Origin: Symbiodinium sp. CCMP2592
Taxonomy: Eukaryota > Sar > Dinophyceae > Suessiales > Symbiodiniaceae
Direction of reading: 5' to 3'
Assembly (NCBI GenBank): GCA_905221615.1
Contig: CAJNDT010005001.1
Coordinates: 620,001 to 684,000, forward strand
DNA: 64,000 bases
Of the stretch, positions 1-64,000 are shown one piece after another. The notes beneath the pieces were generated by a model, which was not told the DNA's origin, did not search any database, and was given only the letters and a program-made list of their open reading frames with translations. A program made the translations under genes and the position numbers. Position 1 is the stretch's first letter. Every line of letters starts with the position of its first letter.

Positions 1-375
1 CAAGCAAATCACGAGATGCCGTTCAAACTAAACCCTAAACCCTTAACCCTAAAACGCCCTAAAGCTTCAAATTATGGACGATAGGGGCCTGAATAATCAC
101 AATATTTTTCTTGGTCTACTATACGATAACTCTCTATACTGCACGGTTGCAAGCTGGGACCACGGACACAAGTAGAGTATGGTTTATATTACTAGTATCC
201 CCATAATAGAACCCAATACATACACTCACCAAAATTCAAAAGGAGCCCTATCTACACTCACCAAAATGGTAATATAAGCCCTACTTCAAGTCAACATGAA
301 GGATGGGCTTTGGCAGATCGGTGGTGGATGGAACATCAAGCTTGATCTCCGTCTTCGGGTCCCACTGCTCGTCCT

Positions 376-467
376 TACCCCAAGGCTTCTAAGTAGTTCC
401 TTTTGGGGTTCACATATAGAGTCCTATAAGGTAATCCCAAAAAGGAACTACTATGGGCCTCTGGGTA
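376..467. mobile_element. MITE family E (GTAGTTCCTTTT ends), copy 1
   Basis: TACCC..GTAGTTCCTTTTGGGGTT pairs with CCCAAAAAGGAACTAC..GGGTA. Confidence 0.7.
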
Positions 468-782
468 CTATTCGCATGATGTGTTCCTTCGTGGATAAGC
501 ACCCGGATGGACACCAAGAAACGGGCTATGATATGGCACACAGAATCGTAAGTTGCCTGCTTACTCCTGATAGTGATTGCAAGTGCGTAATTAGCTCGGA
601 CAGCTTGTAAAGACGCAACAACCCTGCACTAAACACACAAACCCTGAGCCCTAAACCCTAAAGACTACGAAGGCTTGCTGGCAGGATGGGGGGCTCCGGA
701 CCGCGCCTGGGACTGTGGGCCAAAGGGCGTCTGGAACGACCCCGGATCGAATCTGCCGAAATCCACCTGCTGTGGAAGGCTT

Positions 783-889
783 TACAGTAGAAGCCAGAAA
801 GTTGGAATATCATTATCGTAACCCCTTTAAGGTAAATTATAGGGGATCCTACCATTAATCCATATTCCAACTTTCTGGAGTTCCCTTTA
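783..889. mobile_element. MITE family A, copy 1 (107 bp TA to TA)
   Basis: The terminal inverted repeats carry CCAGAAAGTTGGAATAT. It is in inverse orientation relative to copies 2-5 and flanked by TA. Confidence 0.8.
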
Positions 890-1169
890 AGGGCTTGAGG
901 GTATAGGGTATAGGGGTTTGGAGGTTAACGGGTTTAGGATCGAAAAGTTGTAACATGGCATCGTCGCCGGTCGGCACATAATTACTCTTCAAATGGCTTC
1001 GTTATTGCCGCGTATAAGAGACTTCTAGCGGGTCTTGTTGGTGAGTCATGAGGGGTTTTAGGGACTGTCTAGGGCTTATGGCGGGCGTTTCTAAGGCCTG
1101 TCTTACAAGTCAACCCCTTGCTAGGAATGCATGCACGTATGCATGTGTATGTGTATGTCTGTGCACATG

Positions 1170-1282
1170 CTTGGAGGCCCTGTTGACTTAGTAAGTCTAC
1201 TTAGTATCCCCTAGAAACCCTATTATAATCCCCATAACCCACCTTACTAACCCTACTTACTAAGTCAAAAGGGCCTCCAAGT
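1170..1282. mobile_element. MITE family D (CTTGGAGG ends), copy 1
   Basis: CTTGGAGGCCCTGTTGACTTAG and its complement form the ends. TACTTACTAAGTC motifs lie inside. Confidence 0.7.
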
Positions 1283-1513
1283 ACAACATAAGAGCCCTAG
1301 GGAGAAAGTGGGAGTTCAGAACTTGCGGGACACAAAACACGAACCCCACCCTCATGTAGACTCCAAAGAGGAAGGACACATCCCCGTGGAACTTGTAGAA
1401 CAACAACATAGCCTCCTTGAAATGCTAAAGAACAAGTGTGAAACACAAAAGTCCGTACGACAGCAGCATAACACCCACAACGAAACTCATATGGGAAGGG
1501 GATCCTAATAATA

Positions 1514-1583
1514 TAGTCCCCTAAATTGTAGGATCCCTATTCTAAGGACCCCAAGATAGGGTAACCCTACTTTTCGGAAACAG
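1514..1583. mobile_element. MITE family C, right half only
   Basis: TAGGATCC, AAGGACCCCAA and TTTTCGGAAAC are present, but there is no left terminus. Confidence 0.5.
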
Positions 1584-1675
1584 AAATCAAAAGGGCTCCT
1601 TTTTTTTGGTATTGGGTAGTTTTATTAGGAACCTAAGACCACAAACAAGAAAAAAGGGCCACCTGCAAGACTTAA

Positions 1676-1779
1676 TATAGGGGCCTTAGTAATTAGAACA
1701 GGGTTTTGGGCACCATCATACTAAGGTTGTAATAAGGCACCCCCCCAAAATAGTATAGGTAATTATGTGGCCCCCCTAT
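1676..1779. mobile_element. MITE family F, copy (AGGGGCCTTAATAATTAGAA type)
   Basis: The left end GGGGCCTTAGTAATTAGAAC is followed by CCCCAAAATAGTATAGGTAA and a short inverted terminus. Confidence 0.65.
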
Positions 1780-1881
1780 GAGAACTTCCGAAAATAGGGG
1801 GCTCTAATATAGTACCCTACATAGTAGGATCCGTATTATAAGGACCCCAAAATAAGGCATCCCTAATTTTTGGAAACTCCC
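1780..1881. mobile_element. MITE family C, copy
   Basis: Ends are ACTTCCGAAAATAGGGG and TTTTGGAAACTCCC, with internal TAGTAGGATCCGTATTATAA. Confidence 0.65.
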
Positions 1882-1992
1882 ATATTACCTAGAACCGATG
1901 CGAGACTTGGCCTCCGTCAGTCCGTTCGCCATCTTTCGGCCCCCGGGCGGTGCTACCAAGGGCGGGTAGCGATTCACGTGATGCACCTCAAA

Positions 1993-2033
1993 CTGCGATC
2001 CTGTTAGGGGAGCTACTGTTAAGGGCCTAGGCT
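1993..2033. repeat. 41-bp direct repeat, copy 1
   Basis: CTGCGATCCTGTTAGGGGAG to TTAAGGGCCTAGGCT. It recurs at 2,204-2,244 with one mismatch, bracketing the family L element. Confidence 0.7.
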
Positions 2034-2102
2034 ATCTACCCTCTTTAAAGGGATCTATAAGGATACACTATTATACTAGGTTGCTGAGTCACCTGAACTA
2101 AA

Positions 2103-2198
2103 CCTAGGAATAAAAAGGGTGCCCTTTTTGTTTCAAAGGGGCTTATAAGGGAACCTGAACCCTACGAAAATGGAATAAAGGCCTACTCTAGGTCCTAG
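2103..2198. mobile_element. MITE family L, copy 1
   Basis: CCTAGGAATAAAAAGGGTGC at left; CTACTCTAGGTCCTAG at right. Confidence 0.55.
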
Positions 2199-2203
2199 TG
2201 AAG

Positions 2204-2244
2204 CTGCGATCCTGTTCGGGGAGCTACTGTTAAGGGCCTAGGCT
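2204..2244. repeat. 41-bp direct repeat, copy 2
   Basis: It matches 1,993-2,033 with one mismatch. Confidence 0.7.
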
Positions 2245-2350
2245 CAGGAACCTGGCTTCAAGATCCTGCAAAGGAATCCATGCTACTTACTGAAAGTCCC
2301 CAAACATGTACTATTTACAGGCTTTCATCGCCAAAGCACGTACTACCCAG

Positions 2351-2448
2351 GACCCAGAGGCTCCATAATTAGTAGTTCCTTTTTGGGATTACCTTATAGG
2401 ATTCTATATGTGAACCCCAAAAAGGAACTACTTTGGAGCCTCAGGGTA
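2351..2448. mobile_element. MITE family E, copy 2
   Basis: GTAGTTCCTTTTTGGGATTA and the complementary CCCCAAAAAGGAACTAC; right end GGGTA. Confidence 0.7.
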
Positions 2449-2696
2449 TTTGTAAACTTGGAGCCCAGGGGATCCTAAAAATCAGGTCAGAGCGTGCGCG
2501 TGAAGCTAACAATCCAAAGCTGAAGAGAGCTTGCAGGACTGAGGATTCATGCAACCCCATTCTGAAACTTGACAGAAAGATGGCAATGAAGGTAGTAGAA
2601 GTACTACCAGCGAGAAACAGCCGTAGGGTTGACGGTCAAAGTTAAGACGTGTAGGGTTTGTAGTACATAGGGTTTTGGGTTTTGCAATTTATTACT

Positions 2697-2759
2697 ACTA
2701 CTGAAGTACTACTACTACTGCTGCTGCTGCTACTACTACTACTACTCCTACTACTCCCG

Positions 2760-2825
<66 letters not shown>

Positions 2826-2992
2826 ATACCACTACTACTACTACTACTCCTACTCCTACTCCTACTCCTACTCCTACTCCTACTCCTACTGCTACTCCTA
2901 CTCCTACTCCTACTCCTACTCCTACTCCTACTCCTGCTCCTGCTCCTGCTGCTGCTGCTGCTGCTGCTACTATTACTACGACGACGACTGCT
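2697..2992. repeat. Trinucleotide array (CTA/CTG) with CTACTC hexamer core
   Basis: Nearly pure CTA repeats are followed by about 16 CTACTC-type units and then GCT repeats. ORFs across it give poly-Leu, poly-Ser or poly-Val and are not genes. Confidence 0.9.
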
Positions 2993-3446
2993 GTATGGCT
3001 TATAGGGGGTTTCAAATGGATTCAGCACCCACATCTAGGCACAGTGGGGCGAGGTCTCTGGTTCAGACGCGAATGTGCACGTCGACCAAGAACCCTTACA
3101 GGTGTTGCGGTTTGGGATATTACGGGTGTATAGTAGAAAACACTCTGTGTTGCAGCCCAGCAAGCACTTCGCCCGTCAGCTGCGGCACACGGGACGCAGA
3201 ATGCCTGCCACATCAGTTGTGGAAACTGCAGGGACTTGCGTCCGTTCGGATAGTGGGCTTAGGGGTCGACAGGAACGCAAAGAAAAAGGGTCCCACGGAA
3301 CCTGAAAGCTTGCTGAAGAGATCGGAGGGACATGTAAGGACCATGAGGACATTCTCACCCCAGGGTTGCTGCATGCAAGTTGGTTGCCCATGAGAAGCAT
3401 TTTGAGGCTCGGGCTTTGGGGTAATATAGGGCCCATATAATTAAAT

Positions 3447-3591
3447 ACTTGGAGGGTTGGGGGACGTAGTAACTGGTTATTTTAGGGACTTATAAGTACC
3501 ACAACCCCAAATAGGGTCCCTTTTAGGGTACTTATAAGTCTACTTACTACCTACTTACTAAGTCCCCCCGACCCTGCAAGTACCAATACAA
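3447..3591. mobile_element. MITE family D, longer subtype
   Basis: ACTTGGAGGGTTGGGGGACG pairs with CCCCCCGACCCTGCAAGT at the other end. The inside has the palindromic ACTTATAAGTACC. Confidence 0.7.
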
Positions 3592-4008
3592 CTGTGGGAG
3601 CTCGTTGTCATAATTGTAGCATAATAGGCATGATACACTCCCAAACCCTTTCTTCCAATAAACAAAACCTCCCATATGGATATTGAAGGTCTGAGAGACT
3701 GTCTGCTGATGAGGGCAAGCGTTGCAGCTCCAGGACGCTGGCTCACCCGGCAGCCATTGGTTCTGATAGCGTCAATGGTTTTCGACTTCCTGATAAACCC
3801 TTAATGTCGGGATTGCTTTACCTTCAAGCCCCTGCGGCTGTCAAAATAGACACCTAGCGAGGAAAGACTGCGTTGAGGCCGATTGTCCTAAGTGTACATA
3901 ACGATTGCCGGATCTAATTTCTGAAGCTCCCATAGCAAGGGCCTGAGCTCCTGATGCTAGATTTGACATACAAGAAAAACAGTTTGGTGAGATAGGCTCG
4001 GATTGTGG

Positions 4009-4022
4009 GGGGGGGGGGGGGG
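4009..4022. repeat. Poly-G run
   Basis: A G homopolymer of about 14 bases; length is prone to sequencing error. Confidence 0.8.
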
Positions 4023-5874
4023 TATTGTAAGGGATTCGAATTTTCAGTAGACCTGCTGAGCGGTTTCAACTCAGTTTAATTGCCGAAGCCGGGAGGAACA
4101 ACTTGAGGGTTAAGTGAACAGCCTCTAGGGAACCCCAGAACCTAACCGTCTTAACTGTCCACGTTGAGTAAATAAACCCCCTTATAAACCTTAGATGCCC
4201 CTAAACCAATAAACCCTGCCCGGCAAAAAACCCACCTGAAAGTGGCGCGTAGGCTTCAGGACCTGGCAGAACGCTTTTGAAAGCCCAAAATTCCGAGACT
4301 GAGGGGTAGAATTTACACCGCATCAGGTTTTTGTTCTGAGAAACACTGTAGAGCACCTCAGACTGCATAAGGGTTTTTGACTTCCCACAAGCTGTGATAT
4401 TAAGCAGTACAAGAAACAATAAGCCTAACCATTGCTCATGAGAGCTTCATATTATAGCACCAGAAGCCCTCTTCAGATGTTGCGATTTGCATTTTGTAAG
4501 ATATCGGCACCAGCGAGGGGGGGCCCAAAGAGTTACAATTTAACTGCTGCGGCTGCAGCGACGCAGACGGGAACTTGTGAGGCATGAAGTCGATATAACC
4601 TCGATATAGGGGGATCTCTCCGGGCTACCGCTTCGGTTTAGTAAAAGGGACCCAGTGATCAGAATAGTGCTTTGGGTGGTTTAATATGGTAAAGACTCCT
4701 GGTATGTCACCTGCATTTGGTGGCCTAGCTGAAAAAAGGGAATGTGCGAAAACGCAGGGAAAACGCACATTCAGGCTAAAACGCAGTGCTGAGAAAGGCG
4801 GAGAATCCCTGTAACAGGTTCAGGAAGCAGCCCCAACAAGGAGTAATTATGATGGCTACTTATTTCGGCTTCTTAACCTCAGGTGCATCCTGAAGCCCTA
4901 AAGCCTCCAACTTGCTGCCAAGTTGGCCATAGATTCTTGAAGTGCGGTCCCACAATCCCGCGGTCTAATCTTGAGCTCCGCAAACCGGAAAACCACACCC
5001 CAACAAGCCCTGCCAGAATCTTTACAAAGGCCTATATTCTGTTACCGAAAACATCCCCGCAGGAGCCTACAATAAACTCGGACGAGATCCGCCGCTTATG
5101 TTAATCAACGGGCCTTAGCTAGAATAGATTTTCGGAAATATTACACTATAAGGGCTGAGAAATAGAAGTGGCAACTGGTCAGGCCCTTATCTTATGACCT
5201 AAACCCCGAACTATACCCCTAAACCCTGAATCCCTAAACCCTACAGCCTTTGAGCAGCCCCAGGAAGCCCGGAACAGCGATAAAGTCTCGTAGGGCCTTG
5301 GAGGACCCTTCTTCTGCCCCGAAGCGCTGCCACACGCCACGCCATGTCCTCAAAAGGGTTTTTTTCCCTCCTACTTGGCCAGGACGAAGCCCGCATTGCA
5401 GGGTAAAAAGGGTTGAGGGATTGGGGGTTTAGGGGTTTAGGGTTCTTTTCCTCGTACCCAGCAAGTGTTTAAGGTTTGGGGTTTAGGGGGTGTCCCAACT
5501 CAGGGCTTTGCACCACTAAATCCTGGGATCGATAGCTCTGACTGTCGTTGCTGCTGTTGTTGATGCTGTATGTGCTGGTAATGTCGCGAGGTCATCGGCG
5601 CTTTTGGTACACCGTTCGCAAGGGCTTGCAACCATAAGCTGTCGGGCGTCCAGGGGTGGTGAGGCTGTTGCTGGAGAAGCCACGTTGCAGATTTCAAGGC
5701 TCATCGAAAGACCACGCAGGTTGGGAGTGGGATGACGAGAATTTCGAGCACGCGTGGAGTATAGGAGTCGGAGTGGGAGTAGCTGCAGCGACAGCGGTGC
5801 CGATAGCAGCAACAGCAGTAGTGACAGCACGAATAACGTTAGCAGCAGCAACAGCAGGATGAGGAGGAGGTAGT

Positions 5875-5955
5875 CGTAGCAGCAGCAGCAGCAGCAGCAG
5901 CAGGAGGAGGAGGAGGAGGAGGAGGAGTAGCAGCAGTAGCAGCAGCAGTAGTAGT
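5875..5955. repeat. AGC/AGG trinucleotide array
   Basis: (AGC)n passes into (AGG)n and (AGT)n. Confidence 0.85.
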
Positions 5956-6333
5956 GTAGGAGCAGGTGTGGGAATAGGAGTAAGAGTGTCAGGAGGGCCC
6001 CTTCAGACCGAGCCGAGGCTGAACAAGTGTCTTGAGCCTCGACCGAAATCTGCGATGCAGGGCTGAATTATTATCAGAATAGGGCTTTTGGGACTGTCGT
6101 AATTCGATTACTCAGTATTTTTTTACATCGGATGCTCGCAAGTCCGAAGTATCTGCACAACGCTGCTACATGTCCTCAAAAGAACAAGAACGTCAAAAGA
6201 AGCCGCCCTCGGATGCCAGCAGCGCTTTCCGGGCCCATTTGGTGTGGCCGATTTTCTGTCCCGCCACTCGCTTGGGGCCACCTGCAGGCGCAGCAGCAAG
6301 CTGCAAGTGTGCGGCTGCGTCCGCCTCATTTCC

Positions 6334-9300
6334 TTACTTCTTAGATACTGAAAAAATCTGCCTTGAAACTATCCGAACTGTGAACGGCTTAGAAGAAACA
6401 AAAGAACTTGAGAGGCCCGGTATTGGTCTTTTGTTTAAGCTTCTTGTGATCATCTCGCTGTATCCAGTCGATGAGTCGGCAACCCATGTGAAAACTGTCT
6501 CGGGGACCACGAGCGTTTGGCTACGGATGAGCTTCCAAACAAAGGCTTGGTCCACCTGCGTCTGGTTCACAGAGGCAAGCATCAGCTTCGTCGCGGGTCG
6601 CCGCGAATCATCTGGTAATTTATTCACGTCGTCGTTGGTCTGCAGAAGATACCACGTGCCATTTGCCTCACTCAATTGCCGGACCTGTGGAGTGTCTGTC
6701 AAGTGCTCGTCGCCGAGATCCTTGGTAATAACTGCACCCTCATACCGGCCTTTGCCAGACAGGATGAAGTACATGGGTGCCATAACCCGTGCGTTCGTGA
6801 GGCTCGTCAGGGCGCCCTGAAACGTCGGGCTGGTCTCCATGATCTGTCTCACCCTCCAACCATACAAATCTCCTTTCCTTGATGCCACAATACCCTAGGA
6901 GTAATCAGGGTACGCTTGCTCCTATCATATCGGTGTCAGGAATGAAGCACAAGTCTCAGACACAGAGCAAAGGTTACTACTGGGGGCGGAGTTTCCCAGC
7001 CTTCAGAGCTTCGAGGCTTTTTGCCCTGTCCAAGGGGTAACGCATGTTCTGCTCAAACGTCCAGCCATCCATGCGCATGCCCGTGTGGACACCAATCCAT
7101 CCTAGGAATGATGGAGCCAGCATCAACACTTTGCCATCCCTCCAATATCTCGCTGTAAAGGTGACATCTGGGAGGTCTAGGATTCGACCGTCTGGCATCC
7201 GAAACTGGAAGACATAGTCCATGTTGCGTCCGTGGAAGACCCTCCCGTCTGAATCGGCCATCAATAGCCCCGAGCATCCGGCGAGGCTCGTATCTGGTGC
7301 GCCGAGCCTTAGGGTGCAGGGCTTATCGGGTATCGGGCTTAGGGTTTCGAGCAGGGTATGAGGATCGCCCCAGACAAGCTTAACTTAAGCTTTCAGTGTT
7401 TTAAGAACACACGGAAAACGAGTTTCAATTGTGCAAACTCAGCCATTTTTCAGCACGGGCTTTGCGTGTGTGCCGGCAAGCTGGAATCTTACCCTAAACC
7501 CTAAACCCCTTTTCAGCACAGACTGAGGCGCCGGCCTTAACCCTAAACCCTAAAACCCTAAACCCGAAACCCTAAAACCCCAAACCCTATAAACCTACTC
7601 AGCTAGCAAGGAGCTCATAGATGGCGTTGAACAGCAGGAGTTTGTTCAACAGATCCCTCGGGTCATCCTCCGGCCTGGCGAAAAAAGGGGGCCTTCATAC
7701 AGCAGAAGCCGACAAAATCGAAACTCGATAGCCTCAATCCCTAAGAGCAAAGTATAGGGAATCCCAGCACGATTTGTCCTTAATTAGGTTTCTAACTTTG
7801 TGGAGTTTACAATAATTAGCATAAGGTTCCTTTAAGGTTAAAGGGATCTGTATAAGGGCTTTCTATACGGCGGCCTTAACATTTAGAATAAGGATCCTGT
7901 AAGGGTTCCTTTAAAGGGATCTATATAGTTAGGGTTCCTAGAAGGGCTTTATGGGAGGGGGCCTTCATAATTAGAACAGGGCTTTGGGGTCCGTTCGACT
8001 ATATATTCATAAGGAGCCCCCCCAAAATAGTATAGGTAATTGTTAAGGGCGCTGTGATAAGGGTTTCGACGCTCGCACTCACAAATGCAGGCAAGGCTCC
8101 ACACAGTTCACAGGAAGGGTTCAGGGTTGAAGGGTTATCAGTAAACTCAAGCAGACATAGCACCACACGCCTCAAAAACCATCCGACGATGCCGAACAAC
8201 TCCCGGAGGTAATCACTGAACTCCTTCTGACCGGCGAGGAGCGTCGCGATCCAATCTATTTGCTCCTGCGACGACAGAGTCTTTTCAACGACCTCCCAAG
8301 CCCAAAAACCCGAAACCCTAAACCCGTACCCAAAACGCTCCAATGGCGTCAGAGTCTTTTCAACGGCCGCGGTCCAACGATCGAACCTGAGCTGCTCGTG
8401 GAAGCCCTTTAAGGGGTATAGTGGGCTCTTTTAAGGGATCTAGAGGGTTCCTTTAACGGGGATCTAGAGGGTTCCTTTAAGGGATCTAGAGGGTTCCTTT
8501 AAAAGGGGTCCTTGAGAGGGTTGAGGGTTGCAGGTCTCTTTGTCATTTGGGACACAGGATTTAGGGCTGATGGGTTTGCAAGCTTCGATCGCCTCTCTTT
8601 TTTTTACCACGCTGAAAACCAAGAGTACATGCATAACGACGAGTTATATTGAAACTAAAGTTTGAATCCTAGCAATACTGAGCAATGCAGGTCCTCCTTC
8701 GGAGGGTCAACCAACTTTATGGCTAGGATGCTTTTCATGAGAAACCGGTAGCCAGAACAGGCGCTACAATCGAGATCACACCCAAAACCCCCAAACCGTT
8801 CGGAAGCCCCGAGCGAGCTCTTCAAGGGAACCAAGAACCCTTTTCGAGCTCTTAAAGGCACCCCCCAAGGTACTTTCAGTACACCCCTAAGCCCAAAACT
8901 CTAAACCTGTAGAAACCCAAAGACTCCAATATCCCTTAATTAAGTAGGAATATACCTTAAATTATAGTAGGATTCCTACGATGATTTAAGGGTTATTCCA
9001 TAATTACTGCTATTTGCTTAAGAACCCCCAAAAAATAAAAAATATATTCCTTATGGGGGTAATATAGGGATTATTATTTTTATTTTTTGGGAGTTCTTAA
9101 GCAAGTAGAAGATTAAGGGATATTGGAGTCTCTGGAGCCCTAAACCTCAAAAATAACAGACTCGGGGGGCAGCGGCCTGATCTCCTTGGTGAAGTGCTTG
9201 GTAACATTTCCCCAGCGTGCCTCCGGGAGGGTTCATTAAAAAGGGTCCATCCACATAAATACATCTATGTATATATGTATGTATATATATATATATGTAT

Positions 9301-9769
9301 ATTTATGTCTTTTTTGGCTCCCGCTTGGCTGATTTGTGTGTGTGTGTATATAAATATATATATATATATATATGTGCATACTTCCATTATGGAATTGGGC
9401 CCCCTAAGTACATCCTCATTGTGGTTTTAAGGGCCTACTTTCACTACCGTAGTTCGTAGCCCATCAGTATATGTGGACCCTCTTGGTTACAAAGGCTAAA
9501 GGCTGATCTGGGTTCTAAGCGAACACAAGGACAGGTACGGGCATTAAGTTTATAATAAGGGTTGAGGGCCCATAAGGGTTTCAAACGGTTTGTAAGAGTT
9601 TTGTAAGGCTTTCGTGTCTAGGGCTTTGGCTGTTTGTCCGGGGTCCACAGTTGGACAGTTTAGAGTTGTTTTGAGCCTCGGGGACGGCGTCCAAATTGAT
9701 GTCCAAAGTCGGGGAAGCGGCTGCTGCTGCCACTGCAACCACGGCGAGAGCAGCAGAAAGTCGAGTCAT
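6334..9769 (-). CDS. Acid ceramidase / NAAA-like amidase, multi-exon host gene
   Basis: This is a lipid amidase of the acid ceramidase / N-acylethanolamine acid amidase family, expected to cleave fatty-acid amides in an acidic compartment. Proposed exons (minus strand): 9769-9686 (signal peptide MTRLSAALAVVAVAAAAA, then the family-typical INLD); 8391-8365 (LRFDRW, which restores the INLD-x5-RW spacing); 8292 to about 8168; 7674 to about 7604 (FNAIYELLA, as in the family's FYEL element); about 7307-6981 (nucleophile Cys codon 7276-7274, then 14 residues to HGRNMDY, and the GMRMDGW segment); and 6877-6334 (EGAVITKD, TNDD, DDSRRP, to the stop). Intron 6878-6980 has GT-AG ends and restores the frame. 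The junction between the FYEL and Cys exons is unresolved, and a segment expected before FYEL was not found, so the gene may be divergent or damaged. Introns hold telomere-like repeats and MITEs. Confidence 0.7.
6878..6980 (-). other. 103-bp intron of the amidase gene
   Basis: On the minus strand it begins GTAGTAACC and ends CATCAAG. Splicing joins CA to G AAA GGA, giving Q-K-G in frame and linking the catalytic exon to the EGAVITKD exon. Confidence 0.6.
7487..7590. repeat. Interstitial telomere-like CCCTAAA array in an intron
   Basis: ACCCTAAACCCTAAACCCC-type units with variants, inside the proposed amidase intron. Confidence 0.75.
7955..8056. mobile_element. MITE family F, copy inside a proposed intron of the amidase gene
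   Basis: GGGGCCTTCATAATTAGAAC and CCCCAAAATAGTATAGGTAA are both present. Confidence 0.65.
8293..8364 (-). other. 72-bp candidate intron flanked by 16-bp direct repeats
   Basis: CGTTGAAAAGACTCTG occurs at 8,350-8,365 and 8,275-8,290 (plus coordinates; minus-strand sequence). Removing a GT-AG intron of 72 bp between them keeps the frame (WTAA then VVEKTL). The intron contains a GGGTTTAGGGTTTCGGG telomere-like stretch. Confidence 0.5.
8427..8512. repeat. Tandem repeat, about 24-bp unit, three copies
   Basis: The unit is AGGGATCTAGAGGGTTCCTTTA, repeated with small changes. Confidence 0.7.
8921..9130. mobile_element. MITE family H, copy 1 with another MITE nested inside
   Basis: The outer arms are AGACTCCAATATCCCTTAAT and ATTAAGGGATATTGGAGTCT. 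An unrelated palindrome interrupts it. Confidence 0.65.
9013..9105. mobile_element. Nested palindromic element inside family H copy 1
   Basis: CTTAAGAACCCCCAAAAAAT pairs with ATTTTTTGGGAGTTCTTAAG. Confidence 0.65.
9277..9375. repeat. TA/TG microsatellite pair
   Basis: GTATATATATATATATG and TAAATATATATATATATATA tracts. Confidence 0.8.
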
Positions 9770-9866
9770 TTCAAAATCGCAAGGATACGAAGGGTTCGAT
9801 ACGGAACAAGAGTCAGTGTGAAGGGGTGGCACACTTCTTGAGCCAAGAAACGATAGAGATACATTT

Positions 9867-9967
9867 GGGTGGTTGTCAATACTATGGTCCCTTTTTGGGC
9901 CCTTATTCTAATACGGCACCTATTATTTAGGGTACCCAAAAAGGAACCATAATGCTGACAACCACGC
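9867..9967. mobile_element. MITE family G (GGTTGTCAA ends), copy 1
   Basis: GGGTGGTTGTCAATACTATG pairs with CATAATGCTGACAACCAC. Confidence 0.7.
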
Positions 9968-9995
9968 ACATGATCAATGATGCTGGGCCCCGTCA

Positions 9996-10092
9996 CTAGG
10001 TTGGCCCTGAAAGCCTCTGAAACATATTCGTAAATAGGGTCCTACTATAAGCCCAATAAGGGATAATATAAAATGTCCCAAAGGCCTACCTA
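9996..10092. mobile_element. MITE family M, copy 1
   Basis: CTAGGTTGGCC at left; GGCCTACCTAG at right. Confidence 0.65.
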
Positions 10093-10628
10093 GATCATGG
10101 AGGATGAGGAGCTTCTGCTGGATCTTTTTCTGGGGCCTGAACAATCGAACTTGAAGGTTGCCCCGCCAGGTGGTCCCTAGATTGCCCAAGCCGGGAGAGT
10201 CCCTGGTATATCCAGAGAACCGCTTCATCTGTAGGGTAGGGTTTAGGGTGTAGGGTTTAGGGATGTTCAGAGAGTGTGGTGCTGTTCGGCGCTTGCGCTG
10301 CTGCTTCGAGTTCCAGAAAGAGCTGGGGCCTCACAGCGGGTTTAGGGTTTGCGGTTTCAATTTCAGTAAACCCTAAACCCTCCTTCCCCTTGCAGCTGGC
10401 TTCTCTCGAAAGGAACAGCCGTCGCCGTGAAGCAGTGCAGAAACCCTAAACTCTTTACTATACAATTAGAAAAGGGTTTTGGGTATAATTATCATACAAG
10501 AATTATGATAAGGAGCACCAAAAAAATTAATTCAGGGCCCTGTATTAAACCCAAACCTAGGATCCTTGCGAGAGAGTAGCCCACAAAGCTCCACGAAGTG
10601 CTGCCACTGCACCTGCGTGCCGGGCTTT

Positions 10629-10735
10629 TAAAGGGAACTCCAGAAAGTTGGAATATGGTTTCAGGGTAGGATACCCCATAATTTACCATAAAGGGTTTAG
10701 GATAATCATATTCCAACTTTCTGGCTTTTACTTTA
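10629..10735. mobile_element. MITE family A, copy 2
   Basis: 107 bp TA to TA; ends AAGGGAACTCCAGAAAGTTG and CAACTTTCTGGCTTTTACTT. Confidence 0.8.
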
Positions 10736-10810
10736 AAGGCTTCCAGCCCTAGAAGCCAACAAGTAAAGGGTTCCTGGGACATCAACTCAGGGTTGAAGGA
10801 TTTTTTTTGC

Positions 10811-11054
10811 CGGTTTAAGGTTTAGGGTTTAGGGTTTTTAGGGTTTTGGGTTTAGGGTTTAGAGTTTTTAGGGTTTAGGGTTTAGAGTTTTTAGGGTTTA
10901 GGGTTTAGGGTTGAAGGATTAGGGCTCAGGGTTGAAGGATGTTTTTCCCGGTTTAAGGTTTAGGGTTTAGGGTTTTTAGGGTTTAGGGTTTAGGGTTTAG
11001 AGTTTTTAGGGTTTAGGGTTTAGGGTTGAAGGATTAGGGCTCAGGGTTGAAGGA
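10811..11054. repeat. TTTAGGG array, duplicated block
   Basis: A block of about 110-130 bp beginning CCGGTTTAAGGTTTAGGG and ending GGGTTGAAGGAT occurs twice in tandem, containing degenerate TTTAGGG units. Confidence 0.8.
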
Positions 11055-11055
11055 T

Positions 11056-11162
11056 TAAAGGGAACTTCAGAAAGTTGGAATATGGATTAATGGTAGGATC
11101 CCCTATAATTTACCTTAAAGGGGTTAGGATAATCATATTCCAACTTTCTGGCTTCTACTTTA
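11056..11162. mobile_element. MITE family A, copy 3
   Basis: 107 bp TA to TA, same ends. It directly abuts a family M element on its right. Confidence 0.8.
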
Positions 11163-11163
11163 G

Positions 11164-11262
11164 CTAGGTTGGCCCCTTAAAGCCTCTGAAAAATATTCGT
11201 AAATAGGGTCCTACTATAAGCCCAATAAGGGAAAATATAAAATGTCCCAAAGGCCTACCTAG
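11164..11262. mobile_element. MITE family M, copy 2
   Basis: It shares GAATATAA-type core AATATTCGTAAATAGGGTCC with copy 1. Confidence 0.65.
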
Positions 11263-11382
11263 TTAGGGCCTTTCGGGTTTCTGGCTTGGGGCTTAGGGTC
11301 TCACACTCGGACTCGCCAGGCGAGGTCTCTCGGTTCGCAATCGGGGCTAATTTGGCAATCTGTGCATTCACAAGCCATCAGC

Positions 11383-11475
11383 AGGGGTTTAGGGTTTAGG
11401 GGTTTAAGGGTTTTGGGGTTTAGGGGTTTAAGGGTTTTGGAGTTTAGGGGTTTAAGGGTTTAGGGATTTAGGGTC
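11383..11475. repeat. TTTAGGG/TTTAAGGG array
   Basis: GGGGTTTAAGGGTTTTGGGG-type units repeated several times. Confidence 0.75.
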
Positions 11476-11622
11476 TGCACCTTATTCTTCCTCCACAACA
11501 GACCGCACTATAGGCCTGGACCCCTGGAGCCCAAGGCCTGCTCAAGAAGAAGTAACCATAACTATACTGAACTTAGAACCCTAGCAAAAATTATAATTTT
11601 AGCTGTTTCTTAGGGAATATAA

Positions 11623-11729
11623 TAAAGGGAACTCCAGAAAGTGGGAATATGGAATAATGGCAGGATCCCCTATAATTTACCTTACAGGGATTATGATAAT
11701 GATATTCCAACTTTCTGGCGTTTACTTTA
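11623..11729. mobile_element. MITE family A, copy 4 (filled site with an empty counterpart)
   Basis: 107 bp TA to TA. Its left flank (11,567-11,622) is nearly identical to 63,236-63,290, where no element is present. Confidence 0.82.
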
Positions 11730-11835
11730 ACCAAAAATTAAAAGTCACTTCTAAATACCCCAAAGATAAAGGAGCCTTTAAGTGCCTAAGGGTACTGTAG
11801 GGGTTCGTCTAAGGGCTCCTTGAGGGAATCCTTTC

Positions 11836-11943
11836 GGGTAGTTCTCTAAGGTAAGGTCCCTTTTAGGGTCCTTTTGATACAGAATAGGGTTGCCATACTA
11901 TCTTTTGGGATCTACAAAGGGACCCTGATTTAGAGAACTACCC
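11836..11943. mobile_element. MITE family P, copy
   Basis: GGGTAGTTCTCTAA pairs with TTTAGAGAACTACCC. Confidence 0.65.
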
Positions 11944-12196
11944 ACATAGCAGATGTATGCGTACCAACATGCACCAGCAAAAGAAACATCATGGATCGAC
12001 ACACACCTCAGACGTAAAATTGAACATCAACCGTCATCCAAGTTTGTCAGCAAAACACAGTCATCTTCTAACCCATCCCTTAAATCCAACCCCCTATGCA
12101 GAAGGCTACACACCTTAGCTAGGCACAGTCACCTTGTCCTACCACCTGTTTCGGAGGCCTCACAAGGTGGGATGAAGGAAGGTGGGACTGAGGATC

Positions 12197-12319
12197 CCTT
12201 ATACCCAGACCTTCCAAAATCCCTTAATTAAGGAATATACCTTAAATTCGAATAGGATCCCTAATATGAATCAAGGTATATTCCTTAATTAAGGGATTTT
12301 GGAAGGTCTGGGTATAAGG
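12197..12319. mobile_element. MITE family H, copy 2 with perfect 47-bp arms
   Basis: 12,197-12,243 and 12,273-12,319 are exact reverse complements around a 29-base loop. The outer part reads CCTTATACCCAGACCTTCCA. Confidence 0.85.
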
Positions 12320-12436
12320 ACTCTTATTTGGGGGAATATCCCAGCTACCTTCATCCTACCTGTTGAGGCCCCCGACTCTTTGAATGCGAACTCACCTTCT
12401 ATGTCGAGCGTAAGGCTGAAACCTCGAGGGTCTTAT

Positions 12437-12551
12437 TGGTTTAGGGTTAGGGTTCAGGGTTTAGGGTTTAGGGTTTAGGGTTCAGGGTTTAGGGTTTAGG
12501 TTTACGATTTAGGGTTTAGGGTTTAGGGTTTAGGATTTAGGGTTTAGGGTC
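12437..12551. repeat. TTTAGGG array
   Basis: About 16 heptamer units, with single-base variants such as TTCAGGG. Confidence 0.85.
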
Positions 12552-12567
12552 ATTTTGGAGACATATG

Positions 12568-12678
12568 TTAGAAGCTGCCCCCACCCTGTAATAGTGACTA
12601 TAAGCATTATATATGATTATATTAGGGCCCTATTATATTCCTATTTTGCCACTATTACAGGGTGGGGGCAACTTCTAA
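12568..12678. mobile_element. MITE family B, copy 1 with 8-bp TSD GACATATG
   Basis: Terminal repeats are TTAGAAGCTGCCCCCACCCT and its complement. GACATATG lies at 12,560-12,567 and 12,679-12,686. The structure is hAT-like. Confidence 0.85.
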
Positions 12679-12728
12679 GACATATGAGTGGTTGTCAACC
12701 CTACAGCCCTTATGTCCAAACCCTAAAT

Positions 12729-12795
12729 GAGAGTTTCCGAAAATTAGGGGTACCGTATTTGGGAGTCCTTATAATAAGGATCCTACTGCGGATAT
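12729..12795. mobile_element. MITE family C, partial copy
   Basis: The left end GAGAGTTTCCGAAAATTAGG and the internal part are present. The right end is lost next to a family G element. Confidence 0.5.
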
Positions 12796-12804
12796 AAGGG
12801 ATAT

Positions 12805-12907
12805 GAGTGGTTGTCAAAGTTATGGTCCCTTTTGGGTCCTTATTATTATAATTCGGCAACTAATATTTAGGGTACCCCAAAAAAGGCCATAATTTTGACA
12901 ACTCCCC
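12805..12907. mobile_element. MITE family G, copy 2 with 4-bp TSD ATAT
   Basis: GAGTGGTTGTCAAAGTTATG pairs with ATAATTTTGACAAC; ATAT lies on both sides. Confidence 0.7.
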
Positions 12908-13160
12908 ATATCTAACATATTCATAACAATGCAGAGTGTGATTGACCTAACCCTCCCTGTTAAGCCCCCGTCTTTAGACCGGAATAGACACAAGCTTTTC
13001 AGATTTGTGCGCTATGTTTAATGTGCATGGTTTCCGCGGCTTTAAGTTTACAAGCCTTCAATGGTCTGGTCCCTGTCGCAGGATCCCACTCCTAACGACA
13101 CCTCGAAAAGCTCGAAAGGGATCCGTGATCTTCTGAGAGCCGCGTCATAAAGGGGACCTG

Positions 13161-13272
13161 TTAGAAGGGGCCCCCACCCTGTAATAGTGACCATAAGGAT
13201 TATATAGGATTAAACTAGGGCCCTATTTATATTCCTATTATACCACTATTACAGGGTGGGGGCAGCTTCTAA
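13161..13272. mobile_element. MITE family B, copy 2 with 8-bp TSD GGGACCTG
   Basis: GGGACCTG lies at 13,153-13,160 and 13,273-13,280. The right flank looks like family F sequence. Confidence 0.85.
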
Positions 13273-14906
13273 GGGACCTGAATAATTAGAACAAGGTTTT
13301 AGGATATACTGCGCTATAATCAGAGTAACCTCAAGGGACGTTATTCCCCTCCTGCCCCAGCCACCTCAAAAATAATTTGGTGACACCCTAGACTCCCGAC
13401 ATCTCTAGTCCGACCGAACCGCGAAATCAAGTCAAGAAGAAGTCGAAGCGCTACAGAAGCTATCTCAAAGTCTTAACCCTAAACCCGACACCCCAAAAAA
13501 AAATGAACCCCATGCCACACCCTGAACCAACAAAAACTACTGAAGCGCAACACCCAGAAGCCTAAGGCCATCTTTGCCCCGGGCTCCCCAAGCCCCGATA
13601 GATCCCTGAAGCCCTATAAACTCTAAACCCGAAACCCCCAAACCCTAAACCATAATCCTAAACCCCTGTATACCCTAAACCCTCTAAACTCTCAACCCCA
13701 AATTCCCAAGCCTCTGCCGCAGCAGCTGCCCGGGGCGCCCAAGTACTCGAAGCAGCGCCAGCCATGGCTTCGGCGTTTAATGTCAAGGACTCTTTGAAGG
13801 GATCCTCTATGGGAGCTATTGGGATCTCTTAAGAGATATATGAGGGATCTTATACGGGATCTTAGAATGGGGTTCTTTAAGGGATTCGTTCAAGGGGTCC
13901 TTCAAGCGATCCTTTAAAGGATCTATAAGGGTTGCAGGGTTGTAGGTTGTAGGGCTTTAGGGAGGATTCTTTGAAGGAATCCTGAAACGGAACCTCAAGG
14001 GTTGTTGGGTTTCGGGCTTTAGGTTTTACAGCACGTGGTTCTAGAGTCTTTCAGGCTTAGGGCTTTAACGTTTAGGGCTTAGGCCGCCCTTTTCGCAGGG
14101 TTCTTAAAAAGGCATCTAGAAGGAATCTAAACGGGACCTTACAGCACACTTTAAGTCTGTTTGAGGCGCCTTTATAATAAGGCGGTATACCTTCAGCTCT
14201 CACGACCTAGCGAGTTCGAAGCTCACGATTCTGCGGAGGGGAACCGACAGCGGAACAAAGGGAACTTTATGACTTTGGGGTTTATAATAGTAGAGTTAGG
14301 CATCACGGAACAGTTGGAAGTCCATACTAGGTAGGCGAAGGCCCACTGAATGCGAGTACAGTCGCCCGGAAAAGTCAGCTCACCACCAGCAGGTGTTGCA
14401 GATGTGTTACCCAATATAAGGATCTGTAGGATTACGATTACCGACCTAATTAATCGAGCACTTATATTACATGTGCAACAAAGGGTTCGACACAATTGGA
14501 ACAAGCGCTCGGCTGGTTGAGGAATGTTCAAGAGCTAGCCCCTGAACTGTCCCACATGTTCAACACTGAACTTCAAGCTAAACAGCTAAACTTGTTTGGC
14601 AACACTAGTAACCTCAGCCGATAGAAATACCCGTAATTTCTGGAGTTTCACGCCTGAATCACCTTTCGGCTGTTACCCTGGAATTCGTCCAGGCTAGGCC
14701 TTGTAATATTGGATATATTCCCAAATGAAGGGGTATTGAACTCGTTGCACTTGGGCTGAGGATTTTCTGAGGCCTGGGGCTTAGGCCAAGGCAACCCTCA
14801 AACCAAACTAACTGGGTTCTTGTTAAGGGAACTTAATTTCAGTTGCCATAGAAGGGATCTGTTGTACATACTCTGGTTTCCTTATTGTGATAACTTCATG
14901 TAAACC

Positions 14907-15008
14907 TTAGAAGCTGCCCCCACCCTGTAATAGTGACTATAAGAATTATATTAAATATCCTATTATATTCCTATTATACCAGTATTACAGGGTGGGGGCA
15001 GCTTCTAA
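14907..15008. mobile_element. MITE family B, copy 3 with 8-bp TSD TGTAAACC
   Basis: TGTAAACC lies at 14,899-14,906 and 15,009-15,016. Confidence 0.85.
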
Positions 15009-15089
15009 TGTAAACCGCTTAACAAGAACCCGGCTGATCTCCAAGACTCTGGGAGGTCGAGAGCCGGAAACCCACTAAGCCAAACACAT

Positions 15090-15185
15090 TACCCTAAGGC
15101 TCCAAAGTAGTTCCTTTTTAGGGTTCATATATAGACTCCTATAATGTATAATCCCAAAAAGGAACTACTATGGAGGCTCTGGGTA
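15090..15185. mobile_element. MITE family E, copy 3
   Basis: TACCCTAAGGCTCCAAAGTA at left; GGGTA at right. Confidence 0.7.
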
Positions 15186-16009
15186 TACCCCAAGTCCACC
15201 CTCTAACAACCGTTTCAACCGCTGACACTATTCCGCCAAGGTCTTGAACCTAGAAATCTGCTTACTTTCTCCAGTGGCCCACCAGCAGCTGAAACAAAAC
15301 ATGTAAAATCCTGAACCCGGAAACATTGCAGCCCTCGACCTACGCGCCCCATCCATAACACAAAAGAGCATCTTTAGATATCTTTAGTAATCCCTTGCAG
15401 AAGTGTATCTTATTCAAAAGCTTATCCTGACTTAAACCCTAAACCCTAATTCCTTAGAAATGCAAGCCCGTCAGGCCCCACACCAGACTCCACATCCACA
15501 CTGCACCAGGCACCTTGCGGCCCAAGCTTGCGGCTCTCATGTTCAAAGCGCCCTGAAGTATAGGCACGTGGGTCTCTTTGTCTAAATGTATGTGAGTATG
15601 CATACGTACATACTACGATTTAGGGTTTAGGGTATTGAGGGTTTAGGGGTATATGTATATACCGTATGTAGGTACAGACGCTTCATGGTACAAGTAGCGC
15701 TCACGATAAATCGCGGTGTGGTCTGCTCCGCAGTCGACTCGTGCCTGTTTGTGGAGCGGGCATCTAGACTACATATTAAAGAAATCATGGAAGAAAGGTG
15801 GAAAGTACCTAACTCCGTCAAACCGTCAAGCCACGGCACAAGACATAACCAGCCGGTACACGCCCTCTTAGGGTTTGGAGTTTGGAGGTCAGCCTAAACC
15901 CTACACCTTCAAACCCCTAACCTCATAAAACCCCCAAAGCCCTGACCCCCTTAACCCTGAACCCTAGACCCTGACCTGAACCGTTATAAACCTATAAACC
16001 CAGAAACCC

Positions 16010-16069
16010 TTAGAGGAACCCTTAAACAAATTCCCTAAGTTAGAGGAACCCTTAAACAAATTCCCTAAG
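16010..16069. repeat. Perfect 30-bp tandem duplication
   Basis: The unit beginning TTAGAGGAACCCTTAAACAA is present twice without mismatch. Confidence 0.85.
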
Positions 16070-16375
16070 ACAAACTCAAACCTTGGAGCTGCCAGCTGCC
16101 TCCTGTGCCCTTCAGCAAGTTTTTGACGGCCATACGGCCTGAGAGTTGGATTGCAGGGCTTTAGGGTTTACTGGTCAGGGATTTTTTTTTGACGCTCACA
16201 CTCTGCAATACCAGGCGAGGTCGACAGACGACTAGAGGTGCCAACAGACAGGATGTGTACCTATCTGTCTCAGGGTTTGGGGCTTTGGGGTGTAAGCCTA
16301 TGGGGCTATCCGGGTACAGGGTTTACGGATCAGGGGAGGGTTTACCTAAAACACCAAAACTAGACGCAAGAGTAA

Positions 16376-16471
16376 CCTAGGAATAAAAAGGGTGCCCTTT
16401 TTGGTTTAAAGGGGCTTATAAGGGAACCAGAACCCTCAAAAAAGGGAATAAGGGCCTACTCTGGGTCCTAG
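16376..16471. mobile_element. MITE family L, copy 2
   Basis: It is nearly identical to the copy at 2,103 over its length. Confidence 0.6.
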
Positions 16472-18295
16472 AAAAAAATAAAATAATGGTCTTCTGGGTT
16501 GGGGGCTTCAAGGGTATTGGGTTTAGGGCTTTTAGGGCTTCGGGGTTCCTAGGGTGCAGGGTTTCTGGGGAAGGGGTGTATAGAATTTATGGGGTATCAG
16601 GCTTATTGGGTGCCAGGTCGCAATTTGCTCAGTTTGGGAATTTTGGGCTTGCATGGAATATGGTTGGGGGTCTGTAGTAGGCTTCTGGTGTTTAGGGACG
16701 TCGCATGGACACATTGACATACATAAACGCCTGAACTAGCAAGAACGGAAACAGGCCTGCGACCCTCTCTCAACAAGAGCACTTTATTCCTCATGCAACG
16801 TGCCTCTCTTACGGACATCCGTGGCAGTGGCAAAAACACTGTTCGCGAGCCCTTTCTATGATCACGTCTCCAAACCCAGCACCCCCGGGGGATCTAAAAG
16901 TAGATCCCCTAATTTGGGACCCTGACTACTAAAAGGTACTTTACAGGAGCTCCCTTCAGGGATCTAACTTTTGGCTCCCTTTTCAGGTGTGTCCAAAACC
17001 GCGCATCAGCGCGCATCCCCTCAGATTCGGGCTGCGTTGAAGCTCGTCATATGCCGAGCACCAGACGCGCCTGGGTGTTCTTTGGTTTTCGAGTTTTAGG
17101 GTCTATAGGGGTTTAGGGTTAGGGTGTAGGGGTTAGGGGATGAGGGTTTAGGGGCTTAGGGCTTGAGGTTGAGTGAAAAAGGTTGACCTACAGTCCCCCG
17201 TCGTAATTCTGTTCTTTGTGGTTACCCCATAAGACCCTAAATACAAAATTGGTGTGCCTCTCAGGGCCCATGACCCCATCTCGTCTAGTATATACTATAT
17301 ACTTTGGACTTAGAATAGCCTGAGTAGTCCTATATAGTCACTTAGTCACATTTTAAGGCCAAAGTATCTACTGGAGTACGTGGGCCCTTAGAGAAAACCA
17401 AAGAACAAAAACTAGAATGGATAATATAGGTAGGATTTTGGTTTTGTTTGCCTCTCCGGCCTCCTCGAAGATCGGCAAGGTCAAACATGGCTTCAGAGGT
17501 TTAGGGCTTCCGGAGAGAAGGAACTTAGGGTTTTAGGTAAACGTCGTGGCGCACAGGACTCGAAGTAGCCTTCTCACCCTGATCTGTGTGCCCCGGCACT
17601 CTCTCAAACGCAATCCCAACGACCTCAAACACTTTCACTCCATACCCCGAAGCCCAGAACCCAGGCCGAAGAAATTGCCATATGCACTGCAGACGCCTCG
17701 CCTACAGCAGAAGCAGCTCGCTTAGATACCCGCAGAGTGCCCATGCTGTTCAGGGTAATTGGTGTTGCGAGTTGCGATTTTGGGTTTAGAGGCTTCGAAA
17801 CCCTAAATCCTTGAGTTCGGGTTTGGAGCTTTGCCATGCACGACACTTAAAAAACCACACGGCCTCGCAGACAACGCCGCTCATCGTTTAATGTGCAGCC
17901 TCCCTATAAAACAGGAATTCCTAGTAAAAACGTTCCAAACCCGAAACCTGAAGCCATGACGAGGCCTAAAGCGTTGACTTCAACAGCCCAAGCAGGACAG
18001 GCTTTTTCCTCCTTCCAACATCGCATCTCGGGAAGAAGACCCATGTTCCAACAAGCAGCGGCAGGCGAGCCCAATAATGCGGTTAAGGGTTTAGGGTTTA
18101 GGGCATCTTGAAACTGATGGTCCATCCCACGAGTGGCTCATAGATGAAAACACAGTTGAAGCGTTACGTAGATTACACAAGCTACCACCCATCCCCTTTC
18201 CAATAGAGCAACTCCATACCGGCCCTGGTTTGCTTACTTCTCCTCGCACTTCAGACTATTGATGCTCTAGGTTCAAAGCCGGTCTTGGGGGTTGG

Positions 18296-18560
18296 CTTAG
18301 GAGTTGAAGTGGTGGTGTTGGTGGTGGTTGCCGTCGTAGAAATGCTAGCGGTAGCACTAGTAGCAGGTAGTGACAGGTAGTAGCAGGTTGTAGCCGTGGT
18401 GGTAGTGGTGCTGGCGGTGTTGGCAGTGGTAGTGGTAGTGGCAGTGGTAGTGGTAGTAGCAGCAGCAGCAGTAGCAGTAGCAGTAGCAGTAGTAGTAGTA
18501 GTAGTAGTAGTAGGAGGAGTAGTAGTGGTAGTAGTAGTAGTAGGAATAATGGTGGTAGTG

Positions 18561-18632
<72 letters not shown>

Positions 18633-18715
18633 CTAGTAGTACTAGTAGTACTAGTAGTACTAGTAGTACTAGTACTAGTACTAGTACTAGTACTAGTACT
18701 AGTACTAGTAATAGT

Positions 18716-18750
<35 letters not shown>

Positions 18751-18784
18751 TAAGTAGTAATTAGTAACTACTGTTATTATAATT

Positions 18785-18828
<44 letters not shown>

Positions 18829-19011
18829 TAGTAGTAGTAGCAGCAGCCGTAGCAGCTGTTGTTGTTGATGATGTTGTTGTTGTAACAAGTAGTAGCTACC
18901 GTTATGATAATTAGCAGCAGCAGCAGCAGCAGGAGCAGGAGGAGGAGGAGGAGGAGGAGTAGTAGTAGTAGTAGTCGTAGTCGTAGCAGTAGCAGTAGCA
19001 GTAGCAGTAGC

Positions 19012-19067
<56 letters not shown>

Positions 19068-19084
19068 GAATAATGGTGGTAGTG

Positions 19085-19159
<75 letters not shown>

Positions 19160-19236
19160 ATACTAGCAGTAGTGGTAGTAGTAATAGTAGTAGTAGTAGC
19201 AGCAGTAGTAGTAGCAGTGGTAGTGCAGGGGACTTT
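18296..19236. repeat. About 0.9-kb TAG/CAG trinucleotide array with higher-order duplication
   Basis: Long TAG and CAG runs contain repeated landmarks. AGGAATAATGGTGGTAGTGG occurs near 18,541 and 19,066. A GTTATnATAATTAGCAGCAG block occurs near 18,773 and 18,901. The array therefore duplicated in blocks of a few hundred bases. Confidence 0.85.
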
Positions 19237-19600
19237 GGGCACTCGCTTCTGCAGCCGGCAACCTCCAATCTGACCTCTAAACTGAGACCTTTCGTCCTAA
19301 GCCCTAGACCTAGCTCGGCCGACCCAGGAAAGGCACTTGTGGCGGAGCAAGTTCCGGAGTTTAGCAACAGTGGCACAACAAGAATTGCACGACCGGGCTT
19401 GGGGTTAAGGGTTGTAGGTGATGCTGTTGCCGCTCGACGTTCTACGATTCTAGGTCGTACATTAGCATCACCCGGTTGGCATGCTCTAGGTGCATGGGCC
19501 AAGGTTCCGAAAAACTCACCCGAGCCTTGTCTACACCGTCAAACCACCATAGCCCCTGAAGCTAGAGGACTTAAACCCTTAACCGCTTGACTTGAATCCA

Positions 19601-19728
19601 AGGGCAAAAGGAGGGACCCTTAATGGGGACCCCTAGGTATATACCCTTAATACAGCTATTATATACCCATTATATAGCCCATTATTGGGTAGGGGTCCCC
19701 ATTAAGGGTCCCTCCTTTTCCCCTTTGA
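19601..19728. mobile_element. MITE family J, copy 1
   Basis: AAAAGGAGGGACCCTTAATG pairs with CATTAAGGGTCCCTCCTTTT. Confidence 0.72.
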
Positions 19729-20092
19729 GACTTCAAAACCCCAACACGACAAACCCTAACAGGTCCTACATGTCCCAGCACCCGAACAAATCATAAGCTC
19801 AGTTTATTCCAAGACAGGAGGATTTAGATCCGAGAGGACAACTACAAAAAATGATGCCTAAGTAATTATGCATGTAGGGTGTTTCCTGCGCGCAAGTAAC
19901 AGGAACTCTTCAAAGGGATCCTGACTTCGAGAACGTAATAACCTGGGGTTGCGAGTTGTGGGGTGTTATACAGTACATTACAACTAGGATACAGGAACCC
20001 TAAGGAAACATGTTAATGTTGGAAGTTGATTTCAAGTTGTATTGGCAACTATGTTGGATGGCATTGCGGATGGCACTGCCACACTACCAGAA

Positions 20093-20190
20093 GGGATAAA
20101 CAGAATAGGGTTTTGGTGCATATCATACCATAACTATAATAAGGAACGCCCCCCAAAACAAGTATCGGTAATCACTAAGGCCCCACTATA
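20093..20190. mobile_element. MITE family F, copy
   Basis: AACAGAATAGGGTTTTGGTG and AAGGCCCCACTATA; the left end is decayed. Confidence 0.55.
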
Positions 20191-20412
20191 GGTCTTTGCT
20201 GCAGCCTGTTTTTGCCTGGGTCTCCCATCGAAGCGCCGCCGAGCACTTGCAAGAAAGCTGAGCTGCCATCCGTAGCTTTTGTTACGTCTTACGCTTGTTC
20301 CTGAGGGTGATTCAAAAGGACAGCATGTACTCAAAGGGCCTTACTCAAAGGGCCTCAAATGCCCCGCAAATCAACCACCATCTGACTCCTTCTATATCCT
20401 ACACGCTCTGGT

Positions 20413-20440
20413 GGTATGTATATATATATATATATAGATA
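20413..20440. repeat. TA microsatellite
   Basis: GTATATATATATATATATAG. Confidence 0.8.
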
Positions 20441-20777
20441 TACAATGTTACAAACATACACACATACATAACAGCTCATTGCAAAGCTTTTGCAGCTAAG
20501 TTGAGCTACTGCTCAGACCGGGCTGCATCCATCTCCTTGCCCATCATTTCGACCACGTTTCGACCTCGCTCGTTGCAGTGTCGAAACTGATGCATTTTTA
20601 CGGTTTAGATTTTTTGCCTCCCGGGTTTAGTCCGGGCAGGCCACTATCACTACCCCATAAGCACGCAAATCAGTCAAATCATAGTCATAGTATGCCCTTG
20701 GCTTTCGTACAACATGCTTAGTCACGGACTGCTCGGTGCCAAGGTAACAATGTTGTTAGATGTGGGGCTTAGGTTTA

Positions 20778-20900
20778 AGGGCCCAAAGGGTCCTAGTACC
20801 TATACAACAGAATGTAATGTAAGGTTTCTATAATAGTTATTACTATTATCGTTTGGGTAAGTATCCCCCCAGAGCAAGACCTAGGACCCTTTGGGGGCCC
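20778..20900. mobile_element. MITE family O, copy 1
   Basis: GGGCCCAAAGGGTCCTAG pairs with CTAGGACCCTTTGGGGGCCC. Confidence 0.6.
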
Positions 20901-21861
20901 GAGGAATGTGAAGGCAGGTCGCTAAGCCGAAAACTAGTGACAGCCAGGAGTACATGGAGCAGCACTTATTGAGTGTAAAGCTTTAGATAGCTAGTCAAAC
21001 GGCCCATGTATTCATATAGGTGACCTGAATATTCAGAGGGGTGGCAGGTGATTCGCAATATTGTACTAGGGAACGCTCCGGAAAATTAGTACTGAATTTT
21101 CAGGCTCGTTTACCATACATTGGTCCTACGTACTAGAGGCGACATATGGAGACCACTTTGAGGCCAAGGTATACATTTGGTATTGCTTCTTCATGAACCT
21201 GCAAGCGGCGGTGCGAGCGTTTCAGTTGAATCGGGCACGGCTAACCCAAACGATCTGAGTAACGGCATAATATATGCTTGCAGGGCCAAATTCTAACATG
21301 TTGATACTATTACCCTTTGGGAAATTAAGCAAGGTGCTTGCCACGGTCTTTGATTCCGCTTAGTCGCGATGTGTCTGTGCGAGATTTGACATGTCATGTC
21401 AGTTGAGTCCAACAACCTCCAGCGTACAAAAGGCTAACCTTTGGGGATAAATGGGAACTATAGTAACCCACAGAGGCTAAAGCCTACCTACCCTACTACT
21501 AAGTATCACAAGTAAAGGAAGACGAGGGGATGCTGTGGTGGGCGAAGCATTTATGAGCATTCCCGATTCAACCAAAACATCCTTTTTGAGCAGGGACTGC
21601 AATGCACCAAGCCCTGAACCAAAACATCCTAAAACCCTAATTCTTTCTCTGACCATGCTCTCATGCTCTAATCGTCAAACTCATGCCTTTTTTTTCTGCA
21701 GGCTTGCTTGCAAGGACCCTAAACCCAAAACCCTATTCAGCATGGGCTTGGATTGCGTGCAAGCAAGCACTCCTCAACAGCAAACCCCAAACCCTGCAAC
21801 CGACACCTCTGGACCTCTGTTCCAAGCCAACTTCTTCCAGTGGGATGCGGAAACAGGGGAC

Positions 21862-22031
21862 TCCGGTATACCCTGAATAGTAGTAATAGTAGGATCCTTG
21901 TTATAACCTTAGTATAGTACCCTAGATACTCGGATCCTTATGATGACCCTAATATGGCACTCTAAATAGTAGGATCCTTGGCATAAGGACCCCCAAAATA
22001 AGGTACGCGATGTCTTCCGAAACTCTCATGT
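21862..22031. mobile_element. MITE family C, degenerate copy with repeated internal units
   Basis: Three AGTAGGATCCTT-like units precede a TTCCGAAACTC-like end. It is either an internally expanded or a decayed copy. Confidence 0.5.
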
Positions 22032-22568
22032 CCCTTGGTGAGGCTCCGGCTGTCGGCAAACTTGGCATTCAGCAGAACCTTGAGAATGCCGTCTTTGGGG
22101 TACTGGTTTAGGATTTAATTAGGGTCTGTAGATTGCTGGGTCGAAGACTTCTGATTACTTGCATTGCTAGGGCTTGTTGGCTTACAGAGTTCGCGGCTGC
22201 GGGGGTAAGGCATCGAGGTGAAGCCTTTCAAGCCCTTTAAAGATTAAAGCCTTAGCCTCCACGATCGAATGCCACATGCTGCTTCTGCTCACAAGAAAGC
22301 CCTAAACCCATGACTTTCCCAACCCTCAATGAGGCCCCGAACCCGAAACCCGAAAGCCGTTGCTTGCTTTCCCAGCCACCGCGGCGATGTGGCCATCCGG
22401 ACCAACTTCCACACGCATCGGCTCAGTGAGGCTGCCTGGGGCTTTGAGTTTTAAGGGCCTTCGGGTTTAGGGTTTAGGGTTTTAGAGCCTCCGGGTTTAG
22501 GGCTTCAGGCTTTTGGGATCTCGGTGTTAAGGTGAGACAAAAACCGAAGATGGGGGGGACCCCTAGAT

Positions 22569-22653
22569 GTAGTACCTTTCTTGGTTTCCTTATGTTTCTG
22601 ATTATAGGATCCTAACCATGAGTGAAGTAAGTTAGACAACAAAAGGTACTACG
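22569..22653. mobile_element. Palindromic element R (GTAGTACCTTT ends)
   Basis: GTAGTACCTTT pairs with AAAGGTACTAC. One copy, 15 bases from a family C element. Confidence 0.5.
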
Positions 22654-22668
22654 TTTAAGCGTCCACAT

Positions 22669-22770
22669 GTGAGTTTCCGAAAATAGGGGACTCCAATACA
22701 GTGCCCTAGATAGTAGGATCCTTATTATCAGGACCCCAAAAGATGGTGCCCCTGATTTTCGGAAACTCCC
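22669..22770. mobile_element. MITE family C, copy
   Basis: Ends are GAGTTTCCGAAAATAGGGGA and TTTTCGGAAACTCCC. Confidence 0.7.
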
Positions 22771-23417
22771 GAATGCAGTACAGTTTTTTGGTTTCCGCAT
22801 GTGGTAGTCTGACGTTTTCCATCGAGTCGGTATTCCTGTTCCTTAGCAGCCTTAGCATTCATCAGGGCCTTCTGTGTCGCGTGCCCACAAAAACCAGTCT
22901 AGCTGCGATTGTAGCTTCCTTTCAGTCACACATGCTCTTGCCGTCGTTGTTTTCTGCCGTCCTCTCGTCAGCTCATAAGTTGTCTACGCAAAGTATATAG
23001 ATTGAAGAAAAATGTTCGCTGTTCCCTTGCGCTCTGCACACGTGACAAAACACCCACGACCCACCCAGCCACCCACCCCACGCGCATGCATCTTGCTAAA
23101 TTCTGAGAAAGCTTGGCATCTGATTGAACATTACTGTAGGGGCCTGAGCCCCCACACCCGCTTCGAATTACTAAGGCCCTGGTATTAATCGACTGAACCC
23201 TTCATTTAATCGAAGAGCCTCCTGAAACTCTGAGTTGTCGGCTAGAACTTAAGGCGTGGACGCCTTGGCTAGTGGATTCTGGACCCCGTCTCCCGTTGGG
23301 CTCAGGTCCAGCCGGTTTCTGGACCCTGTAACCCTTTGTGCAACTGGCTTGCAAAGACCCTCGCTGTTCCCTATACACCCTAAATCCTAGCCCCCCAAAC
23401 CTTTAAACCGTCTCCAG

Positions 23418-23509
23418 ACCCAGAGGCTCCATAGTAGTTCCTTTTTGGGATTACCTTGTAGGATTCTATCTATGAACCCCAAAAAGGAACTACTTTGGAG
23501 CCTTAGGGG
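23418..23509. mobile_element. MITE family E, copy 4
   Basis: ACCCAGAGGCTCCATAGTAG at left; GGAACTACTTTGGAGCCTTA at right. Confidence 0.7.
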
Positions 23510-23643
23510 AAGCCTTTGAATCCGGAAACTCCGTTACTGTAAGCCCCCTCATTCGTGAGCAGGCCGCCACACCGCCGAGTGCGGCAGTGCACTGTGTAGG
23601 TGTACGTCCCAATGCCTGGTGAGTCGATGCCTCGGCTCAGGGT

Positions 23644-23750
23644 TACAGGGAACTCCAGAAAGTTGGAATATGGTTTCATGGTAGGATACCCTATAATTTG
23701 CCATAAAGGGTTTAGGATAATCATATTCCAACTTTTTGGCTTTTACTGTA
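23644..23750. mobile_element. MITE family A, copy 5
   Basis: 107 bp TA to TA. One arm carries a T (CAACTTTTTGG) against the consensus. Confidence 0.8.
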
Positions 23751-24063
23751 TGTAGTTGGGGTTTAGATATGTGTTGGCTTCGGAGTGATGCAGGCCCTCA
23801 AGAACTGGAATAAGGCTTCGCGTAGATAACAATAAAAACTATAGTGAGGAACCGAGGGGGACAAGCATTAGTAAATAGTCCGGCACCCACAATGATTAGG
23901 GGTTAAGGGGTTTAGGGTTTAGGGTTTATCAGACCTTGTTGTGCTTTGAGTTTCTTCCATCGGGAAATTGCACGGAAACCCTGACACAGGCCATACAATG
24001 TCAGGATCCTCTGTGCAACGACCTCTCACACCGCATCCCAGACGGAAGCCGCAGGAAATCGTA

Positions 24064-24151
24064 GTCTCCATTGTTGTTCCTTTTTTGGTTTAACCCATTG
24101 AATAGATCTAGGCTCCTAAAAGGTAACCCTAAGAAGGAACAATGGAGACTC
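24064..24151. mobile_element. MITE related to family E (GTCTCCATTGT ends), copy 1
   Basis: GTCTCCATTGTTGTTCCTTT pairs with AAGGAACAATGGAGAC. Confidence 0.65.
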
Positions 24152-24214
24152 ACACAAATAAGTGTGACACATGCTTGTAACACATTTGGTCGGAATCGTA
24201 CACCTCACAAGACA

Positions 24215-24216
<2 letters not shown>

Positions 24217-24256
<40 letters not shown>
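24217..24256. repeat. CT microsatellite
   Basis: About 20 CT units. Confidence 0.9.
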
Positions 24257-24261
<5 letters not shown>

Positions 24262-24360
24262 CCAGGCATGCACACTCTAAACCCTAAATCCCAAACCCCA
24301 AACGACCCTTAGTTATTCATCCCCAGATCCTCCTTTAGACTCCGGGCTACACTTCGTCCC

Positions 24361-24467
24361 AGAGGCTCATACCCGACCCCATTTTAAGGGTACCTAATTT
24401 TTTCGAGATAGCAGATCCTAACCATGAAACTAGGTATCCAAAAAAAGGGGGTAGGGCATGAGCCTCT
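24361..24467. mobile_element. Palindromic element Q (AGAGGCTCAT ends)
   Basis: AGAGGCTCATACCCGACCCC pairs with GGGGGTAGGGCATGAGCCTCT-type end. One copy seen. Confidence 0.6.
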
Positions 24468-24615
24468 AGGTTGTTTAAGGTTTAGGGGTTTCGACTTGCA
24501 CACTCGCACTTTCGGGGTTTAAGGGTTCTGGGTTCAGGATACGCAGCCCCTCCACCCAACCCGCGACCTTCGCTGAACCTGGCGCCCAAACGACATCGCA
24601 TCACGGAACAACGAT

Positions 24616-24748
24616 ACTTGGAGGATTCCATGGAACTTAGTAAGTGGAATTATCAGTATTTGAACTAGCGTTATAAGTACTTACAAACATAGTTACCGTA
24701 TTTATGGCTTAAAGTACTTACTAAGACTAAGCTCCATAATCCTCCAAT
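24616..24748. mobile_element. MITE family D, divergent copy
   Basis: ACTTGGAGGATTCCATGGA pairs with CTCCATAATCCTCCAA. Confidence 0.55.
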
Positions 24749-25007
24749 TATCATATTTCGACGCTGAGCGCACTCCGCGCTGAACAACGCCATTGCTTTT
24801 CTCCTTCCGGGAACTATTGCCGCTACACAGAGAGCCCAAAACATACAAACCCTAAAACCCAGACCGCCACAAGGGTGTGAGGGGCGTACGAACTCCTCGC
24901 TAGGTTCTCTCTCCCCTTCAAGCAGCCGAACCACAGACACCTACAGAAAACAAGAGAACGGTGCACAACTCCAAACAACATAACTCCAAACCAAATCAGC
25001 ATATCGA

Positions 25008-25095
25008 CAATACCCCTTAAGTAAGGAATATGGCTTAAATTATTTAGGGCTTCATATTATGGTTTAAGCCATATATTCCCTAATTAAGGGGTATT
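25008..25095. mobile_element. MITE family H, copy 3
   Basis: CAATACCCCTTAAGTAAGGA pairs with TAATTAAGGGGTATTG. Confidence 0.65.
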
Positions 25096-25298
25096 GGGCT
25101 CTCTGGGTTTCTGCAAACCCTAAAGTGTCTCAAGCCTAAATCTGCGTCCAAGGCTCTCATGGATGCTGGATACTCCTTGGCTGTGATAGCTCTTTCCATC
25201 AAAGAACTGAGAGTCGAAGGTTTCGGGTTTTTTCACTCCTACCTAGCCAGGACGAAGCCCGCATTGCAGGGAATCTTCGTTGGATAGTCGAAAGAGCT

Positions 25299-25412
25299 AC
25301 TTGGAGGCCCTTTTGACTTAATAAGTAGGGTTAGTAAGCTGGGTTATGGGGATTATAATAGGGTTTCTAGGGGATACTAAGTAGACTTACTAAGTCAACA
25401 GGGCCTCCAAGT
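25299..25412. mobile_element. MITE family D, copy
   Basis: Inverse orientation relative to 1,170 and 62,982, with nearly the same sequence. Confidence 0.72.
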
Positions 25413-25477
25413 AAGGTTTAGGCTCTAAGTTTCAAGGCTCAGGGCTTTGGGCTTAGGGGTGTACGATTCGGGGCGAA

Positions 25478-25520
25478 CCCTAAACCCTAAACCCTGCCTA
25501 AACCCTAAACCCTAAACCCA
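25478..25520. repeat. CCCTAAA array
   Basis: ACCCTAAACCCTAAACCCTG, then further units. Confidence 0.8.
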
Positions 25521-25545
25521 ACGCGAAACTTGCGGCACAGCATTT

Positions 25546-25646
25546 GGGAGTTTCCGAAAGTAGGGGATCCTAATTTAGTACCCTAAATAGTAGGATCCTT
25601 ATTATAAGGACCCCAAAATAAGGACCCCCTGTTTTCGGAAACTCCC
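25546..25646. mobile_element. MITE family C, copy with 4-bp TSD ATTT
   Basis: The element starts GGGAGTTTCC and ends GGAAACTCCC. ATTT lies on both sides (25,542-25,545 and 25,647-25,650). Confidence 0.72.
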
Positions 25647-25721
25647 ATTTGAGGCTTTTCTGAACTACCGGTCTGAGGCTCAAGGTTTACTTGGAGAAGT
25701 AGCTCAACTCGGGCTTTAAGT

Positions 25722-25823
25722 GGGAGTTTCCGAAAATAGGGGACCCTAGTATGGTACCCCGAGTAGTAGGATCCTCAGTAACAGCACCCCAGAATAAGCT
25801 ACCCCTAATTTTCGGACACTCCC
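25722..25823. mobile_element. MITE family C, copy flanked by a 16-bp direct repeat
   Basis: AACTCGGGCTTTAAGT lies at 25,706-25,721 and 25,824-25,839, exactly abutting the GGGAGTTTCC and ACACTCCC ends. Confidence 0.75.
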
Positions 25824-26252
25824 AACTCGGGCTTTAAGTATTGATAAGTAAAGAGGTTTAGGGTTTAGGGTTTTGGGTTTAGGGTTACCTCAATTGAAAC
25901 CTTACTTACTAAGTCCCTTGATCGGGCCAGTAGTGCCAACTTAAACTCGCGCGGAACCCTTCCGGAGTTTTCTGATGAGAGGACTCTAACCTCCTACTTG
26001 TCGGGTATCATGGGGAACTAAAGGTTAGCTTTAGTGGTTAGCCTTTTTGCTTATCTAGGGACTGTACTATCCAAAAAATGTTAAAAGTTGCCGCTACTAC
26101 TAGGTTACGAGGACCATGAAACAGCTAGGTTATCACCAGGGCAGCTATAACTCAGGTTCTGGTTGAGGGTTGAGATTTAAACGGGAAGGGCTGTTGAGCC
26201 TAAGTTACTTAGTGGTTTGGGGAGTCAGATTGGGGCTCCGGGGTTCTGTAAG

Positions 26253-26362
26253 GTGGGTTTAGGGTTTAGGGTTTAGGGCTTAGGGTTTAGGGTTTAGGGT
26301 TCAGGGTTTAGGGCTTAGGGTTTAGAGTTAGGGTTTAGGGTTTAGGGTTTAGGGTTTAGGGA
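26253..26362. repeat. TTTAGGG array
   Basis: About 15 units with CTTAGGG and TTCAGGG variants. Confidence 0.85.
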
Positions 26363-27631
26363 TTTGCTTTGTTTTAGCTTTCGTGATTCAGGATCCGGGG
26401 ACACGGCAAGTAGGCGATGAGCAGGCGGAGTATCCCAACCCCGCACCCATACGAGGTAATCATGAAACCACAAACCCTAAACCCCTAAACCTTAAACAAC
26501 TTTCAGTCCACTTGCTGTTGTTTCTTACCTGATCTGGGTTTGTGCCTTTGTGTCGAGTGTTGAGCGCCAGCGCTGCGTTGGGTCCAAGGGGGTTTGCGGC
26601 TTAAGGTGTGAGTCGTCCTGCAGGACTAAACTGCCTCTGCCAAGCATCACTTGACCCAGCCGCCTCACTTGAGACTGACCAAAGTCCCTGGCTGTCACTA
26701 CCTGCGGTTAGGGTTTAGGGTTTATGGGGGACCTGGTAGGCTTTACAGCGGCAGCTTGAAAACCTCGTGCCACCTTTTTTCGTGGAGGACAGCAGTCTGT
26801 GGTTAGTATCTGCACTTGCTTCGGTCATCACACCATGCATGGCACCCCCCCCCCCCAACAAACCTGCATCACCCTCTTAGACCCTACTTGTCAAAAACCA
26901 ACACCTCAACATGCCCCATCTCAGAACCCAGAAAAGGCGAACTCAAAACACCCTGACCCAAAGACCCAGGCTATTGACATGTTCGGGGTGCTTTTAAATT
27001 ACAGTATATCTAAGGCTGGAAACACTGACGACAGCAGTATTGTGGCCTGACTCAAACTGCCATGCGACGCTCGGCGACCCAAGTCTAACATCCCGAGTAC
27101 TCAATCCTAGCTCCCCGCCCCAACTGCTACCTTGAACGCAAATATTGGGCCCTATCCGAAACAAGCTCGCGCCGCCGTTTCTGCTACTACTTATTCGAAA
27201 ACATAACAAATTCGGAAACCCGGGCCTAGATTTCGCATGGGCCCGCCAAGGCTAGATCGCATAACCTGCTGCACTGTGGATGGGAGGCATCTCGCTTTTG
27301 CTTTATGATTTGTTCTTCTGCACTGAGTCTGCTATCGTTTTGTTCGACAATTACTCGATTACTGGATTCGGAACCTCACGGATTCGCCTTGACCTGTAAC
27401 AGATATTAGCCGAGGGGATTCAAGGACACAGGTGGTTCGAGAGAATCGTGGCGAGTACTGTCGGACGCAATGGAGTGGACTTTCGTGGCTTGGATGTATC
27501 GCGAAAGGCCAGCGCTGCACACCCTCATTAGGGAGGCCCCAACGAAATACAAATCGAAGGCTTAGCCTCAAGTACTGTCACCATACATTTGCCGCGCAGC
27601 ACTCATGCCCTCCGTCTACACGACGCACACT

Positions 27632-27765
27632 ACTTGGAGGGTCGGGGGGCGTAGTAAGTAGGTAGTAAGTAGACCTATAAGTACCCCAAAAGGGACCCCA
27701 ATTGGGGTTATGGTACTTATAAGTCCCTAAAATAACCAGTTACTAAGTGCCCCGACCCTCCAAGT
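27632..27765. mobile_element. MITE family D, longer subtype
   Basis: ACTTGGAGGGTCGGGGGGCG pairs with GCCCCGACCCTCCAAGT. Confidence 0.72.
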
Positions 27766-28328
27766 ACCCAGGGCGCCATGAATGCAACAGACGGCCAAGA
27801 ACGGCCTGCACACACCAGCCTGTTCGAAACGTGCTTGTGGCGTGGTAGGTGCTGCAAAGGCTTGAGGCTACATTTTCGTACCATTGAACTGAAACACGAA
27901 AAACTCCAAGACCCAACTCAACTCGAACTTTGCCCAACATGTTGGAAGCCAACAACCGAAACCTTTACGCAGTACAAGCACCTCCCGGCTTTGCATTACC
28001 AGCTCGAAGAATCGGAGTCAAAAGTTTTAGACAGTGCTGACATACAGGTCTGGCCCTCAAAATCTCAGCTCGGTCGTAGCAGTGCTTAAGATCATAGTGT
28101 CGTGCACGTGGTAGGTGCATTCTCACTGTCCTGACTGATGGCATGGCCGTGCTAGTGTTAAGAGACGCTGTTGAATCATTTGCAGAAATGGTCGTATCGA
28201 CGAACATCGTAAGCGCCACAGACAAGGATGTCAGGTCCAAAGCATGAACAGTAGAGCAACTTTTAACGCAGGAAGACCAAATCAGACAGGATCGGATGCA
28301 AACCGTCTGCTTGGGGTTTCAGACATGT

Positions 28329-28425
28329 CGAGGTTGGCCCTTTAAAGCCTCTGAAGAATATTGGTACATAGGGTCCCATTAAGCCCAACAAGGGAAAACA
28401 TAAAATGTCAAAGCGGGCTGCCTAG
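28329..28425. mobile_element. MITE family M, copy 3 (diverged)
   Basis: GAGGTTGGCCCTTTAAAGCC at left; GGGCTGCCTAG at right. Confidence 0.6.
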
Positions 28426-29244
28426 AAGTGTCTCACTGGTGAGGATCTTGGGCTGCATTGATCTTACAGTACTGCATAGCAAGACCCTATTGCAAGTCCC
28501 CCAAGCCTTTGCTTGGAGGCCCTGTGACGTCGTACTTAGTGCACCTTCACGAGCCGATACTTTTCGCAAGCGGAAAATACATGAATGTACAAAACCACTT
28601 AAGAAGTGGATTTCAATACTCGCAACACACCCTTCATGAATCTCGTGAGTATTCCAGAAGAACTGAATCCCCTAAACCCTCGACTTCCAAACCGGAGTCA
28701 TAAGTACTAGGTCGATACGGTCGATAAACCCTAGACCCGAAACTGTAAACCCATGAAGCCCCACGGTAACCACAAACCCGAAACCCCTAAACTGTAGCAG
28801 AGCCATCTCACACCAAGACTCCAACTATGGTCAGCATGGGGAAAAACAGCATAGGGTTTAGGGTTTAGGTTTTCATGTTTTTTGACACTGGTGACAATGG
28901 TGTTTTTTTGTAGACTCTGAACCATAGAGCTAATCAAAGCACAGCATACTTCATAACTCTACTCTAATGATTCAGGCTGCGTTATTGGGCCAATTGCGAG
29001 CCTGAGTCTTGGTCTTGTCGGTGTTGCATACAACAACGTATATGGTTTTGAGGGGTGGTATACTGTACAATTAGAATCAGGAGCCCTAAGGAATAATGCT
29101 GATAATCATGTTGGCTACACTCTTCGTGACCTTCGCACGAGGAGAGCGGCTTGAAAGACCAAAGGTTCAAAAAGGTGCTGGGCTTCGGAAAGTGTTGGAG
29201 GATTCCGAGCTTTTAGGATTCAGGCTGCAAGGGGTCCAACTTTT

Positions 29245-29345
29245 GGGTGGTTGTCAGAATTATGGTCCCTTTCTGGGTCCCTAATATAGTACGGCACCTC
29301 ATATTTAGGGTACCCAAAAAGGGGCCATAATTTTGACAACTGCTC
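29245..29345. mobile_element. MITE family G, copy 3
   Basis: GGGTGGTTGTCAGAATTATG pairs with CCATAATTTTGACAAC. Confidence 0.7.
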
Positions 29346-29483
29346 ATTCGTGGGCTTTTATGCACTGAACCTTTTAATTTGATGCTTTCACGGTTGGATC
29401 AGGGTCTAAACCCTGACAATGGAATTCCAGACTCTACATCAAGCCCTGGCAAAGTGCTTGAATTCCAACCTTCCACAGGGGCC

Positions 29484-29508
29484 TAAAGTAGAAGCCAGAA
29501 AGTTGGAA
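29484..29508. mobile_element. MITE family A, single truncated end
   Basis: TAAAGTAGAAGCCAGAAAGT matches one terminus. The other end is missing. Confidence 0.55.
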
Positions 29509-29795
29509 CAGCTGCATCCTCATGCACATAAAGTAAAGCATAGCCGTAGGGTCCACCCTTATAAAACGGGCCATAAAAAAAGGGACCGTTTTCTAGAAAA
29601 TTACATATATAGTACATGACAAGCATCGACCCGCCAACCGTGTTGTGGATTCGTGCCACACATCCCTAAACCCCAAACCCCAAAACCCTGCACCCCTTCT
29701 TTAAACCGTACTCCTAAACACTAAACCACCACACCCCTAATCCCTAAACCCCAAATCACAAGAGTTGATGAAACCATGTCCTAAAGCCATGTAAC

Positions 29796-29889
29796 ATAGG
29801 GCTCAATAGTTAGATTGGGGTTTTGAGGTCCATTATACTATACTTGTAAAAAGGAACCCCAAAATAGTGTAATTGATTAAGGCCCCTAG
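29796..29889. mobile_element. MITE family F, copy
   Basis: ATTGGGGTTTTGAGGTCCAT and GATTAAGGCCCCTA. Confidence 0.55.
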
Positions 29890-30180
29890 AGTAACCCTAC
29901 GACTTCTAGGCATAGTGTCAGGACCTCTGGGGTCTCCTTGCGGGGTGCTCTCTTGGGTTCGGAAGTGTTGCTATACCATTATACGACGGGTCCATGTACT
30001 CCTTTGGCCCTAAATAGTAGAAACTTTGGCTCTAAAGTAGCTACTCGTATATAGGGACTACATTCAATCGGAAGTATATACTAGATGTGTAATTGGACCC
30101 TGAGGGCGCGCGTGTGCATGATTGAAGGCCCTTGGGTTTGGGGGTCCTCCGGGATTCCCGTCTCCAGGTCGTAAGGCATT

Positions 30181-30303
30181 ACTTGGAGGATCGTGGGACT
30201 TAGTAAGTAAGGTTATAAGTACCTTAATTGGGGGATATAAGTATTTATAAGTATAGTAATTCTATTTATGATCTTACTTACTAAGTCCCATGACCCTCCA
30301 AGT
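30181..30303. mobile_element. MITE family D, copy
   Basis: ACTTGGAGGATCGTGGGACT pairs with AGTCCCATGACCCTCCAAGT. Confidence 0.7.
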
Positions 30304-30508
30304 AAAGGCTCTGGGCACCAGGGGGTTTGAGGAGCCAGCGTTCGGTGCTGGGGTCTGCTATCGGGGTTTAGGCTTTTGGTGTTGTTTACGTGACTATTCC
30401 TTAGCCATGAGGCAGCCCTTGCAAATCACCTGAAAAATGATGGAAAACCCGTACAATGCTCGGTTCGCGCACAATCGACAGCTTGACATGGTATTCCCGA
30501 AGTACACC

Positions 30509-30905
30509 GCCGCTACTACTACTGCTGCTGCAGTTGCGACGACGACGACGACTACTACTGCTATTACTACCACCACTACCATACCTCTACCACTACCACT
30601 GCCATCACTGCTACGACTACGGCTACTGCAACTGTGGCAACTGCTGCTGCTGCTGCTACTGCTACTGCTACTGCTACTACTGCTACTGCTGTTAGTAGTG
30701 CTGCTACTGCTACTAGTGCTACTACTACTACTACTACTCCTCCTGCTGCTGCTACTACTACCACTACTACTACTACTACTACTGCTACGATACTACGACT
30801 ACCACTAGCACCACTACCACCATTACCACTACCACTACTGGTACCACAAGCACCAGCAGCAGTAGCAGCGCCACAACTACCACAGCACCACCAGTACCAC
30901 ACTAC
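30509..30905. repeat. CTA/CTG/CCA trinucleotide array
   Basis: Interrupted repeats. Long ORFs in several frames are low complexity. Confidence 0.85.
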
Positions 30906-32073
30906 CACTACCAAATTCCGAACTCAATGTCGTTTAGGGTTTCTGTATACAGTAGGGTTTCTGTATACACTGCTGTCTGTACCGATGCTGACAGCTTGTC
31001 TTTATCTTCTCTTTTGTGTCGTCAATCTCCCCGCAGAGTGTTTAGGTATTTGCGATGGATTTGGAGGGTCAGCCGCTCACGCAGGGTTTTCTGCTTTATG
31101 GCTGTACTTTTTGGCTTAATTAAAGCTTTATAGGGCACCCTGTGTTTAGGGTTTTCGGGTTTAGAGTCTTCTATCGCACGACTGTCTCTTGATGTAAGGG
31201 TCAAGATCGCCGGGGCGCATGAAAATCAACCCCCAAAGACCCTGCAACCCGAGCTTTTAACCAGGACAAGCCCCACCGTCCCCAAAAACCTACTTGTTGT
31301 TAGGGTTTAGGGCTTAGGGTAAGGACTCCTATAAGAAATGATAGCGAAGTGCTCTAAGCAGGTGGGCGTTTTGGATTAAGGTGACCACCTCGCCTGCTAG
31401 CTGCTAGAAGACCTTCTGAGCCCCAACACAATCTCAAACCCCGACTCCCCAACCTCTCTTCCCCCTGGCCCCTAACCCCTATAAACCCCAAAACGAGCAA
31501 CACATGCTTCTGCGGTCCCTCCAAAAGAAACCATCATCCAACGCACACAAGAAACTACAGAAAGGATCAAGAGCTTTATAGATATAAGAATGATATAAAA
31601 GCCCAAACTCCGAACCTTTGGTTGCTAGGCCAAGAAGCTGTGAAATAGGATTCATAGGTCAGGCCATCGGGGTTGAAGTTCGTGCTCCACACCTCGGGCT
31701 TTTGCTTCACATGATGCTATGATGTTCTACAGGGTGTTATACTACTGCGCCAATGGGTTTTACAGGTGAAGCATTGTTCAAGCGTTTTAGGCTTCCTTGC
31801 TGTTGCAAGCAGCTGCTATCTTCGTAAGCTCTTGTCCTGTAGACCCTCCACGAAACTTGCAAGGCCATTTGAACAAGTAGGTTCTGGGTTATGCCAGGCA
31901 GCGCTTAGGCCAACTCTCAGCTTGCGATTTAGGATGTAAGCTTTTCGGAAGAATCCGAAGGATCAACACGTGCAATTCATGTAGGTGGGAGGAAACCCGA
32001 AGCAAAGCCCGTCTATGAGGCAACCTAAATACTGCTTGCTCTCCATCCGATTCTACGAGATTCTTGACACATT

Positions 32074-32167
32074 CCCAGAGAGCCCAATACCCCGTAATTA
32101 AGGACTATGGCTTAAATCATAATATGAAGCCCATATTCCTTAATTGAGGGGTATTGGGCTCTCTGGG
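32074..32167. mobile_element. MITE family H, copy 4
   Basis: CCCAGAGAGCCCAATACCCC pairs exactly with GGGGTATTGGGCTCTCTGGG. Confidence 0.72.
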
Positions 32168-32310
32168 TTCCGGTCTTCGTGAGTTGTGGTTTGTGGCAGG
32201 CTGCGCTTGGAACTCAGCAGCGACCTGAACTCTAGCTCACCCGAGGCCCAGCATCTAGCATGAACACTAGGGCATTCACCCCTCAATCCCATGCAAAAGT
32301 CTAGACACAT

Positions 32311-32447
32311 GGGTGGGTTTCAAAATTAGGGTCCCTTTTTGGGTACCCTAATATACAATGAGTGCTTCATGCAAACGACCGACTGATGTCCGTTAAAAAA
32401 AAAAATATTAAGGACCCCAAAAGGGGCCCTAATTTTGACAACCATCC
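32311..32447. mobile_element. MITE family G, copy 4 with internal insertion and 4-bp TSD ACAT
   Basis: ACAT lies at 32,307-32,310 and 32,448-32,451. About 35 extra bases ending in a poly-A run interrupt the middle. Confidence 0.68.
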
Positions 32448-32942
32448 ACATCAGGAACCTGCAGGGGTGTCGGGTCATCTACGATTCGAGGTGGGGGTGG
32501 TGGCTCTTGGGGGGTGATGTCGTAGGGTCCGGAAGACGAAATGTTACAACAAGAACAATACGCCTAGCCACGATGTCTCTAAACTGAAGGCACGTCCGAA
32601 GCAAGCGTTGGTTATGAAGGTTTAGGGTTTAGGGTTTAGGGTCGTTAACTTGGGCTGCAGCCACCTTGAAATTGCTGTATTGATTGCCCTTTCTGTAACT
32701 AGCGTAAATCCCTGGCAGATTGACCCCCTACCATGGAACCGACGAGGGATCCCAATTTTCAAGCCATCACCCAAAGGCTCCATGTACCTTTAGAGTCGAC
32801 ACTTAGGCCTTGAGGGGGCCCTATATTATAGGTACTCTAAGGCCTAAGTATATACTACATGGGTGCATGGAGGGCCTTAGGGTCAACTGGAGGAGGGCTA
32901 TCGATCGGAGGTCGGCGCTGTTTAGGGTTTCGGGGCTTAATA

Positions 32943-33045
32943 CGGTTGATGATGCAAACCCTGCATTACCTTAAGGACCCTAAACAATGGGAATTATGGT
33001 ATATTCCTCAATATGGGTAATGCAGGATTTATATCATCAACAGTA
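32943..33045. mobile_element. MITE family N, copy 1
   Basis: GTTGATGATGCAAACCCTGC pairs with GCAGGATTTATATCATCAAC. Confidence 0.6.
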
Positions 33046-33111
33046 TTTAGGGTAACAACGCCTATAATCCTGCTCCACTCGTTCAAGACCCACAGGTAGA
33101 CTCAGATGAAC

Positions 33112-33215
33112 ACATAGATAAATAAATAGATCGATAGCTACATGGATAGATAAATCAGATCCAGAGGACATAGATAGAGAGATAGAGCGAGAGAGCACGA
33201 GAGAAGAACGCAAAG
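33112..33215. repeat. GATA/GA-rich microsatellite
   Basis: Degenerate ATAGATAAATAAATAGATCG followed by GAGA-rich sequence. Confidence 0.7.
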
Positions 33216-33330
33216 AGCGCTGAAGCGACTCCTTGCTGCAGCATTTACGAGTGTCAGTGCATAAGGCTTACAGGATCAGCCAAGGGAAAGTATGTCACTC
33301 AGATGACGAAGGGCTCCTTAGCTGGCCTGA

Positions 33331-33433
33331 TACAGGGGCCTAAACAATTACCCATACTATTTTCGGTGGGTTCCTTATCATACTTATAATATAATGGGCC
33401 CAAAACCCTATTCCAATTCTGAAGGCCCCTATA
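33331..33433. mobile_element. MITE family F, copy (inverse orientation)
   Basis: ACAGGGGCCTAAACAATTAC at left; CAATTCTGAAGGCCCCTATA at right. Confidence 0.65.
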
Positions 33434-34312
33434 CTAAACTAAACACTTATAGTAGCCCTGTAGGAACCCTTATAGACCCCTTTAAAGGAACCCTGTTCTA
33501 ATTATGAAGGCCCGTATTATATTAGTTAAAAGGTACAGCTACAGTTAGGATCTGGGAACCCAGGATCTTGAGGAACCATGGAAGTCTTTGTCCAAAACCT
33601 TCAAGCGGGCTGCCTGGGAACCTTAAACCCCAAACCCTAAACCCCGAAACCCTTAACCCTAAACCATTAACACGCAACTGAGACCCCATGAGTAAACTTA
33701 AACCTACCGTTTTTAAGGCTTGAGTCCCATAATTCTGATGTCAACAGGAACATGTTGTAGGGTTTGGGGGTCTCCTCAAGGGATCTTTGGGTTGCAGCCA
33801 GGGTGCAAGCAACACCTTCTGGTGCGCCTGCGCGCTGCAACACATAAGGGTGTCGTCAGGGTTCAAGAAGTAGGGTGTACGCAGGTTACCCTAAACCCTA
33901 AACCCTAAAGTTTCTTTCGCTCAGGAGAACTCGCAGCATGTATAGGTACAGCGAGGTTCCGGAGTTCTAGAGTCACTGCAATCCACCAAAACCCGACGTC
34001 CGTGCATCCTGAGGACATGACTTAAACCTGCTGGCTCTGTGGACAACAAATCCCCAACCTTGACTCCTGACTGACCTAATCCTAAATCCTAAACCTTAGA
34101 ACTTACAACCCTAGCCCCGATAGCCTTCAAACCCTTGTTGCTGCAGGCTTGCTTGCAAGGACACCTGGTAGTTTGCCGCTCTTCCGCCAGTTAGGACTGT
34201 GCTCGTGACAGCGCCCCTAGCTTCTGAGCATGCGACTGAGAGCCTTCAAACCGTAAAACCCTAACTTCAGGGTGAAAGGCTTGGACTTCACTGCGGCCGC
34301 CCCTTACGGACC

Positions 34313-34375
34313 CTGAACTATGGGAATTCTGGTATATTCCCTATTATGGGTATTGCAGGATTTATATCATCAACC
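34313..34375. mobile_element. MITE family N, right half
   Basis: TATGGGAATTCTGGTATATT to GCAGGATTTATATCATCAAC. Confidence 0.5.
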
Positions 34376-35023
34376 GGACCATGGAACCTTTCACATCTTT
34401 CAGGATCTTTTCAATCCCCAAACGCTACATCCCCAGACTCTTCACAAACCCGAAATGGGACTTAAAACCTCTTCACTTACGCAGGCTTTTCAGGGGTCGT
34501 AGCCGGTGGGACTTGGGGCTGTTGCAACTTATCATAAGGACTGTTGTGTTTTAGGTTAGGGGGGAGGGGGGTAGGTCAGGTGGCCTTCATACCCCTAATA
34601 AGGAATCCATACGCACCCTTCTCCCCCTCAGGTTCTCCATGAACCTGTGCCCCAAGTGATTGATAGTTTGCACAAATTAACGTAGGAACTTCCCTGACCC
34701 AGCAAGAGCAAAGGGTGCTATACACTATAAAGCACACTGCTCTTGATAATCGACTTCGTAGTAATTAGTAGTAGGTCCCTGGGCCCTCTAAATGAAGTCT
34801 GAACCCAAAACCCCTAATCCCTAAACCCATAATCCCAAAACCCTAAGCCCGGAATCCCAAAACCCTAAACCCCATAATCGCCAAACCCCTAATCCCTAAT
34901 CCCCGAAACCCTCCACCCTGACACTTCTTCAAGGCGCCTTGGTGGTCGTCACAGTGGCCGAAAGCCCAGGAAGCTCGGTCCACTGGTCCTCCTCCACCAC
35001 CGACGCCGCCTTCATCCTCAAGT

Positions 35024-35123
35024 GGGTAGTTGCAAAATTAGGGTCCCTTTTGAGGTACCTTAAATAGTAGCTGCCGTATTATATTAAGGACCCAAAAAGG
35101 GACCATAATTTTGACAACCACTC
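35024..35123. mobile_element. MITE family G, copy 5 with 4-bp TSD AAGT
   Basis: GGGTAGTTGCAAAATTAGGG pairs with CCATAATTTTGACAACCA; AAGT lies on both sides. Confidence 0.7.
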
Positions 35124-37260
35124 AAGTGTGGGTCTTTGGTGTTTCTAAGGCTTTATGGAGTGTTCATATACAAGGGTTACGTAGGGGTTCGAAAAGTTGT
35201 GAGGGTTTGGGATTTTGGGGCTTGGGGTTGCAGGCGAAGGATTTCGGGGTGTCGGTGGAGTTTTGTTTAGGCTTGAGTATTTGGGCTTTTGTCTGTCTAG
35301 GGCTTTGGGATTTCAGCTTTGGGGCTTGTTCGCATTTGGTGCTTGAAGATTCGTTTGCTGTCGGCATCTGCATGTGCATAGATGTGTGTCTGTGTTGATG
35401 TGGTGTATGTGTGTGTGTGTGCGTGCACGCATGCGGGGCGTAGTTCTTCTATAAAGCCCTACAAGGCATGTAGTGCTGTTGATGGGAGTGATGACAGCTC
35501 GGTTGTTTGGACAGGGCTAGATTGTGGGTGGATATTGCTGACCTGGATGAAGTGTAAGCCTGGAGGAGGTAGAGATGTCTGCTTACGCGGTTGCGGTGGT
35601 CGTCTTCGTCGTCGCTGATATCGCTGCCGCAGGTTGTTCGCATGTGCTTCGGTTGCGGTTAAGTTGGGGTCCCGTACTCAACCACAACTATGCTCGTCTT
35701 CGTAGTGTGGCTGTTAGGAGGGATCCGGCTCTTGCCTTCGGGCCATAGGTGGTGGACCTATCCTCTCTTCGCTGGCGCCTCTCTAGCTTTAACATCGTGC
35801 CCATCGTAGGTAAGCTGCCCTTTCCGCAAGAGTTGCTTTTCCAGTGACTGGTGTAAATATTGTGCGATCCTGATTTGTTGCTGAAAAGTAGACTGCTACG
35901 GTAAGAGGGCTCACCAAACCGGAGCGGCACAACGTATCAATACACCTTTGAACCAGTTAACCCATAACACTTCAACCCGACACCCCAGACTCCTCATCCA
36001 AGCCGCGACATGCCTCCGACCAAAACTACAACCCTATACCCTACACCTCGACACTAAAACCTAGGCCCAAGGCCCAAACCCCTCAACCGCTTAAAGCCCC
36101 AAACCCTTGCAGTACCCTGACAATACCCTCATGGTACCCTTGCAGTAAGGAACCCTTATAGGGATCTTAAACCCAGTGTGCCTGTACGGTCCGGAGACGG
36201 AGCTGCCGGGCAACCTGATCGCTTTGGTATACTTTAAGTGTGCTAATCTTTCAAAGCACAAAAAAGGTTCTACAGGAGGTTTGGGGTTTAGGGGTCTGGG
36301 GCTTATGGCTTTCGAGGTATAGGATTGATAGGTTTTCGTCCCCAAGGCTAAACCACCCTTTCCTTCCAGGGCTCTGCAAGGGTTCCATACTCAGGGCTTC
36401 AGACTTTGTTACTTTTGATTTGGTGCAGTAGGGTAAGTAGGGTTAGTCAGACATGTACTGGGGATTTCTCTCAACAACCACTGTCCCTAGTGAGATCCGA
36501 CCAGCTGTCGAAAGCAGCCACAACCATCACCAGAACAACCACAAGCACCACAATGCCCACCCCGAAAACTGTAGAAATAACCTACCGTTCTAAGGACTCA
36601 TATAATTAAAGAAATCATATTAAGGAACCCTAAACAAGGTAGACTATTTGGGGTCAAGGTATGTCTAAACTCTAATTTCGGACGGGGGGGCCTCAAGAGC
36701 CCCAGCTGTCTCGGTGCGGCGTCGAGGTGGCAGACGCGAGTCTCTCCTGGGTAGCTTCGGTAATTCAGGGTTTAGAGTTTAGGGGTTTAGGGTTTAGGGG
36801 GGGTGCTCTGGTACAACCCTAGAGACACCAAAACCCTAACCCCTAAGCCCTAAACGCGAAGCCGCAGGACGAAATCATACTTCAAATGAGTAGTCTTCCT
36901 CCGCAGACCCTATCACATTGGATTCTTGCCGAATGCATGCCAAGCCAAGCCACCCAACCCTACATCCATTTGCAAACCCCGAACCGTGCATGCCAAGACA
37001 CCCTCTTCAGCCGTCACTGCTGCCCTGACCTGAGAACTCACGATACAGAAAGTGGCTTGGCATTCAGCGCTACGAGCTCTAAGCAAAGTTGGGTGTTTTG
37101 TAAGGCTTCTACATTGCTTCTTGTAGGTATGAGGGTCCGCCTGAGGCTTCTTGTCTGGGTTCTGCCAAGGGCTCTGATAATAGGCTCTTGTAAGGGTGTT
37201 AATTATCGAGGGCTCGGAGAAGCTATAAGATGACAAAAACACTTTCTACAAGGGTGCTGA

Positions 37261-37366
37261 TACTGCTGATGGACAAAATCCTGCACTACCCATTATAAGG
37301 AATATACCCTAGTTCCCATAGTGTAGAGTCGTTAGGGTCATGCAAGATTTTGTCCATCAACAGTAC
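37261..37366. mobile_element. MITE family N, copy 3
   Basis: TACTGCTGATGGACAAAATC pairs with GATTTTGTCCATCAACAGTA. Confidence 0.68.
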
Positions 37367-37450
37367 GGATTACCTGGACCCTAAGGAACCCACCTTTTCA
37401 ATGAGTTCTGTATATAAGTCCTAAAAAAAGTAGGTTACTTGGGGTTAAGG

Positions 37451-37528
37451 TACCCATAGGCCCCAAAGTAGTTCCTTTTTGGGGTTCATATTAATCCCAA
37501 AAAGGAACTACTTTGGGGCCTATGGGTA
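37451..37528. mobile_element. MITE family E, short copy with perfect 33-bp arms
   Basis: The arms at 37,451-37,483 and 37,496-37,528 are exact reverse complements around a 12-base loop. This indicates a young insertion. Confidence 0.82.
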
Positions 37529-37550
37529 GAGTGCTTGCTTGCTGAGGGGC

Positions 37551-37649
37551 TTACCTATAGTCTCCATTGTAATTCCTTTTTGGGGTTTCCAGGATCCTTC
37601 ATGTATTATTGGTAAAACCAGAAACAGGAACTACAATGGAGACTGTAAG
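37551..37649. mobile_element. MITE related to family E (GTCTCCATTGT ends), copy 2
   Basis: AGTCTCCATTGTAATTCCTT pairs with AGGAACTACAATGGAGACT. It lies 22 bases after the perfect family E copy. Confidence 0.65.
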
Positions 37650-37790
37650 TAGGGGTTGCGCGCAACCCCTCGGCCCGAAGGCCTTATCTCCACTCGACGC
37701 GCTGCGTCCACTGCTCGCTCTCTGCCGTTGCATCCTTAAAGGGTCTGGCAGCGCCAGCTGATACGCGCGGTCGAACTTTCGAGACCCTCA

Positions 37791-37876
37791 TACTTCACAA
37801 TTGGGGTTATAAGTAACTATAAGTATAGTTACCTTATTTATAACCTCACTTACTAAGTCCCATGATCCTCGAAGTA
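37791..37876. mobile_element. MITE family D, shortened copy
   Basis: The right end AGTCCCATGATCCTCGAAGT is preserved. The left end is degraded. Confidence 0.5.
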
Positions 37877-37995
37877 TGTTCCCGCAGCCCGATGCCATAA
37901 CCTCAGTGCCCTCTGCGTCTTCAGAGTTCTGAACGAGAACCAGTCCCAACTCGTCCGTGGCATTCTAGCGTGTAGAGATTCAGGGATTAGGATAT

Positions 37996-38098
37996 GGGAG
38001 TTTCCGAAAATAGGGGACCCTAGTACGGTACCCCTAAATAGTAGGATCCTCTTTATGAGGACCCCAAAGCTTGGTACCCCTAATTTGCGGAAACTCCC
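37996..38098. mobile_element. MITE family C, copy with 4-bp TSD ATAT
   Basis: Ends are GGGAGTTTCC and GGAAACTCCC, with ATAT on both sides. Confidence 0.7.
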
Positions 38099-38646
38099 AT
38101 ATGGGGGACTTGGGGTTTAAATGGGGTTTGGGGTTTACGGTTTGGGTTCCGCTTGCTTTCATGAAGTCCAACCTCCCAGGACGAAAATCTCGGCATTGGA
38201 ACAATAACCTCGCCAGGACCCTGCAGGTACTAAAGAGGCCGAAAAATTACCTGCACTATTTTGGGGATAACTAGTAACCCTATTCTAACTATTAAGTCCC
38301 CCCCCATATTAACAACCACCCCAGGTGCCTCGTAAAGGTGCGGGCCCTCTTGGGGATCATCCATCACAGTCATGACCTGCAAAGCAGCGGTTTAGGGTCG
38401 TTCCAAAGTTGGGACTGCCATGCTTTTCTTGAGATCGAGATGGACAAGTAGAGTAGAGACGCTGTTGCTGTTGAATGTAGAAGATAGCACCGCCGAAAGG
38501 ACTACACCCCTGATAGCAACGGCTGACGAAAAACAACGATTTACTGGTTGTGAAATTGTCGCGCTACCTTATTCTAACAAACCGCTCCCTCAATTACTGT
38601 TCATATCACTAAACCCTAAACCCCTAGGCCTTAAAAACCGTAAACC

Positions 38647-38660
38647 CCTAAACCCTAAGC
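38647..38660. repeat. 14-bp flank CCTAAACCCTAAGC, left copy
   Basis: This is the host sequence directly abutting the left viral edge, and it is identical to the copy at 50,273-50,286. It may be a target duplication, or simply the abundant telomere-like repeat of this genome. Confidence 0.5.
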
Positions 38661-38923
38661 TGAGCTGTCGTCTGAAAGTTATTAGCAAGATTATTATTGA
38701 TATCAGTAATTACTAAATTCTGACCGTCATTAACTGCTATAATCGGATTTATTGCATTATCTAAATCGGTCTGACTTATGCCACCACCTCCACCGCCTCC
38801 GCCAGAGTTTGCTATTTCAGTATCTACATAAGCTTTTGTAGCGTATAAATCATTCAAGGCAGTTCCATTAACAACAATATTATTAGCTGTTAATGTGTTT
38901 GTATTATTCAGTGTTAAGGTCAT
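38648..38923 (-). CDS. Fibre-like / tail-needle-like virion protein, C-terminus truncated by host junction
   Basis: The visible 91 residues are Asn/Thr-rich. They include LYATKAYVDTEIA, a pattern common at the N-terminus of phage and viral fibre proteins, followed by a run of eight glycines and then ISQTDLDNAINP. The last residues (LRV, then stop) are encoded by host telomere-like sequence, because the reading frame crosses the left integration edge at about 38,660. The original protein was therefore longer and its C-terminal part is lost. The start is supported by an upstream TCTAA motif and an AT-rich leader identical in style to those of its neighbours. The position next to the major capsid gene fits a structural role. 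The fibre role is inferred from composition and motif only; another virion surface protein is possible. Confidence 0.6.
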   Translation of the reverse strand: MTLTLNNTNTLTANNIVVNGTALNDLYATKAYVDTEIANSGGGGGGGGISQTDLDNAINPIIAVNDGQNLVITDINNNLANNFQTTAQLRV

Positions 38924-38935
38924 TATTAAATTAAT

Positions 38936-38940
38936 TTAGA
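38936..38940 (-). promoter_or_regulatory. TCTAA motif before fibre-like gene
   Basis: The motif is part of TCTAAATTAATTTAATAATG reading into the start codon. It belongs to the five-gene TCTA set (see findings). Confidence 0.45.
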
Positions 38941-38962
38941 TAATTAATTTAACAATGTTTAT

Positions 38963-40408
38963 TTAATCATACACTTTCAAGCCGAGGTCTTTTATTTCAA
39001 GTATTTGCTCACTCAATAGCGTTATATACATTTGGTCAGGCATTTCGTTAGAAGGAATGGATGCACCAGCAGGTTTTATGCGAATTAACATTTGTTGCCC
39101 AGCACGTGTGTTAATTCCGGTATAACTGCTGTCGATCACACGTTCGAAATTAAAACCGAAAATAAATTGACGGTCTCTATATTGTATAAAATCTACTGCA
39201 AGACTATGTTGATGAAACATCGGAAGGTTTAATGCTTTTCTTAAATGGTAAAAACACTGCGTAATTGAATTACAAGGATATTCAGGGAACAACTGAGAAC
39301 CAAGTTGAATTTGAAACTCTAAGTCTTTATTTACATCATAAATACCGTGTTCTTGCTCGTTGTGAGTTTGATGTGGATGATAAAATCGGCAAAATTCTTT
39401 GTCAGCATATTCATAACCTAATGAAGGACTACCTGATTTATAAAATGTAATAAACGAAGCAACAAGTTTAGAAACAGAACGAATAACAGGAACGCTGATG
39501 TGGTCAGATGCATTTACGATGCTCTGAGATTGAGTAATATAAGTTGTATAAGTGATGGGAAGACCTTTTCCTTCTAATAAATGTTTAACATATTCGTTAT
39601 TAAGTTCGTTTGATAAAGTAGAAACGTCGCATGCACAAAAAACGTTGTTTATTTCGAACTGAGTGCTTGTATTAGAAGCATTACCAGCAGGTAAGGCAAC
39701 ATCTTTAGTAAATTTATTACGGAGGTTTTCACCAATACCAGTGTCAGTTTCATCAAAGTCATCGGGATTAATAAGACAATCATTAGCGGAATTAACTAAT
39801 TCAAGTTCAATTGTTAAGTTTCCCATATATTTTAATGGTAAATACTTAAATTGTGAAAACAAACCGGCTAATGGTTTGAAAGCAACTGTCATTTCGTCTC
39901 TAAAACCTGGGCAAGTTGTGCTATTAACATCATAATCTAAACGAGTTCCGACTTCATTGTTTAAACTTTTAACTTCATCGTCGTATCTGTATCCGAAACT
40001 TTCGTTCGCTTCATCTTTTCTTGCTCCTTGCGACATCATCTTAGAAAACATATGATGAACACGATTGTAATTATCAAAGTCTTCAACAACTTGACTACCA
40101 GCGATTATTCTTATTCGTCTGAAAAAAGAATATGCAGGAGATAAGGGACGAAGTTTTCTGTTCAAATTTGGGTCTTTGTTTTGAAGATTGAAGAAAATAC
40201 GGACACTTTGAGGGTCTAACCAAGTATTATCTTCACCATTTAATGAAATTTTAACAACGCGATTCCCTGACTGCGGAGTATACACGTTTGTCCCAGACGG
40301 GTAAAATCTTACACTGCGTTTTTGTTGCACGTATGAACTACCTTTGTTTAATTTAAATGAAAGGTTATCAACAAGGATGTCCTCGGGGCTGAATGTTTCA
40401 ATAGACAT
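38963..40408 (-). CDS. MCP: Major capsid protein (double jelly-roll), PLV/virophage type
   Basis: The protein builds the icosahedral shell as trimeric capsomers. Running from the internal Met at 40,408 it has 481 residues, typical of PLV capsid proteins. The N-terminal region carries VRFYPSGTNVYTPQSGNR, then DPQSVRIFFNLQN, LRPLSPAYSFFRRIRIIAGS and VEDFDNYNRVHHMF, patterns I recognise from PLV/virophage capsids. A second half with FYHLRKALNLP and ending MYITLLSEQILEIKDLGLKVYD fits the second jelly roll. The frame is open to an upstream Met at 40,474, but I prefer 40,408 (MSIETFSPED): the upstream stretch is low-complexity, overlaps the next gene, and the TCTAA promoter-like motif at 40,426-40,430 lies 22 bases before this start. 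It is intact, with no stop or frameshift. Confidence 0.88.
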   Translation of the reverse strand: MSIETFSPEDILVDNLSFKLNKGSSYVQQKRSVRFYPSGTNVYTPQSGNRVVKISLNGEDNTWLDPQSVRIFFNLQNKDPNLNRKLRPLSPAYSFFRRIRIIAGSQVVEDFDNYNRVHHMFSKMMSQGARKDEANESFGYRYDDEVKSLNNEVGTRLDYDVNSTTCPGFRDEMTVAFKPLAGLFSQFKYLPLKYMGNLTIELELVNSANDCLINPDDFDETDTGIGENLRNKFTKDVALPAGNASNTSTQFEINNVFCACDVSTLSNELNNEYVKHLLEGKGLPITYTTYITQSQSIVNASDHISVPVIRSVSKLVASFITFYKSGSPSLGYEYADKEFCRFYHPHQTHNEQEHGIYDVNKDLEFQIQLGSQLFPEYPCNSITQCFYHLRKALNLPMFHQHSLAVDFIQYRDRQFIFGFNFERVIDSSYTGINTRAGQQMLIRIKPAGASIPSNEMPDQMYITLLSEQILEIKDLGLKVYD

Positions 40409-40425
40409 TTTCTTATATATCTTGG

Positions 40426-40430
40426 TTAGA
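40426..40430 (-). promoter_or_regulatory. TCTAA motif before major capsid gene
   Basis: TTTTTCTAACCAAGATATAT lies upstream, with the motif 22 bases from the preferred ATG at 40,408. It supports that start over the one at 40,474. Confidence 0.45.
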
Positions 40431-40460
40431 AAAATAAATTTGATTAAATACAATTTATAA

Positions 40461-40661
40461 TTATATTTGATCAAATAATTTAAAATTATATGTATTTTCT
40501 TTTATATTCTTCTTCTTCTTAACTATACTATTTATTTCCTGTCTTTCCACATCATTTTCTTCAACTAACTTCCTTATTTCTTCGTAGCTGTTCTGTTTAA
40601 ATTTCTTGTCGGGCTTCGTCTTTTCCATCTGTTCGTAAGTCTGCGCTTTGTAAGAAAACAT
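40461..40661 (-). CDS. Small Lys/Glu-rich protein of unknown function
   Basis: This is a 66-residue charged protein (MFSYKAQTYEQMEK start, KKKKNIKEN near the end) with no recognised domain. Its first 65 bases overlap the 3' end of the GIY-YIG gene in another frame, and it ends before the preferred capsid start. Support for it being real is the TCTAA motif at 40,674-40,678 and the (AAT)n leader directly before the ATG, as for the neighbouring genes, plus the compact layout. It could also be a chance ORF in AT-rich DNA. Confidence 0.45.
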   Translation of the reverse strand: MFSYKAQTYEQMEKTKPDKKFKQNSYEEIRKLVEENDVERQEINSIVKKKKNIKENTYNFKLFDQI

Positions 40662-41556
40662 TATTATTATTATTTAGATTATTTAATGCTTCTTGGTGCT
40701 TTTTAGTTCGTTGATGTCTTCTTATGTCTTCTTTTCTTACTTCACAACCACAACTACAAACGGTTTGAAGTTTTCGTTTTTCAATCACATATTCTTTCTT
40801 TCTGTATTCTACTTTTTGTTGTTTAAGTTTCTCCTTATTCTCAATGCGATATAACTTTTGATATTCTGACATCCTTTCCTTATGTTTGTTTCTCTCTTCG
40901 GCTTTCAAATCTGTATCCTCAATTTGTGGTGATACACTATTTAACGCGTCTTTATGTTTTTTGCTTCGTTGATGACGCATGAGATTTGATTTAGAAATTT
41001 TTTCACCACATTCACAATTGACTTTCACATTTATTTTCTTTTTAATTTCTTCACTGTTATTATTGTAATATTCTCTTGCCTTGTCGTTCAACATTTCTTT
41101 GTTAATCGCACGGTAGTTCTTTTTATATTCTTGTATTTTGGTTTTATTAATATTGGCATATTCTTGTTTATATTGTTGTATTTTCGGCTTGTTTTTGTTG
41201 TAATAACTCTTATAACTTTCCTTTAAATATTCTTCATTGTCCTTTCTCCATTCTTCAATAGTTCTTCCCTCAATTCGTTTATTGAGTGTTGATAAAGACC
41301 TTATGTATTCACCTTCTTTTGCTCTCAACTGTTCTTTGTTTTCACAGGGATATTCTTCAAGAAGTTCAATGTAAAAGTTATTTGCACCATGCTCTCTCAT
41401 TTTAGCATATAAATTCATATTAAAATCTCTCTTGCTATTCATTGCTATTCTATGATCCGCCATGCGTTTGGAAAGGGGTTGGCAACTTGACCCAATATAA
41501 ATGTCGTCGTTTATGTAATTTCTTACACAGTAGATTTTTGCGTTTTTATAGTCCAT
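40597..41556 (-). CDS. GIY-YIG endonuclease with two C-terminal zinc fingers
   Basis: This predicted DNA nuclease has 319 residues. The N-terminal GIY-YIG domain spans about residues 6-95: the GIY element is IYCV (8-11), the YIG element is IYIGSS (19-24), Arg31/Arg36 lie on the following helix and the likely metal-binding Glu is in KEGEYI (81-83). A long Lys/Tyr/Asn-rich helical linker follows. Two fingers of one type follow: C181/C183 with H195/H201, and C269/C271 with H281/H287, each ending in a HQR(S/T)KKH motif. Such nucleases are known in giant viruses, virophages and homing elements. Here it sits between lipase and capsid genes and is not inside another gene, so it need not be a homing enzyme. 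It may act in genome processing or competition with other viruses. A tandem GGTTATATAC pair lies just upstream. Confidence 0.82.
   Translation of the reverse strand: MDYKNAKIYCVRNYINDDIYIGSSCQPLSKRMADHRIAMNSKRDFNMNLYAKMREHGANNFYIELLEEYPCENKEQLRAKEGEYIRSLSTLNKRIEGRTIEEWRKDNEEYLKESYKSYYNKNKPKIQQYKQEYANINKTKIQEYKKNYRAINKEMLNDKAREYYNNNSEEIKKKINVKVNCECGEKISKSNLMRHQRSKKHKDALNSVSPQIEDTDLKAEERNKHKERMSEYQKLYRIENKEKLKQQKVEYRKKEYVIEKRKLQTVCSCGCEVRKEDIRRHQRTKKHQEALNNLNNNNNVFLQSADLRTDGKDEARQEI
40674..40678 (-). promoter_or_regulatory. TCTAA motif before the 66-residue ORF
   Basis: TCTAAATAATAATAATAATG ends in the start codon, the same arrangement as at 43,899 and 44,232. Confidence 0.4.
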
Positions 41557-41560
41557 CTTC

Positions 41561-41580
41561 GGTTATATACGGTTATATAC
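41561..41580 (-). promoter_or_regulatory. Tandem TATA-like promoter candidate of the GIY-YIG gene
   Basis: The 10-mer GGTTATATAC (GTATATAACC on the coding strand) occurs twice in direct tandem and ends five bases before the start codon. It is AT-rich and unlike the TCTAA or GTYTTAAAG motifs at the other genes. Confidence 0.35.
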
Positions 41581-41597
41581 GATTTCATCTTTAAATA

Positions 41598-42218
41598 TCA
41601 ACTCAAAAAATCATCCGCGGTAATTGGAACATCTGAATTTTGATTACCTACATCATTAAAGCCTTCCATAAAATGGTTGGAAAAAGGTTCAACTGTTCCT
41701 TTATCAACTGTAATCGCTCCTTGGTCTAGAATGCTAATGGGATCATATTTACCCCTTATTCGTAGGTTCTGTCCTACCTCTTCTGGTTTTTGAAAAGAAA
41801 ACGTCGGACTTGCATAAACTCTTGTTTTAAATCTATTGTCATAGTCTCTATTCAAATGTAATGTGATCGCACCACCAAGCGAGTGTCCAATAATTTGCTC
41901 TATATTTCCTTCCTCTTCAATCTTCCTTTTAGCATCTTTGAATCTTTGTGTTTCATTAGTTTTGTTGAAAGGCACTTTTGTTATATCATCATATAAATCA
42001 CCTAACCATCTTCCGCCTCCGCCAGTTCCTGCTATGTATAATCTCGTGCCATTTTGATATAAACCGTCGGGGCTTTCATATGCAAGTCTTAATCCGATAG
42101 CATCAGTCAAATTATTTTCGCGACCCGCTAATTCTTCTTTGACATCATCAACAACTTTACTTCTTGTATTAGGTGCTTCATATAATATACCTTCATTTCT
42201 TCTTTTGTTTCTATGCAT
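41598..42218 (-). CDS. Lipase / alpha-beta hydrolase (class 3 lipase-like)
   Basis: This 206-residue protein has the nucleophile elbow IIGHSLGGAITLHL (Ser113 in GHSLGG, 111-116), a plausible acid residue in KYDPIS (Asp159) and a plausible His in SNHFMEGF (His182). The order and spacing match the fungal-lipase-like class 3 fold, although the protein is short. An N-terminal basic segment replaces any signal peptide. The predicted reaction is ester hydrolysis of lipid. In a virus this could help breach host membranes during entry or release. Lipases of this kind are reported in some PLVs and virophages (general knowledge, not checked). It is the first gene of the leftward set and shares a 46-base divergent spacer with the minor capsid gene. 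Confidence 0.8.
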   Translation of the reverse strand: MHRNKRRNEGILYEAPNTRSKVVDDVKEELAGRENNLTDAIGLRLAYESPDGLYQNGTRLYIAGTGGGGRWLGDLYDDITKVPFNKTNETQRFKDAKRKIEEEGNIEQIIGHSLGGAITLHLNRDYDNRFKTRVYASPTFSFQKPEEVGQNLRIRGKYDPISILDQGAITVDKGTVEPFSNHFMEGFNDVGNQNSDVPITADDFLS

Positions 42219-42264
42219 TATAAATTAACTTATAAATTATTTTTCTCAGACATTTTATATTATT

Positions 42265-43110
42265 ATGTTAAAGTTTAAGAAGATATATATTGACAGTAGT
42301 TATAAAGTCAGTGGCACTTCATCTGATTTTACTATTGACTTGCCCGAAACAGTTCAACTAGAAGATAACATAAAGTGTATAATACATGAAGTGAGCATCC
42401 CGCATTCTTGGTTTTCAATTCAACAGGGTTTTAACGACAGCCTCTATTTTTATCAGTTAGACCCTAACGGGGTAAATCCTGATATCATTGACTGTCGCAT
42501 CTTTTCAATTGATGAAGGTAATTATTCCGGCGCGGAACTTGCTGAACGAATTGAATTTTGGTTGAATGATTATTTTGACAGTAGAAATCCTGATGTTGCT
42601 AGAACCGACACTTACACAGTTTCATATAACACAAAACTTAACAAAATTCAAATAGCCGTTAATTATGCTAATCTTATCTTCAATGTTTTTACAGAAGCAG
42701 AAGTAATAGCCAATCAAAACCAATTTACGGGCATTGATGTCAGTAATTTACGTTCAATAAATAAAGTCCTAAATATTGTTGATAATTCACCCACTCACGG
42801 AATTGCATTACCCTTCGTATCGGGTTTTTTAGACCTAGTTCCGATTAAAAACCTTTATTTACACTGTAACGAAATTAGCAACTATAATCAATTGACTGTG
42901 GCTGGCAATTCAAGTATTATAAAGAAAATAAATGTGACAGTTCCATATCTCGGAATAATAAGCGACAATGACATCAATGAGTTTGATTATGTCGATTGCA
43001 GTAATAAAATACTACGTAGGTTAAATTTCAAATTCACCAACGAGTTTAATCAGACTGTTAATTTTAATAATGTTGATTGTAGTTTTTCTCTAACCTTTTT
43101 CAGAAATTAA
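42265..43110 (+). CDS. mCP: Minor capsid protein (penton-like, single jelly-roll candidate)
   Basis: This 281-residue protein begins with KKIYIDSSYKVSGTSSDFTI and continues LPETVQLEDNIKCIIHEVSIPHSW, a pattern I recognise from PLV minor capsid/penton proteins. Those proteins fill the fivefold vertices of the capsid. It is beta-rich in appearance, with further motifs IDEGNYSGAELAERIEFWLN and LYLHCNEIS. The start is the first Met of the frame, 46 bases from the divergent lipase start. It is intact. Together with the major capsid protein it shows that the element encoded a virion and was not just a transposon. I identify it by pattern; a structure prediction would confirm the single jelly roll. 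Confidence 0.75.
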   Translation: MLKFKKIYIDSSYKVSGTSSDFTIDLPETVQLEDNIKCIIHEVSIPHSWFSIQQGFNDSLYFYQLDPNGVNPDIIDCRIFSIDEGNYSGAELAERIEFWLNDYFDSRNPDVARTDTYTVSYNTKLNKIQIAVNYANLIFNVFTEAEVIANQNQFTGIDVSNLRSINKVLNIVDNSPTHGIALPFVSGFLDLVPIKNLYLHCNEISNYNQLTVAGNSSIIKKINVTVPYLGIISDNDINEFDYVDCSNKILRRLNFKFTNEFNQTVNFNNVDCSFSLTFFRN

Positions 43111-43188
43111 CGAAACATCAAAGCAACGAAACAATATAAATCAAACAAGCCAACAAACATCAGAAAACAGTTCCTAAAAAACCTTTCA

Positions 43189-43224
43189 ATATTATTTCTA
43201 TTTTACATAAAATAGAAATAATAT
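43189..43224. terminator. Perfect 17-bp inverted repeat with 2-base loop between two viral genes
   Basis: The arm ATATTATTTCTATTTTA (43,189-43,205) is followed by CA and then its exact reverse complement (43,208-43,224). It lies after the minor capsid gene and 15 bases before the next start. It could act as a transcript-end hairpin, as known in mimivirus-like viruses, or as a promoter element. Confidence 0.5.
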
Positions 43225-43238
43225 AGACTATATTATAT

Positions 43239-43880
43239 ATGTCAGAAGTGCCTGAAACAGTTATTGAAGAAGACACCAACAACGATAATGAAGAAGCAAC
43301 TAAAAATATTGAAGAGCCAAAACCAGAAGAGGTTAAGGAAGAAACACCCGAGGAGACACCAAAGCAAGAACCAAAAGAAGAAGCACCGAAAGAAGACGAA
43401 CCGTTTAAAAACAAAACGGACAGGATGAAACATAAAAAAGTAAAATGTGAAGGATGTCAAGCAGAGATGACACTAAAAACATTAAGATATTCTCACAAAT
43501 GTAACGGTAAAACAGAAGAGAAGCCAATTAAACCGAAACCAAAAGCAAGAAGCGTAGCCGTTAAACCTATTGAAAACCAAGTAATAAAAACCATTAAACC
43601 AACGCGGGTAAAAGAAAAACAAGAAGAAATACAATATTCCGAACCTATTGAGGTAAAAACAAAACCAAGTGTGCCAAGTGGTCGCGAAGCTCGCGAGGCT
43701 CAGTCCGAGCGTCCAGTTAGAATGGAACGCGAAGCTTCGCGTTGCATACGCGAACATACACCACCACTTAAACAATTAACAGCAACAGAACTTTTACAAC
43801 AGCATTACAATGAAATTAGGAAAGCTAAACAACAACAAAAGGTTGAACAAATTAACAGGTTCAAAAGCAGTATGTTTTAA
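43239..43880 (+). CDS. Lys/Glu/Pro-rich zinc-finger protein with a GC-rich palindromic insert
   Basis: This is a 213-residue viral protein of unknown function. Residues 1-55 are very acidic with KEETPEETPKQEP-type repeats. Residues 66-88 form a zinc-binding motif (C70, C73, H86, C88) in KVKCEGCQAEMTLKTLRYSHKC order, resembling single-finger proteins of giant viruses and their parasites. Residues 95-145 are basic and Pro-rich. Residues 148-173 (GREAREAQSERPV onward) are encoded by a markedly GC-rich palindromic stretch, 43,681-43,755, unlike the rest of the gene. The C-terminus is an amphipathic helix (TATELLQQHYNEIRKAKQQQK). It may bind nucleic acid inside the particle or during assembly, which is inference from charge and position between capsid genes. 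Confidence 0.72.
   Translation: MSEVPETVIEEDTNNDNEEATKNIEEPKPEEVKEETPEETPKQEPKEEAPKEDEPFKNKTDRMKHKKVKCEGCQAEMTLKTLRYSHKCNGKTEEKPIKPKPKARSVAVKPIENQVIKTIKPTRVKEKQEEIQYSEPIEVKTKPSVPSGREAREAQSERPVRMEREASRCIREHTPPLKQLTATELLQQHYNEIRKAKQQQKVEQINRFKSSMF
43681..43755. repeat. GC-rich palindromic insert inside a viral coding sequence
   Basis: In otherwise AT-rich viral DNA this segment is dense in CGCGAAGC-type words. It contains the perfect 14-base palindrome CGCGAAGCTTCGCG (43,728-43,741) and a TCGCGA-AGC-TCGCGA hairpin (43,682-43,696). It keeps the reading frame, adding a Glu/Arg/Ala-rich peptide. Confidence 0.6.
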
Positions 43881-43898
43881 TATTAATATTATTTTTTA

Positions 43899-43903
43899 TC
43901 TAA
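43899..43903 (+). promoter_or_regulatory. TCTAA motif before the coiled-coil gene
   Basis: TCTAAATAATATTAATAATG ends in the start codon at 43,916-43,918. It is nearly identical to the motif at 40,674. Confidence 0.45.
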
Positions 43904-43915
43904 ATAATATTAATA

Positions 43916-44236
43916 ATGAGTATCTATAAGAGCAAACCAGAGTTCAAAAGAGCACCCCAAGTTAGCAGGTATTACGATCTTGAAGAATCAATAGGGGTTT
44001 CCAGCAGGTTAAAGGAGTTGCAAGATATGAAGTTAAGAGTTGAAGAAGCCGAGAACAGAGCCAAAAACATTAGGTTAAGAAATGACTGGGTGGAACATCA
44101 GAAGAAAGCACTTTATCAAGGTCAGCTGGATGATGTCAACAGACAATTAGAGAGACCTATGATGCCATTTAGAACAAAAGAAGAGCTGGAAAAACGTCAA
44201 TCCGACCTAAAAAATATTATAGCAAATATAATCTAA
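43916..44236 (+). CDS. Small coiled-coil protein, probable virion or assembly protein
   Basis: This 106-residue protein of unknown function starts with the basic MSIYKSKPEFKRAPQVSRYYD and then has a long charged helix (residues 25-75, RLKELQDMKLRVEEAENRAK onwards) likely to form a coiled coil. It ends with KNIIANII. A TCTAA motif lies 17 bases upstream (43,899-43,903), in the style of the capsid promoters. The stop overlaps the next gene's TCTAA motif, and the next start follows after 9 bases, so the two are probably expressed together. A scaffold or internal capsid role is inferred from context only. Confidence 0.68.
   Translation: MSIYKSKPEFKRAPQVSRYYDLEESIGVSSRLKELQDMKLRVEEAENRAKNIRLRNDWVEHQKKALYQGQLDDVNRQLERPMMPFRTKEELEKRQSDLKNIIANII
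44232..44236 (+). promoter_or_regulatory. TCTAA motif before the 344-residue gene
   Basis: TCTAAATTAATAATATG lies at the start. The TAA of the motif is also the stop codon of the preceding ORF. Confidence 0.45.
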
Positions 44237-44245
44237 ATTAATAAT

Positions 44246-45280
44246 ATGATTAAAACGTTGAAATCTGAACTAAAATTACGTCCGACTTATGACGAAATGA
44301 TAGGAATGATTGAAAGTCAAGGAGACCCTAACCGACCTTCAATTGAAAGTGTCATTGACAGACGAGCAACTATATTTAGAAACAATCAATACGGAAGCCA
44401 GTTTGATAATGTTGATTTTCTGGGTTTGAAGAAGCAGGAAGAAGACAAAGTTAGAAATGAACTGAGACAAGCACAATTAAGAAAAGCAGGTATTGAGCAG
44501 GGCACCTCAACGGGTGTTTTAGCTGTTGGTTCAAGTGGATTCAACACCCCCCTAGAAATTGAACTTTTGGATGGAAAAGAATTAAGCGTTGATGAAATAT
44601 CTAGAATACAGGCGGAAATGGAAGCTCACAATCAAAGAATGAAGGAAGCGCGAGAAAGGGTTATTAGTAGCGCCAGTAGCGATTTAATGGACGTTCATTC
44701 TCAATCATTACCCGCAGGCGTTCCAGTTCATTCAATGGCTTCTGATGTTGCTAGTGACACAATGCCAGAATTAGAAGCAACTGATAGAGCAGATGAAGAA
44801 TCGCAAGAAGAAGATGGCGGAGACCTTATGAATAAAGTTAGTTTGGTAGGTGATTTCAATCCAGATACTTTACTTAATAACCAAGACATTAAATCAACGG
44901 GTCTTCTGATGTTTCAGTTGTTTGTCCGTGATTTGTTGTCGGATGAAATGATTGACTTGGTGGATAGGCTACCTACTGAAGAGAGAAAGAAGCAGTATCT
45001 AGTTTCCATCATTGAAGCCTTGAAAGAAACTGATGAATGGCAACAGTCAGGTTTTGCTGGGAAGACAGTTAAAAAAGAAGCGAAGAAGTTCAGAGAAATG
45101 AGAAGAAATATTAAAAAGAAACCTGCAAATCAAGAAAGCGCTTCTTCAAGTGGAGGTATCGGTTCTGCTATTGTTAGTGGTGCAAAGGCGGTAGGCGGTG
45201 CTGTATTGGATGCCGGTAAAGAAGTTGCCAAGGATGTAGCTCTCGCAGTAGCGCAAGATGCATTATTAAGTATTATATAA
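44246..45280 (+). CDS. Virion-associated protein candidate with LKLRPTY tag and hydrophobic C-terminal helix
   Basis: This is a 344-residue protein without a recognised domain. Its N-terminal LKLRPTYDEM (residues 9-18) followed by a DNVDF motif is shared with the next gene, which points to a common short docking signal. The middle is acidic and Ser/Glu-rich with long helices (EISRIQAEMEAHNQRMKEARERV). Residues about 210-290 look folded (LMFQLFVRDLLSDEMIDLVDRLP). The last 42 residues (303-344) are Gly/Ala/Val-rich with regularly placed Lys and Asp, suggesting an amphipathic or membrane-active helix like those in capsid-internal membrane-lytic proteins. That comparison is inference. The start is preceded by TCTAAATTAATAAT. 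Confidence 0.7.
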   Translation: MIKTLKSELKLRPTYDEMIGMIESQGDPNRPSIESVIDRRATIFRNNQYGSQFDNVDFLGLKKQEEDKVRNELRQAQLRKAGIEQGTSTGVLAVGSSGFNTPLEIELLDGKELSVDEISRIQAEMEAHNQRMKEARERVISSASSDLMDVHSQSLPAGVPVHSMASDVASDTMPELEATDRADEESQEEDGGDLMNKVSLVGDFNPDTLLNNQDIKSTGLLMFQLFVRDLLSDEMIDLVDRLPTEERKKQYLVSIIEALKETDEWQQSGFAGKTVKKEAKKFREMRRNIKKKPANQESASSSGGIGSAIVSGAKAVGGAVLDAGKEVAKDVALAVAQDALLSII

Positions 45281-45293
45281 ATAAGTATATAGA

Positions 45294-46025
45294 ATGCTTA
45301 AACTTCGCCCTACTTATGAACAAATGTTAAAGGAAGCCAGAACTAGAAGGTTAAAAATATTACCAGAAAGACAAAAAAGAACACAGCAAGGTATATTTAT
45401 TGATGATGTTGATTTTGACGAGTTTGATTTGAGTAAGTATGATAGGAAAATAAATAATAATAATAATGATAATCCAGATAAAGCAACACAAACAGATTTT
45501 AATTTAGCTTCATCTTCAAATTCTTCTGTTGGTGAAAGTATGAGAACGTCCGAAGAAGCTGTTAAAGAGACACAAGAAGAAGTTAGTGAAGCATCTAGTA
45601 TAAGAAGCAGTGAGAAATCAGCTGACAGAAAAGAAGAGAAACAAAAAGAGAGAAGCTTAATGAGAAGAATGTTTGATAGTATGTTTGAAGAAGTTGAAGT
45701 AGATATCCCACAAAGTAAGCAAGTAAGTGTTGCAACAGAAGAAAGTCAAGCGAGTAGTTCTTCTTTACCGATTAATGTTAAAAAATCTTATGAGCCATCA
45801 TCTTCATCAAGTTCTAGACGAAGTTCAGGAAGAAGTGCATTACTGCCCGTTGAAGAAGGAGCATTGAGTGAATACGTTCAATCCACCCCACCGGAAACGG
45901 TTCAAAGTTCAGTGCCCTCTGATAGAACAGCTGAATATTTACAAAGTTCCCCTCCTGTTAGTGTTGCCAGTTCTGAAAGGACTATTGAATATATTAGATC
46001 ACGGGGCAGTTCAAGAAAGTCGTAA
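45294..46025 (+). CDS. Ser-rich protein sharing the LKLRPTY N-terminal tag
   Basis: This 243-residue protein begins MLKLRPTYEQM and has a DDVDF motif near residue 38, both shared with the preceding protein. The rest is Ser/Glu-rich and probably disordered, with poly-Asn (KINNNNNDN) and poly-Ser runs. The C-terminus has three imperfect repeats of the form EY(V/L/I)(Q/R)S, two of them followed by a Ser/Thr-Pro-Pro. It starts 14 bases after the previous stop. A structural or scaffold function is suggested by the shared tag and the location in the capsid-side gene cluster. No enzyme motif is visible. Confidence 0.68.
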   Translation: MLKLRPTYEQMLKEARTRRLKILPERQKRTQQGIFIDDVDFDEFDLSKYDRKINNNNNDNPDKATQTDFNLASSSNSSVGESMRTSEEAVKETQEEVSEASSIRSSEKSADRKEEKQKERSLMRRMFDSMFEEVEVDIPQSKQVSVATEESQASSSSLPINVKKSYEPSSSSSSRRSSGRSALLPVEEGALSEYVQSTPPETVQSSVPSDRTAEYLQSSPPVSVASSERTIEYIRSRGSSRKS

Positions 46026-46066
46026 AAATCATTTAAAGACATAATTCATAAAAAGACTTTAAAATA

Positions 46067-46077
46067 GTTTAAAGAAA
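46067..46077 (+). promoter_or_regulatory. GTYTTAAAGRAA motif, copy 1
   Basis: GTTTAAAGAAA lies 35 bases before the small zinc-finger gene. A related GACTTTAAAA word lies just upstream (near 46,055). Confidence 0.4.
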
Positions 46078-46101
46078 TATTAACATAATATAAATAAGAT
46101 A

Positions 46102-46473
46102 ATGACAACCAGAGAGCTAAAAGCCTTGGATATTGACAAACAAATTATTGACTTGAAAACTCAATTATACGAGATGGAGCTAGACCACAGAACAAAAGAA
46201 GAAGTAATCAAAAAACAGTTATCAGAGTTGAATACAAAAACATTTCATTATAAACCTTATCTTGAAAAACTTCCAAAAGACCCAGAATATTTTAAAATGT
46301 ATCAAAGAAAGCGGTATGCAGAAAAACTTTCTAAAAAAATTAATTGTGAAATATGTGGTAGGAAAGTTACGGTTGGAGGATTGACAAAGCATCAAAGAAA
46401 ACCGATATGTATTCCTATAAACAAGCAGGTTGATACAATTGATGAAAATGAAAAAGATAAAAAAAACCGTTAA
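46102..46473 (+). CDS. Small coiled-coil zinc-finger protein
   Basis: This 123-residue protein has an N-terminal helix rich in Leu, Glu and Lys (residues 4-45, likely coiled coil). It then has a zinc-binding motif CEICGRKVTVGGLTKHQRKPIC (C82, C85, H97, C103), and a charged tail. The finger has the same layout as those of the GIY-YIG protein and the 213-residue protein of this element. It is preceded by a GTTTAAAGAAA motif (46,067-46,077) shared with the polymerase-helicase gene and the acidic gene at 49,247, which suggests expression with the replication genes. A DNA-binding regulator is plausible but not shown. Confidence 0.68.
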   Translation: MTTRELKALDIDKQIIDLKTQLYEMELDHRTKEEVIKKQLSELNTKTFHYKPYLEKLPKDPEYFKMYQRKRYAEKLSKKINCEICGRKVTVGGLTKHQRKPICIPINKQVDTIDENEKDKKNR

Positions 46474-46492
46474 AGAAAAATAAATTTAAAAT

Positions 46493-46504
46493 GTCTTAAA
46501 GAAA
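46493..46504 (+). promoter_or_regulatory. GTYTTAAAGRAA motif, copy 2
   Basis: AAATGTCTTAAAGAAATAAC lies 40 bases before the polymerase-helicase start. It shares AATGTCTTAAAG with the copy at 49,215. Confidence 0.5.
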
Positions 46505-46532
46505 TAACACTATATTATTATAATATAATAAT

Positions 46533-48776
46533 ATGGTGTTTGGGCTGACCTTAGAACCTGTAAAATCTTCTTTACACAATATTACTTGTAAAGAGAAATA
46601 TAATTTTAAGCTACTTAATAAATTAATTAATTCTTCTTTATTATTAAAAGACCCTTGGAATAATTATGAAAATGAAAAGGAACAGTTGTTAAAATATATC
46701 AAGACAAAAGGAACTGTGAAATACAGAAGAACTAGCTCATTTGGTAGAACTTTTTGCTACCATAGTGCTGGATTACAATCATTAAGAAAAGAAATTAGGC
46801 ACACTATTGCAAAAGAATTTTACGTTGATATTGATATTGTGAATTGCCACCCAGAAATGCTAAATCAAATATTAAAAAAGAATGGCTTTAACGGTGGTGT
46901 TTGTTTAGATAAGTATGTAAAGGATAGAGAATATTATTTAGATGAAGTGATGAACAAATATCAAGTAGATAGAGATACTGCTAAAAGTTTATTCATTCGT
47001 GTTCTATACGGCGGTTCTTGGTTATCGTGGGCTAAACAGAACAAGCTTGATACAAACGTCAAATATGAGTTTATTGAGCAACTGCAAAATGAAATGAACG
47101 ACATTAACCAGACTATAAGTGTAAGCAATCCCAGAATAAGAGAAGTTGTAGATAAACAGAGACCAAATTTTGACGCTACTATTACAGCATTGTATTTACA
47201 AGAGATAGAGAACCGTATATTGGAAAAGGTATTTAACTACTGTGTTGATAAAGGCTATGTATTACATAACGCTTGTGTGTTATGTTTTGATGGCTTAATG
47301 TTATTAAAGGACAGCTTTCAAGAAGAGTTGTTGCAAGAGTTGAACACACTAATAAAACTGACTTTCGGATTAGACCTTAAATTTATACGAAAAGAAATGG
47401 ATCACGGCTTCACAGAAGAACAAATTGAAAATAGCCAAGTCAGTAAATTAAGAAGCTATGGAGAAGTGAAAGAAGAATTTGAAAAACACAACTTCAAAGT
47501 CAGACAACCATTAACTTATGTTGAAAACAACCCAATCACAAATCAACTTATAAAAAGAGACAAAAACGAGTTCAAAAGCGTTTATGAAAATTTGTTTTTT
47601 GAAGAACTTGATAAGTTCGGAGAAGTTAAGAAAATTAGTTTTGTTGAGAAATGGTTAAAAGATGAGAATATGAGAACTTATGAATGTTTTGATTTCAGAC
47701 CTTGTGAAGAAACACCTGATAATATATTCAACACGTTTAACGGTTTTGATGGAGAGAAAGAAGAATTAGTAAAAGATGATTATGAAAATTCGTTGATGTG
47801 GTTTCATTACAAAAATGTTGTTTGCTGTGGTGATGAACAAATAGAAGAATATTTAACAAAATGGATCGCAAATATAATACAGCATCCACTGAAAAAATCA
47901 AATACTTCTTTAATCCTAAAAGGTAATCAAGGTTGCGGTAAAGATAGCTTCACAAAATTTATAAATTTACTATTAGGTGATGATTATTATTACAACACTG
48001 GAAACCCTGATTTAGTTTTTGGTAAATTTAACGGAAATATTGAGAATAAATGCGTGTGTGTTTTGAATGAAACATCTGGTAAAGATACATTTGAAATTAA
48101 CGAACATATTAAGGAAGCAATCACAAGAAACAATGCAAATATTCATAACAAGGGGATGAAACCTTACACTGTTAGAGACGCTTGTCATTACATCTTTTTA
48201 ACAAATAATAAAAATCCATTAAAAATTCCTGCTGATGATCGTCGCTTCTTCTGTATAGATATGTCTAAACAATATTGTAATAACAGTGATTATTTTAGTA
48301 ATTTACATAATGAACTAGATAGTAAAGAATATATTAACAGTTTATACAACTATTTCAAGAATATTGACGTTTCTAATTATGATTTTATCAAAAACAGACC
48401 TGAAAGTGATACATATGAATATATGCGAGAGCTGAATGTTCCAGTTATGGCTAGGTTTTTAGAAGATTATGTGAATTCTTTGAATAACAAGTTTGAAGAT
48501 GGTGAAGACATGTCAAAACAAGACTTCATTAAACTACGTGCTTTTGAATTTTACAATGAGTTTAACAAATACAAAATTGAATGTAAATATCATTATGAAA
48601 TGACAAAAACTAAATTTGGATTAGATATTAAACTGTTTGAAGGAATTACAAAGAAAAGTGACCGGATTGGCAACTACTACATTCTAGATATTACAGCAAT
48701 TAAACAATATTTAACATCAGAATATAAAATTGAATTTTACACTGACGACCTAACCTTTGACGAAACCCAGTCGTAA
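46533..48776 (+). CDS. TVpol-S3H: TVpol-type DNA polymerase/primase fused to superfamily 3 helicase
   Basis: This 747-residue replication protein fuses two domains. The N-terminal part (about 60-300) is a TVpol domain, distantly related to family A polymerases: motif A is DIDIVNCHP (99-107, with Asp99/Asp101), motif B is K151 to YG (159-160) in KSLFIRVLYGGS, and motif C is CFDG (Asp253). The C-terminal part (about 430-600) is an SF3 helicase: Walker A GNQGCGKDS (464-472), a Walker B-like VCVLNET (508-514), motif C FLTNNKNP (555-562) and DDRR arginine-finger candidates (568-571). This fusion is a known hallmark of virophages, PLVs and related transposons. The start is the first Met after an AT-rich leader, with GTCTTAAAGAAA 40 bases upstream. 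The ORF is intact, so replication capacity appears preserved. Confidence 0.88.
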   Translation: MVFGLTLEPVKSSLHNITCKEKYNFKLLNKLINSSLLLKDPWNNYENEKEQLLKYIKTKGTVKYRRTSSFGRTFCYHSAGLQSLRKEIRHTIAKEFYVDIDIVNCHPEMLNQILKKNGFNGGVCLDKYVKDREYYLDEVMNKYQVDRDTAKSLFIRVLYGGSWLSWAKQNKLDTNVKYEFIEQLQNEMNDINQTISVSNPRIREVVDKQRPNFDATITALYLQEIENRILEKVFNYCVDKGYVLHNACVLCFDGLMLLKDSFQEELLQELNTLIKLTFGLDLKFIRKEMDHGFTEEQIENSQVSKLRSYGEVKEEFEKHNFKVRQPLTYVENNPITNQLIKRDKNEFKSVYENLFFEELDKFGEVKKISFVEKWLKDENMRTYECFDFRPCEETPDNIFNTFNGFDGEKEELVKDDYENSLMWFHYKNVVCCGDEQIEEYLTKWIANIIQHPLKKSNTSLILKGNQGCGKDSFTKFINLLLGDDYYYNTGNPDLVFGKFNGNIENKCVCVLNETSGKDTFEINEHIKEAITRNNANIHNKGMKPYTVRDACHYIFLTNNKNPLKIPADDRRFFCIDMSKQYCNNSDYFSNLHNELDSKEYINSLYNYFKNIDVSNYDFIKNRPESDTYEYMRELNVPVMARFLEDYVNSLNNKFEDGEDMSKQDFIKLRAFEFYNEFNKYKIECKYHYEMTKTKFGLDIKLFEGITKKSDRIGNYYILDITAIKQYLTSEYKIEFYTDDLTFDETQS

Positions 48777-48790
48777 ATCTTCAATACTGT

Positions 48791-48813
48791 CATAATAAAA
48801 TATTTTTATTATG
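48791..48813. terminator. Perfect 10-bp hairpin after the polymerase-helicase gene
   Basis: CATAATAAAA, TAT, TTTTATTATG forms a perfect stem with a 3-base loop, 14 bases after the stop codon. It is a candidate transcript-end hairpin. Confidence 0.45.
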
Positions 48814-49214
48814 ATCGTATTTTTACAACCCACCACATATCTTATACCTACAACCCCATCTCACCACACAAATAATTCTCTATACACTCCCTATATTCTA
48901 TATATTCTATTATATTATATATTATATATTATTATACTTATTTAATATTTATTAGTAGTATATAGTATATATAGAATAGTAGAGAGGAGGATATAGAAGG
49001 ATTTATAGGGCAGTGTGGTGGGGTTGGAGAGTGTGGGGGGTTTTGTAAAAAGTTTCAGAAAATAAAAAAATATTTTTTGAAAATATTTTTTTTTGAAAAA
49101 TATTTTTATGGAGGATTTTTCCGTGTAAATCCTGCCCAAACCTCACCACTCACCACACAGGATATTGAATAAAGAGCCAAAAGCCAGTATTTTATTAAAT
49201 ATCTTATCTTAAAT

Positions 49215-49226
49215 GTCTTAAAGGAA
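49215..49226 (+). promoter_or_regulatory. GTYTTAAAGRAA motif, copy 3
   Basis: AAATGTCTTAAAGGAAAGAT lies 32 bases before the acidic coiled-coil gene. Confidence 0.5.
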
Positions 49227-49246
49227 AGATTACATATAATATTAAT

Positions 49247-49753
49247 ATGGACATTATTAATAAATATTATGATAAGTTAAATAAATTATTACGAAGCAAC
49301 GGCGAGAATTTCCTGAACAACCATATAAAACAAAATCAACACGATAAATTATTAAATAAATACAATAGTTTGTTAGATGACAATGATAAAGAAATTATTA
49401 ACAATCATATGAATGAAATTAACGAGGAAGTCAAAAAAATCAATAATGATATTGAGAATTTAAAAGATTTGATTAATGATTTAAAAGATTTTTTAAATAT
49501 TGAACACGATGACGATAGAATGAAAGCAATATTTCACGGCGATGTAAATGATGAAGATAATGAAAGTGAATATAGTAGCTATGAAGAAACAGAAGTAGAT
49601 GTAAATGAAAACGATGACGAAGAAGATGACAGTTTAACAATAAATGAAAGAATACAGATGGAATGGCAAATAAAAATGCAAGATATGAAAAGAGCAAAAG
49701 AATTACATAATGCCAATAATATTAAGAAAAATGCTAAAAAAAAACTCAGATAA
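49247..49753 (+). CDS. Acidic coiled-coil protein of unknown function
   Basis: This 168-residue protein has helices rich in Asn, Asp, Lys and Leu (residues 1-95; ENLKDLINDLKDFLN is a likely coiled coil). A very acidic patch follows (98-130, including ENDDEEDDS), then a basic helix ends in KKNAKKKLR. It is preceded by GTCTTAAAGGAA (49,215-49,226), the motif shared with the polymerase and small zinc-finger genes. The 3' end overlaps the next gene by 44 bases. No known domain was recognised. Acidic proteins near replication genes can be histone- or DNA-mimic partners, but that is speculation. Confidence 0.65.
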   Translation: MDIINKYYDKLNKLLRSNGENFLNNHIKQNQHDKLLNKYNSLLDDNDKEIINNHMNEINEEVKKINNDIENLKDLINDLKDFLNIEHDDDRMKAIFHGDVNDEDNESEYSSYEETEVDVNENDDEEDDSLTINERIQMEWQIKMQDMKRAKELHNANNIKKNAKKKLR

Positions 49754-50087
49754 TTTCACAAATTCAGAGAAAAATGAAGAAGCTAATGAAGAAAATAATA
49801 ACGAAATTGAAGAAGGCACGTCACCAGCTAAAAATCCTAGTATAATGACAATGGAAAATTTAATAAAATATTATATTAATGAATTTTATGAAAAAACAAC
49901 AAGCCGACAAGATAAAATTTTACGCAGTGATCTTACCAAAGAATTTAATGATTATTTGAAAAATAAAAATTATTTGAATAAAAAGGTTTCAACACAGCAA
50001 ATTAGTAAAATCATTGAAGAAATGGAATTTGAAATTACAAAAACTGAGGGAGTTTATTATTATAGATATATCAAAAAATCAATGTAA
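49710..50087 (+). CDS. Probable winged-helix DNA-binding protein
   Basis: This 125-residue protein overlaps the end of the preceding ORF. An alternative start at 49,731 (MLKKNSDNF) would reduce the overlap. Residues 10-45 are acidic and Asn-rich. Residues about 50-122 (LIKYYINEFYEKTT to EGVYYYRYIK) look like a winged-helix module: helices, a VSTQQISKIIEEM recognition-like helix and a beta wing. This resembles the C-terminal DNA-binding tail often attached to viral primase-helicases, here encoded separately downstream of the helicase. The assignment is by pattern only. It is the last gene before the right edge. Confidence 0.6.
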   Translation: MPIILRKMLKKNSDNFTNSEKNEEANEENNNEIEEGTSPAKNPSIMTMENLIKYYINEFYEKTTSRQDKILRSDLTKEFNDYLKNKNYLNKKVSTQQISKIIEEMEFEITKTEGVYYYRYIKKSM

Positions 50088-50272
50088 TAAACAACGGGGC
50101 AAAATAATTACAAAATAATTATGTAACTTTTTAACAAATATTTAATGATTTCCCCCGACAGATTTTTCATAATATCTTTAAAAAGTTTCGTGCTTAAAAT
50201 TTTATGTCATGGGTGGAAATATTATTAGCTAGGGGCAACTCTTTTTACTTATTTTTGAAGGATTTAGGTATA
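50088..50272. other. Right non-coding end of the provirus
   Basis: This AT-rich tail has a CAAAATAATTA direct repeat (near 50,099-50,120) and a TTTAGGTATACCTAAA palindrome spanning the junction (50,263-50,278). It ends where CCTAAACCCTAAGC host-like sequence begins. I see no match to the left edge that would make a terminal inverted repeat. Confidence 0.45.
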
Positions 50273-50286
50273 CCTAAACCCTAAGC
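50273..50286. repeat. 14-bp flank CCTAAACCCTAAGC, right copy
   Basis: This is the exact repeat of the left flank, placed at the point where AT-rich viral sequence changes to host sequence. Confidence 0.5.
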
Positions 50287-50371
50287 CCAGCAACGGCTGC
50301 TTCACGAGATCCAGGCGGGGGCTTTGGCGGAGCTTTTCCACTTTGATATCTTTACTGCTCCTGTAGATTAA

Positions 50372-50474
50372 TATAAAGGCCTTAATAATTAGAATAGGGT
50401 TTTGGGGCCCAATATAGTTTTGTTATAATAAGGAACCTAAAGCAACAATATTGGCAAATATCTAGGCTCCTGTA
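50372..50474. mobile_element. MITE family F, copy 100 bases right of the provirus
   Basis: AAGGCCTTAATAATTAGAAT with GGGTTTTGGGGCCCAATATA; the right end is divergent. Confidence 0.6.
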
Positions 50475-51159
50475 GAGACATGTGGAAAGAAACGGCTAAG
50501 CTACAAGTACAATACATCTATCTCTGAGTTGTAAAAGTTACAACAAATGATAACAACTACGTAGCAAGATTAATAATGTGGTAATTGAAATCTTAGAATT
50601 ACTCCTACTGCTAAAACCTCAAGTGGTAATTAACAGTTTTAATGAACACATCACAATACTTACAAAGAGTGCACAGCAGTTCCAGGTTTGGCATGGCTGG
50701 TCTTCAGTATCATTTGTACGGCTACTGGCTTGAAGCTGTTCAACTCTTTCGGCAAAGGGAACCATCAGTGTCACACCGAAGGCCTTAGGGAGTTCGTTGG
50801 TTCGAGAACCTGAGGTACCAGCTAAAACATCGCAAGCCGTGAACATGTCCAAACGGTTGAGCCCGCCGTCATCCGGCTTCAGTCAAGACTTCCGGGGCAC
50901 GACCCCCAAAGTATGTAGAATAATGGTGTTTTATGGGTGTCAGGCCCATGTTTTACTTGGGGGCTCGGGTAAGGCTTACGTTCTTCGCGTTTAGCTGACG
51001 GCTTTGAGGTTGAATTGTGGTGTTTGCGCTCAGGTTTGGACTCCAAGCTTTCGGGTTCAAGGTCCAGTTCGGCGTGTAGGTTTTAAGGCTTTTGGGATTT
51101 TGCTTTTAGGATTTAGGGGTGTAGGCTTCAGGACTTAACCGCTTTTGGGTTGAAGGTAA

Positions 51160-51275
51160 GGACCCCTTTCAAGCGACCCCTAAGGATCCCTTTAAAGTGA
51201 CCCCTAGGGATCCCTTTCAAGCGACCCTTAAAGATCCCTGTAAGGCGACCCCTACAGATCCCTTTAAGGGATCCC
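51160..51275. repeat. Tandem repeat, about 26-bp unit
   Basis: GCGACCCCTAAGGATCCCTT-like units occur four times with variation. Confidence 0.7.
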
Positions 51276-51293
51276 TGGCTGTGTAACAATCAA

Positions 51294-51469
51294 CCCAAAC
51301 CTTCCAAAATCCCTTAATTAAGGAATATACCCTAAATGATAATAAGAGCCTTATAGTATGAATTAAGGGATATTCCTTCATAAAGGAATATACCTTAAAT
51401 GACAATAAGAGCCTTATAATATGAATTGAGGGATATTCCTGAATTAAGGGATTTTGTGGAAGGTCTGGG
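51294..51469. mobile_element. MITE family H, copy 5 with duplicated internal unit
   Basis: The segment GAATATACC..TAAATGA-AATAAGAGCCTTATA is present twice in tandem between the CTTCCAAAATCCC-type ends. Confidence 0.7.
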
Positions 51470-51589
51470 AACATCATCTCCGAGGGGCTGCGACGCGCTT
51501 CAGGCCCTTTTGCATTGAGCCTTGGCTTAGGGCTTACAGGGTCTACAGGGGAGCCCTCCTTAAAGGAGCCCTTAAAGGAATGCTGTTTA

Positions 51590-51643
51590 GGGTTTAGGGT
51601 TTACGGCTTAGGGTTTAGGGCTTAAGGTTTAGGGTTTAGGGCT
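51590..51643. repeat. TTTAGGG array
   Basis: GTTTAGGGTTTACGGCTTAG-type degenerate units directly before a family E element. Confidence 0.7.
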
Positions 51644-51738
51644 TACCCAGAGGCTCCATAGTAGTTCCTTTTTGGGATTACCTTTATAGGATTCTATATG
51701 TGAACGCCAAAAAGGAACTACTTTGGAGCCTTAGGGTA
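51644..51738. mobile_element. MITE family E, copy 6
   Basis: TACCCAGAGGCTCCATAGTA at left; GGAGCCTTAGGGTA at right. Confidence 0.7.
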
Positions 51739-52711
51739 CAGGGTTTACACGGCTTCTAGGGTTTATAAAATTTAGGGCTCATAGGGTTTAGGGTTTCGGT
51801 TTAGTTGAGCCTTGGCATAGGGCTTAAGGATTTTATAGGGATATCCCTACCTTACTGGGCGCTATCCTTTTTTTGCTTATGTGCAGGGTTTACAGGGTTT
51901 AGGGTTTTAGGGTTTGGACTTAGGACCTTCTGCATTAGAGGTTTGAGGGTTTCAGGGTTGGGTTAAGGTCCTGTTTTGCGGGTTATGGGGGTTTAAGGTT
52001 TCAGTATTAGTGTTGGTTCAGGTTTTGTTGGATTTAAGGTTAAGTTCTACGGCCTAGGGTTTTAGGCTTCGTTGACATTAGTGTGCAGGTTTGGGGGGCT
52101 GTTCACGGCTTAGGGTTGCGCTAGTCAGGGCTGGTAGTTTAGGATCTTATGATCTAGGCTGAAGCCAGGTGACCGGACCTCTCCGCCTTGACGACAAAAC
52201 CGAAGAATTTTCTAAAGAATTCAACATCCCTTCAGGGCCCAAAGCTTCAAAATCTTCAGAGCTTCGGACAACGCGACGTAACCGTAAAACCACGCCCCCC
52301 CTGGAACAAAAGCCCTCCCTCAAAAAGCACACCACCAACCAAAATAACACGACACAAGAGACAAACACTACAGCATCACCCAGCACTCGAAAAAAGAACT
52401 GACAACACAAATCAACACCAGCGTGCGCCCCTCAGTAACTGTCTTCGAACGGCTTAAACCCTGTAGAGCATCTTCCCTGAACTTCACAAAAGCCTGAAAT
52501 CATACAGTGTATTCCGGCGGCAGAAACCCCAAACCCGAAAAGCCTTAAATCTTTTAAAGCGTATCCCGATCGACGGCCTAAGCCCTATGAATCCAAAAAG
52601 CCTGACAACTAAAAGTTTCTCCCGACGGCCTAAACCCAAAACAACAGAAGCCTGAACTCGGAAAGCGTATTCTGACGGCCCAAACATCCCTAAACACTAG
52701 ACCCTAAACCC

Positions 52712-52819
52712 CCAAACCTTCCCAAATCCCTTAATTAAGGAATATACCTGAAATGATAATAAGAGCCCCAATATGAATTAAGGGATATTCCGTCATTAAG
52801 GGATTTTGGAAGGTCTGGG
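52712..52819. mobile_element. MITE family H, copy 6
   Basis: CTTCCCAAATCCCTTAATTA pairs with ATTAAGGGATTTTGGAAGG. Confidence 0.7.
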
Positions 52820-53685
52820 CCCTATCCTTCTAACCCCCAAAGTGTCTTCGGACGGGAGGCGGACCGACTGAAGTCCGAAATGTTCCGGATCAAGAGCCTG
52901 CCCGTCGCGGAAGATGGAGAACCTGCCAGAGCTTACCGTGAGCTACCCAAAACCCTGGGTTTAGGTTTTTTGGATTTAGGGTTTAGGGTTTAACCCTAAA
53001 CCCTAAAGAGTTTTTCGGATCAAGTCGCTGTGAAGTCCAAACTGAAGTTTATGATAAGAACCCGCAAAAAAAACGGTAACTTGTGGTAGTTCAGGGTACT
53101 ATAATACTATAAGTGTTCCTTCATGGGATCTATAGGGGTTAGGGTTAGGATGTACTTCAATAATTAAGGTGGGGCTTGGGGGCTTATGGGGCTCAGGGCT
53201 CTTGGCCTGAGGAGGTTGGGATTTTTGTTTTTGAGGGTTTAGGGTTTAGGAGGTTGGGATTTAGATCGCAGGGCTTCTCTTTTTTTGTTCAGGGCCTTTT
53301 CTGTTGATACTTTTTTTCGTCTGCAGAGTCACCGGGGTTAAGGGTTTAGGTCAGTGCATATCTACCTTCTGCGATTGATCTTAGTATGATGGTAGTGCCT
53401 GTGACTATGACTCATCTTCTTCCTCTTCTTGTTGTGAGTAGTTTGTGATCCTGATAGTGCTCACTTTGTCTTGGTCGGTGTTGGTTTCGACTTTTTGGTT
53501 GGAAGGGGCGGAGGTCAAGGCTTATAACACGCTCAACCATGCTTTCATTCGATTCATCTGTCTGTTGGCTCAGAAAAGCTTCGGGTGTCGGTGGGTCAGG
53601 TGGGTAGGTTAGTGCCTGTACTCGCATTGTTTGTGTGTTTTGTTTCTTTAGGTATGAGGCTTTGGCCAGCTGGTCTTTTCGCTTA

Positions 53686-53796
53686 TATAATATACGGGCC
53701 TTGAGAATTACCTATACTCCTTTGGGGGTTCCTTATCCTAAATATGATAGTATAATGGGCCCCAAAACCCTATTCTAATTATTAAGGCCCCTATAT
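53686..53796. mobile_element. MITE family F, copy (inverse orientation)
   Basis: ACGGGCCTTGAGAATTACCT and AATTATTAAGGCCCCTATAT. Confidence 0.65.
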
Positions 53797-53835
53797 TATA
53801 GAACCCCGCTATAGATCCCTCTCGACTGGGAGCAT

Positions 53836-53973
53836 GCTTGGAGTGTCGGGGGACTTAGTAAGTAGGTAGTAAGTAGACTTATAAGTACACTAAAAGCGAC
53901 CCTAATTGGGGTTATGGTATATACTTATAAGTCCCTAAAATAGCCAGTTACTAAGTCCCCCGACCCTCCAAGT
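53836..53973. mobile_element. MITE family D, longer subtype
   Basis: GCTTGGAGTGTCGGGGGACT pairs with AGTCCCCCGACCCTCCAAGT. Confidence 0.72.
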
Positions 53974-54045
53974 GGGCTGCAGCAAGACACGGGATTGAGG
54001 CTAATCGCAGAATCGAAGCCTGGGGGCTTCGAGCTGCCAAATTTT

Positions 54046-54216
54046 GGGGCCTTCATAGTCAGAACAGGGTTTTGGGGTATATTCTGCTATAACTTAGAAG
54101 GGCCCCCACCCTGTAATAGTGGTATAATAGGAATATAATAGGGCCCTAATATAATCCTTATAGTCACTATTACAGGGTGGGGGCAGCATCTGAGCTATAA
54201 CTATAATCAGGAGCCC
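54046..54216. mobile_element. MITE family F, copy interrupted by a family B element
   Basis: GGGGCCTTCATAGTCAGAAC leads to the insertion; TATAATCAGGAGCCCC follows it. Confidence 0.6.
54094..54193. mobile_element. MITE family B, copy 4 with 8-bp TSD GCTATAAC, nested in a family F element
   Basis: GCTATAAC lies at 54,086-54,093 and 54,194-54,201. The host element continues on both sides (54,046-54,085 and 54,202-54,216). Confidence 0.85.
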
Positions 54217-54251
54217 CGAGATGGTGCTATTTTTACCCCCTAGTGTACTAA

Positions 54252-54527
54252 ACTGATTAAGAAACCCTGGCCCTATATCCCCAAAACAATAGGATTCATA
54301 TCAGAAGCCGTAGTAAAGGCCCAAGGTTTCTTAATCAGATTCCTACATCATTATAGCACCCTTATAAATCCCCTATAGTAACGCCCGTAAAGGAACCCTT
54401 AGGCCCAAGGTTTCTTAATCAGATTCCTGCATCACTAAAGCACCCTTATAGATCCCTCATAGTAACCCTTCTAGACCCCTTTAAAGGAAGCCTTAGGCCC
54501 AAGGTTTCTCAATCAGACTCCTACATC
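54252..54527. mobile_element. MITE family I with right end in three tandem copies
   Basis: CTGATTAAGAAACC at left. GGCCCAAGGTTTCTTAATCA and CACCCTTATA-type units repeat three times at right. Confidence 0.65.
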
Positions 54528-54601
54528 ACAAGTATAGCCAGGCTTGGGTCAGCTCTGCCCAACTTGCAAAGCCTGGGCTGCGCAAATACTTACTATTCCA
54601 A

Positions 54602-54708
54602 TAAAGTAAAAGCCAGAAAGTTGGAATATGATTATCCTAAACCCTTTATGGTAGATTATAGGGTATCCTACCCTGAAACCATACTCCAACTTTCTGGAGC
54701 CCCGTTTA
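54602..54708. mobile_element. MITE family A, copy 6
   Basis: 107 bp TA to TA, inverse orientation like copy 1. Confidence 0.8.
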
Positions 54709-56246
54709 AGCCACAGAAATGAAAGGTTAAACTTTCTGATTCCTTTATAAACTGTAAGAACCCTAAAAGTTTAAAGGTTAGGTATTGGGGATCTAAGAAT
54801 CTAAGAATATGCGCAACAAGGTTTGGAAAGATTAGGACAGGATTTCGGTGGAGGGAAGGAAGGGGGCGCAGGAGTGGGGTAAACTCCAAAACATGCCAAA
54901 CCCTAAACCTCCAAACCCTAGACCTGCGTCCGAAGCAATGACCTGAAAGGGAAGCGCTTAAGCACCGAAACTCTACGCAAGAACAAGCGCACAAACAGTC
55001 CAACCCTAAACCCTAAACCAGCCCTTGTAAAGCCCTTATAGCATTATAGCACCGGTATGGTAACCCTGTAACATCTAATCAGTAAGGCCACGAACCTTTA
55101 GCTAAGATTAAACTCCAAATCAGAGTTCAACAAAGCTGCCTCCCTCGTGTCATCTCGTCTGACCAGAGAGCTGTGTAGCGGATCGTGCAGAAAACCAAAA
55201 CCTGCAGCGATGGTTTAGGGTTTTGGGTTTGGGGGTTGGGGGAGGGTCTAGGATTTTGGCCAGAAGCAGGGATGATGGTTTACGGCGAAGGTTTCGGGCT
55301 TAGGTGCGGATACAGTTCAGGATGGCAGAAGTTAGGAAAATGGATTGAGGGTTGGGGAGGGGCTTCGAAGCTCGACGATTTATATAGGTGTCTGAGTACA
55401 AATTAAACGAACTAACTACCGGTCATCATACCTATACCCCTAAACCCTAAATCTTTGTTTCTCCAATTCTGACGAAACCAGAACCAATGCCACGACAGTC
55501 AACCCTGGAAAATCCCATAAAGCCCCCTGCAAAATCCCAGCAAAACACAAGGGCCATGCTGCGTTTAGGGTTTAGAGTTGAGGATTTAGGGTTGGCCATG
55601 CTGTACAAATTCTAAGACCCTGTTAGTTCAGGCCCCTAGGCTACCCTAGGGATTGAAGTTCTGAACATTCACATACATGTTTTTCAATTGCGAACCTACA
55701 AAACTACCACCCGAAACCCAAGCACCAACTGTTAGGTCCTTTGGACCCTTAAAGCCCTAAAACAACCCACATGCAACTCTTCTAGAACCCTCAAAACAGG
55801 GGCCTTAATTAACACAGGGTCTAATACACACCATATACTAAAACACACACATCAATTGACCCCCAAGGAATGGCATTACAGTAGATAGGCCCAGTAATTG
55901 AGGCAGGGTGCTTTCTGTTCGGTGGTGGGTCTTCTGTTGTTCTCGCTTTGGGCCGAACTGGTGTTGGGGCTGTAGGGTCTTCAAATCGCTGTTCCTATCT
56001 CCACAAAAGCGGCATACCATTGCTACTGCTGCTACATGTTGCTCGGCCTCTGAACGGAGGGGTTTTGGTCGTGATGGCCAAGAAGCAAACCCTAACCCTG
56101 AAACTCAACATTACATACATGTTTGAGCCATCAATACTAAAACTAGACGACACAGCTCCTGCTAGGAGGCTTTCGAAAACACGAACGGACAGCGATACAC
56201 AAGTGGGCGAAGAAGTAGGTTTGCAGACACGTAAGGCAGATTACAA

Positions 56247-56261
56247 CCACACACACACACA

Positions 56262-56298
<37 letters not shown>
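56247..56298. repeat. CA-CT compound microsatellite
   Basis: (CA)n is followed by (CT)n. Confidence 0.88.
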
Positions 56299-56300
<2 letters not shown>

Positions 56301-56397
56301 GCTGTACCTGTGTAAAGAATATGATGTAGGTAGACAAGCAAAAACACATGTATGTTCATGAAACATAGATACAAAAAATGTATACATAATAAATAAA

Positions 56398-56422
56398 CAT
56401 ATATATATATATATATACATAT
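56398..56422. repeat. TA microsatellite
   Basis: CATATATATATATATATATACAT-type tract. Confidence 0.8.
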
Positions 56423-56695
56423 ACAAACACATAAAATATGTACGCATAAAATGTGCAGAAATGGGCACTAAGTTGTTGGATCCCTATACCAAACAAATGC
56501 CACTACGTAATAAGCTAACGAGACAAACGCCACAAAACCACTAGCATGAACATCCGTCGATGTTCTAAAGCTGAATCACCTGGATTACCCCATGCGCTCG
56601 AGCATATGCCGGGAATGTCCAACAGATCTTCGAGCAAATTGGCACATGGTTGACACTGGTACCAGTTCAAACCGTTTAGGTAATTACGATGTAGG

Positions 56696-56697
<2 letters not shown>

Positions 56698-56782
<85 letters not shown>
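56698..56782. repeat. CT microsatellite, about 80 bp
   Basis: Nearly pure CT with one CCCT interruption. Confidence 0.9.
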
Positions 56783-56784
<2 letters not shown>

Positions 56785-57442
56785 ACTCTCCCACTCGGTC
56801 AAAGCCGGACTAACTCAACTCGAACACCCTAAACTCCTACACCCAAACCCCAAAACCCCGCCCTGCCACTCCTTCTCACCCTTGTTGGTGTAGGAGATCT
56901 GATTGAGCCCCGGCACATCCTCGGAGAACTTTGGGCTAGGGCTCTGGGGTTTTATGCCTTTGGGTTGGGACTGGGGTTTAGGGTTTTGAACTTTGGATTT
57001 GCAAAGAGTTTAGTTTAAGGGTCTGGCTGTGGGTTTAGGACGAAGTGCTTGACACTCACACTCGGACGAATCCAGGCGAGGTCGAGGGGTTAGGGTGTTA
57101 AGATTTCTGCAAGATTAGCATGTCAAGTTTAAGCTCCAGGGCGCAGGTGATTGTCCGAAAACCTGGCCTGGGGGCAAGCCTGCTTCTCTACCGACAACAT
57201 CCCGAGTATTATCGTTGGTCACTTGTGCGAGTCGATGGGTGCAAGGATGGAATTGTGCATGTGCGCCTCATGGTTGAACCGGTTTAGGGTTTAGGAAGCT
57301 TTTTGCCTCCTGCAACAAATCCCTCACACCCTAAACCGGTTCAGTGATGAGGCACCCGTTGCGATCAGGGTTCAGCGCAGGGCTTCCGAGCTGGCTATCG
57401 TGTGGAGAAAAGCAATACCAAGTCGGTACTGTAACTGTAGAT

Positions 57443-57550
57443 CCCCCAAGGGTCCAAGCACCTAATAATCACATACTCTCCAAAATCCTAACCTCATAAC
57501 TACTATCCTACAACCGAGTACCTTATTATTGGGTCCTTTGGGCCCTTGGG
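57443..57550. mobile_element. MITE family O-like element
   Basis: CCCCCAAGGGTCCAAGCACC pairs with GGGTCCTTTGGGCCCTTGGGG-type end. Confidence 0.5.
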
Positions 57551-58700
57551 GTTCTATGTTCGAAGGCCGTGTTGAATGAGAATTGGGCTATTGTTGGCAG
57601 GAAGGCTTTCCCTGTGAGGTAACCGTGCCGCACTTTGCGAAAGCTTAGAAGAGTCGCCAAAGTAGGGCCGCAAAAAGTAGAACAAGATCTTTGGGTATGT
57701 GATAGCAGCTGATAGCATATGTATCATAATTACGGGTGCTGCCTCAAACGTCTCAATTCAGAGTCCGTCGTACGTCCTGAAGACAAGTTCGCCCTGGACG
57801 CTACAACCCTGCCTCCTAATTCTTAAGCTCAGCATCGCAACTGCAAAGGAGCCGTTGTCAAGTCAACTCTAGGAGCCACAAAGAGAAAAAGTAGTTCTTG
57901 GACTAAAGTTGAGGGCATGTTTTTGTGGACCCCCACCCCGCTTCCATAGCTTTCTTTGTTCCACCCCCCTGGGTCCTTCCCTAACACCGGAGTTTGGGGT
58001 GAAAGCTTAAGGTGTTCCTTGACTCCAACCGGACTGCGGAAGGTGTCGCTCGGACACTTCTGGCAAAACTCTGCCACTTCAACCGATCCGTGCAGCCACC
58101 CCAAGCACCATGAAGCTAACAAGTTTGAACTCACCCGAACTCTAACATCCAGCAATTTCGTCAACTGCAATCAGGGTCTTGGAATAGGAACCCTTCAGTG
58201 AGGTATCGTGGAGATACACACCTCTTCGTCCAGTTTTCTGAAAGAGCGGAAGTTCATCTTTTTGGAGCACTTACGGTTCGGGATTTTGGAGTTAGGGTTG
58301 AGGGACTCTCCAAAAAAGGTGAACATGGCTTGCTCGACAAGTCAGGCAATATTAGGGACATACTGACCAAACTATAGTGTTTCTTGGGGCTCCTTCATAT
58401 GGTCATAAGACTTGCCATTTACCGCAAAACAACAGGCCCTCGTAGTAAGCTTTGCTGCCCTGTCGCGTACCATCGGCCCGGCTGCACTGCCATTGCCTCG
58501 CAGCTCTCGGCGCTTGCAACCTGCACCACGATGAAGACTCTTGGGCTTGGCTTGGGTCCGGTCCGTATCTTAGAAGTTTTAGGGGCTTGGGGTCTGGAGT
58601 TCAAGATGGGGTCCCGTTTCCAGCCCTTTCCACGAGGTGGATCAATGATTAAAGATAATTATCCACAGAACTCGCCCTCCGGCGGTGTAGCAGGGGGTAA

Positions 58701-58791
58701 TGTAGGAACCTGATTAAGAAACCTTGGGCCCTTATATGAATCCTGGTATTTTTGAAGTTATAGGCCCAGGGTTTCTTAATCCGGTTCCTGC
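58701..58791. mobile_element. MITE family I, copy 2
   Basis: TGTAGGAACCTGATTAAGAA pairs with TTCTTAATCCGGTTCCTGCA. Confidence 0.7.
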
Positions 58792-59203
58792 ACTATTGTG
58801 GAGCCTTGTAGAGCCTTATTATAAATCCCTTATAGGAACCCTGGAGTAAAGGCCTGGGGTCTCTTCTACTATAGGTCTTAAAAGGGGTGGCTCTGGCTCA
58901 AGGACATCCTAATAGCCACTATAGCCACACTTATCATCGGACAACTAAATCTATCAGATCGATGACGAATCCCCAATTCTGGTTGCTTGTCATAACCCTA
59001 GACCGCTCTGCACTCGAAACCACACAGTCCAATGTCTTCACGAACTTGGTGCATCCTACACACCTGCACGTTCTGCAGAAGTACAGCCGCCAGCTGCCGC
59101 CGCTCGTTCTGCTGAGAGAGCCTGAAGACGTCTGTTGGGGTTTGTCATTTGCTGCGCTCTTTTTGCACTCAGACCCTTACTCAACCTAAGGCCCGTTCGA
59201 TGG

Positions 59204-59328
59204 TCCAAGGGTAAAAGGAGGTCAGGACCCCTAGGTATATACCCTTAATATAGCTAGTTTATACCCATTATATAGCCCGTTCTAGGGTAGGGGTCCCCAT
59301 TAAGGGTCCCTCCTTTTCCCCTTTGAGA
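59204..59328. mobile_element. MITE family J, copy 2
   Basis: It is nearly the same as copy 1 except for a short deletion in the left arm (AAAAGGAGGTCAGGACCCCT). Confidence 0.7.
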
Positions 59329-59438
59329 TGGGTTTTGGGAACCCGGCCGGTCGTAGGCGGTTCAGGTGTAGGGGCTGCCAGTTGCCCTCAGCCTCAAGCA
59401 CTAAACCCCAAACCCTAAACCCTAACCCCTTAGAGTCC

Positions 59439-59439
<1 letters not shown>

Positions 59440-59472
<33 letters not shown>
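59440..59472. repeat. TA microsatellite
   Basis: About 15 TA units. Confidence 0.85.
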
Positions 59473-59476
<4 letters not shown>

Positions 59477-60343
59477 GATAGTAGTACTAACTGCCAAAGC
59501 TGCCAGAAAGTTCACGAGGTCAGCTCTTTGCTTGAGTTCATGTGGTAGTCAGAAAACTGTGTTTGTTGAATATTGCACTGTATCTATATTGGTACGACAC
59601 GTCAGCACTATATGACGACGTATAGTCGGACGTCGATATTAGCCGCCAAAAAGACGGCAAATAGCATGGAGCCTCATGAACCCCTAAATCCTGAACCGTT
59701 AACATCAAACCCTAAAGCCCCAAATATAGAAGCGGATTACTATACAATGCTATTCCTCAGGGATCTTTGTGATGTTTCTAAATATACTACAACATGAACC
59801 CAAACTCAGAATCTAGCTATTCGTAATCTGAGGCCCCTACATTATAAAGACGGAAGCCCCGAGGAAGGGAGCTCAGGGCTTAGGGTTTTGGGTTTTGGGC
59901 TTCGGCTACTGTAGTCTTATGTTGGCCCGAGGAGCTACTGTTCAAGTGCCGTCCTCTAATCAGGGGAAGGTGAATTGCTGTTTGATTCTATGAATCCACG
60001 GTCTTTGTCGTCAGTCTTGCTAGCTTATACAAGCATGCTGCTGATTTTCCTACGCCTGTTGCTATGGTGGCTGCTATCGTTCGTTTGGGCGGTGGCCGGT
60101 TGTTCTCAGCCTTGCTTGGAGCTGCAAAAAAACGCCGTCGAAAAGCAAGGTGGCAGTGGTGCTTGTGATGAGATGTTTGGTGCTACTGCTGCTGCTGCTG
60201 CCGGCGCTGCCTGCATGCTTGTTGCTTCTGCTGTTCGTTAAACACTACACACTTTTTTGGGGAGCAGCTGCCGTGCACATGTCCTCATCTCAGAAACTCT
60301 TAGTTCCACAAAGTAAACCCACAGTGGTTTTTCTTTCGCGGGT

Positions 60344-60441
60344 AATATATAGGAGCTTTATAATATCATACCATAAAATCAGAATCAGAATAAGGAACAC
60401 CCCCAAATAGAATTGGTAACTATATTTATTAAGCCCGTATA
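60344..60441. mobile_element. MITE family F, decayed copy
   Basis: AAGGAACACCCCCAAATAGA and TTATTAAGCCCGTATA. Confidence 0.45.
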
Positions 60442-61332
60442 GTATTTGCTGACGGTCGCCCCCTAAAGGCAGCCGGGCTGCTGCACGCTGCCCTTTAGGC
60501 GGCCGCAGACCTGGGTGCGTCTCGGATGAAAGGAGCCCTTTTGGCGTCTAGATTTAAGGACTTATTGATTGGGGTTTCTCGGCTTAGGGTATAAAGAGCG
60601 CCTGAAGTAGTATGAATTGTAAAACCCAGGCTTATAAGGGAAGGTTTAAACAAAATCGGACCCTTGTGTTCGGGAGTGTTAAATAACGCAGGCCCCTTCA
60701 ACTCGAGGTTTTACCTACACACAAACCACTGAATGACGTAACGTTCCGCTGTGCAGGCCTGGTAACTAATGGGGAAATCTTGCACCAGATAAAGTAGCTC
60801 CTTCATTAAGGAATGTTCACTTACAAAGGGTGTCTTATTACAAGCAGGGAAACGGAATTTCAATATTATTACTGGGAGCCCCGGCAGGGGGGTTAAAGAC
60901 GCTGGCCGCGAGCACCACGTTGGTGCAAAACAGTTCTTTCCTTTGTGCATAGAGTCATAGAGCTTGCGAGCCTCTTCTTGCTGAGATCCACCGGCATTGT
61001 CTTCGAAAATGCAAGCTTGCAAGGCTTGCTAAAGGCGCCTGGTACCATGTACCGTATACCATGTGCTTCTGGCAACCTGGCGCAGGCAAAAAACTTGCTG
61101 GCGGCAATCAGTGCCCACATCACTGGGAGAGTGGCGGTTTGCAACTCGCGCTCGGAGTCTCTTGGACTCATGAGGACCTCCTTGAAAGCATTCTTTCGGG
61201 CCTTTCTTGCTGCTTCTTGCTGCTACTTCTGATAGCCGGGTTCGGGGGGTTTTCTTCTGATGAGCCTTGCGAGATCGGAAAATTCGGCTAAATTGTGACA
61301 TGGGCTGCGGTTGCTTTGATGTCAGGGCTTAC

Positions 61333-61434
61333 TGTAGGGGCCTTAATAATTAGAATAGGGCTTTTGTGCCCATGATACTATAATTACAAAAAGGACCCCC
61401 AAAAATAGTCCAGGTAATTATTCAGGCCCTTACA
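61333..61434. mobile_element. MITE family F, copy
   Basis: TGTAGGGGCCTTAATAATTA at left; GGTAATTATTCAGGCCCTTACA-type end at right (20-base core shared). Confidence 0.65.
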
Positions 61435-61547
61435 CTATTGGGGTCTCCACAACCCAAAAACCAAATGCCACGCCCAAACACCCAAGCCTTCACCCGTCGC
61501 GGTTTCCGACCTTTCCACACCAGTTTCAAGACATCGCAGTCTTCAGA

Positions 61548-61647
61548 GTAACCTGATTAAGAAACCTTGGGCCCTTATTAGGGTTCCGTATATGAACCCT
61601 ACTATTTGGGGGTTGTAGGCCCAGGGTTTCTTAATCAGGTTCCTACA
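61548..61647. mobile_element. MITE family I, copy 3
   Basis: GTAACCTGATTAAGAAACCT pairs with GGTTTCTTAATCAGGTTCCT. Confidence 0.7.
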
Positions 61648-61849
61648 TGAAAAGCCCCTAAACCCCTACACCCGAAACTGACGAGCCGACGGAACCACTG
61701 CTTCGGCTTGCGTGGCAAGATTCGCCTTTTGAACCCTGAACGCTACCCTTGTTTAGGGTTTAGGGTACAGGGTGCAGGAGTCATGGGGTTTAGGGTTGAC
61801 GCTGAGCCCTGCAGTCCTAAACCAATAGTACACAAAAGGAACCCTTAAT

Positions 61850-62062
61850 GCTCTTAAACCCCTAAACCCTAACCCTAAGGAACCCTAGGCCCTCCTCAAC
61901 CCTAAGGAACCCCAGGCCCTCCTGAACCCAAAGCTACCCCAAGCCCTCCTAAACCCTAAAGCCCTCCTGAAATCTGAGGAACCGTAAGCCCTCCCAAACC
62001 CTAAGGAACCCTAACCCTAAACCCTGACCCCTAAACCCTAACCTTAAACCCTCCTACCCCTA
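61850..62062. repeat. CCCTAA-derived tandem region
   Basis: Degenerate units of about 27-30 bp (CCTAAGGAACCCTAGGCCCT type) are mixed with CCCTAAA heptamers. Confidence 0.7.
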
Positions 62063-62226
62063 CGCTGTCAAGGCAAGGGGCGGAATACTCACAGTCCAGA
62101 CCGGCACGCCCCGGGCCTTTGTCTTAGGAGCAGAGTACCCTAGCCCCCCTCCAAAAAAGGGTGACCTTTACAATTATGGTAGGATTATACATGTAATCTC
62201 TAATTAAACCCTCAATCCTAAACCCT

Positions 62227-62338
62227 GCTTAAAGGATCATGGGGCTTAGTAAGTAAGGTTATAAATCAGGTAGCTATACTTATAACCCCAGATAAGGTAC
62301 TTATAACCTTACTTACTCAGTCCCATGATCCTCCAAGT
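62227..62338. mobile_element. MITE family D, copy
   Basis: GGATCATGGGGCTTAGTAAG pairs with CAGTCCCATGATCCTCCAAGT (last base excluded: 20-base match). Confidence 0.65.
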
Positions 62339-62981
62339 AAACTCCTCAGCAGCTACATTGTTGCAACATGGGGTCGATACTCGTCTGAGAAAGGGCTTTG
62401 GAGTCCTTAAAGTTTAGCTGTTGGGGGCCGTCACGGCTGTTGGATTGGGGCTTCAGGGCTTTGGGGCGTTCTTAGGGTCGTTTCGGACGGCGGGGGTTCA
62501 GAGTTTAGAGCGTTTAGGTTTTCAGGGTAGGCTGCAAGGCTCAAGAACATGGTTTCACGATGAGTTTATAAGCAAAACTTGAAATGCCAATCTTGTGAGG
62601 CGGCACGAGCCAGACCCCAATATCTAGACAATCTAGTCTGAGCACCTCATTGAATGCTCAGCACAGGTTTGGGGAATAATGTGCCATCGGGCAGTTGAAG
62701 ATACTCTTACCATCTCTTACCAATGCATCGAAGCCCAAAAATATCTTCACAAGCTCGAAGCCCTTTATCAGAAATCCCAAACTGGAAAAAGCCGCTTCAG
62801 AGGGAAACAGCAAGTCGCTGTGTTAGGGGTTTGGAGTGAAGAATAGACCACTACATGTTCGAAAAAAGCAACCAGCATGCATAGCACGTGTAACACAGAA
62901 ATGTGCGGTCGTGGCAGGAACGGGAAAGCCGCAAATCATGGCATGGCACGTTCTGCTTGTCTTCTCGACAATGTAAGATGT

Positions 62982-63098
62982 ACTTGGAGGCCCTTTTGAC
63001 TTAGTAAGTCTACTTAGTATCCCCTAGAAACCCCATAATTATAATCCCCATAACCCACCTTACTAACCCTACTTACTAAGTCAACAGGGCCTCCAAGT
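62982..63098. mobile_element. MITE family D, copy with 7-bp flanking repeat AAGATGT
   Basis: AAGATGT lies at 62,975-62,981 and 63,099-63,105. The ends are ACTTGGAGGCCC and GGGCCTCCAAGT. Confidence 0.75.
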
Positions 63099-63235
63099 AA
63101 GATGTAACCCGGAAACGTAGCAAAGGACCTTGAACCCAGAACTGCTAAGACTCACTAGGGGGCTTCCGTAAAATCCCTGACGGAAAGCATGCGTGCGAAA
63201 TCTTCAACCCCTGAACTTGCTTGCGATGAATCTAT

Positions 63236-63335
63236 ACTGAACTTAGAACCCTAGCAAAAATCATAATTTTAGCTGTTTCTTAGGGATCATAATAACAAAT
63301 ACTTTCAAATTATTTCAAAGTACCCCTAAGGAATG
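63236..63335. repeat. Empty-site relative of the family A copy 4 insertion
   Basis: It shares the CTGAACTTAGAACCCTAGCA flank and the following 35 bases with 11,567-11,622. At the insertion point it shows a single TA (CATAATAACAAAT). Confidence 0.7.
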
Positions 63336-63420
63336 CCGCCCAGGTCACTGTCGAGCCAAGGCAAACACAGGCCGTCAACTCTTCCCAGATCGTGGGTCCA
63401 AGTCCTCCATTACTAGTTAC

Positions 63421-63525
63421 TAGTTCATGGTTGGGATAGGATTAAAATTTTAAATTTTTATTCCTTAGTAAGTTTAAAGTACCCATAAAAATGTAAAATT
63501 CTACCCAACTATGACAAAGATTAGG
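63421..63525. mobile_element. Palindromic element S (TAGTT..GGTTGGGATAG type)
   Basis: TAGTTCATGGTTGGGATAGG pairs imperfectly with TACCCAACTATGACAAAG. The core is AT-rich. Confidence 0.4.
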
Positions 63526-63977
63526 GTTTAACGCCCTGTGTTTCGGGTTTCGGGCTTCTGGTCCTGGGTATTTTGCACACGTCCCGATGCAAACAGAGCG
63601 CTCAATACTATGATGTGAGTTTGGCCTGTGGGTTTGCAGATTTTTTGAGCTCCGTTTTATGTCTGCTCGGCTGGCCGTGGGTTTGCAGATTTACAGTTCC
63701 GGGTTTGGGCTTTTCGAATTGAGGGGATGCCGGGTTGTTGTTTCGGGATGCCAAAGTAGAAGGGCTATCTTGCAGCATGGGGATCCAAACAGCACTCGCC
63801 CTAAGGATGACAATCTATGGCTCCACTTTTCTGGAGGAGTATGACTTGGGTAAATGCTGGCGTGGTGTATGGTAAGTCCTCCTAGCGGTAGACTTTCCAA
63901 ATGCGGAATTCAGTGTCGCAGCTGTATTTGGTTTAATTGCTTTCTATACAGCCTGAATCCTAAACCCTCAGCCGTAT

Positions 63978-64000
63978 GGGTGGTTCTCTAAGTTAGGATC
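63978..64000. mobile_element. MITE family P, start of a copy cut by the window end
   Basis: GGGTGGTTCTCTAAGTTAGG matches the left end of the copy at 11,836. Confidence 0.45.

What the first reader, a model, noticed from the sequence alone, without database searches (positions are those of the whole stretch)
38661..50272. An integrated Polinton-like virus / virophage-type element with intact core genes
One 11.6-kb AT-rich block contains a major capsid protein, a penton-like protein, a TVpol-SF3 helicase fusion, a lipase and a GIY-YIG nuclease, all open, in a host region otherwise almost free of genes. The ORFs carry no stops or frameshifts, so the insertion is young or under selection. Several of its proteins match no family I know.
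Basis: partly seen in the sequence, partly recalled or inferred. Interest (0 to 1): 0.9.

Follow-up and report, generated by a model that had tools for sequence, protein, structure and literature searches.

The report
Truncated algal virus in host genome
A piece of a small DNA virus of the Polinton-like kind, with capsid and DNA-copying genes still open but its fiber gene apparently cut at one edge and no recognisable packaging or integration genes, sits inside telomere-like repeats of a eukaryote's chromosome; such viral insertions are already known to be common in protists.

Summary
The block is real: 11,612 bp at 31.8% GC in host DNA at 47.4% GC, full of long open frames. Its capsid gene is a double-jelly-roll capsid by fold. 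Its replicase is a family-A polymerase (TVpol-like) fused to a superfamily-3 helicase. It also has a GIY-YIG nuclease, a putative lipase and a probable penton.
It is not "intact". The left edge cuts a fiber-like ORF after 87 codons; the frame then runs into a TTTAGGG-like host repeat. No packaging ATPase, integrase, protease or terminal inverted repeat was recognised. Both edges carry the same 14-nt telomere-like word.
Best reading: a truncated endogenous Polinton-like virus lying in an interstitial telomere-like array.
Endogenous PLVs are well documented in protists, so this is a new member of a known kind. Worth a look: the telomere-like junctions, and a capsid up to 97% identical to relatives beside a replicase with at most 56% over full length.

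The parts
38605..38660 (+). degenerate CCCTAAA (telomere-like) host array at the left edge; its last 14 nt CCTAAACCCTAAGC (38647-38660) are repeated at the right edge
38661..38923 (-). 5' part (87 codons, glycine-rich) of a fiber-like gene, cut by the left junction; the open frame 38648-38923 ends in host repeat (last residues LRV then TAG)
   Evidence: fiber identity inferred from P0101, a relative's capsid fragment joined in frame to a Peptidase_S74 fiber end; no direct sequence match
38963..40408 (-). double-jelly-roll major capsid protein; start probably the Met of MSIETF at 40408 (481 aa); the tools were given 38963-40411, one codon longer
40597..41556 (-). GIY-YIG homing-type endonuclease with two zinc-finger-like stretches
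   Evidence: PF25431, 2 stretches, below cut-off; phrog_314 E 4.5e-11; TIGR01453 E 6e-7, below cut-off; I-TevI domain E 0.0045
41598..42218 (-). putative lipase/alpha-beta hydrolase (GHSLGG elbow)
   Evidence: Hydrolase_4 E 9e-4, below cut-off; weak only
42265..43110 (+). probable penton (minor capsid) protein
   Evidence: 300 relatives; 10 contig lengths shared with capsid hits; 4 of 5 penton relatives scanned match DUF5901 near its cut-off; PBCV-1 P1v1 E 0.027
43239..43880 (+). charged protein with a zinc-finger-like CxxC..H..C stretch (by eye), no family
43916..44236 (+). small coiled protein, no family above cut-off
44246..45280 (+). unknown protein, hydrophobic C-terminus; shares an N-terminal LKLRPTY...VDF stretch with the next ORF
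45294..46025 (+). unknown serine-rich protein, N-terminus like the previous ORF
46102..46473 (+). small zinc-finger protein
   Evidence: zf-C2HC_2 E 8e-4, below cut-off
46533..48776 (+). replicase: family-A polymerase domain (TVpol-like, residues 8-292) fused to SF3 helicase (residues 304-719)
49247..49753 (+). acidic coiled protein, no family above cut-off
49710..50087 (+). small unknown protein, overlaps previous ORF
   Evidence: weak PHROG matches of unknown function
46059..46078 (+). promoter-like motif copy 1 (3 mismatches), upstream of ORF 46102
46486..46505 (+). promoter-like motif copy 2 (the copy the pattern was taken from), upstream of the replicase
49208..49227 (+). promoter-like motif copy 3 (2 mismatches), upstream of ORF 49247
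50273..50286 (+). right copy of CCTAAACCCTAAGC; with the viral end it forms a palindrome TTTAGGTATACCTAAA

Best explanation
This is an endogenous, one-side-truncated Polinton-like virus in the nuclear DNA of a eukaryote, probably an alga or other protist with TTTAGGG-type telomeres. Shown: a DJR capsid gene; a polA-SF3 replicase with conserved catalytic positions; a host/virus step in base composition; a fiber-like ORF broken at the left junction; the same 14-nt telomere-like word at both junctions; and no recognisable ATPase, integrase, protease or terminal repeats. Inferred from known PLVs: the complete virus would copy its DNA with the TVpol-SF3 protein, build an icosahedral capsid from capsid and penton proteins, attach by the fiber and cross a membrane with the lipase, perhaps helped by a giant virus. 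Inferred for the insertion: a broken linear viral DNA, or an element later cut down, was joined into a break in an interstitial telomere-like array by fill-in or microhomology repair, which left CCTAAACCCTAAGC on both sides. This copy presumably cannot package or integrate itself; it could be mobilised only by helper functions, or be expressed.
Against: The capsid model is only moderate (pLDDT 62.1). Scans of IMG/VR found no close relative of capsid, replicase or fiber ORF and one distant replicase relative. Fiber identity is inferred, not matched. The right end could be a true viral end or another truncation. A 14-nt repeat in a repeat-rich host can be coincidence (0.3% within 30 nt and 1.2% within 50 nt in the controls, which I designed after seeing the repeat).
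Confidence: 0.75

Rival explanations
1. A non-autonomous, stably shortened PLV lineage: the 11.6-kb form is itself what moves, borrowing ATPase and integrase from full PLVs in the same cell.
For: All remaining ORFs are open. The nearest capsid is 97% identical on another contig. A duplicated edge sequence fits an insertion event.
Against: One edge lies inside an open reading frame, and no terminal inverted repeat was found among the 25 longest of 73 inverted pairs. A mobile form should have defined ends.
Confidence: 0.1
2. Enzyme-driven insertion into telomere-like repeats: an integrase or recombinase (possibly helped by the GIY-YIG nuclease) chose a CCCTAAA array and left a 14-nt duplication or attachment core; the missing genes were lost afterwards.
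For: Both junctions sit at CCTAAACCCTAAGC, while sequence within 5 nt of a perfect CCTAAACCCTAA word (either strand) makes up 2.0% of the host window. A small fraction of YREC-type cryptophyte PLVs (10 of 232 in one cluster) have TSD-like repeats of 7-23 bp (PMC12220804, section text read).
Against: No integrase was recognised in the element. Insertion sites of Cafeteria virophages showed no sequence specificity (PMC8547959, passages). One locus only.
Confidence: 0.1
3. Assembly artefact: a viral contig, or two collapsed copies, joined to host DNA at repeats.
For: Both joints lie in low-complexity telomere-like sequence, where assemblers err. Bellas et al. report assembly errors in such elements (PMC10120064, section text read).
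Against: Repeat families from both flanks recur through the window. Of the listed relatives, 88 of 120 capsid rows and 69 of 120 penton rows have a longest contig over 100 kb. The right edge passes to non-telomeric host sequence within 14 nt.
Confidence: 0.07
4. A virophage (Sputnik/mavirus class) rather than a PLV.
For: TVpol-SF3 fusions also occur in Sputnik-type virophages (PMC4642659, passages).
Confidence: 0.06

Closest known systems
Gezel/PgVV-like PLVs endogenous in Cymbomonas tetramitiformis (PLVA, PLVB; PMC10675990, Viral Elements section read in full)
   Same: Integrated in a repeat-rich algal genome, lower GC than flanks, many fragments, polymerase either pPolB or TVpol-SF3 among the two sister clades.
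   Different: Their complete genomes are 19.5-29.5 kb and carry a Yrec or DDE gene; the figure legend speaks of terminal inverted repeats on the example genomes; this one is 11.6 kb with none of these recognised. I could not compare sequences directly.
PgVV, PLV-YSL1, PLV-RED1 (Yutin et al. 2015, PMC4642659, passages)
   Same: TVpol fused to SF3 helicase in all three; lipase in PgVV; GIY-YIG and lipase genes occur in PLVs.
   Different: Those are viruses or metagenomic genomes; in the window copy no packaging ATPase was recognised, a gene reported in all PLVs of a later survey (PMC7805220, passage).
Dinoflagellate and other protist endogenous PLVs (Bellas et al. 2023, PMC10120064, abstract and Results parts 1-2 of 3)
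   Same: Capsid genes in a few to thousands of copies per protist genome; insertions sometimes differ in GC from the host.
Cryptophyte PLVs (PMC12220804, Results parts 1-3 of 5 and passages)
   Same: TVpol-SF3, GIY-YIG nucleases and Peptidase_S74 fibers; a few YREC elements with 7-23 bp TSD-like repeats.
   Different: Cryptophyte PLVs are reported to lack membranolytic lipase genes; the window element has a putative lipase.

Membership tests
Polinton-like virus (complete element) | double-jelly-roll major capsid protein | tested here: met
Polinton-like virus (complete element) | minor capsid (penton) protein | tested here: inconclusive
Polinton-like virus (complete element) | A32-type packaging ATPase (reported in all PLVs by Bellas and Sommaruga 2021, passage) | tested here: not met
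   single Walker-A-type match in six frames, in the SF3 helicase; no packaging-ATPase match in Pfam scans of all 13 ORFs
Polinton-like virus (complete element) | terminal inverted repeats | tested here: not met
   no inverted repeat pair joins the two ends among the 25 longest of 73 pairs
Polinton-like virus (complete element) | integrase (rve, DDE or tyrosine recombinase), usual but not universal | tested here: inconclusive
   none recognised by Pfam in 13 ORFs or PHROGs in 10; a divergent recombinase could escape these libraries
Polinton-like virus (complete element) | length about 14-40 kb (PMC12220804 abstract) | tested here: not met
   11,612 bp
Polinton-like virus (complete element) | capsid falls in a published PLV capsid group | not testable with these tools
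   no named reference capsids retrievable; only unnamed relatives
TVpol-SF3 replicase | family-A polymerase domain fused to SF3 helicase | tested here: met
   conserved positions
Virophage (Maveriviricetes) | cysteine protease, ATPase, penton and virophage-type capsid | tested here: inconclusive
   no protease match and no ATPase, but the copy is truncated; capsid type not placed in a tree with virophages
GIY-YIG homing endonuclease | GIY-YIG catalytic domain | tested here: met
   phrog_314 E 4.5e-11; I-TevI domain E 0.0045; TIGR01453 below its cut-off

The most novel reading that the evidence does not exclude
A PLV lineage that inserts into, or is captured preferentially by, interstitial telomere-like arrays. 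It would spread as capsid-plus-replicase pieces that depend on related PLVs for packaging and integration, and its replicase would be exchanged between capsid lineages.
Probability: 0.08. Interest if true: 0.6.

Novelty: new member of a known kind. Interest (0 to 1): 0.3.

Why it matters
PLVs are thought to act as antiviral systems of protists (PMC12220804 abstract), so each well-described copy helps show what survives after endogenisation. Here the capsid and replicase modules survive while the fiber gene is cut and packaging and integration genes are not recognisable. Junctions in telomere-like repeats suggest break repair as a route of endogenisation that needs no integrase; that can be tested by looking at sister copies.

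Tried and rejected
Host copies: the genome search on the window's own assembly did not complete ('busy', same request each time), so copy number, the empty site and sister junctions are untested.

Relatives with DNA context: viral contigs by capsid sequence and capsid alignment gave none; by replicase sequence none, by fiber ORF none, by replicase alignment one distant locus, L001, at 24% identity; genome contigs by capsid alignment none. A tblastn of the replicase against phages gave 402 records, all under 60% identity; the 20 listed fall on the helicase/primase part.

Capsid by sequence alone: no Pfam, PHROG or NCBIfam family and no PDB profile hit; phmmer hits to ferritin at E 0.39-0.49 were judged chance. 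tRNA and Rfam scans of the window gave nothing.

Penton against two ORFs of L001: hhalign probability 9% and 29%; suggestive motif only.

Host as dinoflagellate: a spliced-leader relic search found nothing; TTTAGGG telomeres are reported for dinoflagellates (PMC6395649, PMC11453091, passages) but are not diagnostic. Green algae are equally possible by recall. In Karenia, interstitial telomere signals were rare (PMC6395649, passage), unlike this window.

Replicase exchange: the best capsid relative is 97% and the best penton 95%, but the best full-length replicase is 56%. Of the first 30 of 109 replicase rows entered in the script, one contig length (17,803) is shared with a capsid row and none with a penton row. 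By eye, one row not entered (P0184, match to the helicase part only; 21,965) shares a length with penton row P0334.

Not in print: I found no paper on PLV insertion into telomere-like repeats in the listings of searches of an open-licence library; that is no proof of absence. Other papers seen as passages only: PMC11071213, PMC13037468; PMC12721341 abstract and Results part 1 of 2.
Full report
What is there. The window is eukaryotic DNA of about 47% GC with one AT-rich block at 38661-50272 (31.8% GC, 11,612 bp). The block holds 13 open reading frames covering 88.9% of it. The longest frames far exceed chance: the top four are 750, 512, 347 and 321 codons, against at most 173 in 200 first-order Markov simulations of the block. 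Gene order from the left is: a cut fiber-like ORF, major capsid, GIY-YIG nuclease and putative lipase on the minus strand; then probable penton, five small or unknown ORFs, the replicase and two small ORFs on the plus strand.

Other genes. The GIY-YIG nuclease matches phage homing endonucleases (E 4.5e-11), a group I intron endonuclease model below its cut-off (E 6.3e-7) and the I-TevI domain (E 0.0045). The lipase rests on sub-threshold hydrolase matches (best E 9e-4) and a GHSLGG motif. The penton has 300 relatives; 10 contig lengths are shared between the 120 listed capsid and 120 listed penton relatives. Its naming rests on place, size and one weak profile hit to PBCV-1 chain P1v1 (E 0.027). 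That P1 is the penton protein there is recalled. ORFs 44246-45280 and 45294-46025 share an N-terminal stretch (E 0.002 for the pair).

What is missing. A six-frame search of the block finds one Walker-A-type match, that of the SF3 helicase. No packaging ATPase, protease or integrase appears in Pfam scans of all 13 ORFs, and no inverted repeat among the 25 longest of 73 pairs joins the two ends. A very divergent recombinase could escape these scans. The leftmost ORF is viral for 87 codons and then reads through CTTAGGGTTTAG, a host repeat that supplies its last residues and stop. In one relative, P0101, a capsid fragment is fused in frame to a Peptidase_S74 fiber end (E 4.6e-9). This suggests that a long fiber gene normally follows the capsid gene. 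There is no direct match between the window ORF and that protein, and no S74 end elsewhere in the window. So the element looks truncated on the left, and ATPase, integrase and left terminal repeat were probably lost with that side. This last step is inference.

Junctions. The same 14 nt, CCTAAACCCTAAGC, lie at 38647-38660 and 50273-50286. Among 4000 random pairs of host positions, 11 share 13 nt or more within 30 nt on either side, and 46 of another 4000 within 50 nt; these controls were chosen after the repeat was seen. The left copy ends a degenerate CCCTAAA array (about 38605-38660) that resembles many arrays in the window. Two-unit TTTAGGG words with at most one mismatch occur 116 times in the window, overlapping ones counted, none inside the block. 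The right junction forms a palindrome, TTTAGGTATACCTAAA (by eye). These facts fit capture of viral DNA at a break inside an interstitial telomere-like array, by fill-in or microhomology. They equally allow insertion with a 14-nt duplication. One locus cannot decide. Repeat families of both flanks recur through the window, which speaks against a chimera.

Promoter-like motif. TTAAAATGTCTTAAAG-like words end 19-27 nt before the start codons of three plus-strand ORFs (46102, 46533, 49247); a fourth match lies inside ORF 46102-46473. Four matches in the block compare with a mean of 0.08 and a maximum of 2 in 100 Markov simulations. The pattern was taken from one of the copies, so one match is by construction. 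A shared upstream motif would fit transcription by one viral or giant-virus polymerase; that is untested.

Relatives. In a tree of the window and 80 of the 120 listed capsids the window sits with P0001 (97% identity; support 99/97) in a four-row clade (100/100), inside a large radiation. The 120 listed capsid relatives are all from ENA, with longest contigs from 1.9 kb to 3.5 Mb, 88 of them over 100 kb. The best full-length replicase match is only 56% (P0121, contig 17,803 bp, the same length as that of capsid P0110); one other row has 58% over 41% of the length. In a tree of the window and 40 of 109 replicase hits it groups with four others from ENA contigs of 17.8-389 kb (100/100). Replicase exchange is in line with Cymbomonas, where pPolB or TVpol occurs in genomes of two sister capsid clades (PMC10675990), but is not shown here. 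IMG/VR scans found no close relative.

Known or new. Bellas et al. found over 35,000 endogenous capsid hits in 462 protist genomes (PMC10120064). Cymbomonas carries 178 and 1,340 capsid copies of two Gezel-like clades, many viral sequences only fragments, on average 10.4 GC points below their flanks (PMC10675990). Cryptophyte PLVs combine TVpol-SF3, GIY-YIG and S74 fibers but are reported to lack lipases (PMC12220804). The window element is therefore a new, truncated member of a known kind. By the ATPase criterion it is not filed as a complete PLV but as a PLV-derived fragment.

Limits. The host assembly could not be searched. Age and selection could not be measured for want of relatives' DNA.

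Noticed in passing
window 6334-6891 (-): ORF similar to acid ceramidase / N-acylethanolamine acid amidase (PDB 5u84 E 1.6e-15), the one host gene identified; Pfam gave no match at E 0.01.
   Followed up: partly
window 1-64000, outside 38661-50272: 116 two-unit TTTAGGG words (at most 1 mismatch, overlaps counted) scattered on both strands, against 0.11 expected: an unusual density of interstitial telomere-like repeats in this host.
   Followed up: partly
window 50364-50474, 53727-53798, 33331-33441, 1672-1741, 29798-29858, 61339-61398: Dispersed host repeat family, with an inverted-arm pair at 53747-53797/54040-54090 that looks MITE-like.
   Followed up: partly
window 18425-19224: 800-nt trinucleotide (AGT-type) array giving long spurious ORFs.
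   Followed up: no
window 46059-46078, 46486-46505, 49208-49227: Shared promoter-like motif ending 19-27 nt before three viral start codons.
   Followed up: partly
window 44246-45280 and 45294-46025: Neighbouring ORFs share an N-terminal LKLRPTY...VDF stretch; the first ends in a hydrophobic glycine/alanine-rich tail, perhaps a virion-internal protein.
   Followed up: partly
L001 1652-10292: IMG/VR contig with a distant TVpol-SF3 relative, two neighbouring ORFs that may be pentons (4698-5804, 5822-6925) and an ORF at 9588-10292 with a Walker-A-like GSTRSGKST: perhaps a distant PLV-like virus.
   Followed up: partly
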